A DNA stretch of 64,000 bases, from the NCBI GenBank assembly GCA_037783545.1, contig JBBELK010001000.1:434001-498000 (forward strand), read 5' to 3'. The translations under genes were made by a program, and so were the position numbers. This stretch comes from Henricia sp. BOLD:AAB3569. Its lineage: Eukaryota; Echinodermata; Asteroidea; Spinulosida; Echinasteridae. Positions 1 to 64,000 of this stretch are shown here, in pieces (position 1 is the first letter of the stretch; every line of letters starts with the position of its first letter). The notes below the pieces were generated by a model. That model made no database searches, was not told the origin of the DNA, and saw only the letters and a list, made by a program, of their open reading frames with translations.

Positions 1-464
1 CCCTGGACCCACTTAGTCCAAGCAACTTATTGACCATGAAGTCCAAGATCATCTTGCCACCGCCTGGAAACTTTCAGCGTACTGATGTGTACTGTCGCAA
101 ACGCTGGCGTCGAGTCCAGTACTTGGCAAATGAATTCTGGACGAGATGGAAGAAGGAATTCCTCCAGAACCTCCAACAGCGTCAGAAATGGGTCCGTCCT
201 CGAGCTAATCTCCGAGTAGGAGATATTGTCCTTGTAAAGGATGAGAACCTCCCACGCAACCAGTGGCTCCTTGCAAGGATCGTTGAAGTTTATCCAAGTC
301 AGGACAACCATGTGCGAAAGGTTAAACTCTCCATCGGTGACCACCACCTGAATGACAAGGGTAAAAGAGTGCGCCCTGAGAGATTCCTCGAACGTCCCAT
401 CCAGAAGTTGGTCCTACTGGTAGAAGATCAGGAGAGCCAGGGCGTCCCCGACGAGGAGCCTTGA
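1..464 (+). mobile_element. BEL/Pao LTR retrotransposon, 3' end of pol (fossil, cut by window edge)
   Basis: The reading frame enters from the left edge and ends at 464. It encodes the tail of a BEL/Pao polyprotein, after the integrase core. The signature is RKRWRRVQYLANEFW followed by RVGDIVLVKDENLPRNQW and RPERFLERP, which is the conserved C-terminal domain that BEL/Pao elements carry behind integrase. Protease, reverse transcriptase, RNase H and the integrase core would lie left of the window. Whether the whole element is intact cannot be judged from this piece. Confidence 0.85.
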
Positions 465-1590
465 AATTGTATTGTGCTAAGCATGTTGTTCAAGTACATA
501 TATTTTGGTGTGTTAATTGTTCTTGAAACTAGTTAAGCCTTTGAACTGTTAAGTGTTGAGGTTAACCCCTACTAATGTTGTTACCCGAAATCAAACCAAG
601 TGGCTGAAGTCGTTAGGTTCAGTATTCGTTACCTACTTTGCAGAACGTTAAGCCCAGTGGTTAATTTAAGGAGTACATTTTACTGAGTGATTTAAAGGTA
701 ATTAGGTATTTAAAAATTAGTTCAGATGACTAATTTTAGGGAGCCATGTTACTGCGGTCGAGTGAATAGCGCCCTCCATATATGTAGTAATTTTAGTGAA
801 ATATGTGGATCAGAAACCAGTCTAGGAAACGTTTGTGATTGCAACTCGAACAACAGAAGAGCAAACATTTTGCGATGGTTTTCTAAACGAATGTTAGAAG
901 TATTTTCTTTTGATTGCCAAACCCCCTTAAGGAGAAGCAAGGAGGTAATTGTTTTGCCCTTTCTTTGTGATAACTTTTGATTGATTTAGCTTTTCTTTGA
1001 TCGAATTATCATCATGAGATTTGTATTGGAAATTCACATGCTCGAACATGCGACTGGTGATATACAGTGTGTATTATTATGATAAGGAATTTACTGGACA
1101 CATGGATATGTACGATGTTAATTCTTTGTTTGTAAACACTGGATTTCTTTGTTTCGCTTATCCAGTTTTCACGTAGCCTCACGTAGCCTCACGTAGCCTC
1201 ACGTAGCCTCACGTAGCCGCCACTACACGTAGCCACCACACGTAGCTGTATGGAGTGATGTGGATTCTTATGGAGTCATACGGAATTATTTAGAGTTATT
1301 CAGAGCAAGAAGTCAGAGTCATTAAATCAGAACTTGTTTGAGTAAATGAGACTTCAAGGAGACTTCATTTTGGCTTCAGTAGAGACCCTTGTTATGCTTC
1401 TTTAGTCTGGTAATCTGCGAACTTTTAACAAAGAAACCTGCAACTCATGCGAAACTATTTGTCACTGCGAAACCCCCCCTAACGGCAGTATTATTTGCGT
1501 ACAATCCGGAGTGCTGCCGCTATAGTGAGTTTTTCACTCTTTTGCATAATACTGCAATCGAATGGAGTGGGCTTAGGCCTATATGACTGC
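465..1590 (+). mobile_element. Probable 3' untranslated region and LTR of the BEL/Pao element
   Basis: Non-coding DNA directly downstream of the pol end. A purine-rich tract at about 929-946 could be the polypurine tract, in which case the LTR would begin near 950. The LTR right edge cannot be placed because its partner is outside the window. No gene is seen here. Confidence 0.3.
1171..1246. repeat. 10-bp tandem repeat (ACGTAGCCTC)n
   Basis: Four perfect copies of ACGTAGCCTC at 1171-1210, then one variant and two degenerate ACGTAGCC units to about 1246. It lies in the region interpreted as the BEL/Pao LTR and may be part of it. Confidence 0.85.
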
Positions 1591-1935
1591 CGATTCAATT
1601 ATTCCTGGGGAGAAGGCGTTTAACCCTGAGCTTTATAATTCAAGCCCGGTTTATTTTTTTTTGCCATGTGAAGGCCTTGACATTTCAATTTCGTTGTTAA
1701 AGTCAGCTCAAATGTACTGTTAAAACGGCCAGAATATTACGCCCGACGTCCATAAACTATTGGGAACTTAACCCTGCGGTGCGCGTGGGCGATCCAGGTA
1801 CCTCGTTACAGGAGTGTACCAGTCGACAGCTTGCAGTAACTCAATGAACGGGGCATATACCCGTACCCCTGTATGGACTCATTTTCAAATTCTTTCGGAC
1901 GGTCTGGAGATTGTATATAACCATGATATAACCAG

Positions 1936-2077
1936 TTGCGGATCCAGGAATTTTTGCAGAGGGTGGGGGGGGGGATGATTGGGGGAGGGGGGTGGGGGGG
2001 GGGGGTGATTGGGGGAGGGGGTGGGGGGGGGTGGGGGGGAGGGGGGTTGGGGGGGAGGGGGGTTGGGGGGGGGGTTG
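1936..2077. repeat. G-rich low-complexity tract next to a GCGGATCCAGGA element end
   Basis: The sequence GCGGATCCAGGA followed by more than 100 bases of almost pure G/T on this strand. The same GGATCCAGG end opens the complete element at 50048, so this is probably a relic of that family with an expanded G-tract. Proline/glycine-rich frames here are compositional. The many G-runs could form quadruplexes. Confidence 0.6.
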
Positions 2078-3069
2078 GCTAAATGGGCAGTCAAAACCTC
2101 CCTTTACTCTGTTTATACTTTTTATAGCTATAGATAAGCTAAAAAAAAGAACGTGCCCAACAGATGACAAACATTACTCCAGTTCCCAATTTCTCAATTC
2201 ATCAATTGCATCAATTATCCCCCATGCCAAGGCCGTTTGTGCACAGTCAATGGGGAATTCCCATGTGGGACTGCTGGCCTGGTAGCTTGTACCAGGCCAC
2301 ACAAATTCTACAATATGTTTCTCAAGCGTATAATGTATAAAGTCATGGAAAATGAGATTTTAACTAAATTCATACGCAGATTAATTTAAAAAAACGCATA
2401 ATTAGCCAGTCGGGTCCCTTCCCGGAGGGTTAATCTAGGCAAGGTGCAAAAACGGCCGTATAAAAAACGGCGTTTTTCACAGGTTTGCCGATGTCTAAAA
2501 TACAAAGTAGGCCTATGATTTTCGTTAATAAAATAAAGTAGATGCTTTAGAAATTCGTTCGAAGAAGAGAAGAAAACAAAATCGAATTTGCTGAGAACCA
2601 CGGACAAATAAGAGATTGCTCTAAGATTGGAAAACTGTTACAAACGGCGTTATCTCCATATGTGACTGAAGATGTCTGCGATAAAAACAAACATCAGTAA
2701 AACAATGAAAAACTGTGTTCATGCTTTCAAAAAATCGTGCAAAGCCACTGTCCTATTTAGGCCATTCCCTGTCCATACTGCACGGTGATTAGAGCCCTAG
2801 TAGTTTCGTCACAACGTCGTCCTGGACGGAGCCAATGGGCCGAATACATAAAAACTATAGCAACTGCTGCTAATACAAAGAAGCATGAGCATGAGCTCAT
2901 CAAGCAGAAGCAAACGCAAAAGCAATTGCTTGAAAACACATTCATAACCTGGCCCTTTGCTTTGGCTGACAGTTTTTCGCTTCCTTAGCAATTGCTTGGG
3001 TATTAATTTTGGTTTGTTTGCCCTTACCCGACGTATATTAGCACTGTATACTCAGTGCTTTCCCGAGAC

Positions 3070-3182
3070 ACAATAGGCCTTTTCCCACGGCACTTTAACC
3101 CCGAGAAACCCCTGAGAAACTTCATAGCGTGCTCGGGTGGGATTCGAACCCATGACCTCCTGCAAACAGGAGGTCAGACGTC
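3070..3182 (-). mobile_element. tRNA-derived SINE fragment
   Basis: On the minus strand an internal RNA polymerase III B box (GGTTCGAATCC) reads at 3150-3140. It sits beside a short hairpin around GGAGGTCA. No complete cloverleaf can be drawn, so this is a SINE head or degraded tRNA, not a tRNA gene. Confidence 0.45.
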
Positions 3183-3185
3183 TTA

Positions 3186-4549
3186 AGCGGGCCTCCCACT
3201 GTGCGATATTTGTTACGAATTAGGTACGATTAGCTACGATTTGGTTACGATTGTGTACATAGTATACACAATCGTAACCAATTCGTAGCTAATACCCTCG
3301 TCACACCGGAGGCGCGGTGCCACTACGGTGCTTGTACGGCATAAACGGCAGTGGCACCGCCATGATCGCCGTGGTTCCGCAGTGGTTCCGCCATTGATCG
3401 CCGTAGCACCGCGGAAAACTGTCAAAACCGCGGACCTTCGCGGTGGCACGGCGGAAACTTTGAACATGTTCAAAACTTCCGCAGTGCCACCGCGGGTTGG
3501 GCCAATCCGCAGTGGGATTAGACTTGATGTCAAGTCTGTAACTATATAGACCGATTGGTTCGTAAACTGCAGCAGCGTAGTCGCGAATGGACTGGGAACA
3601 AGTCTAACCGACATCTAGTTACAGACTTGAGAAACCTGTTTCCGTTTTGTACACGGTCTATGGAGTTTGCTACCAGAATTGGACGTAGAGAGCTGATTGG
3701 TCGAAACGCAGGACGACATTAATATTCATGTTACTCCTCCGACTTGTTCTATGGCAACTGCGTGATTATATATTACGCGCAGTGAATGCATTAATATTAG
3801 CGCGAATACAGGTTTCTCAAGTCTCTAAACAGGTACTATTCATAACAACGGCTGTTGCATGTGGGGATTATAGGCGTCAGACGGACCGAATACGACTGTC
3901 TAGAGACTTGACCTCAAGTCTACAGTGGGATCGACGCGGCACCGCCATGACCGCCATGACCGCCGTGGGACTGTACAAGGACCGCAGTAGCACCTCCATC
4001 ACCGCCGTGCCTCCGCAGTACAACCGCCGTGCAATCGCCGAAAAAGTAGACTGGTGACCCTATACGGCGATCCCGTGGCGGTTCTACTGCGGATATGGCG
4101 GTGCTACCACGGTGCTACCACGGGAGCACTGCGGGTATTGGGGTGCCACTGCGGAGCCAGGGAGGAATTTTAGAAAATTTGGCGATCTTACTGCGGTGCC
4201 ACTGCGTTCCTACGGCGGTGCCGGCGGTGTTATTGAGGTGCTTGTACGGCAATGGCGTTTCCACCGAGGTTGCACTGAGGTGCTTGCACGATACAGCGGG
4301 CATATTTTGTGGTATAAAAGCTTCGGTTTTCTGCTTCAATTTCAGTGTTCTAAAAGTCTTCAAACAGTTCAAGCACCGCGAAGAAAAACACATGTGTGAC
4401 GGGTAGGGGAAAACTATGAAAAACTACTAGCGGTGTCACTACGTTGATGGCGGTTTTGACCAAAAACCGTAGTGGCACCGCCAATCCGGTCTGACGGGGG
4501 TATAATCGTACCTAATTTGTGGACAAAATCGCACAGTGGGAGGCCCGCT
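3186..4549. mobile_element. Palindromic MITE, family AGCGGGCCTCCC, copy 1 (split by an insertion)
   Basis: Terminal repeats AGCGGGCCTCCCACTGTGCG at both ends in inverse orientation, flanked by TTA on each side (3183-3185 and 4550-4552). The element is almost entirely palindromic, as seen in copy 2, but here its right arm is separated by the 1.2-kb insertion at 3293-4502. Non-coding. Confidence 0.8.
3293..4502. mobile_element. Harbinger-like non-autonomous element inserted in the AGCGGGCC MITE
   Basis: Ends TACCCTCGTCACACCGG and its inverse CCGGTCTGACGGGGGTA, with about 36 bp of terminal inverted repeat reaching GGTGCCACTACGG. Flanks read TAA at 3290-3292 and 4503-4505. Comparison with the uninterrupted MITE copy 2 supports a 3-bp target duplication, typical of PIF/Harbinger. 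The interior is full of GC-rich CCGCAGTGGCACCGCC-type subrepeats in both orientations. No transposase seen. Confidence 0.65.
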
Positions 4550-4552
4550 TTA

Positions 4553-4713
4553 AGCGGGCCTCCCACTGTGCGATTTTTGCCACGAAATTCCTACGAATTG
4601 ATACGATTTGGTACGATTACCAGAGACTGTCTATAGACTCTACACACAATCGTACTTAATCGTAGCTAATCGTAGGAAATTCGTGGGAAAAATCGCACAG
4701 TGGGAGGCCCGCT
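4553..4713. mobile_element. Palindromic MITE, family AGCGGGCCTCCC, copy 2 (complete)
   Basis: A complete 161-bp near-palindrome bounded by TTA at 4550-4552 and 4714-4716. Arms share GCGGGCCTCCCACTGTGCG and internal ACGATT/AATCGT motifs; the centre is CTGTCTATAGACTC. It abuts copy 1 and shares the TTA between them. Confidence 0.85.
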
Positions 4714-4716
4714 TTA

Positions 4717-4831
4717 AGGTACGATTTGGTACGATAACCAGAGACTTTCTATAGACTCTATACACAATCGTACACAATCGTAGCTAATCGTAGGAAATTC
4801 GTGGCAAAAATCGCACAGTGGGAGGCCCGTT
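4717..4831. mobile_element. Palindromic MITE, family AGCGGGCCTCCC, copy 3 (left arm truncated)
   Basis: Starts inside the left arm at GGTACGATTTGG and runs through the palindrome centre to the right terminus GGGAGGCCCG. It directly follows copy 2, giving three family members in tandem. Confidence 0.8.
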
Positions 4832-5770
4832 TTATGTAACGGCTCATGTATAGACGCGGCAAAAGCAAAAGCTTGTTTTTATGTATACGTTTTTTAGCAA
4901 TTGCTAATTGGAATTAGCTTCATTTGCTTGGAGGAAATTAGTTTTTGCTTTTGCTTCAAATTATAAGCTTTTGCTTGTTAGCACTTGCTTATTTTTATGT
5001 ATAAGAATGTAATGATATAGTAAAGGCAATTGCTAGTTTTTATGTATTCGGCCCATTGTATTACGTCACGCATCTTTTCATTTGCAAATTTTATCACAAA
5101 AGAAAGCACTGGGACCCTCGTTTTTGATGACAATTTTAAACCGTATAAACTCTATTCGAGTTACCATAAAAATGTTTCAAACGTTAGAACAAGCTTGGCA
5201 AGTAATTTTTTAATTAGTATAGAAAGGAATCTTCTGCGACGCTCTCATGCATTATTTTTGAAACCGAAAACCAATGTCAATACAAACCACTTTACCTATG
5301 ATCCTCTTACATGCAGGACGCCATTCGGCTTAAATTTCTCAACAAAATATTCTCCCCGTTGTGGCGTTAATCCACCAACACAGACCCTCCATCGCCGTCC
5401 GATAATATACTTTGAAGTGCAACGTGCAACACAAAGGCTTACTTTGGAAAAATCCGCATGCGTCCTTTTGGAATTGAGACAAATTTTGTTATTGTGCGAC
5501 TTTAAAGATTACAAAGGAATTGTGAATTTATATTCAGTTTAGGCCCTATGCGGCACATCAAAGATTCATAAGAAGCTGTTTGTGGGTGGAGTTTATTTAC
5601 GTGTTAAAGCTTGTATACAGAATTTGCAAACGCAAAACTATTTTCGTTATATGAAAGATCATAAATATTATTTTTTTAAAGTTATTTCATGCATGCAAGT
5701 GTTACGGAGTCCGTAAAAGGACATATACAAGGACTCTATCAATTATCTCATGCCCGTCACGAGACTGCCC

Positions 5771-5801
5771 ATCCCTTCAACACTGTACGTGTTGAAGGGA
5801 T
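5771..5801. repeat. Short perfect hairpin
   Basis: Two 13-base arms (ATCCCTTCAACAC and its inverse) around a 5-base loop. The surrounding 5059-5850 stretch holds no other recognisable gene; the 170-codon frame at 5030-5542 has no recognised motif. Confidence 0.6.
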
Positions 5802-6841
5802 TCTGAGATAGCATTTAGGGCCTATATCAAATATCTCGTGCGCAATTATAGTCCAGTCAAATTAGGGTTACACCCACCACTAATTGCAACATAATTTTTT
5901 TAAGTGCTATGCATTTCAGTAAAGTCTCCTGAACATCATACTAAAAGTCTATACCTAAATATATTTGGTGGAAAGGTGTCAAATTTGCATAATATGTAAA
6001 TTACCTGCCGCCATTAGGAAATTTATACTTTTCAATGTAATTTTATATTTAGGTGCCCAATCAAAGCACATAAAGTGTCTAAACCTTTGTTTGCATGGTC
6101 ACTGTACATGATAAACATGTTTCTGAATTAATAGTTTGAACACATATGCAAATTATGCAAATTAGCGGCCACCATTAGGAAAACCGTTTTACAATACAAC
6201 TTTGTACGTAGGTATCTGTTCAAAGCGATGTACATGTGTAAATTACGTTGTTATGGCCATGGCCAGAGAACATGATAAACATCTTTTTCAATTAAGTGTA
6301 ACATATTTTTCAATTATGCAAATTAGCTGACAAATATGCAAATTATGAAAATTAGCTGCCGTCACTGTAACAAAAAAATGAAAAGAAAAATTGAGTGATT
6401 AAATCCAATGTTCATGGAGTGACTCGTATACGTCGGATTCCAAATTTATGAAATTCATTTCGTGGTTTTAGGGTCAAATTATATTTTTAAAAATACAAAT
6501 ACAGTATAACATTTACCTGAATAACAAATATTTAAATATGAATATAAAAGACATACAAATTGCTAATAGAAAAATAAGAATTAAACAAGAGGTTATTTTA
6601 TAAGTCTATTAAATAGAAATTTACCCCAGTCAACCCCTTGAAGTCAGCCGACAGCTCTAGCCTCGGCCTTGCACTGAAGCTTGCCTAAATACCATGTGTT
6701 GGTTGTTGGACTAATTTTCGGCAAGAGAAAACATGTCCGCAAAGTGTTAAACGGGCACGCATGCCCGCAGAGTCGTTGGCACACTTGCCACAGAAGGAGA
6801 GGGCTCACTTGCTACGAAATACTTGGCGCGCACTTGCCGCA

Positions 6842-7560
6842 AAAGTACTTGGCGCACTTGCCACAAAGTACCTGGCACACTTGCCACAAAGTACCTGGCA
6901 CACTTGCCACAAAGTACCTGGCACACTTGCCGCAAAGTACCTGGCACACCTTCCGCAAAGTACCTGGCACACCTTCCGCAAAGTACCTGGCACACTTGCC
7001 GCAAAGTACCTGGCACACTTGCCGCAAAGTACCTGGCACACTTGCCGCAAAGTACCTGGCACACTTGCCACAAAGTACCTGGCACACTTGCTACAAAGTC
7101 CTTTGCACATTTCGCACAAAGTAATTGGGACACTTGCCACAAAGTCCTTGACATATTTGCCACAAAAGAAGGCATGCATGCTTGCTTCAAAAGTACTTGG
7201 CACGCTTGCCACACTGAGGGTACGCTTGCCCCAAGAGTAAATGGTACTCTTTCCACAAACAAAGCCCTTGGGTTATTTGCCACAGAAGCAGCTTGTAAAA
7301 AATTGTTCGGTATTCCTGCCAGCCACAAAAGTCCTTGCATATTTGTCACAAAAGAGGGCACGCTTGCCCCAAAAGGTACTTGGACGCTTGCCACAAACAA
7401 AGCCCTTGGCATCCTTGCCACAGAAAAAAATAGCTTTACACCCAGCACGATATGTGACAAAGGGACCACTACCCCCTACATATCGTACTGTAGCTTGCCT
7501 CAAGTACTTGGCACGCTTGGTACAAGCGTGCATATTTTCCACAAAAGGGACATGCTGGCC
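6842..7560. repeat. 23-bp tandem array, regular then degenerate
   Basis: About fourteen regular units of AAAGTACCTGGCACACTTGC plus CGC run from 6842 to about 7164; looser copies with the same TTGCCACAAA core continue to about 7560. Because 23 is not a multiple of 3, each frame rotates through a 69-bp superperiod; the unit contains no stop in any frame on either strand. The long KYLAHLPQ/KVPGTLAA frames are therefore by-products of the array, not evidence of a protein. Confidence 0.9.
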
Positions 7561-7650
7561 TCATGAAAACGGCCCAGAAGTTGTCTTTCAGCACGCCTGC
7601 CTACAGTGCTGGGGATGTTTTCCACCTATCCAGGTCCACCGCTGCATATG

Positions 7651-7861
7651 CAGCACAATATGTGGCATTGGGTCCCATCACTCCCTCTTCCATTGTTCCC
7701 CCATTGTGTCTCAAACATCCAAGGAATTTCAAAAGAATTCCTTTCAGCTTTTAGGGGAGTGAGAGGGGAGCGGGGTGGTTTGGGGGTAGTGCGTTAACAA
7801 AAGGGAAGAGTGTTTAGGTATAGGGGCGTTGGGGGAAGTCCCTTTGCCACATACCGTGCTG
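7651..7861. mobile_element. MITE, family CAGCACGATATGTGGC, copy inside the long-TIR element
   Basis: Starts CAGCACAATATGTGGC and ends with the inverse GCCACATACCGTGCTG. Internal motifs CCATTGTTCCCCCATTG, GGAATTTC and GGTATAGGGGCGTT recur in the other copies. Non-coding. Confidence 0.75.
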
Positions 7862-7867
7862 GGTGTA

Positions 7868-8009
7868 GACCGTATCGAATAGCTACCATCTTGTGGGACA
7901 CCTTTTGTTATTTAAACTGTTCAACAATTTAAGCATAATACGTGCAACCACGCATGTCCTCAATGAACAAAGAAACTGCCCTACAAGATGGCGGCTATTC
8001 GATACGGTC
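7868..8009. mobile_element. MITE, family GACCGTATCGAATAGC, copy 1
   Basis: Terminal inverted repeats GACCGTATCGAATAGC and its inverse, extended through ACCATCTTGT/ACAAGATGG, with TA at 7866-7867 and 8010-8011. A second copy lies in RPL23 intron 3 at 39550-39678. Non-coding. Confidence 0.85.
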
Positions 8010-9731
8010 TATACACCGCTGGCACATACGGTTGGAATGCTATCCCTTATCATATTGTGTTTGCAAAACATTAAATTTAACATTGAGTAATGCCTCAGTT
8101 ACTTAAATCAGGCATTTACAGTAAACTCTCGTTCAACAACAGTCTGCCTTTCCACTGCTTGAACGTTTCACAAAGACTATTTATAATTTAGGCACTGTCC
8201 GTCTCTTCTATGCAAATTTCTGCCATACATTACCAATCAAATTTAATTAAAAACCACACGAGAATATTTACATAAATTATTATCAAAGGCGGAGAAGGGG
8301 TTTGGGTGGGCGGTGGGTTGACACAACTGTTGCGCCAGACAGATACATTTGTCCCTTGGTTGAAAAGTTACCTTTTCATGCGCTGTGGGAATGGTTCAGG
8401 TCGCTACCAAAGCGTACGACTGTGAATTATGTATTTTACTCAACAGTCCTGACCAGGAAAAGCGGGGTTAAGAGATTTTTTGGTGAAAAACACTTTTTTA
8501 ACAATTTCGGTACCTAATTTGCATAATTTGCAGATTTATCTTAACAATATGAATTGAGAAACGTGTTTATGTTCTCTGGCCATAAAATCATGGGTACATT
8601 ACACAAATACATGTAAATCGTTTTGAGTAGATACTTGCGTACGAAAATAGTGTAAATTTGTTTTCCCTAATGGTGGCCGCTAATTTGCATAATTTGCATA
8701 TTTGTGTTCACACTATCAATTCAGAAACATGTTTATCGTGTACTGTTACCATGCGAACATAGGTTTAGACGCTTCATGTGCTTTGATTGGGTACCTACAT
8801 ATAAAGTTACAGTGAAAAATATGGCGGCAGGTAATTTGCATAATTTGCATATTTGTATTCACACTATCAATTCAGAAACATGTTTATCGTGTATACTGCG
8901 ACCATGCAAACATAGGTTTAGATATTTCATGTGCTTTGATTGGGTACCTAAATATATAGTTATAGTAAAACATATAGTTTTTCCTAATGGCAGCAGGTAA
9001 TTTGCATATTATGCAAATTTGACACCTTTCCACCAAATATATTTTGGTAGACTTTTAGTATGGTGTTCAGGAGACTTTACTAAAATGCATACCAGTTAAA
9101 AAAATTCTGTTGCAATTAGTGGTGGGTTGAGCCAAAAAATTGCTTAGATTGACTGGACTATTACCTATTTTTTGGTGTTTCACAAAAACATCTGATGTAC
9201 TGACGTACACATATAGGACTATACGCACTTAGCATCCAGGGGCCAATTTCATGGAGCTGTTGGCATGAAATTGGCCCTAGATGACCACTAGATTTTTGTT
9301 CGTGGCAGGTGTGAAGTATACAGCCTTGGAAACAAATTATTGGACCACCTACGCCTTGAACTATTCATACGAAAATCACTCCTTTTCGTCAACAACCGGG
9401 CTTATGTTTATGATGTTTGGTCTTAGACAATAGTCATTAGCTCAGGAGGCTATACATGGCATCAAATATTGCTTTTAGACATTCCATAACAAATTGTTAT
9501 GTACTTATTTTTGTTGTCAGTTTGTCGGTGGTCCACTATTTATTGTTCCAAAAGCTGTAGAATCAATTAATACCGTGTTCACAGTAGGAGAGAATGGCAT
9601 AAAGCAACCAGACTGTTAGTTGCTAGGCGCTGGCGTGCACCACGTAGCAACAACAGCATAGTATGTAGACTTTCTAAATTGCATTTCCATTTCAAAGCCA
9701 GTGAAGAATTCGGGGCACCAGCCAAAGTCCA

Positions 9732-9954
9732 TGGGCCAATTTCAAATTTGCTAAGCACAGGATTTATTTGCCTTATAAAATGGATTACAAGCCAAACATA
9801 TTCGCCAACTTGTGTTCTTCACAAGAGTAGGAGAATACCTTTCGATACACGTAACTTTCGATTTTGGCTGGCAATCCATTTTTACAAAATATAGCAAACA
9901 AATCCTGTGCTAAGCAAATTTTTGTGCTTAGCAGCGCTATGAAATTGGCCCCAG
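9732..9954. mobile_element. MITE, family GGGGCCAATTTCAT, copy 1
   Basis: Palindromic element opening GGGCCAATTTCAAATTTGC and closing GCGCTATGAAATTGGCCCC, with inner arms around CTAAGCACAGGATT. A related end fragment sits at 9239-9284. The 9160-9730 flank holds no gene. Confidence 0.7.
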
Positions 9955-10204
9955 GTCGCACGCAAAAGGATAATTTGCAGTAATATATTTTTAGCGTGCC
10001 CTCTTAATTAGGCCACTGTATACAGAGAGCTTGAATTAGGGGAAATTAATTAAATTTTGTGTTTGAACTGGGGCAGATTTTGAGAAATGGAAACAAGGCA
10101 AGGAACTTCACATTATTGAGGCGATCGGACGGAAGATTGAAGCTTTATGAATATATCAAATGGAAATCCAGCCAAGGTCCCGAAAGCACACAATTAAATT
10201 GATG

Positions 10205-10268
10205 TTTGAGACACGATGGGGGAACAATGGTAGGGGGAGGAGGGTACCCTCGGCCCCATATCGTGCTG
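10205..10268. mobile_element. MITE, family CAGCACGATATGTGGC, right-hand half
   Basis: Carries GGGGGAACAATGGTAGGGGG followed by CCCATATCGTGCTG, matching the right half of the complete copy at 35773-35916. The left half is absent. Confidence 0.65.
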
Positions 10269-10529
10269 CATATGCTATTATGCTTTATTGAGAATACGTC
10301 CATATAGATTGTATACAGGTCGTGACGAAAAGAATAGAATTGAGATGCATTGTATCGCTTGCAGATTTCCTTGAACGGCGGCATTGCATATCTAACGAAG
10401 AATGTTATTCAATTCAATTCAATTCAATTTTGAAATGTGTGTGCAGTCATTTTGAAGAAAAAAATCAGTTGTTAATTTCTTTGTTTCAAAGGGGAGAATG
10501 CGTATACCCTGTATGTCACGTTGTGTTGC

Positions 10530-10588
10530 TCCCCTCCCCGACCCCCACCCCTCCCCCACCCCCACCCCTCCCCCACCCCCACACACAC
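10530..10588. repeat. CCCCCACCCCTC low-complexity repeat
   Basis: About five irregular units of CCCCCACCCCTC followed by ACACACAC. Proline-rich frames here are compositional. Confidence 0.75.
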
Positions 10589-10609
10589 TTTTCAAGAGCT
10601 TGTCACGCC

Positions 10610-10700
10610 CATCTTCCTTTCGCAACGGTCTTTCCTGCACACGTACCTAGTTAAATTAACTAGGTACGTGTGCAGGAAAGACCGTTGCGAAAGGAAGATG
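10610..10700. mobile_element. Perfect 91-bp palindrome with 8-bp target duplication
   Basis: Two 45-base arms pair without a mismatch around a single central A at 10655. The element opens CATCTTCCTTTCG and closes CGAAAGGAAGATG. It is flanked by an identical 8-bp direct repeat GTCACGCC at 10602-10609 and 10701-10708. An 8-bp duplication is the hAT hallmark. The perfect pairing implies a very recent origin or conversion between arms. A transcript across it would form an uninterrupted 45-bp hairpin. Confidence 0.85.
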
Positions 10701-11126
10701 GTCACGCCTATAGCCTCTGAACAGCTAGCCGCATGCACTTTTCTGCAGCTGCCCTGTCACTGATAACATCAAAGATATATGCTCATTGGCGTTCTCAAGA
10801 TCAATCTTCCACTGACGCACTTGTATACTTCGCCTCAACGGAATATTCGGATGAGATTGCCGAGTTTTTGGCGCCGGTCTGGGAGAAAATGTATTAGTTT
10901 AGGTGTATATATACCATACATATTGTACGTCTGAAGTGTCTCTATTATTAGTGTGATCTCACTTGAAGCTGGGTGGTGGCAACTAATGAAATTTTGCGAC
11001 AAAACGGGAACTAACGTCCGATGTGTCTTCTTCATATGCGTGCGAGTAAATAGCGACCAATTGTCATAACCCCATATCGCTCGGCCATAACACCCCACAT
11101 ATTATTCGAACCGGCCTTTCAACACA

Positions 11127-11210
11127 GGCCAGCTCGGTGGTTGAGTATAGTATAAAGACATTCCTAGTTGGCAGGACGTCGTGGGTTCGACTCCCTCCCG
11201 AGTACGCTAT
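11127..11210 (+). other. tRNA-like pol III promoter segment, copy 1
   Basis: An A-box-like GCTCGGTGGTTGAGT and, about 50 bases on, a B box GGGTTCGACTCC at 11183-11194, in tRNA-like spacing. The arms do not fold into a convincing cloverleaf, so I call it a SINE head or tRNA relic. Confidence 0.5.
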
Positions 11211-11520
11211 ATGAAGTTCTTTATTCTCTAATTCGTCCCTCAATCGCCGCCCTTCCTCTTAATGCCCTACCGTGACGAGAAAATGTATTAGTTTAGGTGT
11301 ATATATACCATACATATTGTACGTCTGAAGTGTCTCTATTATTAGTGTGATCTCACTTGAAGCTGGGTGGTGGCAACTAATGAAATTTTGCGACAAAACG
11401 GGAACTAACGTCCGATGTGTCTTCTTCATATGCGTGCGAGTAAATAGCGACCAATTGTCATAACCCCATATCGCTCGGCCATAACACCCCACATATTATT
11501 CGAACCGGCCTTTCAACACA

Positions 11521-11604
11521 GGCCAGCTCGGTGGTTGAGTATAGTATAAAGACATTCCTAGTTGGCAGGACGTCGTGGGTTCGACTCCCTCCCGAGTACG
11601 CTAT
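11521..11604 (+). other. tRNA-like pol III promoter segment, copy 2
   Basis: Identical counterpart of the segment 394 bp upstream, produced by the tandem duplication. Confidence 0.5.
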
Positions 11605-11686
11605 ATGAAGTTCTTTATTCTCTAATTCGTCCCTCAATCGCCGCCCTTCCTCTTAATGCCCTACCGTGACGACCCCGCCCCCCTTT

Positions 11687-12056
11687 TTATTATTATTATT
11701 ATTATTTCTTTCTGGTATTCATACCAAGGATTCCTCAATAGTGCTCATTGCACTGTCACTCGCAAGCGTGAGGAAACCCATGAAGAATTAGAATTAGAAA
11801 TGGCCAGAGACACCGGGGATAATCCCCCTTGCTCTTCACGAAAGAATGCTCTGCAGTGGGATCTTTAGAGTGCGTTTCCATTACCTAACACACTGGACCA
11901 ACGGCTTTACATCCCTTCCGAAGGATGGAGCAAGTGTGGTTGAGTGCCTTGCCCAAGGGCACAGGTACCGTAGCCGTGGGGAGGTTCGAACCTGCAACCC
12001 CAAGTTTTCACCTATGATTGCGAGTCAATGACCTAAACCGCTCGGCCACGGTACCC
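11687..12056 (-). mobile_element. tRNA-derived SINE with (ATT)n tail
   Basis: Reading on the minus strand from 12056: a Leu/Ser-like head (CCGTGGCCGAGCGGTTTAGG, B box GGTTCGAACCTCC), a core with TGTGCCCTTGGGCAAGGCAC, a body, and a tail of AAT repeats on that strand. A near-identical copy in the same orientation lies at 53694-54063, and a shorter forward relative at 52406-52611. SINE class is clear; the exact named family is not. Confidence 0.85.
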
Positions 12057-12148
12057 AACATGCAAGACAATTGGTTAGAGATAATACAACATATTTGGGA
12101 AACACTCCGAACTTCGATGGCAAGTAGTGCACGGCCGGATGAGTCATA

Positions 12149-12322
12149 TATAGACAGCCGAAGTGTGACGTGCGTTGCCATGTCAATTGGATCTAAACTA
12201 TCATGGCCGTTGGGAAAAGTACCATTGGAAAAGCACTGGGACACGGTTGAGTGATTTTTAGTTTAGATCCAATTGCCTAGGCAACCAACAAAAGGTGACG
12301 TATTCACTTCGGCAGTCTATAG
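12149..12322. mobile_element. MITE, family GTTGCCATGG/TTTAGACCCAA, copy 1
   Basis: Inverted arms share GCCGAAGTG, CGTTGCC and CAATTGGATCTAAACT. Related copies sit at 44428-44599, 46203-46351 and 51836-51915. Non-coding. Confidence 0.75.
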
Positions 12323-13197
12323 TAGTGCCGGCGTCTCGTCGACTGTGCTCCATAGCAAGGGGTAGAGTATCGATCCGTCATGACGGCCGTTTAGAAAGCC
12401 TTAGATTAGAGACCTTGAGGTGAAGGAGCGAAAATGTGTTCAAATTCTGGAATATCCTGTTCCACCCATATTATATGAGATCCGTTGACCCTGTCAAGAG
12501 ATTGATCTGAAAATGAGAGCGATTAACTCACTGGATCATGCAAAGAGGGAGAGTTGGGCGGGGATTGTACGTCCGTGTTGCTTGCTGCGATTTCGGTCAG
12601 TGACTTGAACACGCCTGTTCAACCACGCCCTTAGTCACATTCCAATCAACCCACCCATAGGCAAATTCTCGCTCTGGCTAGCCCAACGAAAATAATTTTT
12701 CATGGTGTCAATCAAGTTAATACATCGGGTCAGGAAACCTTTTGCGTGTAAGCTTTGCACAATGGCTAAACGCCGAAATATCGTTTCGCCCACTCCGCGC
12801 TTTTAAAAACTTAAACATATAATTTATAAAATGTCATACAATTTGGCATTTTCTTATTTGTGCCATATTCAATTCGAGAGATATCTTTAGCATACTAATT
12901 TAGCGCAGGCATAACGTTGCATTTTTATTCTCAGCATTTGAATGTTTGTTTTCAGCGTTGAGGTTTTATTTTCAACGTTAAAATTTTGTTTTCGTGAACC
13001 AATTATGATGCGTGTATCTTGGATATTGGTGATTTCCCTTGATATACAAGTCTTAATCCATGTGCATTGTTTTGTATTTTATGGAAACAAAATGTCACAC
13101 AAACTGTAACTAACGAGTTTGCTTACGCCGCATAATGGAACTCCACGTGTAAACAGACTGTATTTAATCGGGATAATGTCGATACGAGATTCAGGAA
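12323..13197. other. Non-coding stretch, nothing recognised
   Basis: AT-rich in its right half. No open frame with a motif, no clear inverted repeat and no splice-bounded exon was seen. Confidence 0.5.
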
Positions 13198-13515
13198 CAT
13201 TTATTTATTTCAATGTTGTCATTTGTCACAATAAATACATACAATACATATTGCATAATATTGATGTGTTGAACCAAAATAAAGTGTACAAAGCAGTAGC
13301 AATAGTGTACATGTAATTTGAGCAAGAACATTAAATACAATGGACAACATCTATAGGTATTAGGTGAAGCGATCAGCTTTTGTACCCTAACCTATGGACA
13401 GACAAACATACAGGACCAGGGTATACTAGACATAAAAACAGGACACACAAACAAATACCAGTGTGAGAAAAGTCCAAATAGATATACATGTACATGCTAA
13501 TTCATTTATAATGCA

Positions 13516-16467
13516 TTAGTATGAGTATGAGTCAAGAAATCGACCCTTTAGGTTGTTGGTGAATACAAAAATAGTGGGTAAAACTCTTAATGAATCATCC
13601 AAGTTATTCCAGTACAAAGTTCCTCGATGAACAACACTGTTCTTGGACATTGACGTTCTGTTATATTGTACATTTAAATTACCTCGAACACTACCTCGAG
13701 TGTTATATTCATGAACATTTGATGTTAAAGTAAAACACGATTTTAAGCAAAAAGGAAGTACATTACTCCTTAGTTTAAACATGAATTTTCCCAATTGGAA
13801 ATAGTATATGTCATTACATTTAAGCAAACCCCATTTAGCAAATAATGGATCAGTATGATCACGATAGTCCGCCTTTGAGATGATACGGACTGCTCGTTTT
13901 TGTAAAATGAGTAACTTAAGACATTTGGATGACGAACTACCCCACATCAATATTGAATAATTTAAATACGGTAGCACAAATGAGTTATACAATAATAATA
14001 AAATCCTACTTGGAAGGTAATATTTTAATCGATTCATTATACCAATGTTCTTGGATATTTTTATTGCTATATTGTCGATATGATGTTTCCAAGTAAGATT
14101 TTCATCAATTGTTAAACCCAAGAATTTAAATGTTTTAACCTGGTTAAGCCTTGTATTGTTTAAAATCAAAGGAACCGATTGTGTATATTTGAATTGGCTT
14201 GAACAAAATATCATATAATTTGACTTGAGAACATTGATACAAAGTTTATTTGCAAGAAGCCAAGTGCTTATCTTTTCAAGTTCAATGTTGAGGTTTCTAA
14301 TGGCATCATTTACATTACTATGGGAATATAATAGACTTGTATCATCAGCAAACAAGCAATAAGTAAGAATATCTGAAGCATTACATATATCATTAATATA
14401 AAGAAGGAATAATAAGGGACCCAACACCGAGCCTTGGGGAACACCACACTTAATGACTCTAGTAGTAGATTTCGCAGAATTAAACATCACATACTGCTTT
14501 CGATTACACAGATAGCTCTTTAAAAGATTTAAGGCTGTTCCACGGACTCCGTGATGTTCCAATTTACTTAACAAAATGTTATGATTTACAGTATCAAAAG
14601 CCTTGGATAAATCTAAAAAAATGCCAATGGAAAATTTATTATGATCAATGGCTTCATATATTTTACTAAGAACATATGATGATGCCAATTCAGTGGATCG
14701 ATTTGGTCTGAATCCAAATTGTGAATCACACATAATATTATTACCATTAAAAAAAGATACTAGTCGTTTGTATATAAGTTTTTCAAGTAATTTTGAGAAT
14801 GTGGATAATACAGATGTAGGTCTATAGTTGGTAATATTATGCTTACAGTCTTTCTTGTAAACTGGGGTTACCTGGGCTATTTTTAGACTGTCGGGAAATA
14901 CCCCGGTTGTCAAGGATCTGTTGAATAAATTTGATAAAGGTATTGACAATGAAAATTTAGCTTGCTTAATGACAGTAGAACTTAATCCATCATATCCAGG
15001 AGCCTTTCCAGAAGGGATTTCATTAATACAATCTTCTATCTCTTCCCGAGTAATTGGTGTAAGAAAGAGTGAATTTGGACAGTTGTTACTTAGAAATGCA
15101 TTAAAGGATGTGTTACAAAATGGGAGCTTACTCGAAAGACTGCTGCCAATATTAATAAAGTAATTATTAAATGCATCAGCAATTTTCTTATTGTCGGTAA
15201 TTTGAATATCATCCTGAGTGAAATAAGGAGTATGTAAATTTTGCTTGCGCTTATTAAGTAGAAGGTTTATAACTTTCCAGGTACCTTTAATGTTGGATTT
15301 AACTTCGTTAAACTTTTTACACAGATAATTTTTCTTTGCCGTCTTAATTACAGAATTAAGTTTGTTCTTATATGAAATGTAGACAATTTTGTTATTCACA
15401 GTTGGATTTCTCAAAAATCTTTTATACAGATGATTTTTATGTCTTATAGAATTATAAATGCCATCTGTTAACCATGGAGATTTACATTTATCATAACGAC
15501 ATTTCACATCTTGCTCTGGAAAATGTTTGTCATAAAGTTGTTGAACTCGTAACAAAAAAGTGTCATACATACAATGAATGTCATCGATTGATGTCATAAT
15601 ATCCCAATCAGTCTCATTCAAGTCATGGATAAAAGTTTCGATATTATTAATGTTAAAATTACGTTTTTTAAATGTTGAATTAACACGGGGGTTTTCCTTG
15701 AGATTGTTAATTACTAAAAAAATAGGGAGATGGTCAGTAATGTCTGTCATCAAAACACCTGCCGAGTGACTCATAAGATCATTAGTTAAAATATTGTCAA
15801 TAAGTGTTGCACTTTCACCCGTTATTCTTGTTGGTTTGTCAATAGTCGGATAAAAGGATTGAGACAGTACGGCATTCATAAAATTGTGCACACTATTATC
15901 AGTATCACACTCTAATAAATTAATATTATAATCACCCATGATATAACACTTTTTGTTTTCATTACCTACTAGTGACAAAATTGTATTCAAGCATTCCAAA
16001 AAGTTGTTTGATGGTACACAGGGGGGTTTATATATGACACCAATAATAATATTTGCATTCCCTGGAATAACAAGTTCAACAAAGTATGATTCAATATCGG
16101 AATTATTAAAAGATAAGTCAGGACGAATTTTGTAAATTACGTCTTCATTTATATAAATTGCAACACCTCCACCCCGCTTGTCTTGTCTACAATTCCCCAC
16201 AAGGTGGTATTTTGGGATTTGTACAGTAGGATCGTGCATATCATTTAACCAGGTTTCAGATATTCCAATAGCTGCAAAATTTGTTTGTAAAAGATCAATG
16301 TACTGAACAATGCTTGATATGTTTTTTCGTAAACTGCGAGCATTGAAATGTAGTAGTTTAAAATCAGTGTTCATACTAAACTGATTACAGAATTCATCCT
16401 GGTCATAATAATTGCAATCATTTTCAGGGTTATCAAAATTTATGTCTGGATCTATAGCAAAGTTCAT
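13516..16467 (-). CDS. LINE ORF2: endonuclease and reverse transcriptase, 983 aa
   Basis: Encodes the nicking and reverse-transcribing enzyme used for target-primed insertion. The N-terminal endonuclease shows LLHFNARS (about residue 38), GISETW (66), GDYNINLL (176) and the catalytic SDH-type box as DITDHLPIF (240). Reverse transcriptase follows: NYRPTSVLSTFSKLLEKL (545), QFGFRPNRST, LDLSKAFDTVNH (616), GVPQGSVLGPLL (673), the FADD catalytic box (706-709) and FKFLGLTID. A C-terminal region with RAVRIISKADYRDHTDPLF is typical of CR1/Jockey-like ORF2 proteins. The frame is uninterrupted. I take the first Met as start because the endonuclease begins soon after it; 287 bp separate it from ORF1. 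Confidence 0.9.
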   Translation of the reverse strand: MNFAIDPDINFDNPENDCNYYDQDEFCNQFSMNTDFKLLHFNARSLRKNISSIVQYIDLLQTNFAAIGISETWLNDMHDPTVQIPKYHLVGNCRQDKRGGGVAIYINEDVIYKIRPDLSFNNSDIESYFVELVIPGNANIIIGVIYKPPCVPSNNFLECLNTILSLVGNENKKCYIMGDYNINLLECDTDNSVHNFMNAVLSQSFYPTIDKPTRITGESATLIDNILTNDLMSHSAGVLMTDITDHLPIFLVINNLKENPRVNSTFKKRNFNINNIETFIHDLNETDWDIMTSIDDIHCMYDTFLLRVQQLYDKHFPEQDVKCRYDKCKSPWLTDGIYNSIRHKNHLYKRFLRNPTVNNKIVYISYKNKLNSVIKTAKKNYLCKKFNEVKSNIKGTWKVINLLLNKRKQNLHTPYFTQDDIQITDNKKIADAFNNYFINIGSSLSSKLPFCNTSFNAFLSNNCPNSLFLTPITREEIEDCINEIPSGKAPGYDGLSSTVIKQAKFSLSIPLSNLFNRSLTTGVFPDSLKIAQVTPVYKKDCKHNITNYRPTSVLSTFSKLLEKLIYKRLVSFFNGNNIMCDSQFGFRPNRSTELASSYVLSKIYEAIDHNKFSIGIFLDLSKAFDTVNHNILLSKLEHHGVRGTALNLLKSYLCNRKQYVMFNSAKSTTRVIKCGVPQGSVLGPLLFLLYINDICNASDILTYCLFADDTSLLYSHSNVNDAIRNLNIELEKISTWLLANKLCINVLKSNYMIFCSSQFKYTQSVPLILNNTRLNQVKTFKFLGLTIDENLTWKHHIDNIAIKISKNIGIMNRLKYYLPSRILLLLYNSFVLPYLNYSILMWGSSSSKCLKLLILQKRAVRIISKADYRDHTDPLFAKWGLLKCNDIYYFQLGKFMFKLRSNVLPFCLKSCFTLTSNVHEYNTRGSVRGNLNVQYNRTSMSKNSVVHRGTLYWNNLDDSLRVLPTIFVFTNNLKGRFLDSYSY

Positions 16468-16754
16468 GAGATTATGGTGGGTTATTTTGTTAGAATCAAC
16501 TGTATCTCAATCACAGACACTCACCAAGCACAAATGTCTGAAAAGCTTGCTAAGCTCCTCATACACCTGCGCCCGATGCGCATCCGCGACTGAGACACAT
16601 TTAGAATTGTAGAATACAAGCAGGGTAGGGTATTTAATTTTGTTTTTTCTCACACTGGTACATGTACACACAAACAAACATGGACGAACAAACAATAAAA
16701 CACATAGTGACATTAAATTAATGATTATATTCGTAGGACGAGTGACTGTGTTTC

Positions 16755-17645
16755 TCAGGTCTCCCTCTTGAGATGGTATGACTTGAACGGCCCATCGCGG
16801 ATCTTGTACCTGATCAAGGCTGGAACTGACCAAGGTATATAAGCGAAATGGACTCGTTCTTCCTCCTTTATGCGCCGTAGATGCATTTCCCTCAGTTCCT
16901 TCCGTTGCGCTCTAACTTTGGGTGTGACGTCATCTGTTATGAAAATGTTCTTATCCTTGAACTTGTTGTTCTTGAGATGTTTTGCTGCATTTTTTAGTAT
17001 GTACTGGCGATCTCTGGATCGAAGTAGCCGACAATGTATTGGTCTGGGACGGGGCGAGCCGGGTTCATCCCCCTGGCCGACACCGGGCTGTGGACCCGTG
17101 CGGTGTGCACGGTCAATCTCAATTTCTTCAGTACCCTGGAGCTTCATGTGTTTTGAGAGTAGCTCATGGACAAAGTCCTCACAGGATTCTGATCCAGCCT
17201 CGCTGCCTTCAGGCACACCTAGGACTACAATATTATTCCGGCGACTTCGATTCTGCATATCGTCGATCTGATCTTCAATGGATCTAATAATTGTAAGGTT
17301 GTATTGCGTTTTCTTGTTGATCTGTGTCCTTATGGTATCATGACTTTCCTGGACAAAAGTCACAGATGTTTTCAGGTCAGTGATGTCCTTGGTATTTAAT
17401 GACACCTGCTGGTGGTCTTCATGGCATTTAATCTCCAACGAGCTAAGCCGTGTTTCTATGCCATTTAGAGACGCCATTATTTTGTCCAGTTTTTCATTGA
17501 TGGTGGACAGCTTACCGCAACATGTCGAACATGACGCACTACAGCCGCCATCTTGGTCGCTGTCACTTGGGCCCGTAGGTTCTTTTTTCGAGCTCGGTTT
17601 ACGGCGGCTTCGGGTTGATATCTTTGCCAAATCGTTGTCTGACAT
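16755..17645 (-). CDS. LINE ORF1: RNA-binding chaperone-like protein, 296 aa
   Basis: Predicted to bind the element RNA and form the ribonucleoprotein particle. The N-terminus is basic and Ser-rich (TRSRRKPSSKKEPTG) with a Cys cluster CSASCSTCC (about 35-43). A long coiled coil follows (about 45-130). An RRM-like segment begins RSRRNNIVVLGVPE (about 133), as in L1-type ORF1 (Transposase_22 family), and leads to a basic C-terminal domain containing DRAHRTG and RAQRKELREMHLRRI. The frame is open throughout. ORF1 is upstream of ORF2 on the same strand. Confidence 0.85.
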   Translation of the reverse strand: MSDNDLAKISTRSRRKPSSKKEPTGPSDSDQDGGCSASCSTCCGKLSTINEKLDKIMASLNGIETRLSSLEIKCHEDHQQVSLNTKDITDLKTSVTFVQESHDTIRTQINKKTQYNLTIIRSIEDQIDDMQNRSRRNNIVVLGVPEGSEAGSESCEDFVHELLSKHMKLQGTEEIEIDRAHRTGPQPGVGQGDEPGSPRPRPIHCRLLRSRDRQYILKNAAKHLKNNKFKDKNIFITDDVTPKVRAQRKELREMHLRRIKEEERVHFAYIPWSVPALIRYKIRDGPFKSYHLKRET

Positions 17646-17690
17646 GCTCTAAATGCTCATAAACTGGTCCCCAGTGAGATAACATGGTAA

Positions 17691-18910
17691 CGACCAAATA
17701 TAATGTAGGCCACTATATAATTAATGTGCACGTTTCAAACCATAATTGCATTTTCTAACGATCAAGTCATTAGGCCTATCAGCATTTGCTAATTTGCGTT
17801 ATTTATCGCTGCCAGCATTTCAGATTAGTATGTGTACGTACGTCTGTCTTCGCGTCCGCGGAGGCCGCCAGTTTTCGTTTAATCTTTTATGTATAAGGCT
17901 CTGGGAAAGCGTGAGGTCTCAGGTTAAGTGCACTTTTTGGGATTGCATCCTCGTTCAGAGCTTGTTCAGATGTTTTTCTTCAGAAAATGGATTTCAATCT
18001 TACTTAACAATCATGCAAAATACCTCCTCCTCAAAAGACTAATGGTAAGAAAATATATAATTTGCAATCTCCAATTTGGATGTGGAAGCAAAAAGATTGC
18101 AATTAGCCTACTGCACTGCTTCATGTTTCTGATAAATTAGTTTTCTAATCATCGGTGGTTTTTACGATAAATTATCCATGCATGGAAATAATTATACGGA
18201 TTGAGAGCGCGAAATTTCAGAAAAATATGACACATGTCAAAAAATATGACACATGATATATAATACCAAAATCCCATCACCCAAGAGGTAGGTGGGAGAT
18301 GGTAAAACAAGTTATCTGGTTATTTTCCTTGAACATTACATATACACAGTCCGTAGTTCTGAGCAAATTTGATTTTTTTTCTCCGAACGAATTTTTAAAG
18401 CATACACATAAACATCATTTTGTATTTTAGACATCGGCAACCCTGTGAAAAACGCCGTATTTATACGGCTGTTTTGCGTCTTGCGTAGACTTCCCGTGTT
18501 TGGTCTGTGGTGCGGTGCGTGCAACGCGCCCTCTATAGAAAGTGGCCTGTCAAATATCTCTTCTTCTAAGCGAAATAGTTCTATAAATTATAAGGATTCC
18601 CTGATGGCAGCGATAAATGGCAACATCGCCATTATACAAGAAGAAATCTTGTTTTATAAATTGCCCCTTTCATTCAAAAGCTTCGAATGGAAAGCTACAT
18701 TGTGCAACTTCAAGAAATTTAAAAAATTATCCTCGTCTTCTTCAAAATTATTGTATAAATGGTAAAATTCGAAATCGTGCTTTAAAGCGAACTTTCGCCG
18801 TCTTAGTATACTTCCTTATAAATACTGTTTATGAAACACGCAAAGGGCTAATTAGTGCATAGAAGGTTTGAAATAATGTCAGGACTTTTGTCTTTCACTT
18901 TACAACACAG
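17691..18910. other. Probable intron or upstream flank of the GPCR gene
   Basis: No exon encoding the earlier transmembrane helices of the GPCR was found here. It ends with the polypyrimidine-rich acceptor TTTCACTTTACAACACAG at 18893-18910. Confidence 0.5.
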
Positions 18911-19480
18911 GTTATCTGCGTCATCATTTCGTCAGCGGTCGAGTCTTGTGATCCACGCCATCTGATCGCCACGCCCAGAGACGGCCATATTGAGTTATAC
19001 TGCGCCCTCGGCAGTGGGTTTTTGGTATCGTCCGCCTACAACCTGGTCCTCATCCTGGGATGCTGCCTGTTCGCGTTTCTGGCACGCAGGGTACCAGACA
19101 ACTACAACGAGTCCAAGTTCATCGGTGTTAGTGTGTATTCCACCCTTCTCGCCTGTTTGGCAGCCATACCGGTTTATTTCACGGCTCGCGATGCCTCTCA
19201 AAAAGTGGCTGCCATTTCGATCGCCTCGCTGCTCAACGCATACCTGACGCTGTTCAGCGTGTACGTGCCCAAGTTGTACGCCGTTAAATTCCTCTCGTCG
19301 TTCGTTCAGTCCGCCACAGAGGACCGCTTGGGCGGTTCCCGCGCGTTTCCCTCGGTATCTCGTTCTCTGAACAGGAAAAAAGTCCATCCAGATCCTGCCG
19401 GTCCATCAGCTGAGAACTTTAAAGAAAACTGTGACGGTCTCAAAGCAAACAATTCATCTGATTTGATCAGCTGCCAATAA
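18911..19480 (+). CDS. Class C GPCR (metabotropic-glutamate-receptor-like), 3' terminal exon
   Basis: The exon starts in phase 0 after a CAG acceptor and encodes 189 residues to a TAA stop. It covers the end of helix 4 (VICVIISSAVES), extracellular loop 2 with the conserved Cys in ELYCALGSGF, helix 5 (SSAYNLVLILGCCLFAFLA), intracellular loop 3 with RRVPDNYNESKFIGV (metabotropic glutamate receptors have NFNEAKFIGF), helix 6 (ACLAAIPVYFTA), helix 7 ending VYVPKLY, and a short hydrophilic tail of about 80 residues. Receptors of this family sit in the plasma membrane and couple extracellular ligand binding to G proteins; the ligand here is unknown. The Venus-flytrap domain and helices 1-3 must be encoded upstream and were not found, so the gene is partial in this window. 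The tail is much shorter than in many vertebrate receptors. An exact pseudogene status cannot be excluded but the frame is open. Confidence 0.85.
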   Translation, partial: VICVIISSAVESCDPRHLIATPRDGHIELYCALGSGFLVSSAYNLVLILGCCLFAFLARRVPDNYNESKFIGVSVYSTLLACLAAIPVYFTARDASQKVAAISIASLLNAYLTLFSVYVPKLYAVKFLSSFVQSATEDRLGGSRAFPSVSRSLNRKKVHPDPAGPSAENFKENCDGLKANNSSDLISCQ

Positions 19481-21351
19481 GATGACTCTCAAATCTCAAC
19501 AACACTAAACCAAAAAATGGGGGTGGGGAAAGAAGGATTACGTTACGCTATACCAACTATTTATTTTATGAAGTTCAAGCCAAATTGTCCTTTCTCTCAA
19601 GTTCTCATTACCTAATTTGTTTGGGGTAACAACATTTTATTCTTGATTTCCTGTAACCGTTTTCGTCTCATTGTCTCTTTGTAGGTTGCGCAATCATATT
19701 TGTGCAATTTTTAAGACATTTCATTACTACTGATTGACGCACTGTTCAAAAGGCTCATTATATAAGAGGGCCGTTAACGGGCACCGTAGCTATCTTTTTC
19801 CACGTAATATTATTTAATTACGACCTGCAAACGCTCCATAAATTTGGTGAAATAATTTGAGATATAGCTCACAATGTGATGATATGTAACAGTGTAAAGC
19901 ATTTTGTGAAATTAGCTTTTTTGAGGTATAGCGACACAATAAGAGGGCGCACAATAGTTTGAATGTGAATGTAAAGGGTAAAATACATTTAATTAAAAAA
20001 GAAAAAGAAAATGTGTTCTAAATATGCAATTGGGCCCTCTCTTTTTGTTGCGCTATGCGTCAAAAAAGCTAATGGTTACTCTTGGTGAAAATATCAAAGT
20101 ATAACGATAGTTTGCACTGAAATTTATCACAGTTACTACATGATATAACAATTCAACTCAAAGCAGCACCAAGTACCGATGGTAAGTTTTGTAGACTACA
20201 TTACCTTTAAATAGAGAAAATGCACTTGTGATTTTTTAACGTGGTGTGTTATATAAATAATAGGAACGACATGCACCCAGATTGTCACAATTTTTCAAAA
20301 TTCACGCCCGAAATAAACTGTAGTAACCGTGACATTTGAAGCAAAAATATATATATTTATTCGTTTGAGCCCCGGTGAATTAGAATAAATCTGCTTTATC
20401 CTTGTTATGTAAGAGCAACGGTTCAGTGCTCTAGGGGGTTGATAAATAAGGGGTGTTCACGGGTGTTGGGCATTCTCACGTTGCTTGCATACTGCAGCGC
20501 ACATCGCTAAAATTTTGTGTTTTTCGGAATGTTATCAGTTGCATTGCTTTTTTTCGTATCTGGCAACCAACACAGCAACTGTTAAAATGTGCACATTTTT
20601 AGCAGTCTGATCACACTCGGCGATGATCTTCGGTTTGTTAAGGGGTTTTGCTTAACAGACAAGTTTACTTTGCATCGTAACAATCATCAAGTGTTGTCGT
20701 AATTGACGATTGTCGCTTTTAAACAACTTTTTGATCAAAGTGACTGGATTGTACATGATAAGACATGTGAGGTATAGCTGAATAAACCAGGTCACAGCTG
20801 CAAGCCGTGATCTTCCCAATAATTATATTGGTGTGATCGTTGATTGTGTTAAAAGGATAAACCAAATTATTACGAAGTGACGTGTTTCAAAATAACATGA
20901 AAATTCAAACCCATGCCCCTTAACAAGCTGATATGCTTCATAAAATGTCATGCGTCACTGGTGGGCATTACCAAACTTATGGCCCTGTCATACCTTGACG
21001 ATTTAGCCAGCGTATGCCGACGTATCAACATTTCTCTAAAACGCTGGCATACGCTGAACTATCGACTTTTTTTAAAATTTTGGGCGTATACATAGCGTAT
21101 TCATAACGAGTTGGACGTATACATAACGTATTAGTAACTTATATAGAACGTTTCGATAACTTATAGATAACTTATACCAACGGATGCTTAGCGTGTTGCC
21201 GGCGTTCACAACTAATGCCCAACGATAGTCTAATGGAAGTCGTTATCGCACAGTGTGGCTCGTTTTGTTGCAGTGTGCAGTTTGCATGCGCTAGATCCAA
21301 TATTCTATCGTACAGCAACAAACCTGGAGACGACCATGGACAAGGCTATTC
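19481..21351. other. 3' flank of the GPCR gene, non-coding
   Basis: Probable 3' untranslated region and downstream DNA. An AATAAA occurs near 20312 and could be a polyadenylation signal. It includes one MITE at 19915-20074. No other gene is seen. Confidence 0.4.
19915..20074. mobile_element. MITE with TTAGCTTTTTTGA termini
   Basis: The left segment TTAGCTTTTTTGAGGTATAG is matched inversely by CTATGCGTCAAAAAAGCTAA at the right, with inner arms AAGAGGGCG and GGGCCCTCTC. Non-coding. Confidence 0.65.
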
Positions 21352-21473
21352 GTTCAATGGAACGAATATTTTCATTCGTTGAAAGATGAATTTATTCCAT
21401 TCAACTCAGCTCCGCCTCGTTGAATGGAACGTTTCATCTTTCAACTTACGAAAATATTCGTACCATTGAACTC
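21352..21473. repeat. Near-perfect palindrome (about 122 bp)
   Basis: Arms of about 53 bases share GTTCAATGG, AACGAATATTTTC and TTGAAAGATGAA with their inverses, around a GC-rich centre CAGCTCCGCCTCG. Probably a small MITE. Confidence 0.75.
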
Positions 21474-22077
21474 ACAAGCATTTATTATTTGTATAAACAC
21501 ACATACATGCAGTTGTATTGGTGCATTGTACACACGCGAGCTGCTTTCAGGCGTTGTCTGTGAACACCCTCCGCGTTTATAAAGCCTGGCTATGAAAGTA
21601 TATAACCGGGACGTAAAAGCAACAAAAAGTGGTACTGGTGTTTTCTACAAAAATGGAGAAACGAAATTATTGTCTACAGTATATTTCGTTTATAAAATTT
21701 CAATTGCATTGCATTTGTGTGTATACATCCTTGACAATTCACGTCTTGTACCAAATAAACACATTGCATGAAACGTCGGTGTTAATTATAAAACGTCGTA
21801 TGTGTTAAAAAAAACACCAAGTGATTAAACAAACGGAGGCGTATAACACTGCAACGCGTTTAAAATAAACGCCCCCTTTTTTCTTCTTTTTACAGTGAGG
21901 GATGTCAGAGCAGAATAATCTTTAGTTTTTTGTTAAAGGTAGTATACATGATTGGTAAACCATTACAAATAGTTTCACCCCCCTGTGTGACTGGAGGTAT
22001 GCATGATTAAAACCAACCTGTGCAAAAATCAGCTCCGTACTTCGTCTAACTTTTGAGAAAACAGTCAAAAAATGGTT

Positions 22078-22212
22078 TACAGTCACTTCGCCCTAAAACC
22101 GCTTCGCCCTGGACCACTTCGCCCTGAACCACGGCCTGTGCACGAAGTTGTTTTGGGGCGAAGTGGCCTTTGGGTGAAGTGCTTCAGGGCGATGTGGTTT
22201 TGGGGCGAAATG
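22078..22212. mobile_element. MITE built of CACTTCGCCCT repeats
   Basis: Three direct units of CTTCGCCCTGAACCA type on the left are mirrored by GGGCGAAGTG-type units on the right, giving a palindrome whose arms are themselves tandem repeats. Non-coding. Confidence 0.7.
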
Positions 22213-22614
22213 AATTTAAGTCTAGCGAGACGAAAAATATTTGTTTTGCTCATTTCTCAAAGACTATAACACTTAAGACAAAACCATTTCAGGGGAAGTT
22301 TTCAAGTTTACCGTCATCGTGTTTATAAGTTACGTGTACGTGTAAATCTGTGAACATTTCTGATTCCTTGAGATACCAATCGGGCTACCTAAATTGTCTG
22401 TATTACATGTATACTGACAAACTTGTATCCATTTGTTGCATGACAACACTAACATCTGAAAAGTAAAACATTTATTAAAACAATAAATGGCGCGCGCTGA
22501 ACATGCCTATATTGGTCCTCTTGGGGCGAGGAAGCATATAAAACATATTAATCAGGATTATCAAAATTATTCAGAGTTAATATATTTGTGCATTTAGAAA
22601 CCGTACGACCTACG

Positions 22615-22790
22615 TACGGGTTCTTTCCTCGCCTTTCACCTCTGGGGTCCCGGGTTCGAATCCGGGGCGTGTATGTGGATTGGGTTTGCAGTCCCTACTT
22701 GACCGCGTGGGTTTTCCCCTGGGGCATTTATCTGGGGGTTTTCCTCCCACTTCTAAAACTGAAACTCCTTCTTCGTCATCTCAAGTTGAT
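22615..22790 (+). mobile_element. tRNA-derived SINE fragment
   Basis: Contains a B box GGGTTCGAATCCGG at about 22652 followed by GGGTTTTCCCCTGGGG and GGGGGTTTTCCTCCCAC, a body pattern seen in tRNA SINEs. The A box is not convincing. Confidence 0.45.
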
Positions 22791-22799
22791 AATATAGTA

Positions 22800-24766
22800 T
22801 AGTTAAAGCTAAAACCATATAGTTGATGGCATAAAGGGCCTTAGTTGCCGAAGATGCCATAAAATATACAACAACAGCACCATGGAAAACCATAGTATCA
22901 ACACCAGGATCTTTAAAATCGGCCGACTCTATTTATACCTACACCTGACACGACCTACGCCTGGCACCTGTAAATTTCAATGGCGGCCATCTTGGAAATG
23001 GCCCCGATTCTAAGCTTAGTCACGTGACCCTGACCTTTCATCATTTTAAAAACCTCAGAATTCGATTCAGAACCACAGAAAACCACAGGAGCAGCACCAG
23101 AATCCAATCCAATCACAGCGCTGCCCGCATTTGCGCCAGTATGAAACACAAAACAGTCGTCTGCTTAGGCGCACACCATTCAAAACAAATGGGCGCTTTG
23201 TCAACGGCTGTTGTCTATACTGTGTTTTTTAGGTAAAACTTTTAGACGCTGTCACGTGGTTTCCTAGGGGAATTGAATTTCAACTTTTTAAGAAGTGTTA
23301 GTAGACACCTTCACTAACACATTGGCGAAGAAATTATTTGGTAAGGATTTAGTTCTCAGGTTTCAGCAAAATTCCCTGACTAATACTTCATCCAGTGTAT
23401 ACATGTTGATGGCTGGTACAGGTTAATTTGTTTGCGCCCTCATTAGTCAAAATTTTATACGACAGGTGTCCACGAGGTCACGTCTTTTTCTTGTAAACTG
23501 ACGTAAAAACAATTTTTCCTGCAGACAAGGCAAGTATTGCACACAATACACTCATTTTATTCGTAAATTTGATTTTTGCATTATATAAGTGTTAATATAC
23601 TATTTATCAATTTTTCGTCTAGCAGTGCGCTACGCTGCTCTCGATATACAAGAGGGGAAGTAAATATGTGGACAGGGGAACCAGTCTAGCAGTAAGCAAC
23701 CCACGCTCCGCGCAGCTGTACACTTGTAATGTGACCTTTGTGTCACGTGTTTTCGTCACAGAAATCTGTGAAGGCACATCAGCCCGTACCATGTACCAGC
23801 GCCCAGTTTGGGCGATGGGAATGAGCGATCTACGTACCGAACTTTACATCGGCACCGAAATTCATAGTTTGGGCGATGGGAATGAGCGATCTACGTACCG
23901 AACTTTACATCGGCACCGAAATTCATAGATAACATTGTTAAAGGGGGAATCAGAGTTGGTACTGTCCGAAGACTGGGCCTCGCCAAAAATCACGGTTTAT
24001 TCGAACCAGTCGATAGTCTATGGAAAAAAATACAGTCCTCCTTTTTAGATCCATCCACTTCATGATTTTGAAGTATTTTCCCAATGAAAAGTATCGGGTC
24101 GGCGGGCAATTTATATGCAAATAGCAGTAACCAGAGCGTAGCTATGCACGTGATACGTCTGGACGAGTCGACGTAGACGCAAAATCTGTTTACGTAGCCG
24201 TTTTCGAAACGCTCGGTATTTTCGGTCAGGCTCGGTATTTTGAATTGGATGTCTTCCTTTGTGTGTGTAGTTTACTGTCGTGGATTCTCTTGATGTTATT
24301 AATAAATATGCTCAAGAGGGGTGAACGCTCAAATTAGCATTCGCTCAAGATGTTTCTTAATCCATTAATATTGCTGGGATACACCAGGCCGGAGCCACAG
24401 ACGAAGACGGTGCTTTTGAAAACAGCCAATATGTCGGATCTGAACTACAGAGGACGATGTTCACCGCGCAAAGATTTACATAATCCGTCCGTTGTTCGCA
24501 TAAATGGAAGGTAAACTTACGATGAACAATTTTCCTTAATTTTCAACAGCGGTGGAATTTTCTTATTTTTTTATTCGGAATTTGTCTTTTTAAGTAGGCC
24601 TAACCCTTTTAAACCCCACCCAGATTTCTTTTTCAATTTTGTATACATATTACATTCACAACATCGTACTTTACACCAGAGAAACAGCACTTTATACAGT
24701 TTCAGTGGGAACAAAATTATAAATTAAACAAATTAAATTAAATTAAACATTAAACAATGAAAGTTA
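22800..24766. other. Non-coding stretch
   Basis: No gene recognised. Contains the 61-bp duplication at 23805-23926 and one weak exon-like frame at 24431-24510 that I do not accept. A TTAATTAAA-rich tract ends the stretch. Confidence 0.4.
23805..23926. repeat. 61-bp perfect tandem duplication
   Basis: 23805-23865 and 23866-23926 appear identical (AGTTTGGGCGATGGGAATGA at the start, CCGAAATTCAT at the end). Confidence 0.95.
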
Positions 24767-25078
24767 TACAGGGTGTATCAAAATAAAGTATACATTCAGA
24801 AAAATGTCCAAGAAATTAAAACTTATCAGTTTCAGAATCTCTATCTATACCTATTGGTAGGCAATCATTTCAAGCTTCAAATGACACCATGACCATTTGG
24901 AAAATTTCACGCATGACTGATCAGGTTATTGTTTTAATTCATGTTGGCAAACGTGGCTTGCGCACAAACTTGCAGGGTTTTTACCACGGTCAAAAGTTAT
25001 CACAGACAAAAGCAGCACATGCTCTTCTTTATGACCAAAAACTGTAAATTTATGTCGATGTTAACCCTCCATTTTCCA
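24767..25078 (+). mobile_element. Element with TACAGGGTGTATCAAAA end, copy 1
   Basis: Opens TACAGGGTGTATCAAAATAA and runs to TAACCCTCCATTTTCC. It is matched in inverse orientation over its full length by 31655-31962. The GGGTGT(C/A)(C/T)CAAAA start is common in mariner-related repeats, but no transposase is present. Confidence 0.75.
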
Positions 25079-25080
25079 TT

Positions 25081-25223
25081 TTTCAATGCTCCTTCGCTGC
25101 GCTCATACGCATGAAAAACAGTTTCGTTCTATACACAGACTCAAATAACCACACACAGAACATGAAATAAGTTTAACTTATTTATTGAGACAGCATGGGA
25201 TCGCGGCTCCAGTACACAATGAA
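25081..25223. repeat. Split direct repeat, block B copy 1
   Basis: 143 bp from TTTCAATGCTCCTTCGC to AGTACACAATGAA, apparently identical to 29211-29353. It marks the left edge of a 4.9-kb repeat-bounded unit. Confidence 0.85.
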
Positions 25224-26215
25224 CTGAATGTCTCCAATCTATACAAACAATATATAACCAAGTCACTATACAGCGAATATGACAGAAAACACAAGACCAG
25301 TCTCGATGACTAAAAAACTTTAGAAACCTCGGTGGCTCTCGGGCATAAGCATGCCTTCAATGCTTACATTGACCTGTGGTAACCATCTGGAACCAGGCTC
25401 TTCGGACATCGTCCGGCTTTCAACAACTCAAACAACATAGGCTACATTTAAACAAGTAATAGTAAGGGTAATACACTGGTTTAGTACATTGTTGGTGTTT
25501 ACAAAACGAAAAGGTCTATCATGTGAAAAATTTTCACCAAGATTGTTAGAACACAACACGAAAAGGCAGAAATCGTAAGCATAAAAGATTTCCATGTGCT
25601 ACGACAATCAGAGAAATCTCTGGGATCGAGAACTCGCCCAGGAACATAGCAATGCTTTTGACGTCAGTCCAAGCAGTAAAAAACTACTGGCGCTCGGAGG
25701 CCACAAAAAAACCTCCTTTATTTTATCTTTGTTTATAGGAGGAAACGTGGGTGCATCCTAGGACATCAAAAAGAGGCGCACTCCCCTTATCATTGCCACA
25801 TTACCTAGGTTTGTTCCCGGGTTTTTGAAACAATTGAAATTTGTTAAAGAGGGGTAAGCTCAAGGGAAACACTTATGAGCGCCCTAAGGTGGATTCTTCG
25901 AGTGCGTAAAAGGAACGAATTAAACCGATTATCTGCAATGCTAATACCCGAGTTGTACATTATTCTAGACTGGTTCCCGCTCCACATACAACGACTGAAT
26001 TCAGTCTAGTCAAATTTTTGGTCCGGGTACCAGACTAACATTATTCCGACTATGTGAATGAGAGATGAGTAAAAGGACTAACTGCAGAATTGTCCGACTG
26101 GATATTTTTACATGGGAATAAAAATCGGACGAACTTGATCATTAAGTAAAAAGCTAAAGACAATGTAATGTCCTTTCCGGCTCTCGTTAATGTATAACAA
26201 CAATTAACACTCGTA

Positions 26216-27690
26216 CGCATGAAAGATTCCGATGTGCTGTGAAAATCAGAGCATGAAAAAACGTGCATCTAGAGTTGATGATTCAACCATTTATGGCCCT
26301 TAAGACCGGACAAGGTCCGTTTCCCTTCAACTCGCTTCCAATTACTAATTGTACTCTCAAAAATACATAAAAACATTAAAGGGCCTGTGACATCCTAAAC
26401 AACTTTGTGCCTAAGCTTTGCTTCATAATGCCGGATTACTTGTTCAGCAAGACATACTATATTGTTCGTTTGGATGTAAAAATCAATAAAAGGTGGCATT
26501 TTTCAACTTTGAAGATTTCATTGCAATAAATCACAGACAGAGGGCGCTGTTTTGAGTGCATCACATAAGGAAGACAGAAGGGAAAAGTTAAAAAAAAACA
26601 TAAGACTTCAAGTTGGACTTGTGGCAAATTGCTGCAGTTTCTACCCCCAGTTTTGTCATGGCTTACAGCAGGCAACATGTAAAACAAACTCAAACAGCCA
26701 TGGATTACAAAACTTTCAGGAAAATTGAGAAAAAAGTGGATACTTTTGTGCACAGTTCAATGTGATTTTTCTGTGTTTGTCTCTTGTGACGTCGTGACCC
26801 TGGTCATGAATATGCATATTTTCATTAGCATAAAAACTAAAAACCTTTGCTTTAACCCCCAAAGCAAGCTCCAAATAGGATTTTTTATGACTTTAACCGA
26901 GTAAAGTGGTTTTAAAGCATAGATTTCATTGATAAAAATCCTAAATAAGGGCCCTTTAATAAGAGTTCCAAGTTGAACGAGTTTCTAACGGATTATTGCA
27001 AAAGCCATTCACGAATATCAACTATATTATTGCGGCAGCAGTTGTGAATGACACAAAAAATCGAGATTTCAGAAAAGTTAAAACCGTAAGAAATCGTTTT
27101 GCATAACAATTCACTCTACACACGAAAAAACAAAATCGTACGCATGAAAGATTCCGATGTGCTATGAAAATCAGAGCATGAAAAAACGTGCATCTAGAGT
27201 TGATGATGCAACAAATTACGGCCCTTTCAACTCGCTTCAATTACTAATTCTACTCTAAAAATTACATAAAAACATTAATAAGAGTTCCAACTTTTTGAAC
27301 GAGTTTCTAACGAATTATTGCAAAGCCATTCACGAAAATCAACTATATTATTGTGGCAGCAGTTGTGAATGACACCAAAGATCGAGATTTCAGAAAAGTT
27401 AAAACCGTAAGAAATCGTTTTGCATAACCATTCACTTTACACACGAAAAAACAAAATCGTACGCATGAAAGATTCCGATGTGCTATGAAAATCGAAGCAT
27501 GAAAAAACGTGCATCTAGAGTTGATGATTCAACAATTAAGGCCCTTGAGGCCCTTCGGACAAGGTCCGGTTCCCTTCAACTCGATTCCAATTAACTGATT
27601 TTACTCTCAAAAATACACAAAACATTAATAAGAGTTCCAAATTGAACGAGTTTCTAACAGAATATTGCAAAAGCCATTACAATGCATACA
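26216..27690. repeat. Tandem repeat, period about 320 bp
   Basis: The segment CGCATGAAAGATTCCGATGT recurs at about 26216, 27140 and 27461, followed each time by GAAAAAACGTGCATCTAGAG and then ACATTAATAAGAGTTCC. A more diverged relative is at about 25580. The first unit is interrupted by the element at 26380. Confidence 0.8.
26380..26955. mobile_element. TTAA-flanked MITE inserted in the tandem repeat
   Basis: Ends AGGGCC and GGCCCT, bounded by TTAA at 26376-26379 and 26956-26959. The neighbouring tandem unit reads ACATTAATAAG with a single TTAA at the same point, which gives the empty site directly. TTAA duplications belong to piggyBac and Kolobok movers. Non-coding. Confidence 0.85.
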
Positions 27691-29021
27691 GTAGACTCTA
27701 CTGTTATTTGGAATTGTAAATTTACAGAAGATTCTTCTGTTTTTCAACAGACGACTAAGTGATCGTTTGTGCATGGTTTTGTTCTTTAACAAAGCCTTCT
27801 GTGCAGAAACAATTCTATGTAACTGAACGAAGCAGTCCAGGTTATTGACGACTGTTTCTTGTTGACCTTTACAATTCACCTTTTGTGTTGTAGATGCACC
27901 ACACTTCATGTAAAATAAGTCGGCATGTTTCTCTCAATTTCCTAGTTTTTTTTATTTGCATGCCGGGGTGCAGTGGAGTTTCAACAGGGTGTACAATTTA
28001 CCAAAAATGTAACCCGACTCACTGAAATACAGGAATATGACAAACTCAGGGGGAATTTCTGCCCGAGTCTACTGTACTCCCGCACTTTGAGGCAGGTTAC
28101 ATGCTCCCGTGTATCTCCACCGCAGGCAGTATTGCACGGCAAATAAAAAGCAAATAAAAACCAAAAAATGTACGAAAACACAGACCCGCCCTTCACGACA
28201 TGTAGAGCAGCTACTTCTCGTTCAAGTCGGAACTATAAACTGAACAGTCTCCAGTATATATTTCGACATAACGCCCGCCAAAATCTGTCATTTCATATAC
28301 GAACGGCACAACTACAAAAAGCGCACTGCGCAGTTTGAATTTACTGCAGTGATTTCCCAGCATGCAACGTACCATGGTACTCGCTATCAACGCCGCGTAA
28401 TTTCTGCCGCATACCAGGGAACATCGATGGGATAACAGAAGGTCCTCTGTTACTAAACAGTAACATGGCTGTATTTTAACAGATGAAGATTAAAAGTTTC
28501 TTGTTTCTGAACAAACCTGTAATTTAACGGCAAACCGTCTGTAATCATACAGAACAATATTTTTAAAATGTACACCGACGGAAGAACGTTTGTGCAATAA
28601 CAACAAATTCCAAAAACAGTAAAAGTTACTGTTCGATTTTGACTTTTTTAACAGAAAAACACCTGTGACTCAACACAATTTGTTACAGTGTGGTTCCTCG
28701 GGCTAGCGTCATACAACTGCATCGTTATGATTTGTGCTGGAATGTGACCAAAATAGAAGCTCTGCAATGATCTGAATGGTATCGAGACTTGGCTAAGACT
28801 TGCGTTTCTTCACGGCGCAGGGGCAATTCTGCTAGCGACCATGGCACTACTTGTAGGGTGCACAGTAATTTGGAGTCCGGCTAAAGAGGCAAATTTCACG
28901 ACCAGTGATGTCCTGGCATACATCAGATAGGCGGATAAAGCTGAAAAAGCCTGTGGGAAAGTACAAAAAATCGAGAAAACAAAACGCCGTACAGACCATA
29001 AAGGGCGGGTGGGTGGGAAAC

Positions 29022-29353
29022 CGTATGCGTAGTGTATACAAACATGGAGCAATAGACATTCAGTGAGAGTGCATAAGCCTGAAGTGGCGAAACACGCCAG
29101 AATGCCTTCTTAAATGCAAAAGTAGTCAATTGATATGTAAATTTCTGGAGGGAAAGGAATGCAAGGGAAGAATGTAAAGCATTTGATCTATGTACCGAAC
29201 GAAACTAAATTTTCAATGCTCCTTCGCTGCGCTCATACGCATGAAAAACAGTTTCGTTCTATACACAGACTCAAATAACCACACACAGAACATGAAATAA
29301 GTTTAACTTATTTATTGAGACAGCATGGGATCGCGGCTCCAGTACACAATGAA
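29022..29353. repeat. Split direct repeat, joined blocks A copy 1 and B copy 2
   Basis: Block A (29022-29214) is immediately followed by block B (29211-29353); they share TTTC. Block A recurs at 29827-30019 and block B at 25081-25223. Confidence 0.85.
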
Positions 29354-29826
29354 ACATGCTGAAGAAAACAAAGTATTAATTGTGTGCACCTGGAAAATGA
29401 TGAAGGCAGGCAGGATCCGGTGAAGAAGTGTCGGTGCCATCTTGCCTTTAACGTTTTCGATCTCATTGTGAAAAAAAAGGTCTCTTCCTTTGATTTGAAG
29501 TTGATCCCAAGAAAAAACCCCAGTTTTAATTCGTGTCCATATATCACACCGTTGCCCAGCCCGTTTCGCTATCGACGGCAATGCAGATCTTACGTATCCG
29601 TTCGTGTAACTCTCCGGGGCGTCCTGCTAACCGTAGTCGGGGGCCGGGCCGCACAGGGATCCGATCTCTCCGTTAAAGCCGCAGTGAGTTGTCTATAACT
29701 GGTTTGTCAGTTGCCCTGGTCTGGCCAAAATCCTTCGCCTAGAAGACTATTTTTAGTTCAATAATGGAAAATCGAGAACCAGAGTTCTTGCAGATAAGTC
29801 GAGACTGCAGCGTATACTGGGAATAA

Positions 29827-30019
29827 CGTATGCGTAGTGTATACAAACATGGAGCAATAGACATTCAGTGAGAGTGCATAAGCCTGAAGTGGCGAAACAC
29901 GCCAGAATGCCTTCTTAAATGCAAAAGTAGTCAATTGATATGTAAATTTCTGGAGGGAAAGGAATGCAAGGGAAGAATGTAAAGCATTTGATCTATGTAC
30001 CGAACGAAACTAAATTTTC
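29827..30019. repeat. Split direct repeat, block A copy 2
   Basis: 193 bp from CGTATGCGTAGTGTATAC to ACTAAATTTTC, apparently identical to 29022-29214. The overall order is B - 3.8 kb - A B - 0.47 kb - A. Confidence 0.85.
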
Positions 30020-30456
30020 TGCAATCCGTCCGTTTCGGCTTGTGTGATGCTTTCCGAAGAATATCGTAACATGTAGTTGATGTCAATGCTCAGTGTATAC
30101 GTATCAACTACACGTCGTAATGCACACACAGGGCAGACGTCTGTATCCAAAGAAATAGTGGCCATGCATGTTGAGGATTAAATAGAGATTACATGACTTT
30201 GATTGGAAAACTGTTAAAGACAGAAACAGCATTACATAACTAAAGAATAATATTGATGAATACCTTGTAAAAATGTTTGCCTCGTAGAAGCAGAAAACGT
30301 TAAAATTATATGCATTTTTTTTACGTTTTTTACGTTTTTTACGTTTACTGCATATAGCCAACTTTGAACCCTGATTTCTCCGTATGTGGGTTTTAGAATA
30401 AACCGTCTTTGGAAGGTCATAACTTTAGTTGTGGTTTAAATATTGAACTCATTTAA

Positions 30457-31272
30457 AGGTACACACCGGCCTACTGTTTACATGATTTAGTGATGTAGCA
30501 GCATTGACAATAGTTTTTTGATGGTCGTTGTAAAAAGAAAAATCATCAAAATATCCCGTAATTTACTAAATAAGTAGAAAATTAACAAAAACTGTAAAAA
30601 AAACGGGTTATACGCTTTACCAGCCATTGCAACTACGCGCGAGTCTCACGACTTTGTCACAAACGATTCGCCGATCTTCTCCTGCTCAGGATATCTCCAA
30701 TTTCACTGGACAGCCCGTACGACCGAATAGGAATTTCCGTTTTCAGTTGGCATCATGTGTTTTCTTCACAAACATACACCGGAGCAACACGCCCGTGTGT
30801 GTGCACTCAGGCTATTTGCCGTGCTGCGCGGGGCAAATATCCCACACTCCTAGTGCACAATAGCCTGCCGTAGCACGCGCTCGCTCCCGTTCTCCGGACT
30901 CTCGAAACAAACAATTATGTTCGAATTTTCATACTTATGTTTAACTTTGTTTCATACCTGTATAAATAGTCTCTCTTTTGTCAATTACTTATAAATATTG
31001 GGGGGAAATCAGAGTTGAATTTGGTGCAGTTCTGCAGTAACAAACTGTTATACGGCTGGAAATACAACTAACTCACAAGACCTCGTGACTTTTCGGAACC
31101 AGAATTTGGTTCCGAAAAGTCACGTGACCTTGAATTTTTCAAAAGTGCTCAAAAACGGCCAAATTGGACGGCGTCTTTTCAAGATATATCTAATTTACTC
31201 TCGAAGGCGCTTCAGAATAATGTATGGGTCTATTTCGAGCCCAAAATAGCCCAACAAAGCCGGTGTGTTCCT
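30457..31272. mobile_element. TTAA-flanked MITE, family AGGTACACACCGGC
   Basis: Left AGGTACACACCGGC and right GCCGGTGTGTTCCT, bounded by TTAA inside TTTAAA on both sides. 816 bp, non-coding, with a palindromic patch around TTCCGAAAAGTCACG near 31090-31130. Confidence 0.8.
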
Positions 31273-31339
31273 TTAAACAATTCTGAGATAAGTAAAGGGT
31301 GTATTATTTGATTAAATGCTCAACAAGAATTGTAAAATT

Positions 31340-31525
31340 TTGACCATGTGAGGGGTTTTCCTGGACCGCCACACATACATGATATGAGACCAGGAGACTT
31401 CCTTTTCCATTTCCCCCATTGTGTTGCACATCCGAGCAATTTTCTCTCATGTGTTAGGGGGAGTTGTACATTAAAACAGGGGGAAGAGTGTGATGAGGTA
31501 TAGGGGCGGCAGGGGGAGTCATTCA
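31340..31525. mobile_element. Diverged relative of the CAGCACGATATGTGGC MITE
   Basis: Shares CCCCCATTGTGT, GTGTTAGGGGGAGT and GAGGTATAGGGGCGGC with the copies at 7651 and 35773, but the termini are eroded. Confidence 0.45.
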
Positions 31526-31654
31526 GTCTCGAACCTTGCAGCATATAAGGAACACTGCGCAATAAATAAATCTCCCCATGCACGTCTTGACAACAGACTA
31601 ACCGGTTGCAGGCCGCAGCGGTTGCTGCAACTGATACGATTGCAGAAAAATGGA

Positions 31655-31962
31655 AAATGGAGGGTTAACATCGACATAAATTTACAGTTTTTGGTCATAA
31701 AGAAGAGCATGTGCTGCTTTTGTCTGTGATAACTTTTGACCGTGGTAAAAACCCTGCAAGTTTGTGCGCAAGCCACGTTTGCCAACATGAATTAAAACAA
31801 TAACCTGATCAGTCATGCGTGAAGTTTTCCAAATGGTCATGGTGTCATTTGAAGCTTGAAATGATTGCCTACCAATAGGTATAGATAGAGATTCTGAAAC
31901 TGATAAGTTTTAATTTCTTGGACATTTTTCTGAGTGTATACTTTTTTTTGATACACCCTGTA
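31655..31962 (-). mobile_element. Element with TACAGGGTGTATCAAAA end, copy 2 (inverse)
   Basis: Reverse-orientation counterpart of 24767-25078, nearly identical by eye. Ends ATACACCCTGTA. Confidence 0.75.
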
Positions 31963-31979
31963 TGGGGAAAGCCATGCCA

Positions 31980-32145
31980 CCACAGTTTTCTCCGTTTGCC
32001 AAATTTCTAGTGGGGGGAGGGGGGGGGGGACTGGGGGCCTGGGGGCGGCGACTTTTCTTGGATGCGCGCGCCCCCACCCGCCCCCCCCCCGCCCCCCACC
32101 CCTCCCCCCCTTCCCCGCCCCCCCCCCCCCCCCCCCCCCCCCCCC

Positions 32146-32180
<35 letters not shown>
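31980..32180. repeat. G-tract then long C-tract
   Basis: G-rich then almost pure C for about 90 bases. Gly/Pro homopolymer frames on both strands are artefacts of composition. The end of the C-tract is the left edge of the 1.5-kb duplication. Confidence 0.85.
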
Positions 32181-33336
32181 CCCCCACACGGGTCACACGG
32201 GAAATCTCGTAATAACTCTATCGTGATATGATCATGATAGAATGAACCGACGACGAGAGCGGTCACACTATATAAGTGTGCATGTGAAAGAAAGTACGGC
32301 AGTACACAAGACACTATTACGCAAAAGGCTAATTCACAAAACGTGCCAGCCAGACATACGTGTTATACTGGATCTAACCGTGCAAATAGAAGCTATCCCC
32401 GCGTGCCTCGGGCTTTCAACTTTCGGCTCGAGCTGGTTTATCGCAAGATGAGGCGGAAATCCGGTTTCATGTTGTTCTTCAATATGTTCCGCGTCTGCCT
32501 ATTCTTTTGGCTCATTAAATAAATTGACACGGCCTGTGTATAAGGAGATCAAAACGTGGAGAAATGATGACCGTCGTATGGCGATACCAATGAATTTACC
32601 TCATAAATACAAATTTTATTTTAAGATTTTTCACGAGTTCAGATTCGCATAGACTATTTGTACTGGCGGCCATGCTGGAAAGCAAAATTTCTTATTTAAA
32701 TCGTGTTGCAATGGAAGCACAAAGCATAAAACCTCCTGACAATTATTTGGGGCATTTGTCTCCCGTAACAATAGACCATGTTCATGGTTTGAACGGTTTA
32801 AAGGGGCCCCTGAACTCACTTCGATCGAACGCTGATTGCATGGAAAGATACCAGACTACTTATGCGTTCCAAGCCTCTTCTTCAGATCGAGGCTTGAACG
32901 CATGTGTAACTGGCACCTTTCTTTTGCATTCTATAGAACTGACTAGGGGACACGATTGAATCGTTCAAACGCGTGAATAGGGTCTATAGATATCCCATGG
33001 CCGCGCCGATTGAACGCAACTTGTTCTCGATTGATAGGTGGTGTGTGATCATAGAGTTATATAAGCCGTATACAACTGTATGTGTGTGATCCTGTTCGGG
33101 CGCGAGAACGAGTTGGAGCGTGTCAATTAAAAATAACAGACCACCCGAACTCGGCATGCAGTCCGTTGTATCGTGTCGTCCCGTATCTAGGCTTCTTTTG
33201 GTTCCACTGGGAATCTCACGACGATTCATGTCGGCGGGACTGGCGTGGCGCTTTAAGCACACCGTATTTAGGCCTTTAGCACACAGGTCTACAACATAAT
33301 GGGTTCATAGGTAAAACCTGAGGGAGTATACCACTG

Positions 33337-33408
33337 TGCCTTATAGCTCAGCTGGTAGAGCATCTGCATGGTTAGTCAGAATTCTCGGGTTCGAATCCCT
33401 ATAGTGTA
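33337..33408 (+). pseudogene. Degenerate tRNA-like sequence, copy 1
   Basis: 72 nt with a good D arm (TAGCTCAGCTGGTAGAGCA) and T arm (GGGTTCGAATCCC). The acceptor arm pairs only partly and the anticodon stem is mismatched; if read with a seven-base loop the anticodon would be GGT (Thr). More likely a tRNA relic or SINE head than a working tRNA. Confidence 0.5.
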
Positions 33409-33647
33409 ATCCGAATAACATTTAGTGAGCCCGCCTTCTTGTGGTTATTCCATTGTTACTGCGGTGTATGTCTATTGTGACGTCACGTAAACGCATTGGA
33501 GATACACCGCAGTTTTCGTTCGTTGGATTAGTCTATGAGCAAGTTCGGGCGGGCGACTATAGTTAACTATATAGACTAACCATAGTCGATCTAGATGTCA
33601 CCCGAACGCTCCCCCCCTTCCCCGCCCCCCCCCCCCCCCCCCCCCCC

Positions 33648-33681
<34 letters not shown>

Positions 33682-34837
33682 CCCCCACACGGGTCACACG
33701 GGAAATCTCGTAATAACTCTATCGTGATATGATCATGATAGAATGAACCGACGACGAGAGCGGTCACACTATATAAGTGTGCATGTGAAAGAAAGTACGG
33801 CAGTACACAAGACACTATTACGCAAAAGGCTAATTCACAAAACGTGCCAGCCAGACATACGTGTTATACTGGATCTAACCGTGCAAATAGAAGCTATCCC
33901 CGCGTGCCTCGGGCTTTCAACTTTCGGCTCGAGCTGGTTTATCGCAAGATGAGGCGGAAATCCGGTTTCATGTTGTTCTTCAATATGTTCCGCGTCTGCC
34001 TATTCTTTTGGCTCATTAAATAAATTGACACGGCCTGTGTATAAGGAGATCAAAACGTGGAGAAATGATGACCGTCGTATGGCGATACCAATGAATTTAC
34101 CTCATAAATACAAATTTTATTTTAAGATTTTTCACGAGTTCAGATTCGCATAGACTATTTGTACTGGCGGCCATGCTGGAAAGCAAAATTTCTTATTTAA
34201 ATCGTGTTGCAATGGAAGCACAAAGCATAAAACCTCCTGACAATTATTTGGGGCATTTGTCTCCCGTAACAATAGACCATGTTCATGGTTTGAACGGTTT
34301 AAAGGGGCCCCTGAACTCACTTCGATCGAACGCTGATTGCATGGAAAGATACCAGACTACTTATGCGTTCCAAGCCTCTTCTTCAGATCGAGGCTTGAAC
34401 GCATGTGTAACTGGCACCTTTCTTTTGCATTCTATAGAACTGACTAGGGGACACGATTGAATCGTTCAAACGCGTGAATAGGGTCTATAGATATCCCATG
34501 GCCGCGCCGATTGAACGCAACTTGTTCTCGATTGATAGGTGGTGTGTGATCATAGAGTTATATAAGCCGTATACAACTGTATGTGTGTGATCCTGTTCGG
34601 GCGCGAGAACGAGTTGGAGCGTGTCAATTAAAAATAACAGACCACCCGAACTCGGCATGCAGTCCGTTGTATCGTGTCGTCCCGTATCTAGGCTTCTTTT
34701 GGTTCCACTGGGAATCTCACGACGATTCATGTCGGCGGGACTGGCGTGGCGCTTTAAGCACACCGTATTTAGGCCTTTAGCACACAGGTCTACAACATAA
34801 TGGGTTCATAGGTAAAACCTGAGGGAGTATACCACTG

Positions 34838-34909
34838 TGCCTTATAGCTCAGCTGGTAGAGCATCTGCATGGTTAGTCAGAATTCTCGGGTTCGAATCCC
34901 TATAGTGTA
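34838..34909 (+). pseudogene. Degenerate tRNA-like sequence, copy 2
   Basis: Identical counterpart of 33337-33408 created by the 1.5-kb duplication. Confidence 0.5.
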
Positions 34910-35036
34910 ATCCGAATAACATTTAGTGAGCCCGCCTTCTTGTGGTTATTCCATTGTTACTGCGGTGTATGTCTATTGTGACGTCACGTAAACGCATTGG
35001 AGATACACCGCAGTTTTCGTTCGTTGGATTAGTCTA

Positions 35037-35549
35037 TGAGCAAGTTCGGGCGGGCGACTATAGTTAACTATATAGACTAACCATAGTCGATCTAGATGTC
35101 ACCCGAACGCTGCGTGGTTTGACTAGCTAGTCTGCATGACTAGAGGAACCAAGCCCCGGGCCGGGTATAGGTTCATCTCTAGTCAGTTGTAATCACGTCA
35201 CTTTTCAAGATGGTGGAATTGTAAACGCGATTGAAAAAAAAAAGCTTTGGCTAAAAAAGTGTTACTTTATATCAGAATTAAAGATGGATTAATAACCAAT
35301 TCTAAGGTAGCTTTTGGTGAACGAATTGAAATGTCTTTAGTATAGAACATACGAGGGCAAACATGAGGAAAAAGGTTGCCAACAATTGCTTGTAAGTATT
35401 TTTTGTAAACCGTTGTCCACGGCCAGTGCAGACGATTTCGGCCATGTTTGACTAGATTTCCCTGACGACGCGTTCGGGTGAAAAACAAACTACGCATGTG
35501 CGAAAAAAAAAATCGCAAATTGACTAATGGTTAGCACCCGAACTTGCTC
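35037..35549. mobile_element. Inverted-repeat element with GAGCAAGTTCGGG ends
   Basis: Left GAGCAAGTTCGGG and right CCCGAACTTGCTC. In duplication unit 1 only the left part is present because the unit boundary falls at CCCGAACGCT inside it, so the element predates the duplication. Non-coding. Confidence 0.5.
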
Positions 35550-35772
35550 AAAATAGGCCTAAGGCCCCTTACGATATCTCTCTTATCCGAAGTTTGGTTT
35601 CATTTCAATGGTGATCGGTCACCATACCAGACATTGCGTTCGGTCTCAGATCCCCCTCCAGGTTTTTTTGTTAATCAGTAAAATTGTTTTTATCGTAAAT
35701 GATCCGTAGGTTGATGATGCTCTCAACATTTCAGCTCAGCCACACCCTGCAGGCGCACTGCCCCGCTATACC

Positions 35773-35916
35773 CAGCACGATATGTGGCAGAGGGACTTCC
35801 CCCTAACGCCACTATACCACCAATGCCCCCTAAAAACTGAAAGGAATTCCTTGGAAATTCGAGACACAATAGGGGAACAATGGTAGGGGGCAGTCCGTTT
35901 GCCACATATCGTGCTG
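35773..35916. mobile_element. MITE, family CAGCACGATATGTGGC, complete copy upstream of RPL23
   Basis: 144 bp with CAGCACGATATGTGGC and GCCACATATCGTGCTG ends. It stops 106 bp before the RPL23 start codon, so it may overlap the promoter. Confidence 0.85.
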
Positions 35917-36007
35917 CATATGTGCCCCGCCCCCTTGGAAAAAAGGCAGTCGAGCTCGAAAAGCGCCCTCTCGTGGAGATGGGAGGCCAAGTCTAGTCTA
36001 TTCCTAG

Positions 36008-36022
36008 ATCTTTTGGTCCAAC
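36008..36022 (+). promoter_or_regulatory. RPL23: Candidate TOP-type transcription start of RPL23
   Basis: A pyrimidine run beginning with C (CTTTT) lies 13 bases before the ATG. Ribosomal protein mRNAs begin with a C followed by pyrimidines, which puts them under mTOR-dependent translational control. The short leader would be only about a dozen nucleotides. The match is brief, so the exact start is inferred. Confidence 0.4.
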
Positions 36023-41772
<5,750 letters not shown>

Positions 41773-41960
41773 TTTAAAAGAAATTCGACCAACGTGGGGG
41801 ACAACAGGCAAACATCTCAAATTGAAAACCCTGTATATTGGCAATGCTGCGTAAGGTGTCTCATATAAAGAGCATTGATATATGAAACCACGTGTATTGT
41901 CATGGATAGAGCCAGCCAACACATAATGTAATTATATTTTCAGTGGGGCATGTTCAGCTG

Positions 41961-41966
41961 AATAAA
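41961..41966 (+). terminator. RPL23: RPL23 polyadenylation signal
   Basis: AATAAA 189 bases after the stop codon, the first canonical hexamer downstream. Confidence 0.6.
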
Positions 41967-42118
41967 ACTCGATTGCTTAAAAGACAGAGAAATACTTATT
42001 GTTCCGATTTCATTATTTCAGCTTCTTAAAAAAAAAGTGCTGTTACCGGTAAATTGTGCATGCCAGGAAGGGTCAACTGATTTTTCTGCCAAAGGTTACC
42101 TTTAACAAAACAAGCGAC

Positions 42119-42175
42119 TTAAAGGAACACGTTGCCTTCAGATTTCACGAAATCTCACGTTTGAGGGTGTTCCTT
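42119..42175. mobile_element. TTAA-type MITE fragment (AGGAACACGTTGCC)
   Basis: TTAA followed by AGGAACACGTTGCC and, 40 bases on, GGTGTTCCT. It resembles the ends of TTAA-flanked elements but is very short. Confidence 0.35.
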
Positions 42176-42482
42176 ATACTTATTAAGAGTTGTTCTTGCA
42201 ATAAAACACATTTAATGTGTTATAATTAGTGAATGGTAATTTAAAAAAACAAACACTGACCTCTGACCCCCACTACATGTCCCGCGAAATGTATACGTAT
42301 TTCAAGCCGTCAATACGATCGTCCGGGTAGTGGGCAAAATGCAGCAACGAACAGGAGTTAGGCTGGCGCCGTAGCCAGTGGTCAGGTAAACCTATCAGAT
42401 GAACGCAAGGTACCATACCATTCTCCGCCTCCCGAGACATGTGTGAAATGTAAACACATACACACCGACTGGCTGTCAAAAA

Positions 42483-42548
42483 ATGGATCGTCAAGAGAAC
42501 ACAGCAGACTCGTCAAAAAAGAAAAAAACGAAAACCTCGCCAATCGGG
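42483..42548 (+). other. Possible unassigned 5' coding exon
   Basis: ATG opens a frame MDRQENTADSSKKKKTKTSPIG that stops exactly at a strong donor (GGG then GTAAGAA) in phase 0. The composition (Ser/Lys-rich, hydrophilic) is exon-like, but no partner exon is recognised. It could be an alternative start of a + strand gene reaching PEMT, or chance. Confidence 0.2.
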
Positions 42549-42718
42549 GTAAGAATATTGTCATGGGACAAACCGATAGAAAGGACTTGGATGATTTATA
42601 CCCAATGGTTATTGTAGACACGAATTAAAAAAACTGATGATAATACGAAATTTTTTAATGAAATAATTGTTCAGAAGTATTTCAACAGCTGCGACTGGAA
42701 ATAAGACTAATATAATTT

Positions 42719-42766
42719 CTCCGCCATTTATGGGAGTCAAGATTTTGACTCCCATAAATGGCGGAG
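42719..42766. repeat. Perfect hairpin with 22-bp arms
   Basis: CTCCGCCATTTATGGGAGTC plus AA pairs with its inverse around a GATT loop. Confidence 0.9.
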
Positions 42767-42979
42767 CGTGCTGCTTCGAGAAATTACGCAAAATTGAAGC
42801 ATTTCTAAGGCACGTTTGTGTGGATCATTATATTCTACTTTTTAAACATCTTTCAGATCGTGCTCATTATACTTCAAACGCTTGTAATAGCCCAAAAACG
42901 CCCAATAAAGCGCAACCCGAAGGCAACGTTTCCTTTAAAGTCAACAATAGCACCATGTAAAAAAATTGTGAATGATGGC

Positions 42980-43100
42980 ACAGGCTCGTCAGCAATGCGT
43001 GCCCGCCAAATTTGTGCCACGCAATACGGAGCTCCATAGCAAAGGCATGGAGCTGCGTGTTTCGAGCACGAATTTGGCGGGCGCGCATTGCTGACACAGT
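42980..43100. mobile_element. MITE, family GGCTCGTCAGCAATGCG, copy 1
   Basis: Palindrome with GGCTCGTCAGCAATGCGTGC at the left, GCGCGCATTGCTGAC at the right and GGAGCTCCATAG at the centre. Confidence 0.75.
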
Positions 43101-43353
43101 ATACTACAGGGGCATTTCATTCTGCATCCTTCCTAATTTAAAAAAACTGCAATAAATATAAATGTCCCAGAAAATAGCTTCATAAAGAACAAGAACCAAT
43201 TTGGGAGCAATCAACTCCTAGCTCTCATTAACTATTTCAGTGCCAAGGTCGTACATGTAAGATCTCTATTGTATAATTTCTTTTTTCTTGCAACACGCCA
43301 ACCGTCGTACATGTACGACTTCAATTTCAAAAAATTACGCACTTTAGGGTTAA

Positions 43354-43431
43354 AGGCTCGTCAATGCGCGCGAGGCCAAATTCAAGCCACGAAATACGCA
43401 GCTCCATAGCACAAGCCTCTGCATGTTAACA
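43354..43431. mobile_element. MITE, family GGCTCGTCAGCAATGCG, copy 2 (right part lost)
   Basis: Begins after TTAA with AGGCTCGTCAATGCGCGCGA and reaches CGCAGCTCCATAGC before breaking off. Sits beside CGTACATGTACGAC repeats (43240-43345) that recur inversely at 40380-40500 in RPL23 intron 3. Confidence 0.6.
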
Positions 43432-43937
43432 GCAATGGGCACTGAAAGAGTTGAAATCAATTTTAGCTAAATTGTCAAATTGCTCCGATGTCAAACACAA
43501 ATCAAGGGCAATTTACATGTTCATTAATTTCAAGTAAATGACCCTACAATTCTTCTGAATGAGGCATCAAGTTTACCTGTACTAAAGATGACAGTGCCGT
43601 AGGCACAGGATAGACCACTCGTTCAAAAGGCGCCATTTTAGTAAGCAAACTAGACGTAACTTTTCGCCACAACATAGATTACAGTACCTATGGCACTATA
43701 TTATCTTTGCCTCTACTTGTATTTAGTGACTTCACCGATTTCAGCTCCGACAGTAATTATGGGGGGGAAAAAATTCCAGGCACAAGTGATTTATTCCAAC
43801 ACTTACTTTATTGTCACTTGTAAAATACACAGCAATCATAATTTAATGCCATCTATTTATAGCACCTTGATCATATTTACAGCCATAGTCTTTAATATAA
43901 AAATGGTTTCAATGGCACAAATATTTTCATGAGTTAA

Positions 43938-44041
43938 AGGCACAGGCTCGTCAGCATTGCGCGCGCGCCACATTCTTGCCATGAAATACGCAGCTCCGTG
44001 ACTTTGCAACATGGAGCTGCGCATTGCTGATGAGCCCGCCT
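43938..44041. mobile_element. MITE, family GGCTCGTCAGCAATGCG, copy 3
   Basis: TTAA on both sides (43934-43937, 44042-44045). Ends AGGCACAGGCTCGTCAGC and the inverse GCTGATGAGCCCGCCT. Confidence 0.75.
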
Positions 44042-44427
44042 TTAAAGGACGGACTGCTCCATTCAACGAGTCAAATGGAAATTTCATCGTATGAAAAACC
44101 ACTAAAACCTTAATATATATACATATGTACGTTGAAAATAGATCACGCAAAATGGATTTTCACGCAAGTGAAAAAAAGGTACTATTTGACCTTTGGCGTC
44201 ATAGGTCAAACAGTAGTATATTTTCACATGCGTACAAAATATTGTGCTCGTGTGAAGCATCCGGCAATATTTGAGTTTACGTGGATGAAGCCAAAGCGCA
44301 TTAATGGTGAGCGTACTTTTGCTCGTGGGGGAAATACCAATGTATGAGGTACTGTATATACAGGTAATACCTGCGTGGAAGATTTTTCGCATACAGAGAG
44401 TATCACAACATCCAATGAAGGCAGCTC

Positions 44428-44599
44428 CAATAGACTACAAAAGTGAAAACGTCGCCCTTTGTGTGTTGCCATGGTTTTTGGGTCTACACTAAAACCAGTG
44501 AACTGTTTCCCTGCGCTATATCAATGGACGTTCAGATTACCAGCGAATGTTTAGACCCAATTACCATGGCAACTGATGTCACACTTTAGTAGTCTATTG
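44428..44599. mobile_element. MITE, family GTTGCCATGG/TTTAGACCCAA, copy 2
   Basis: CAATAGACTACAAAAGTG and its inverse at the ends; inner arms GTTGCCATGG and ACCATGGCAAC; contains GGGTCTACACTAAAACCAGT, shared exactly with the copy at 51836. Confidence 0.75.
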
Positions 44600-44608
44600 A
44601 CAGTGTAC

Positions 44609-44862
44609 TTGGGATGAGAGAACTCATAAGGGCCTTAACGGGATTCGAACCTGTGACCTCTGACTCACATAGCATAGCTATAAGATACAGTTGGTGATTA
44701 GGTACCATACAGATGTTGCATATTTTTTACTTAATTTTGCCCAGTTGCGCTACCATGCAACACCGAGAAAAGAATTGGGACCTGAGAGAGTATAGCTCAG
44801 CGAGTCAGAGGTTCGAATCCTGATAAGGCCCTTACGATTTTTCTCTCATCCCAAGTTCGGTT
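44609..44862. mobile_element. Palindromic element whose arms carry tRNA-like B boxes
   Basis: CTTGGGATGAGAGAA and TTCTCTCATCCCAAG ends; arms also pair through TAAGGGCC and GAGTCAGAGGTTCGAATCC. Each arm thus carries a pol III B box in opposite orientation. It begins 57 bp beyond the NCBP2AS2-like stop codon, i.e. in or near its 3' untranslated region. A partial relative is at 35560-35650. Confidence 0.65.
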
Positions 44863-44918
44863 GTTTCCTTTCAATGGTGATTAGGCACCATACCAGATGT
44901 TGCGTATGTAATGACATC

Positions 44919-47900
44919 TCAGTCTTTGAACCGGTTCTTTTTCATCTCTCTATCAATGTCTTTCATGCCCTCTCGGAGCTCTCTAGCAAAGTTCCTTGTG
45001 AATGATGACGTCATGCTACTGCCTTTCCCGACCTGTTGCCGTGTCTCGTCCGACATCTTTTTAAGCATTTCAGATTCTGACGCCTTTTCGATGGCTTCAT
45101 GACCTGTTGGTAAAAATTCAAGACAACCAATAAATATTGGATCGAATAGCTAACAGCAACCGAGACTGTTCGCCTGTGCAGTACTGGGAGGGGAAACGCT
45201 AGAAAGATTCAACTGATATAGAGTAACCAGGGGCATCAGAATTTTTTTTTTTTTTGATATTGGGTTGGAAAATGTTTTGGTTGTTCTGGGGCCAATTTCA
45301 TAAAGCTGTTTAGCAGAAAAATTTGCCTAATCTAAAATTTGTTTGCTTTATAAAAATGGGTTTTCAGTAAAAATGTTATACAATGTGTATTACATTTGAC
45401 TGGTGTTCGACTATTCTTGCTAAAAACAGAAGTTGACTTACAAATTTTGGATTAAGCAAATTTTTCTGCTAAACAGCTTTATGAAATTGGCCCCAGGTCA
45501 GTTAGATCCCCAGATATTTTGACGTAAAAAACCCAAAAATACACATTTTGAAAGTGAGCACCCTCGAAAAATCTTCCGTAAGAAAATTTGCCATCCATAT
45601 GTATACCACATTAAAGACACTCCCCCTTTCAAATTTTAACATGAAAAAAAAAGTGTTGCTTGTTCAGAGCAGTAACATGTAGACCTGGAAAATTTACGTG
45701 ATAAAAAATGTTAAACCATTTTCAAAATACACCCACCCTCTATGCCCCAACCTCCACCCCATCCCCCCCGATAAAAACTGGTGCAAAGGAGAAGCTGATT
45801 AAGTCAACTAAACTCTGCTGAACCAGACTGCACTTGATTCAAAATTACCTTACGACTGGCTACTAAAGAAGACCTACATGTTATCTATTGTTTTCCCACT
45901 ACCCCTCCCCTTAGGCGGGGACTTATTCAGGTTTTCATTTTTCGTAGGGATTGTCACATAAATTTGCCCCAGGGTGGGGATTTGTCACTTGACAATGGGG
46001 GGGGGGGGGGGGGACAATTGACAGGTGCAAGGGGACCCTTCTTGAGGGTGTGCTATGGCTTGTGCGGCCTACAGAAAGGGCCTCTGAAGCGAAAAGGTCT
46101 CATCTGGTACCAACCACCTGGCTATTTACTGGTAAGTGGGTTTACCGGTAAAATTACGGATCTTCAATAGGAACACGCTACAATTCAAAGCAATTGACTC
46201 CAGCAGTGTGACGTCAGTTGCCAAGGTAACTGGGTTTAAACACTCATTGGTGATCTAAAATGTACATTGCTAAAGTGCCAGGAAACAGTTCACTGGTTTT
46301 AGTTTAGACCCAGTAATCTTGACAACACAAGGGTTACATTTTCACTTCTATTACAGTAAATTCTCATTATAGCGCTCAAACTCTATATCCAGAGAGCAAT
46401 AACCTTTGCATACACAATTAATAGAGTATCCTTCGGTACTTAGAAAGAAGAGCTTTATATCAGGGGGCGTTATAACAAGAGTTTACTGTAACTACAGCAA
46501 ATGCATAGTTCCGACCTGTCAATCAAGCCGAACCCGCCGACCAATCATAACAGAGCTAGCAGACATCGCTCACATAGGTCAAAGTGCATTGCATCACAAC
46601 AACACAACAACATACAGTTTGTACGGTGTTGTATGCGGTGATCCAGGTGAATTTTTGGTTTAAAGGCCGGACGATTCGCTGAAAGCATGTATTTCATGAT
46701 AACATGACATCCCTGTATTACTGGCCCTTTACTCAGTGTATAACTGTTGACCCTGAAACATGAATACCTTTGAGTTTTCTCCAATGAATCTGTGTTTTCC
46801 GTTGAAAGTCCCATTGGTTTGTGCAGTGTGTGTGGACATTTTGAGGAATAGCGTGTGAGGCATAGCAACAAAATCCAAGGGGGGGGGGGGGGGGGGGGGG
46901 GGGGAGTTAACTGGGCAAACTCGGAACTATGCATTGATGAGGAAGGCATTTACACTTACTGACAGCTTTAGCTTTATTGATGCTGTAAGCGGTTATCTGG
47001 GCCACTCTTCTCATTAGACGAGACTCGGCTAACTGAATAAATGGAGAAAGAAAACGATTGCTAACTGGTTCACGTGCATTTAAACTCCATATTATTGAGA
47101 AAAACATGACAATTATGAGATTGTTAGCTGCAGATCAAGGATAATATTGAGGGGAAAATAAAAATTTGAAAATTTTGATCACAGTACAGGTATTCAAACA
47201 GCGCCCTAATGAATTTTTTTCTGTGCCATCACGGAACATTTGACGGAATTAATGACAATATCACTAATATTTTATAAGTGTGCACTTTTTTAGATGTCCC
47301 TGACACTCGCATACAATTACTGCAAACAAATTGCAAGTCATGCGTCTTGGGTCAATACCTTTTCTATGAGTTGTTCATTGGTTGCAAGATATCTGCGGGG
47401 ATAAAAACAAAAAGAATATTGCTGTTTACAGGATAAACACTGTCGCAATGTAATTTGCGCAAATGTTCACCACGAAATGTTTGATATCAGATTCATGTCA
47501 GATTCCCATTTGCATTCGCTTTCACGTGAAGTAGGAACCAGCGCGGTAGTAACCAGTCTCCTTCTGCTCGAGTCCCAAGTCAAGTTGCCTCCGAGTCCAA
47601 AGTCGAGTCAAACTGCCTTCGAGTCCCAAGTCAAGTCAGGCATATTGGTCAAGTTGGGTCAAGTCAAGTAGTCATGACAGTAAATTTCAAAATGAGTCTG
47701 AACACAAACTCACATTCATGTTGCTTTGGCCAAGGTTTCTTCAGTGCTGAAATACAATTCGGTCCTCAAAATAACAAACAAATGCATAAAAGATGTATTT
47801 TATTTTTGGCAGACTCGAGTCAAAAAGCCCGAGTCAAGTCATTGAGGTTTGAGTCTCAAGTCAAGTCAGTGAAAATTGGGACTCGAGTCCGAGTCTTTAC

Positions 47901-48032
47901 AACCCTGGGTACCGGGCCTAATTCATATTCTATAGGAATTCCTCTTTGCATACATCAGAACTAACTAATCACTTAATACTTTGACCCAGTCTTTTAGTAA
48001 AATTCTTACCTTAGAAGAAATCGCAACGGCAT
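44919..48032 (-). CDS. NCBP2AS2: NCBP2AS2/KRASIM-like microprotein, four coding exons, 104 aa
   Basis: Coding exons in order on the minus strand: 48032-48010, 47392-47359, 47032-46960 and 45103-44919. They sum to 315 nt (104 residues plus TGA), and every junction has GT-AG sites in matching phase. The protein begins MPLRFLLRYLATNEQLIEK and continues LAESRLMRRVAQITAYS; vertebrate NCBP2AS2 begins [20 protein letters not shown] and continues SESRPIRRAAQLTAF. The C-terminal FTRNFARELREGMKD matches the vertebrate FRDAFTQELRRGL. In between is a charged, helix-prone stretch (EAIEKASESEMLKKMSDETRQQ). The basic amphipathic N-terminus could be a mitochondrial targeting segment (inference). The human protein, also called KRASIM, is reported as a microprotein with links to RAS signalling and mitochondria; its biochemical role is unsettled. 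In human the gene is antisense to NCBP2; no NCBP2 exon is visible here. It converges with RPL23. Confidence 0.9.
45286..45496. mobile_element. MITE, family GGGGCCAATTTCAT, copy 3, in intron 3 of the NCBP2AS2-like gene
   Basis: CTGGGGCCAATTTCATAAAG and the inverse CTTTATGAAATTGGCCCCAG; inner arms share AGCAGAAAAATTTGC. Confidence 0.9.
45999..46013. repeat. G homopolymer
   Basis: A run of G in intron 3 of the NCBP2AS2-like gene; a second, longer G run is at 46879-46903. Both are likely length-variable. Confidence 0.8.
46203..46351. mobile_element. MITE, family GTTGCCATGG/TTTAGACCCAA, copy 3
   Basis: GTGTGACGTCAGTTGCCAAG, TGGGTTTAAAC and the inverse GTTTAGACCCAGTAA with CAGTTCACTGGTTTTAG inside. 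In intron 3 of the NCBP2AS2-like gene. Confidence 0.7.
46351..46492. mobile_element. MITE with TTACAGTAAATTCTC ends
   Basis: TTACAGTAAATTCTCATTAT on the left and the inverse ATAACAAGAGTTTACTGTAA on the right. A solitary related end occurs near 8117. Confidence 0.7.
47547..47908. repeat. ACTCGAGTC/CAAGTCAAGTC repeat element
   Basis: Left part: several GAGTCCCAAGTCAAG units; right part: GACTCGAGTCAAA, AGTCTCAAGTCAAG and GGGACTCGAGTCCGAGTC, ending TTTACAACCCTGGG. Probably a single element built from short subrepeats, lying in intron 1 of the NCBP2AS2-like gene. Confidence 0.6.
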
Positions 48033-48276
48033 GCTGAAATTGGTGCCAGATGAAGTAATAAATACAGTCAAGCACAGTGTCTCCACTAACAGCGTCTCCA
48101 CGATGTACATAGGCCCACACTCATTTGTACTGAATGGTTTAACTCATGATGTAGATTAAGAAAGATGCAACTGAAATAAAAACAAAAATAATTGCACCAT
48201 TCGCCTTAGCTTTGTTGTAAAATCATAAAAATGTCATTAATGGAAGGATTTTCAATAACAACATCAATTTGGTTGT

Positions 48277-49724
48277 TGGTCAACTCGCCCCTTACCTACT
48301 CGCCAGCCCCTTTCCAACTCGCCAAGTCACCCCCCCCTGACCGACTCGCCCCCTGGCCCAATTGCAAAAAGTGTCCCGACTGCGAACGTGAAGCGTACCA
48401 TGCGACGTCACAGCACTGCAATTTATTTTTACCCTTATTTTTGTTTTGTTTATTATGCAGAACTTGGAAATTTGTTTATAGGCCTACAGTGGGGTGTGGT
48501 TGAAACCCGGAGGTAACCCAGAGGTAGAATTTTTTGTGACCGTGTAGTACATGCTATGCCAGCTGTTTCAACCTACCTCCAGCTTGTTATACCGTCAACA
48601 CACCAACTACACATTGGCAAAAAAAATCTACCTTCGATCGGGTACCTCCGACCTTTATAAATTTCCCCTACCATTGCCTACACTACAGTGACGGCAGTCA
48701 AGAAATATTGTATCTAGCCTACATTTTTTTTAGCAGTGCATAATTTTCATTATCGCAAAAAGAATCACATGCCGGGCCCGGCGCCCAACACTTTTCGCAA
48801 TTGGGTCATTCCATGTCAAATCACCCAATGGGTTAAACTCGAACCTCTCAGATTTTGTTGAAACTTGGTATACTTGTTGATTGGGATCCCACAGCACCAA
48901 ATATCAAAATTTAGATCAATCGGACCAGTGGTTCCGGGGATATGGTCCCCCGAATTTTGGAATTTTTGGCTAAAAGCGGCATGGACGTCTACCTTTGAAC
49001 CCTAATATCCCAGGAACTACTGAACCAATCTTCACGAGCGTGGTGTTGTTGGAAAGGTGATTATTCAAAGATTCCAAATTTGTCATTATTTTGGGGATTG
49101 AATTATGTTTAGGGTGCATTGACCCTTGATCTTTGCTATGCTAAAATATCCCCACCCCTATTGCAGGTGCGCGTGCCCACTTTTGAAGGGAAAAAACACC
49201 CCCACCATCCCACAAAATTAAAACGCACCTGCCAAAATGGTGCATTATAGTAACTAATCAAAAACTATCGTCACATCCTTTCCGATTCCCAAAGTGGTGC
49301 CCGGAGTCTCATTTGCCGCAATACATAAAAAATAAATACAGGATTGCTCTTTATTTAGAATTTAGAAAAGAAAAACCACTGGTCCGATTGATCTAATTTT
49401 TGATATTTTGTGCTGTGGGATCCCACTCATGACTCAACAAGCACCAAGTTTCATCAAAATCTGAGAGGGTCGGGTTTAAAATGTCTTTTTTTTTGGGTGA
49501 TTTGACATGGACTGACCCAATTGGACCACTTTACGCAATTGGGTCAAGGGAGTAGGCCAGGGGGCGAGTTGGAAAGAGGCGAGTCGGCCAGCGGGCGCAA
49601 GCCCTATAGCTTGCGTGTAATTTTCACAGGAATGTTACGCAATAAAATGTTGCGCAAGCGGACTTACGCAGTGCGTAAGGATTCGTGAAATCGGCTGCTG
49701 GCGCTCAGGGGGCGAGTTGAGCCG
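48277..49724. mobile_element. Element with CAACTCGCCCC ends, host of a nested element
   Basis: Left GGTCAACTCGCCCC with repeated ACTCGCC motifs; right GGGGGCGAGTTGAGCC with repeated GGCGAGT motifs. The centre is occupied by the element at 48799-49522. It lies roughly 250 bp upstream of the NCBP2AS2-like start codon. Confidence 0.65.
48799..49522. mobile_element. Nested element with CAATTGGGTCA long inverted repeats
   Basis: CAATTGGGTCATTCCATGTC and the inverse GACATGGACTGACCCAATTG, with arms continuing for about 130 bp (shared GGGATCCCACAGCAC, GATCAATCGGACCAGTGGTT). 724 bp, non-coding. Confidence 0.8.
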
Positions 49725-49792
49725 ATTTCATCAATTTTTGTGCATTCACTTTCTTTCGTTTGACGATAACGCACGGAAACATTTCAACGAAC

Positions 49793-50448
49793 GGTATTTT
49801 TTTCGTATACATTGAACAAAGATTTTAAGGAAATTATCTTGTGGAATTAACATAATATAATTTTAAGATATACTTCCCACTTGCACTTTTGTCGCAAATG
49901 TTGCTTTTTTGTAGAAAAATTGCATTTTCTCCTTCAAAAATTTCCTTTAGTTAGTGCACAAGATAACCATTCACACACGAGCGCAGTGACCTCTGTTGTC
50001 GCGCTTACGCACAGACCGCTCGCCGCGTCATTTTGTGCATTACTTTACAGGGGCGGATCCAGGGGGGGGCGTGGGGGGGGGCGCACGCTCCCCTTTTTCT
50101 GCTTACTGTGCACACTTTTCCTGCTTAAAGTGGTTAAATATTGCCTCAGATCGCACCACAGCATCTAGAATCCATCTAGAAGCCGTCAGGGCTTCACGCT
50201 ACGCGCTTGCTATTTCATTGTCATCAGCATTTCATGCTTAAAAATTTCACGCACCCCCCTTTTCAAAATCCTGGATCCGCCCCTGCTTTATGCAGTAATT
50301 TTATCATTTACTTATCTCAGGAATGCAACATTTGCGACAGACTGAGATTAAAGTGCAAGTGGGAAGTATATCTTGGAATTTGATGATCTGTTGATTCCAG
50401 GAGGTAATTTCATTCAAATCTTTGTTCAATGTATACGAAAAAAATACC
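49793..50448. mobile_element. MITE, family GGTATTTTTTTCGTATAC, copy 2 (carries an insertion)
   Basis: Matches 39745-40149 on both sides of the insertion at 50048-50285. Confidence 0.85.
50048..50285. mobile_element. hAT-like MITE, CAGGGGCGGATCCAGG, with 5-bp target duplication
   Basis: CAGGGGCGGATCCAGG and the inverse CCTGGATCCGCCCCTG. CTTTA is present on each side (50043-50047, 50286-50290) and once in the empty site of the sister copy near 40000. 238 bp. Confidence 0.85.
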
Positions 50449-50976
50449 CAACGAACATATTAAACACAATTATCCTCATAAGATTGGTTTCCCCATTAGC
50501 CTATGTCATATCACTCAAGCGTGACCAGTGCGCTTGCGCATTGAGGACCGAGAGCAGACAAATGTCAATATGGCGAATGGAACAAAGGGTTTAGCGTTTG
50601 TGTTCGGCCGCCATGTTGACAATTGTCCGCTTTAGTCGGTCACGCTTGAGTGTGTGACAGAGGCTAATGCCATGGAGCTATAAAAGGATGGTTTCCCTTC
50701 CTACCTACAAAACCTTTCGCGTGAAAAAGTTACCAAACCATGTCAACAAAGAGCGACCTCAAGAGCCGGATGATAGACAGGCAAACCTTTAATGTACGGA
50801 GCCCGCAAAAGGACTCAATTCCAAACAGTTTATACTTATTTCGTTTTCTCCGGGGTTTTCTCGAAATGACAGTGTCTCAAAAAAGTAATATAATCACATG
50901 TTTTCTGTGTAGAGTAGAGTACATGCACTATGAAGTAGAAGCAACTACCCTCGCAGACATGTTTTGGATGTCTTAA

Positions 50977-51419
50977 AGTTGCATTGCCCGTGTTTCGGTG
51001 AAAGGATTAAAAAAATTAATTTACACAAGCGAACGAATTTAGAAAGCTTACGTGTCTCTGTAACGAAAAATATCAAAAACTTAAATTTCCGACGTCGGGA
51101 ATTGGAGATACAAGCCTTTTTCTTGAAACGTGCTTCACATGTTGTACATGTGCGCGTACGCTCATATGTACATAGTATGTGTACAATGTACACATGTACG
51201 CGCACATGTACATTTACGTCATAACCCTGTCGATTAAATGACCTGCCAGCCATTTAATCATTTCTTGTTTTTAATCGACTGGCATTAATCCTTGACGGAT
51301 TTTTGCGTTCTTGGTACCAAATGAAAGCTGATAACTTTTTCTATTCTAGAAAAATACCTATTTATCTTTTTTTTTTTAAATTTGACGCCCAAATCGGCCA
51401 AAACACGGGCAGTGCAACT
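50977..51419. mobile_element. TTAA-flanked MITE, AGTTGCATTGCCCGTG
   Basis: Ends AGTTGCATTGCCCGTGTTT and AAACACGGGCAGTGCAACT with TTAA at 50973-50976 and 51420-51423. The interior has further palindromes around GTACATGTGCGCGTACG and ATTAAATGACC. Confidence 0.85.
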
Positions 51420-51835
51420 TTAACTTTCAAAATGGACTTGCAGTTTAGAATGGTCTAGTACTACGCTGTTGTTGCTACGTGGTGCGCGCCAATGCCTGGC
51501 AATGAACTGTGTGGTAATTTGTTGCTTTATGCCATTCTCTCCTGCTGTGAACCCAGCATTGATTCTGTACTTCACACCTGCCGCACCACATAGCAACAAA
51601 CATTTTGTCTGGTCAAGTGCATTTAGTCTGGTCGGGTACTGTGCACGTGAAATAAAGTGTGTCAGTTCACCAGATAAGAGAAACATACAAAAGGCTAATT
51701 AACAATGCTGGTAGCCTAACAGAATGGGTCATCATCATTTGCATATATAATTTGTGTGGGGGCGGGTCTAGGTGTGTTCAGTTAATTTCGGTGGCATATT
51801 GCAGATGTGCAGTATGGGATGGGGACTGGATAGAA

Positions 51836-51915
51836 AATAGGACTAAAGTGTGTTGCCAAGGTCGCTGGGTCTACACTAAAACCAGTGAACTGTTTTCCAG
51901 AGCTTCAGCAATAGA
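51836..51915. mobile_element. MITE, family GTTGCCATGG/TTTAGACCCAA, copy 4 (half)
   Basis: CTAAAGTGTGTTGCCAAGG then GGGTCTACACTAAAACCAGT; the right half is replaced by the next element. Confidence 0.65.
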
Positions 51916-52020
51916 CCCTTTGCATCGGCGGCCATGACAGGGGGCAGGTTTTCATATTTAAATGCGACAATAGCTCCACAAAATACCTACTTGTACTTTC
52001 GTGTATGACGCACGGTGACA
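51916..52020. mobile_element. MITE, family GCGGCCATGACAGGGGG, half copy
   Basis: GACCCTTTGCATCGGCGG then CATGACAGGGGGCAGGTTTT, matching one arm and part of the centre of 39114-39256. Confidence 0.6.
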
Positions 52021-52065
52021 ATGACGTTCAAAATATAGACGTTTAAAACAGGAATAGCATTACAC

Positions 52066-52160
52066 TATAAGCAACTAACAATGGAAATTGGGCACAAACC
52101 ATCGTTATTAACAATGGTTTGTGCCCAATTTCCATTGTTAGTTGCTCATATAGTGTTGGA
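52066..52160. repeat. Hairpin with 33-bp perfect arms
   Basis: AGCAACTAACAATGGAAATT begins the left arm and its inverse ends the right arm; the loop is about 11 bases (CGTTATTAACA). Confidence 0.85.
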
Positions 52161-52405
52161 TACTAAAGACTGAAAAATAAACTGCCTTGTAGAAATTTCC
52201 GCTGTTTTGTGTTGAATGAATGGTAAAAATTAATTGACATTTAAAAAAAAAAAAAGCACCTTCAGTTGGCAATTTCGTCGACAAAGGTATTATTTTACAC
52301 CGGAAAGGGCATGTGCGGTTTGTTACAAAATTTCTGTCAACACCTTTAGTCGGATTTTTCCTGTCAACTCGTAAAGTACGACCATGGAGCTAGATGTACG
52401 ACACA

Positions 52406-52611
52406 TGGGGTGTTATGGCCGAGCGGTCTAGTGCGTCGAACTTAAGTTCCTGTGCTAGTTAGTACTAGAATGTAGGTTCGAATCCAGGCCGCGACGGGTT
52501 GTGGCACCTGTGCCCTTGAGCAAGGCACTCAACCACACTTGCTCCCATTCCTGTAATTGGCGGTTCTCCGCTGTTGGATATGGTAAATAAATAAATAAAT
52601 AAATAAATAAA
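52406..52611 (+). mobile_element. tRNA-derived SINE with (AAAT)n tail
   Basis: Head with GTTATGGCCGAGCGGTCTAG (A box) and GGTTCGAATCCAGG (B box), core GCACCTGTGCCCTTGAGCAA, then CTGTAATTGGCGG, and a tail of AAAT units at about 52584-52611. The core is shared with the longer minus-strand SINEs at 11687 and 53694. Confidence 0.9.
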
Positions 52612-52835
52612 CATGCAGACAATTTTGGGTCACTGTAAATGTACTGCTTTAATGTCGTATAAGAACCACCGTAGCAATGTTTAGCAGCAGCCGTGTCTGT
52701 CGTTTACGGCTACGACTTTCATAGTTTGACAGAGAAAAACTGAAGCCCTAGCTGGTCAGAGGACATCTGTTGAAATCCCGCGGCAAGGTGAAAGGTGGTA
52801 AAATCGCGAGAGAGGTTGTTTTTAATGTTGTTTTT

Positions 52836-53300
52836 AAATTGGATTTAATGTAGGAAAATAATATATCAAATTTAAGCTGAGCATATCCCTCGAAGGAATA
52901 GAGCTGAAGAGAGATCATGATGGCAAGCTTCACTGAACAGGAATGCAACAAAGGAGTGTGGGGTCAGAATGAAAAAGAACAATGCAACTTGTGATTTTGG
53001 CAATTTGTGTACCGAATCAAATTGGTTAAATTGTCCAATCTGGATCGTGCCATTGCATTTATAGCACTGATTACATGGATTAGGTATGGTGAAAGCAAAA
53101 TACTGAACTGTAACTCCCCTTGTTTGAGTGCAATAAAGTTGACATTGTTTTGTGTTTTTCATTCTGACCCCACACTCCTTTGTGGCATTCCTGTTCCGTG
53201 AAGCTTGCCATCGTGGACTCCGTTGAGCTCTATTCTGATCCTTTGAGTGATATGTTCAGCTAAAATTTGATATATTTTTTTCCTACATTAAATCCAATTT
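52836..53300. mobile_element. Element with about 130-bp terminal inverted repeats
   Basis: AAATTGGATTTAATGTAGGA and TCCTACATTAAATCCAATTT ends; arms also share GCAAGCTTCA and AGGAGTGTGGGGTCAGAATG. Non-coding. Confidence 0.85.
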
Positions 53301-53609
53301 CATAATAAATATCTACAAATGTCTTACTGGTGACGGGAACCTTTTTGGTCGAGTGTATAAATGTGATTATTTTTTAGTTGGTCCACAGCCCACATGTATA
53401 CATCACATAACCCCCCTTTACATGCAAATATACCACATGATAGAGAATAGGGCCGAGGTAACCTCAGCTAGTTTTCCATCAAATCTGCACTTGCTGATGC
53501 TTGATTATTCATTTTAAAGAAAGAAAATTCTGATCAACTTCTCAGTCTTACCATTTAACTGGGGACTGTATACTCCTAGGGAGCTGAGAAGGATTAAGGA
53601 ATGATATTA

Positions 53610-53692
53610 ATGAGCCCAATGATCAGGGGTAATAATGCAGAAAGCGCATTGAGAGATCCGTCGGACCTGTAATGCGCTATATAAGAACTGTC

Positions 53693-53693
<1 letters not shown>
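53610..53693 (+). mobile_element. SINE 3' tail fragment
   Basis: AGCGCATTGAGAG and AATGCGCTATATAAGAACTG followed by ATT repeats, a pattern typical of SINE tails. It runs into the (ATT)n of the next, oppositely oriented SINE. Confidence 0.5.
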
Positions 53694-53723
<30 letters not shown>

Positions 53724-54063
53724 TATTTCTGGTATTCATACCAAGGATTCCTCAATAGTGCTCATTGCACTGTCACTCGTAAGCGTGAGGAAACCCATGA
53801 AGAATTATAGAATTAGAAATGGCCAGAGACACCGGGGAATCCCCTTGCTCTTCACGAAAGAATGCTCTGGGATCTGTAGAGTGCGTTACAATTACCCAAC
53901 ACACTGGACCAACGGCTTTACATCCCTTCCGAAGGATGGAGCAAGTGTGGTCGAGTGCCTTGCCCAAGGGCACAGGTACCGCAGCCGGATTCGAACCCGC
54001 AACCCCAAGTTTTCACCCATGATTGCGAGTCAATGGCCCTAACCACTCGGCCACGGTACCCCA
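53694..54063 (-). mobile_element. tRNA-derived SINE with (ATT)n tail, second copy
   Basis: Near-identical to 11687-12056: minus-strand head with TACCGTGGCCGAGTGGTTAG and B box GGTTCGAATCCGG, core TGTGCCCTTGGGCAAGGCAC, and the (AAT)n tail at its left end in this view. Confidence 0.9.
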
Positions 54064-55205
54064 CGGTATTATTTAACCCGTATTTTTTTGGGACACCCTG
54101 GCTGTTTAACACGATACCGATACTAGCTTCCACATTTCTGCTCAATTTCAGAAGGGCCGAATGCTCAGATGGCCACAGGGTGTTGTGATAACGGACCATT
54201 TGGTATGATTGATTTAAGCAAGGTATATAATTATAAAGGACTTCTATATTAGTAGGCTTGGGCGGCTCCAGCATTTCCGGATTCTACTCCAATTCCAAAA
54301 AAGAATCGCGATTCCATTTTCGTCTCGGAAAACCATTAACTACATTTAGCGTGTTTAAGTGCGTGTCGGTGTACATTCACGATACTACATATTGTGCTGA
54401 TAAAAACCCAATTATTGGCACCGAATGGCACTACGTACATAAAATGATCCGGCCTGTGCCACACACATGATCCTAAGTAATATGTGGAAATAATCAGAGG
54501 CTGGAAACTCTTGCAAAAGTGGAGTGTAATTTTGGCTTCAGAATTGCTAGGTAATTTCTGGATTTGGCAAATATAACTAAATAACAATGAATTGAATCTA
54601 GATGTAACTATTGATTCCTACTGGGAATGGATTCCTCAAATCTGGAATCGCAATTCCTATTCACAAATTGGATTGGATTCTACTCGATTCCGGCGTGAAA
54701 TTTCCCAAGGCCTACTGTATAGCCATTTCTTTGCACAGAGCTCTATAGGTTTGGGTAAAAATCTAGCACCGGATAAGTGATTTGCTAGACCACTGCCAGA
54801 AAAATACATTTGCTGTCTAAATTTAAAAATAAGATATGGTACAAAATCCAGACCACCTATATTTCCCAAACAAATTTATCCGGTTACATAAAGCAATGCA
54901 GTGATTAGACAATGGAGGTTAGACTAACCTTTTTGCTTCCACATCCAAACTGGGGATTGCAAATTTCCCATTTCTCTCATGAAAAGAACGCTTAGAACGA
55001 AATCTATATATTTAAAAAAAAATCTGGTCACACTCCTTTATGCGGTTAAATGTCGTCCTGTAATTGTGTAATACTGTCCTCAATTTTTTGGCAGCTTTTT
55101 GTGGTACTGTTTTGTAATTGACTGTACATTAGAACCTAATATATATTTATTAAAACCTTGCATTTTAATCTCGAACCTCACATCTTGTTGAATTTGTACC
55201 ATTAG
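54064..55205. other. Non-coding stretch upstream of the PEMT exon
   Basis: Includes a TTTTTTTGGGACACCCTG element end near 54082 (also at 38582) and GATTCC/GGAATC-rich sequence at 54270-54720. No gene recognised. Confidence 0.4.
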
Positions 55206-55325
55206 ATGGAATTACATGTACCAGCCTTTCTATCCGATTGCCAAGGCCCTCGCATTGACTGGACCAACAGGGGTCTGTTTGTGGCAGCTGCTTTCATGGT
55301 TTTCAACCCACTCTTCTGGAATCTT
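55206..55325 (+). CDS. PEMT: Phosphatidylethanolamine N-methyltransferase, first transmembrane exon (partial gene)
   Basis: PEMT converts phosphatidylethanolamine to phosphatidylcholine by three S-adenosylmethionine-dependent methylations in the ER membrane. The exon encodes 40 residues, MELHVPAFLSDC... then WTNRGLFVAAAFMVFNPLFWNL, and ends in phase 0 at a GTAAGT donor. Human PEMT has PLDPSFVAAVITITFNPLYWNV at the same place, also ending at an exon boundary. The hydrophobic run is the first membrane helix. I chose the Met at 55206 because it gives a short N-terminus like other PEMTs; a TAG just before it could also be a splice acceptor, allowing an upstream exon. The following exons, expected to begin with a VARWE-like motif, were not found in the remaining 8.7 kb. 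Confidence 0.75.
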
Positions 55326-55561
55326 GTAAGTACCATAATAAACCAATATTCATCTGCTGTCTCAGGATGTGGCCAGGATAGGTGTGGCGATGTAGTTGTA
55401 AAGCCCAATAATATGCAACGTTAGTCTGCTACACATTGTGTGTAACTGTGTGTTGACGCTAAATAGCATGACCGCACGACATGGGTTTTAAAAAATGGTA
55501 TTTTTTATTCGTCCAGATTTAACACATTTTAGTAAATTTATATATTGGAACTGATAGCTTA

Positions 55562-56165
55562 TTCAATTCTAAGATATACTTCCCACTTGCACTTTGTCGC
55601 TTTTCTGTAGAAAAATCACATTTTGTCCTTCAAAAATTGGGTGGCAGGTCAAGTCGACCGTTTGCCGACTCGACCGTCACGCTTGACCGTCACGATTGAC
55701 CGAAGGAGTCAACTTGACCGTTGTACCAACTCGACTCCTACCAACTCGTTGTAACTGTAGAAGTCAACTCGTCAGTTGTGTCCCACTAAACTAGTACATC
55801 ATGTAGTAGATAGCCGGTGTGAAAATAAGCATAATGTACTGTACATGCCTAATGTATAAAAAAAGAGGACAGCTAATGGGTCTATGATAATAATGAACAT
55901 GGAGCAGGGATGGAGTTGCTGCATGTTATTCCCTTCACTTAGCAGTCGAGTTGGCCAACGGTCGAGTTGACTCGACTGTGAAGTCGAGTTGGTCAACGGT
56001 CAAGTTGGTAGGAGTCGAGTTGGCAAACGGTCTAGTCGACTGTAAAATTGCATTCAGTTAGTGCACAAGATAACCATTTACGTGCACATGCAGCGCTGCG
56101 CCCTCCGTTACGCTTACGCACAAACCACTCGCGCCTTAAATCCGTATTCAATCTAAAAAAAACAC
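55562..56165. mobile_element. MITE, family GGTATTTTTTTCGTATAC, copy 3 (carries an insertion, ends eroded)
   Basis: Shares AAGATATACTTCCCACTTGC, GTTAGTGCACAAGATAACCA and CTTACGCACA with the other copies. Split by the element at 55640-56043. Confidence 0.7.
55640..56043. mobile_element. Nested element of GTCGACCGTTTGCC repeats
   Basis: Left GGTCAAGTCGACCGTTTGCC and right GGCAAACGGTCTAGTCGAC with many GACTCGACCGT-type subrepeats in both orientations. AAAATTG flanks both sides (55633-55639, 56044-56050), a 7- to 8-bp duplication supported by the empty site near 39890. Non-coding. Confidence 0.75.
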
Positions 56166-58219
56166 AAAAAACTGTGTAGGCCAATGAAAATTAAATTACG
56201 ATGACGGGTATCCAGATGCGTTTTGTCATTGATCTGTGTTCTTTGTGGGACAACTCATGGTGTCTAATTGACATGAGCTGTTCTACAAAAAACAAAGAGT
56301 CAAGATACGAGTAGACCTTTGGTAGACGAAGCTTTCGATGACGACAAGGAGGCACTAAATGCCTTCAATGATGCCGGCGTTGGGATAAAAAAATCATTCA
56401 TTCCATACACGCTCACTTCCCGCTCACCATGGGAAAAATTCCTTACACATTCACCATTAATTTCTCTTAATACAACAAATTTTAGGAGGAAACAAATTTA
56501 GCAGTGATAAATTCCAGTGTTTCTGTGACAAACTCTGAATTGTTATGAAATGCTTCTGCAAGAATTTACAAGTCAGACATCACAATTTGTTTCTCCTTAA
56601 AATGACTTACCAGCCATCAGTAGGTGCAGATCAATTGTTAAAACAAAGATTTTACTATGAGAAACTTTGAAATTGTTCACCCTCTGCCGACTTGTAAAAT
56701 CTTTTCACGACCATTCTGCTTGGGAAAAAGTGTACATTTCAGCAATATGAATAACTGATGAGAACCGAAGATTTTTGCTTGAAAGCAGTATGTTTGACAA
56801 AATGCAATCGATAGGCTTAAAAGGGTAAGCGCTTAAAAGCTACTTCAAGTTGGTCTTGTGTTTAAAATGTGTCGGTGGCTGAAAAATGTCCAAGGTTTTT
56901 TTCTACCAAGTAAAAATTTCTCCCTGCCAAAGTTTGGTTTTGTACCGAATCTGCACTCAAGTACTGATGTGCTGATAAGTTATTTTAAGGAAACATAGTG
57001 ATGGCCAACTTGTAAATTCTTACGGGAGATAAGACTGTATCACAACAATATAAACCATCACATAACACATTTCAAAGACATCAAATACAATCGAGTAATT
57101 CACAGTAACACTTACCATCAAGACGATTTACTGGGTCTTGGTGTACAAACGTGCAGTGCAGTTCAGGTCCGGTGCAAACTCCAGCTGCCCACTAGCCCAA
57201 ATGACCACTTCTCCCACAAACAGCCCCCTTTTCTACCCTTGCATAATCCCCCCCAACCATCCAGGGCATCACCCACAATCTTTACTCTTGTCTAGGACAT
57301 CAGCATAACAATAGCAGGCATCCTTCAGCATTGGTAGGATGCCAGCAGTACGTACTACCCACAATGAGAACAATAGAAGCCTTAGCTTGGGTAGTCCCCC
57401 CATGGCTTATTGTTGTCTCTCCCCAGAAACCTTGTCATATTGTCTTGCTTCCAAGCAATAGACCTGTTACTAAGGGTATTTGCTTGGCTTGGGGTTTGCT
57501 CAAATTTAATGCCCCAATTCAATTACTGATCCTATTGTGTACGGATTACTGTTTGTCTGGTGACTGTCACTAATGCTTCCATTATGATTATGAAATAGCT
57601 GTGCTGGAATAGATGCATCCTTAGAAATGGTGATGATAAAATGCAGTTAGTAGTTGTTGTTGTTGGTATAATGGCACATATGGCAATCCGAGTGCCCTGT
57701 GTGCCATGCAGTTAGTAGAGCTTCAATGCATAATTTATGTGAGAATCTTTCTGACAAAACAATTTCAACCAAATTTAAATTAGCAAATAAAGATCAAAGG
57801 GGAGAGGATTAAATCAATCCTAAAAATTGTTCTTATCTTTCAATATTTAAGGCCCAGTACATCATTTGCAGTTACCAACATTTTACTTCATATGTTGACA
57901 AGAAAAAAAGTGCAATGGTAACAAACACCATTATTTTTTTTTTTCGTGTAAAATGATACCTTTGTGGGAGAAATTGCCAACTGATTTCCCCCACCCCCCA
58001 TTCATTCAACACAAAAACCATGCATAGATTTGTAAGGTTTTCCGAAGTATTAACTGCATCTTTGGCTGAGATCCATTTCTACAAGGCATTTTATCAACAA
58101 TATTCTTTAGTCATGTAATACTGTTATTCCTGTTTTTAAAAGTTTTATAATCATGTAATCTGTCTTTAAATCTTTAGAAATTTAGATTTGTAAAGAGAAT
58201 TTTTGGAAATTATTCAGAC
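56166..58219. other. Probable PEMT intron, nothing recognised
   Basis: A 60-codon frame at 56319 begins with an Asp-rich run but matches nothing I know. GAATTTACAAGTCAGAC (56552) and CTTGTAAATTCTTAC (57010) are shared with 36440-36640 and may bound a diverged MITE. Confidence 0.4.
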
Positions 58220-58221
58220 TA

Positions 58222-58641
58222 GAGCGTGATCCAAAACTGGTAAACACTGGATACAAATTTCAAAATTTCTTAAATTAATCAAAATAATACCTTGAACAGT
58301 AAAGAAATGTCCATATTTTACAATCATATTACAAAAATGAACAGAATAAATTTGGCTGGGCACACTGTGCCATCACAATTTAAAGAAATAGTTGAAAATG
58401 CATGTAAAAAATTGTAGTTTTTGTCAATTTTATTGATTGTCCGTCCCGCACGCATAAAAACAACCTCTGCATAAAACTGTAAAGTCAATTTCAACATGTG
58501 ATAAACTGGGTGTGTGTATTAACATCAGTAGCAGGTAAATGTACAGGTTTGCTTTAGTTTTCATTTGTTGTATTGAATAAGGAAAGGCATTTGTCTCTTG
58601 ATTTCCGTCCCTCATGTGAGGGATGGAATTGGATCACGCTC
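58222..58641. mobile_element. MITE with GAGCGTGATCCAA ends
   Basis: GAGCGTGATCCAA at the left and TTGGATCACGCTC at the right, with TA on both sides. 420 bp, non-coding. Confidence 0.7.
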
Positions 58642-58643
58642 TA

Positions 58644-59680
58644 CAGGATCTTGCCATCCCTCTGCTTTAATTTTTATCCTCACACAATGACTGCCAGAAA
58701 AAAATAGTAAAATTGACAACAAAACCTGATCTTTATCAGTACTATAATAACTTGAAACAGCTTTAATAGTCTTCTTATGGAACATAAACTTTGTTCACAA
58801 GCTTTCAAATAGCGGCAGGATTCAAAATTCTTTTAAAATTATTTCATTATTGACGGCTGTCAAAAAGCTACACAAAATCTAAAAACAATTTTTGGACCTT
58901 TTCTTACTCCTAATTCCTCAATAAATTGTGCTTTCCAAAGGTTTGGGGTAAAAACCAAGTTGCAGCACCACTGAAGAAGAGATGTACACCTAAGTTTAAA
59001 CTTAAAATTCTCAAATTCATAAATCAACTTTCAATTCAAGATTTCATAACAAAATGTACAAATTCCAACAGCAACTGATTCCAACCAATATTTGACTATT
59101 TATGATTTGAAATTAAGAACCATTTTTCACCATATACATTGTAAAATCCCATAAGTGGTGGCCATTCTTCTGTTGGTGATCAGTTGAAATAAATAAATAA
59201 ATAAAATAAATAAATAAATTATATACTTATGCCAAAGATGAATTTAGCATAAATGTTTGCATCAATTTTTGGGCCGGGGTCTGAGAGTGCAATTTTTTAC
59301 CTATCGAAATCAAACGTTTTATCCACCAAATTTATCCATCTCATACCAATATTGAATTGTTGTAAATTGTAATGAAGTGTTCTTTATTTTCTCACCAGAG
59401 TCATTGACTTTTATGATAAATTATCATTGGCCTTCATTGGTCCCATCCATTGATGACTCCTATTCAGAATAGGGAACTTAATCCAGCTTACCCTAAATAC
59501 ATGCTAGCATCTTGCAATTGTTGTACCTGTGGGTGTGCATGGGGGGTAGGTGTGCATGGGGGTAGGGGAGGTGGGTAAGTGATGGGGGAGGGTGTGACTG
59601 TTGGATTGTATAGTTCACTGCCTATTAATTCAGAGATCACCATGGGAATATCCCAGCCTTTCGTGCTGGGGAGATCTTAA
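58644..59680. other. Non-coding stretch
   Basis: AT-rich, with an (AAAT)n microsatellite at about 59188-59220 and a GGGGTAGGTGTGCATG repeat at about 59530-59570. No gene recognised. Confidence 0.4.
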
Positions 59681-60205
59681 AGGCCCTGTAGATGATCTGT
59701 TTTTGAGCGATTCTGCGAATATAACCATTATAAGTCAAAAGAAATACATCAACAAACTCATCCGAAGAAATTTCAGCTTTGTCAAATATACCACGTTTAA
59801 AAAAACCATGAAAATCCATATGCATTTTCCTGGTCTTGGCGGGGTGTTTTAAATATTCGTTCTCAGTTGATCGGGTACTATGTGGCTTGCATCATGCACT
59901 CTGTGGCGCATATACTGCGTGTGCGCGCGATCCATAAAAATGCATCGCGTTGGAACACGCACACGGAGTATACACAGCGCCCATGCATTTTAGACCGCGT
60001 AGATGCGAACCAAAAATAAGTAAATGGTTTGCAAACGACCTAAATAATTTCATCTTTACGGATTATTTTCTGGTAAAATTATATCATTTTGAGTGAAAAC
60101 CTTTCATTGGATAGTTGCTATTAATTCAATCTTTACTTTCAGAACTTTTCCCCTGTAAACTCGTCGATTACTTTTTGGGGTCATTGCAAATGATACACTG
60201 GGCCT
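59681..60205. mobile_element. TTAA-flanked MITE, AGGCCC ends
   Basis: AGGCCCTGTAGATGATCTG and the inverse CAAATGATACACTGGGCCT with TTAA at 59677-59680 and 60206-60209. Inner arms around ATACTGCGTGTGCGCG. Confidence 0.75.
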
Positions 60206-60956
60206 TTAATGTTAAAATGTTGAAATGTATGTTGAAACAGTTTTAACTGTTTAAAATACCACTATCTAAAATTCTGCTATATGTATGAAGAAATTGTATA
60301 TTTTTGCCTATTGTATCATTTGCAATAACCCAAAATGCTCATTCATGAGCTGTCAACTTTTTGTGGTGATAACACTGATAACAATCACCTTTTGGGTTTT
60401 CCTGTCCACAATGGTACCTCTTTGCAGGAGAATAACAAATTAAGGTTTTAAAAATTGTTTGTTTTTGAAAATGAGCATAATTTACACAGTCATTAAAAAC
60501 AGGAACATGCACAGTCATTTTAAAGCATTCACTATACACAAAAACAATATGTGGATTTTAAAGGTTCTCTGAAACATTTTAATTGCTGCATCAATGTACC
60601 TGAAAATGCAGGATAGTTTAAATTTAATTATTTATACCAACATTTTTAGATGTTTAGATCTAATAATATTTTCACAAGAAATTTGTAAAAAAGCATCTGC
60701 AGATCATCCAATGGGCTTGTTGATATAGAACTCCTTTTTCGAAGTCCTAGCTATAATTCATTTTTGCACTCTCTGGATTACTTTGGTCCCTTGAAGAGCT
60801 GTACTTGTGGAATTACTTTATTAAAGAGGAAGAATCCCCCTTGACGAAAATCCAGCATTAAGGCTTTTTTCGATAGTCCAAACATCCCTCTTGCCGACGT
60901 GGATTTTTTTTTTTTTAATTGTCGGTTTTAAGTGGATAAATTGCAAGCAAAAGTGC
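60206..60956. other. Non-coding stretch
   Basis: AT-rich; no frame with a motif, no clear repeat. Confidence 0.4.
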
Positions 60957-61820
60957 GCTTTATTTTTCTTCAAGACTTAATGAGATTCCCCACACATAAT
61001 CAATAGGATTCTGCACTTGATAGAGTAAAGTCTCAAAACATACAGAAATAATGTTGATTTGCCAAAGTTTATGACAGGGAGAGAATATCAACTGGTGGGA
61101 AAGCCTTCAAAATAGGGAGGGAGCTCAAGAGGTCCCCTCATCCCTACAGCTTCCATGCTGGTTAACCCACTGTTTAAAGGTTTAGTGAAGTGAAAATTAT
61201 CAACCAGCTGTTTTTATACACGAATCAAAAGATCAAAGTGTTGCAAACAAAGAGGCAAACTCAAATTTGTTTTCATTTCGGACAGAAGTGACCTTTTCTC
61301 TAGTTCAAAATTTTCTTGACAGACGACGGTGCTGTTTATTGCTGGTCATGGAGAGGGAACCCACAGTTGAAAAACAAAGAAAGAACATTACATTTCAAAC
61401 AGTAACAGTAGCCCACTGATCCATTTTTGGCTCAAACAAACTTGTCAGGATTGTTGCAAATGACACACTAAACAAACTCAATAAACTGTTAAAGATCATA
61501 ACACCAAGAAGTCACTGAAAATGACAACAACTTTTGTACACAAGTCAATGGAGATTTCATCTGTTGTCCTGAGATGACATCAAGGATTTGCTCATGAATA
61601 TGGAAATTCTCATTAGCATAAAAATAGAAAACTTGCAATTACACCAAAACGGAACTATCAAATTTTCTGAAATTGACCGAAATGTGTAAAACACACCCTC
61701 TACTATTATTATATTTAATAAAAACCCTATTTCACACGTCCTTTAACTTTACTCTATCAAGTGCAGAATCCTATTGATTATGTGTGGGGAATCTCATTAA
61801 GTCTTGAAGAAAAATAAAGC
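60957..61820. mobile_element. Inverted-repeat element with 75-bp near-perfect arms
   Basis: The left arm GCTTTATTTTTCTTCAAGAC to GATAGAGTAAAGT (60957-61031) is mirrored at 61747-61820. The loop holds a separate TTAA-flanked element. Confidence 0.9.
61178..61742. mobile_element. TTAA-flanked element inside the loop of the 75-bp inverted repeat
   Basis: Begins AGGTTTAGTGAAG after TTAA (61174-61177) and ends CACGTCCT before TTAA (61743-61746). The sequence TGAATATGGAAATTCTCATTAGCATAAAAA resembles a piece of the 26380 element in composition and order. Terminal repeats are short. Confidence 0.55.
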
Positions 61821-62721
61821 AGATGTGCCAAACTTGATTGCGACATCATGAACCTGTTATCAGCATTTTTGTGTCTTGTCACATGATCTGTCAGTTTCTA
61901 AGCCAATAAAAGTATGCAAACCATGTGAAAAGTGCTTTAAATATTGCAGAGCAACCTTTAGCCCATTACCCTTACTAAAATTGTTTCTATGTCCTAGACT
62001 TGGTCAACATTTTGCACAAAAATACTTTTGACCCTTATTTTATTTTGAGGAGTGTACATTGTGACGGACGCATACTGTTAAACTTGAACAGACTCCGTTA
62101 CCTATGGTACATGTAGTCAGGGCTAATCAAATTCAAGGAAGGCACTTGACTTCAAAGATTGCCTTCGAAACCTCTGAAAGTATGGGGCAGTTTTAAAGGG
62201 CACCAAGGCATTACAATTTTACAATTTGAGCCCTGCATAGTGCATTTTGTGATGTACATGTACCAGTTTGGCAATATATGCAAAATGTACCCACGCCCAT
62301 TGATACAGCATTTTTACTACAGCACAATCTCAGTCTCTTAGAATTTCACCTTTCTTGGTATTGTGGGCTTGAGAATTATTGAGACGCTAAATGCTGTGCA
62401 TTAAAAGAAATTGACTCTGGGTTCTCATTGTTAAATGCCCTTAATACTGGAGATGTTTGATCATGCATGGCGAGAAAAACAAGTTGAGCCAAGGTTTCTG
62501 TGGAGACATGGAAGCTTGACCAGGGCTTGTCTGGGTTCGTATTGATTGGTTGTATTGTTGCTAGACTGGTTAACACCCTGTGAGAACTGGAGGTGACTTG
62601 CTGTAAATGCACTGCATCATAAAATGGGTAATCATGGGAATAATAGAGCGGTGGGAAGGAATGGTTGAGTTTGGGAGAGTTATGGGTATTGAATAGATGG
62701 TGTATGTATGGAGTCTGAAGA

Positions 62722-63151
62722 GTTTCAGGGTCTTAAAAGTATGAAAGAAGAGAAATCTTTACAGGTCAAAATACAAGCAAATGGCATAAAGAAGTGCTGT
62801 AACAGAGAAATCATAATTTTTAGAACTTAATTTCACAGATACAAGAATCAAAAGACTTTTGGGACTTGTTGATACATTCTCATAAAGGCTTAGCTTTTCT
62901 AGGTTTTTTTAAGAAAATGGATTTTCAGGGTCGTAAAAGTTTTCAGGTTTCAGGGTCATAAAAGTATGAAAGAAGAGAAATTTTGACAGGTCAAAATACA
63001 AGCAAATGGCAAAAAGAAATGCTGTAACAGAGAAATCATAATTTTTAGAACTTAATTTCACAGATATACAAGAATCAAAAGACTTTTAGGACTTGTTGAC
63101 ACATTCTCATGAAGACTTAGCTTTTACAGATTTTTCCAGAAAATGGATTTT
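62722..63151. repeat. 225-bp imperfect tandem duplication
   Basis: GTTTCAGGGTC then AAAAGTATGAAAGAAGAG recurs at offset 225; the two units differ at scattered sites and in small indels, so it is older than the 394-bp and 1.5-kb duplications. Confidence 0.85.
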
Positions 63152-63534
63152 GTTCTAACCTTACAATCATATAAAATACCTCGCCAAAATACTATACATG
63201 GGAAGAAAACAGGAATTTGCAATCTTCAGGGGGGTTGGGGTGAGGGTAGCAACTGCAGCAATTTAGCAACTGCTGCAATTCCAGATTAAATTCTGCCATT
63301 TTTCTTTTACTTATCACTGCTGTGCATGGGTTCCTTGAGTGACGCCGCACAAACAGCACCTCACTTGGCAAAAAAAGTTTGTAGTACAATAATTTTGCAG
63401 ATTTACCATGCCATGCATTTTTGCCCCATGTACTATAGTTCTCTTTTTTTCTTTAAATTTAATATTTGCCTTATTTTTCTGCAGACTTTGTATAAATTGA
63501 ATTTATTTAATCTTTACACATGTTTTATGTAATT

Positions 63535-63869
63535 TAGGCCAAACAAAATTAATGGTGCGTTTACAACGACCTAAAAAAAATCCAGGTAGGTAGTAGGAAA
63601 ATAATTTTATTTTGTCTTTTTTTTTTACACTTTAGTTCATGCATTTGCGTGTTGTTTTGCAATCTTTGAAACTCACTATTAACAATATTAAACATGTTCA
63701 TGTACAAGTGTAGAAAATGTTATGTTCGTTGGAAATTATTGCAAATAGTGCTCATTTAAAATTATCAACTTGAAAATTGGCAATAAAAAGTTTGAGGTCG
63801 GCAATTTGGCCTTAAAAATTCCAGGTAGGTCAGGTTACCGTAAACACACCATTTATTTTGTTTGGCCTT
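63535..63869. mobile_element. MITE with TAGGCCAAACAAAAT ends
   Basis: TAGGCCAAACAAAATTAATG, GGTGCGTTTAC and their inverses; a second pair AATTCCAGGTAGGT occurs as a direct repeat inside. 335 bp, non-coding. Confidence 0.85.
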
Positions 63870-63879
63870 ATTTATAATA

Positions 63880-63950
63880 TAGCATAACCTTTATTTATGC
63901 CAACCTGTAATTGGCGACTCGATTGCTGTTGGATTTGGTTGATAAATACC
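63880..63950 (+). mobile_element. SINE tail fragment
   Basis: CCTGTAATTGGCGACTCG and GCTGTTGGATTTGGTTGATAAATA match the 3' part of the SINE at 52406. Confidence 0.55.
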
Positions 63951-64000
63951 ATTGCAAGGAACGAGCCTGAATTGCATGACTAATCATTTAGGGCCCTAAA

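Follow-up and report, generated by a model that had tools for sequence, protein, structure and literature searches.

NCBP2AS2 (also NCBP2-AS2, KRASIM or HIAR) is a human microprotein of 99 residues, reportedly mitochondrial. Its coding sequence is probably interrupted by few introns or none, and the gene is probably arranged head to head with NCBP2. Public databases presumably hold entries under the name 'protein NCBP2AS2 homolog' as well as an InterPro/PANTHER family of that name, in which invertebrate members are probably already included. The human open reading frame of 99 amino acids is reported to be translated with three-base periodicity, with evidence from ribosome profiling (PMC13272525; for a review see PMC10809610), and the protein is described as conserved and as lowering the KRAS level or ERK signalling (reviewed in PMC8649637, PMC12071610, PMC10809610, PMC11499885); reviews also report that it binds KRAS (PMC8649637, PMC12071610, PMC10809610). 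One paper describes the protein as hypoxia-induced, secreted and pro-angiogenic, and lists NCBP2AS2 as a gene of essentially unknown function (PMC13326166); the link with hypoxia and angiogenesis also appears in another (PMC9687826). An invertebrate member is not described in the accessible parts of PMC13326166, PMC8649637, PMC13272525, PMC12071610, PMC10809610, PMC9687826, PMC7148473 and PMC11499885, which does not imply that none is in print.

The locus considered here lies on the minus strand of a 64-kb stretch of DNA, hereafter the window, and very probably (we put it at about 0.85) represents a protein-coding gene with four coding exons that is an animal member of this microprotein family. 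Because 'protein NCBP2AS2 homolog' is presumably a name already used in public annotation, the gene is regarded as an addition to a known family. Its predicted features are the following.

48033 to 48170, minus strand: putative 5' UTR segment of exon 1, preceded by a strong acceptor-like site
48010 to 48032, minus strand: coding exon 1, 23 nt; contains the start codon and the opening residues of the LRxLL block
47393 to 48009, minus strand: intron 1, 617 nt, GT..AG
47359 to 47392, minus strand: coding exon 2, 34 nt; continuation of the N-terminal block
47033 to 47358, minus strand: intron 2, 326 nt, GT..AG
46960 to 47032, minus strand: coding exon 3, 73 nt; core with the highest conservation
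45104 to 46959, minus strand: intron 3, 1856 nt, GT..AG; poly-G tracts and, by eye, an element with inverted ends
44919 to 45103, minus strand: coding exon 4, 185 nt including the stop; encodes a charged linker and the FxxxFxxELRxG block at the C-terminus
43790 to 43812, minus strand: possible polyadenylation signals, two AATAAA (43812, 43795), about 1.1 kb past the stop

A reading made earlier from the sequence alone had proposed four exons of 23, 34, 73 and 185 nt joined in phase, and these lengths are exact: the exons, all on the minus strand (the strand had not been given), join into 104 codons plus a stop, with neither an internal stop nor a frameshift, and each exon sequence has a single exact match in the 64-kb window. 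It had also held that no single open frame longer than about 60 codons reveals the protein. The principle stands, but the figure is slightly low, since the longest ATG-started frame holding an exon has 66 codons; measured from stop to stop, the exon-holding frames have 45, 42, 75 and 76 codons, all so short that a plain list of open reading frames would miss the protein. Annotation readily overlooks genes of this size with exons down to 23 nt. As to the third intron, its inverted-end element was noticed by eye at 45287-45496 (GGGGCCAATTTCATAAAGC...), and a similar one seemingly lies at about 40782-41051, in an intron of the neighbouring RPL23 gene.

The relationship with NCBP2AS2 was assessed with a working version of the human sequence, of which the length of 99 residues alone was checked against the papers. 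Global alignment of this sequence with the window protein gives 30 identities over 95 aligned residues. The local score is 111, and 5000 shuffled versions of the human protein average 24.8 (s.d. 4.1) and do not exceed 51; as a single comparison with the human protein, blastp gives an E of 4e-11 and phmmer one of 1e-11. In a spliced protein-to-DNA search of the whole window, run on both strands and on each as two overlapping halves, the human query scores 81.8, with an alignment that runs to its end within exon 4. Among 60 shuffled queries none exceeds 55.0, and the reversed query yields 40; RPL23, used as a positive control, scores 565. These values bear out the earlier proposal of a spliced gene for an NCBP2AS2 relative. 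When the human protein is compared with the window by tblastn, exon 3 ranks first with an E of 0.003, and the next match, located elsewhere, has an E of 0.018.

Both proteins are basic and of about 100 residues (104 here vs 99 in human), and their homology covers the N-terminal block and the core, which are aligned without a gap over the first 44 residues with 20 identities. The start Met, LRxLL, QLxExLxESRxxRRxAQxTA and ELRxG are aligned in both, and the C-terminal FxxxFxxELRxG block, a motif read from the window protein and the human one alone, is also common to the two. The window protein differs from its human counterpart by a nine-residue insert before the C-terminal block and by its C-terminal tail, and the window gene has four coding exons. 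From a practical perspective, the conserved core QLxExLxESRxxRRxAQxTA offers a target for mutagenesis, and the existence of a relative outside human favours the view of the human locus as protein-coding.

The contribution of the single parts was measured by shuffling blocks of the human query, 400 times each, in a spliced search restricted to the minus strand of 43000-52000. No shuffle of residues 1-18 or of residues 19-44 reaches the score (0/400 in both cases), whereas it is reached by 6 of the 400 shuffles of residues 61-85, and the full spliced score by 19 of the 400 shuffles of residues 45-99, with a maximum of 92.8 that exceeds the true 81.8. Likewise, in a spliced search of 44800-48300, masking costs 43 points for exon 3, 16 for exon 2, 13 for exon 1 and 1.7 for exon 4. 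Owing to these block shuffles and maskings, exons 1-3, the main carriers of the evidence, can be regarded as secure and exon 4 as probable. The sequence-only reading had claimed a match to vertebrate NCBP2AS2 at both ends; the N-terminal one is indeed strong (20 of 44 residues, gap-free), but the C-terminal one is weaker than implied. It is these C-terminal values that give some weight to the idea of a real gene with correct exons 1-3 whose last exon or start is mis-drawn, so that the C-terminus or the first Met would lie elsewhere. Against this, exon 4 is in phase and ended by a stop, and its peptide, compared directly with the human C half, aligns with the ELRxG block with a score of 39, matched by 9 of 5000 shuffles. 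As for the start, no stop interrupts the frame of exon 1 over the 37 codons that precede the proposed ATG, and another in-frame ATG occurs 26 codons upstream, so that the true start is uncertain. An acceptor-like site whose first exon base would be 48170 ranks in the top 0.2% of AG sites, and a weaker one (12.8%) immediately precedes the ATG; the former, together with the upstream ATG, makes a 5' exon, possibly with an earlier start, worth considering. On the other side, the human start Met is aligned with the proposed one. On balance, such a mis-drawn model is rather improbable, and it overlaps with the preferred explanation, so that the odds do not sum to one.

The splice sites were scored with a generic matrix and ranked among the sites of the same strand (scores were obtained for 3813 GT and 3256 AG). 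The donor of exon 1 (AG|GTAAGA) ranks in the top 0.08% of the GT sites, those of exon 2 (GTATTG) and exon 3 in the top 7.8% and 6.5%, and the acceptors of exons 2, 3 and 4 in the top 0.5%, 0.8% and 13.6%, respectively. The moderate strength of the exon 2 donor and the exon 4 acceptor would be compatible with a decayed or unexpressed copy of NCBP2AS2 that is intact in appearance, a possibility that we consider very unlikely, given that the 104 codons are free of frameshifts and internal stops and that none of the exons recurs as an exact copy elsewhere in the window. The three introns that have been kept argue that the locus is not a retrocopy. With exons so short and so many scored sites on the strand, it might also be asked whether unrelated frames have been joined by chance. 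This is hardly conceivable, as the score is reached by none of the 60 shuffles over the whole window and by none of the 400 of either the N-terminal block or the core, and masking of the locus lowers the minus-strand score of the human query to 40; its score on the plus strand is 44.

Profile collections and solved structures give no convincing match to either protein and hence no independent profile. In Pfam-A, nothing exceeds the cut-off for the 104 residues (a single sub-threshold match, EFL1, E 0.43) or for the human protein (three sub-threshold matches, the best with an E of 0.055). A sequence search of the PDB with the human protein returns one match only, a cytochrome P450 (E 0.12), and no convincing solved structure. 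With the window protein, among the best 60 of 105 matches up to E 10, the first is histone H3 (E 0.2), which is taken as chance. With the single sequence as query, 11 pattern matches were obtained in a viral contig collection and 56 in a collection of prokaryote genome contigs, and with a two-row alignment 54 and 220 in the same two collections; none was confirmed as a relative.

The predicted protein is small, with a net charge of +7, and none of its 19-residue stretches averages more than 0.13 on the Eisenberg scale, which makes a transmembrane segment unlikely. A mitochondrial targeting helix was also considered and found to be without support: the helical moment of the first 18 residues, 0.44, is matched by 8% of the shuffles of the window protein, the corresponding value for the human protein being 19%. 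If the transcript is spliced as drawn, it would be translated into a small, basic, soluble protein, possibly an intracellular adaptor, probably helical, whose conserved arginine-rich N-terminal block might bind or target a partner or a compartment, while the C-terminal FxxxFxxELRxG stretch might provide a second contact. This adaptor function is put forward tentatively, and the description of the human protein as secreted (PMC13326166) speaks against its intracellular part. The locus alone settles neither the function nor the history of the NCBP2 neighbourhood.

Regarding this neighbourhood, the observation made from the sequence alone that no NCBP2 is visible next to the gene holds for the 64-kb window, in which none was found by spliced search, tblastn or Pfam. 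With a working version of human NCBP2 as query, the spliced search yields 45 on one strand and 40 on the other, whereas 30 shuffled queries reach up to 49 and 50; no match at E 1 or better is obtained by tblastn in the window. The RRM family is absent from the six frames of 30000-44990 and 48033-63000, where Pfam finds only Ribosomal_L14 and one sub-threshold match, a type of scan that short exons can escape. Elsewhere, the Pfam searches were confined to one open reading frame and the spliced protein in 44991-48032, two plus-strand frames and pieces of 15000-29900, and a minor part of 1-14999. The vertebrate arrangement, beside NCBP2 and on the opposite strand, is therefore not seen within the window, which concerns gene order and not family membership. 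A single locus with no NCBP2 in the window is insufficient to establish the further claim of a secondary origin of the antisense arrangement, and the protein can be called ancient only on condition that its source organism is distant from vertebrates. One may speculate, with little confidence, that NCBP2AS2 was a multi-exon gene in early animals and that its compact form next to NCBP2 in vertebrates is a later development, for example a processed copy at the NCBP2 promoter; if true, the name 'antisense RNA' would be a late accident of position.

The gene that does lie next to the NCBP2AS2-like one is RPL23, arranged tail to tail with it, with 3.1 kb between the stops.

37280 to 41773, plus strand: RPL23 (uL14), convergent, four exons; Pfam Ribosomal_L14 in two frames, spliced score 565, PDB 8.8e-79
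37280-37363, 38702-38830, 40602-40715, 41690-41773, plus strand: RPL23 exons

The exon carrying the first residues of RPL23 was not located in the window. The intron at 40716-41689 (plus strand) has a GC donor (GCAAGT) in place of GT, and the join preserves both the frame and the conserved sequence. The best PDB matches of RPL23 are, judging from the entry codes, animal ribosomes, ahead of those of plants and yeasts, and this ranking supports an animal genome as the probable source of the window; the deuterostome named in the sequence-only reading goes beyond what RPL23 indicates.

Several other features were observed in the window. On the plus strand, an exon-sized frame at 19022-19477 matches Pfam 7tm_3 (E 7.4e-21), which corresponds to the C-terminal region of class C receptors, here metabotropic-glutamate-like by eye, and a frame at 33-461 matches DUF5641 (E 8.2e-30), a domain presumably known from BEL/Pao-type retrotransposons. 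On the minus strand, 13516-17645 contains two open frames with the appearance of a LINE-type element: one of 983 aa, which matches a reverse transcriptase (E 3.5e-38) and, just below the cut-off, an endonuclease, and another of 296 aa, located upstream, without a Pfam match. A tRNA-Asn predicted at 53975-54068 (minus strand) overlaps a repeat at 53701-54061 (92% identical to 11684-12056) and for this reason is possibly a tRNA-derived repeat. Finally, tandem duplications occur at 32102-35111 (about 1.5 kb, 99.6% identity) and at 10883-11672 (396 bp, 100% identity), and are either recent duplications or assembly artefacts.
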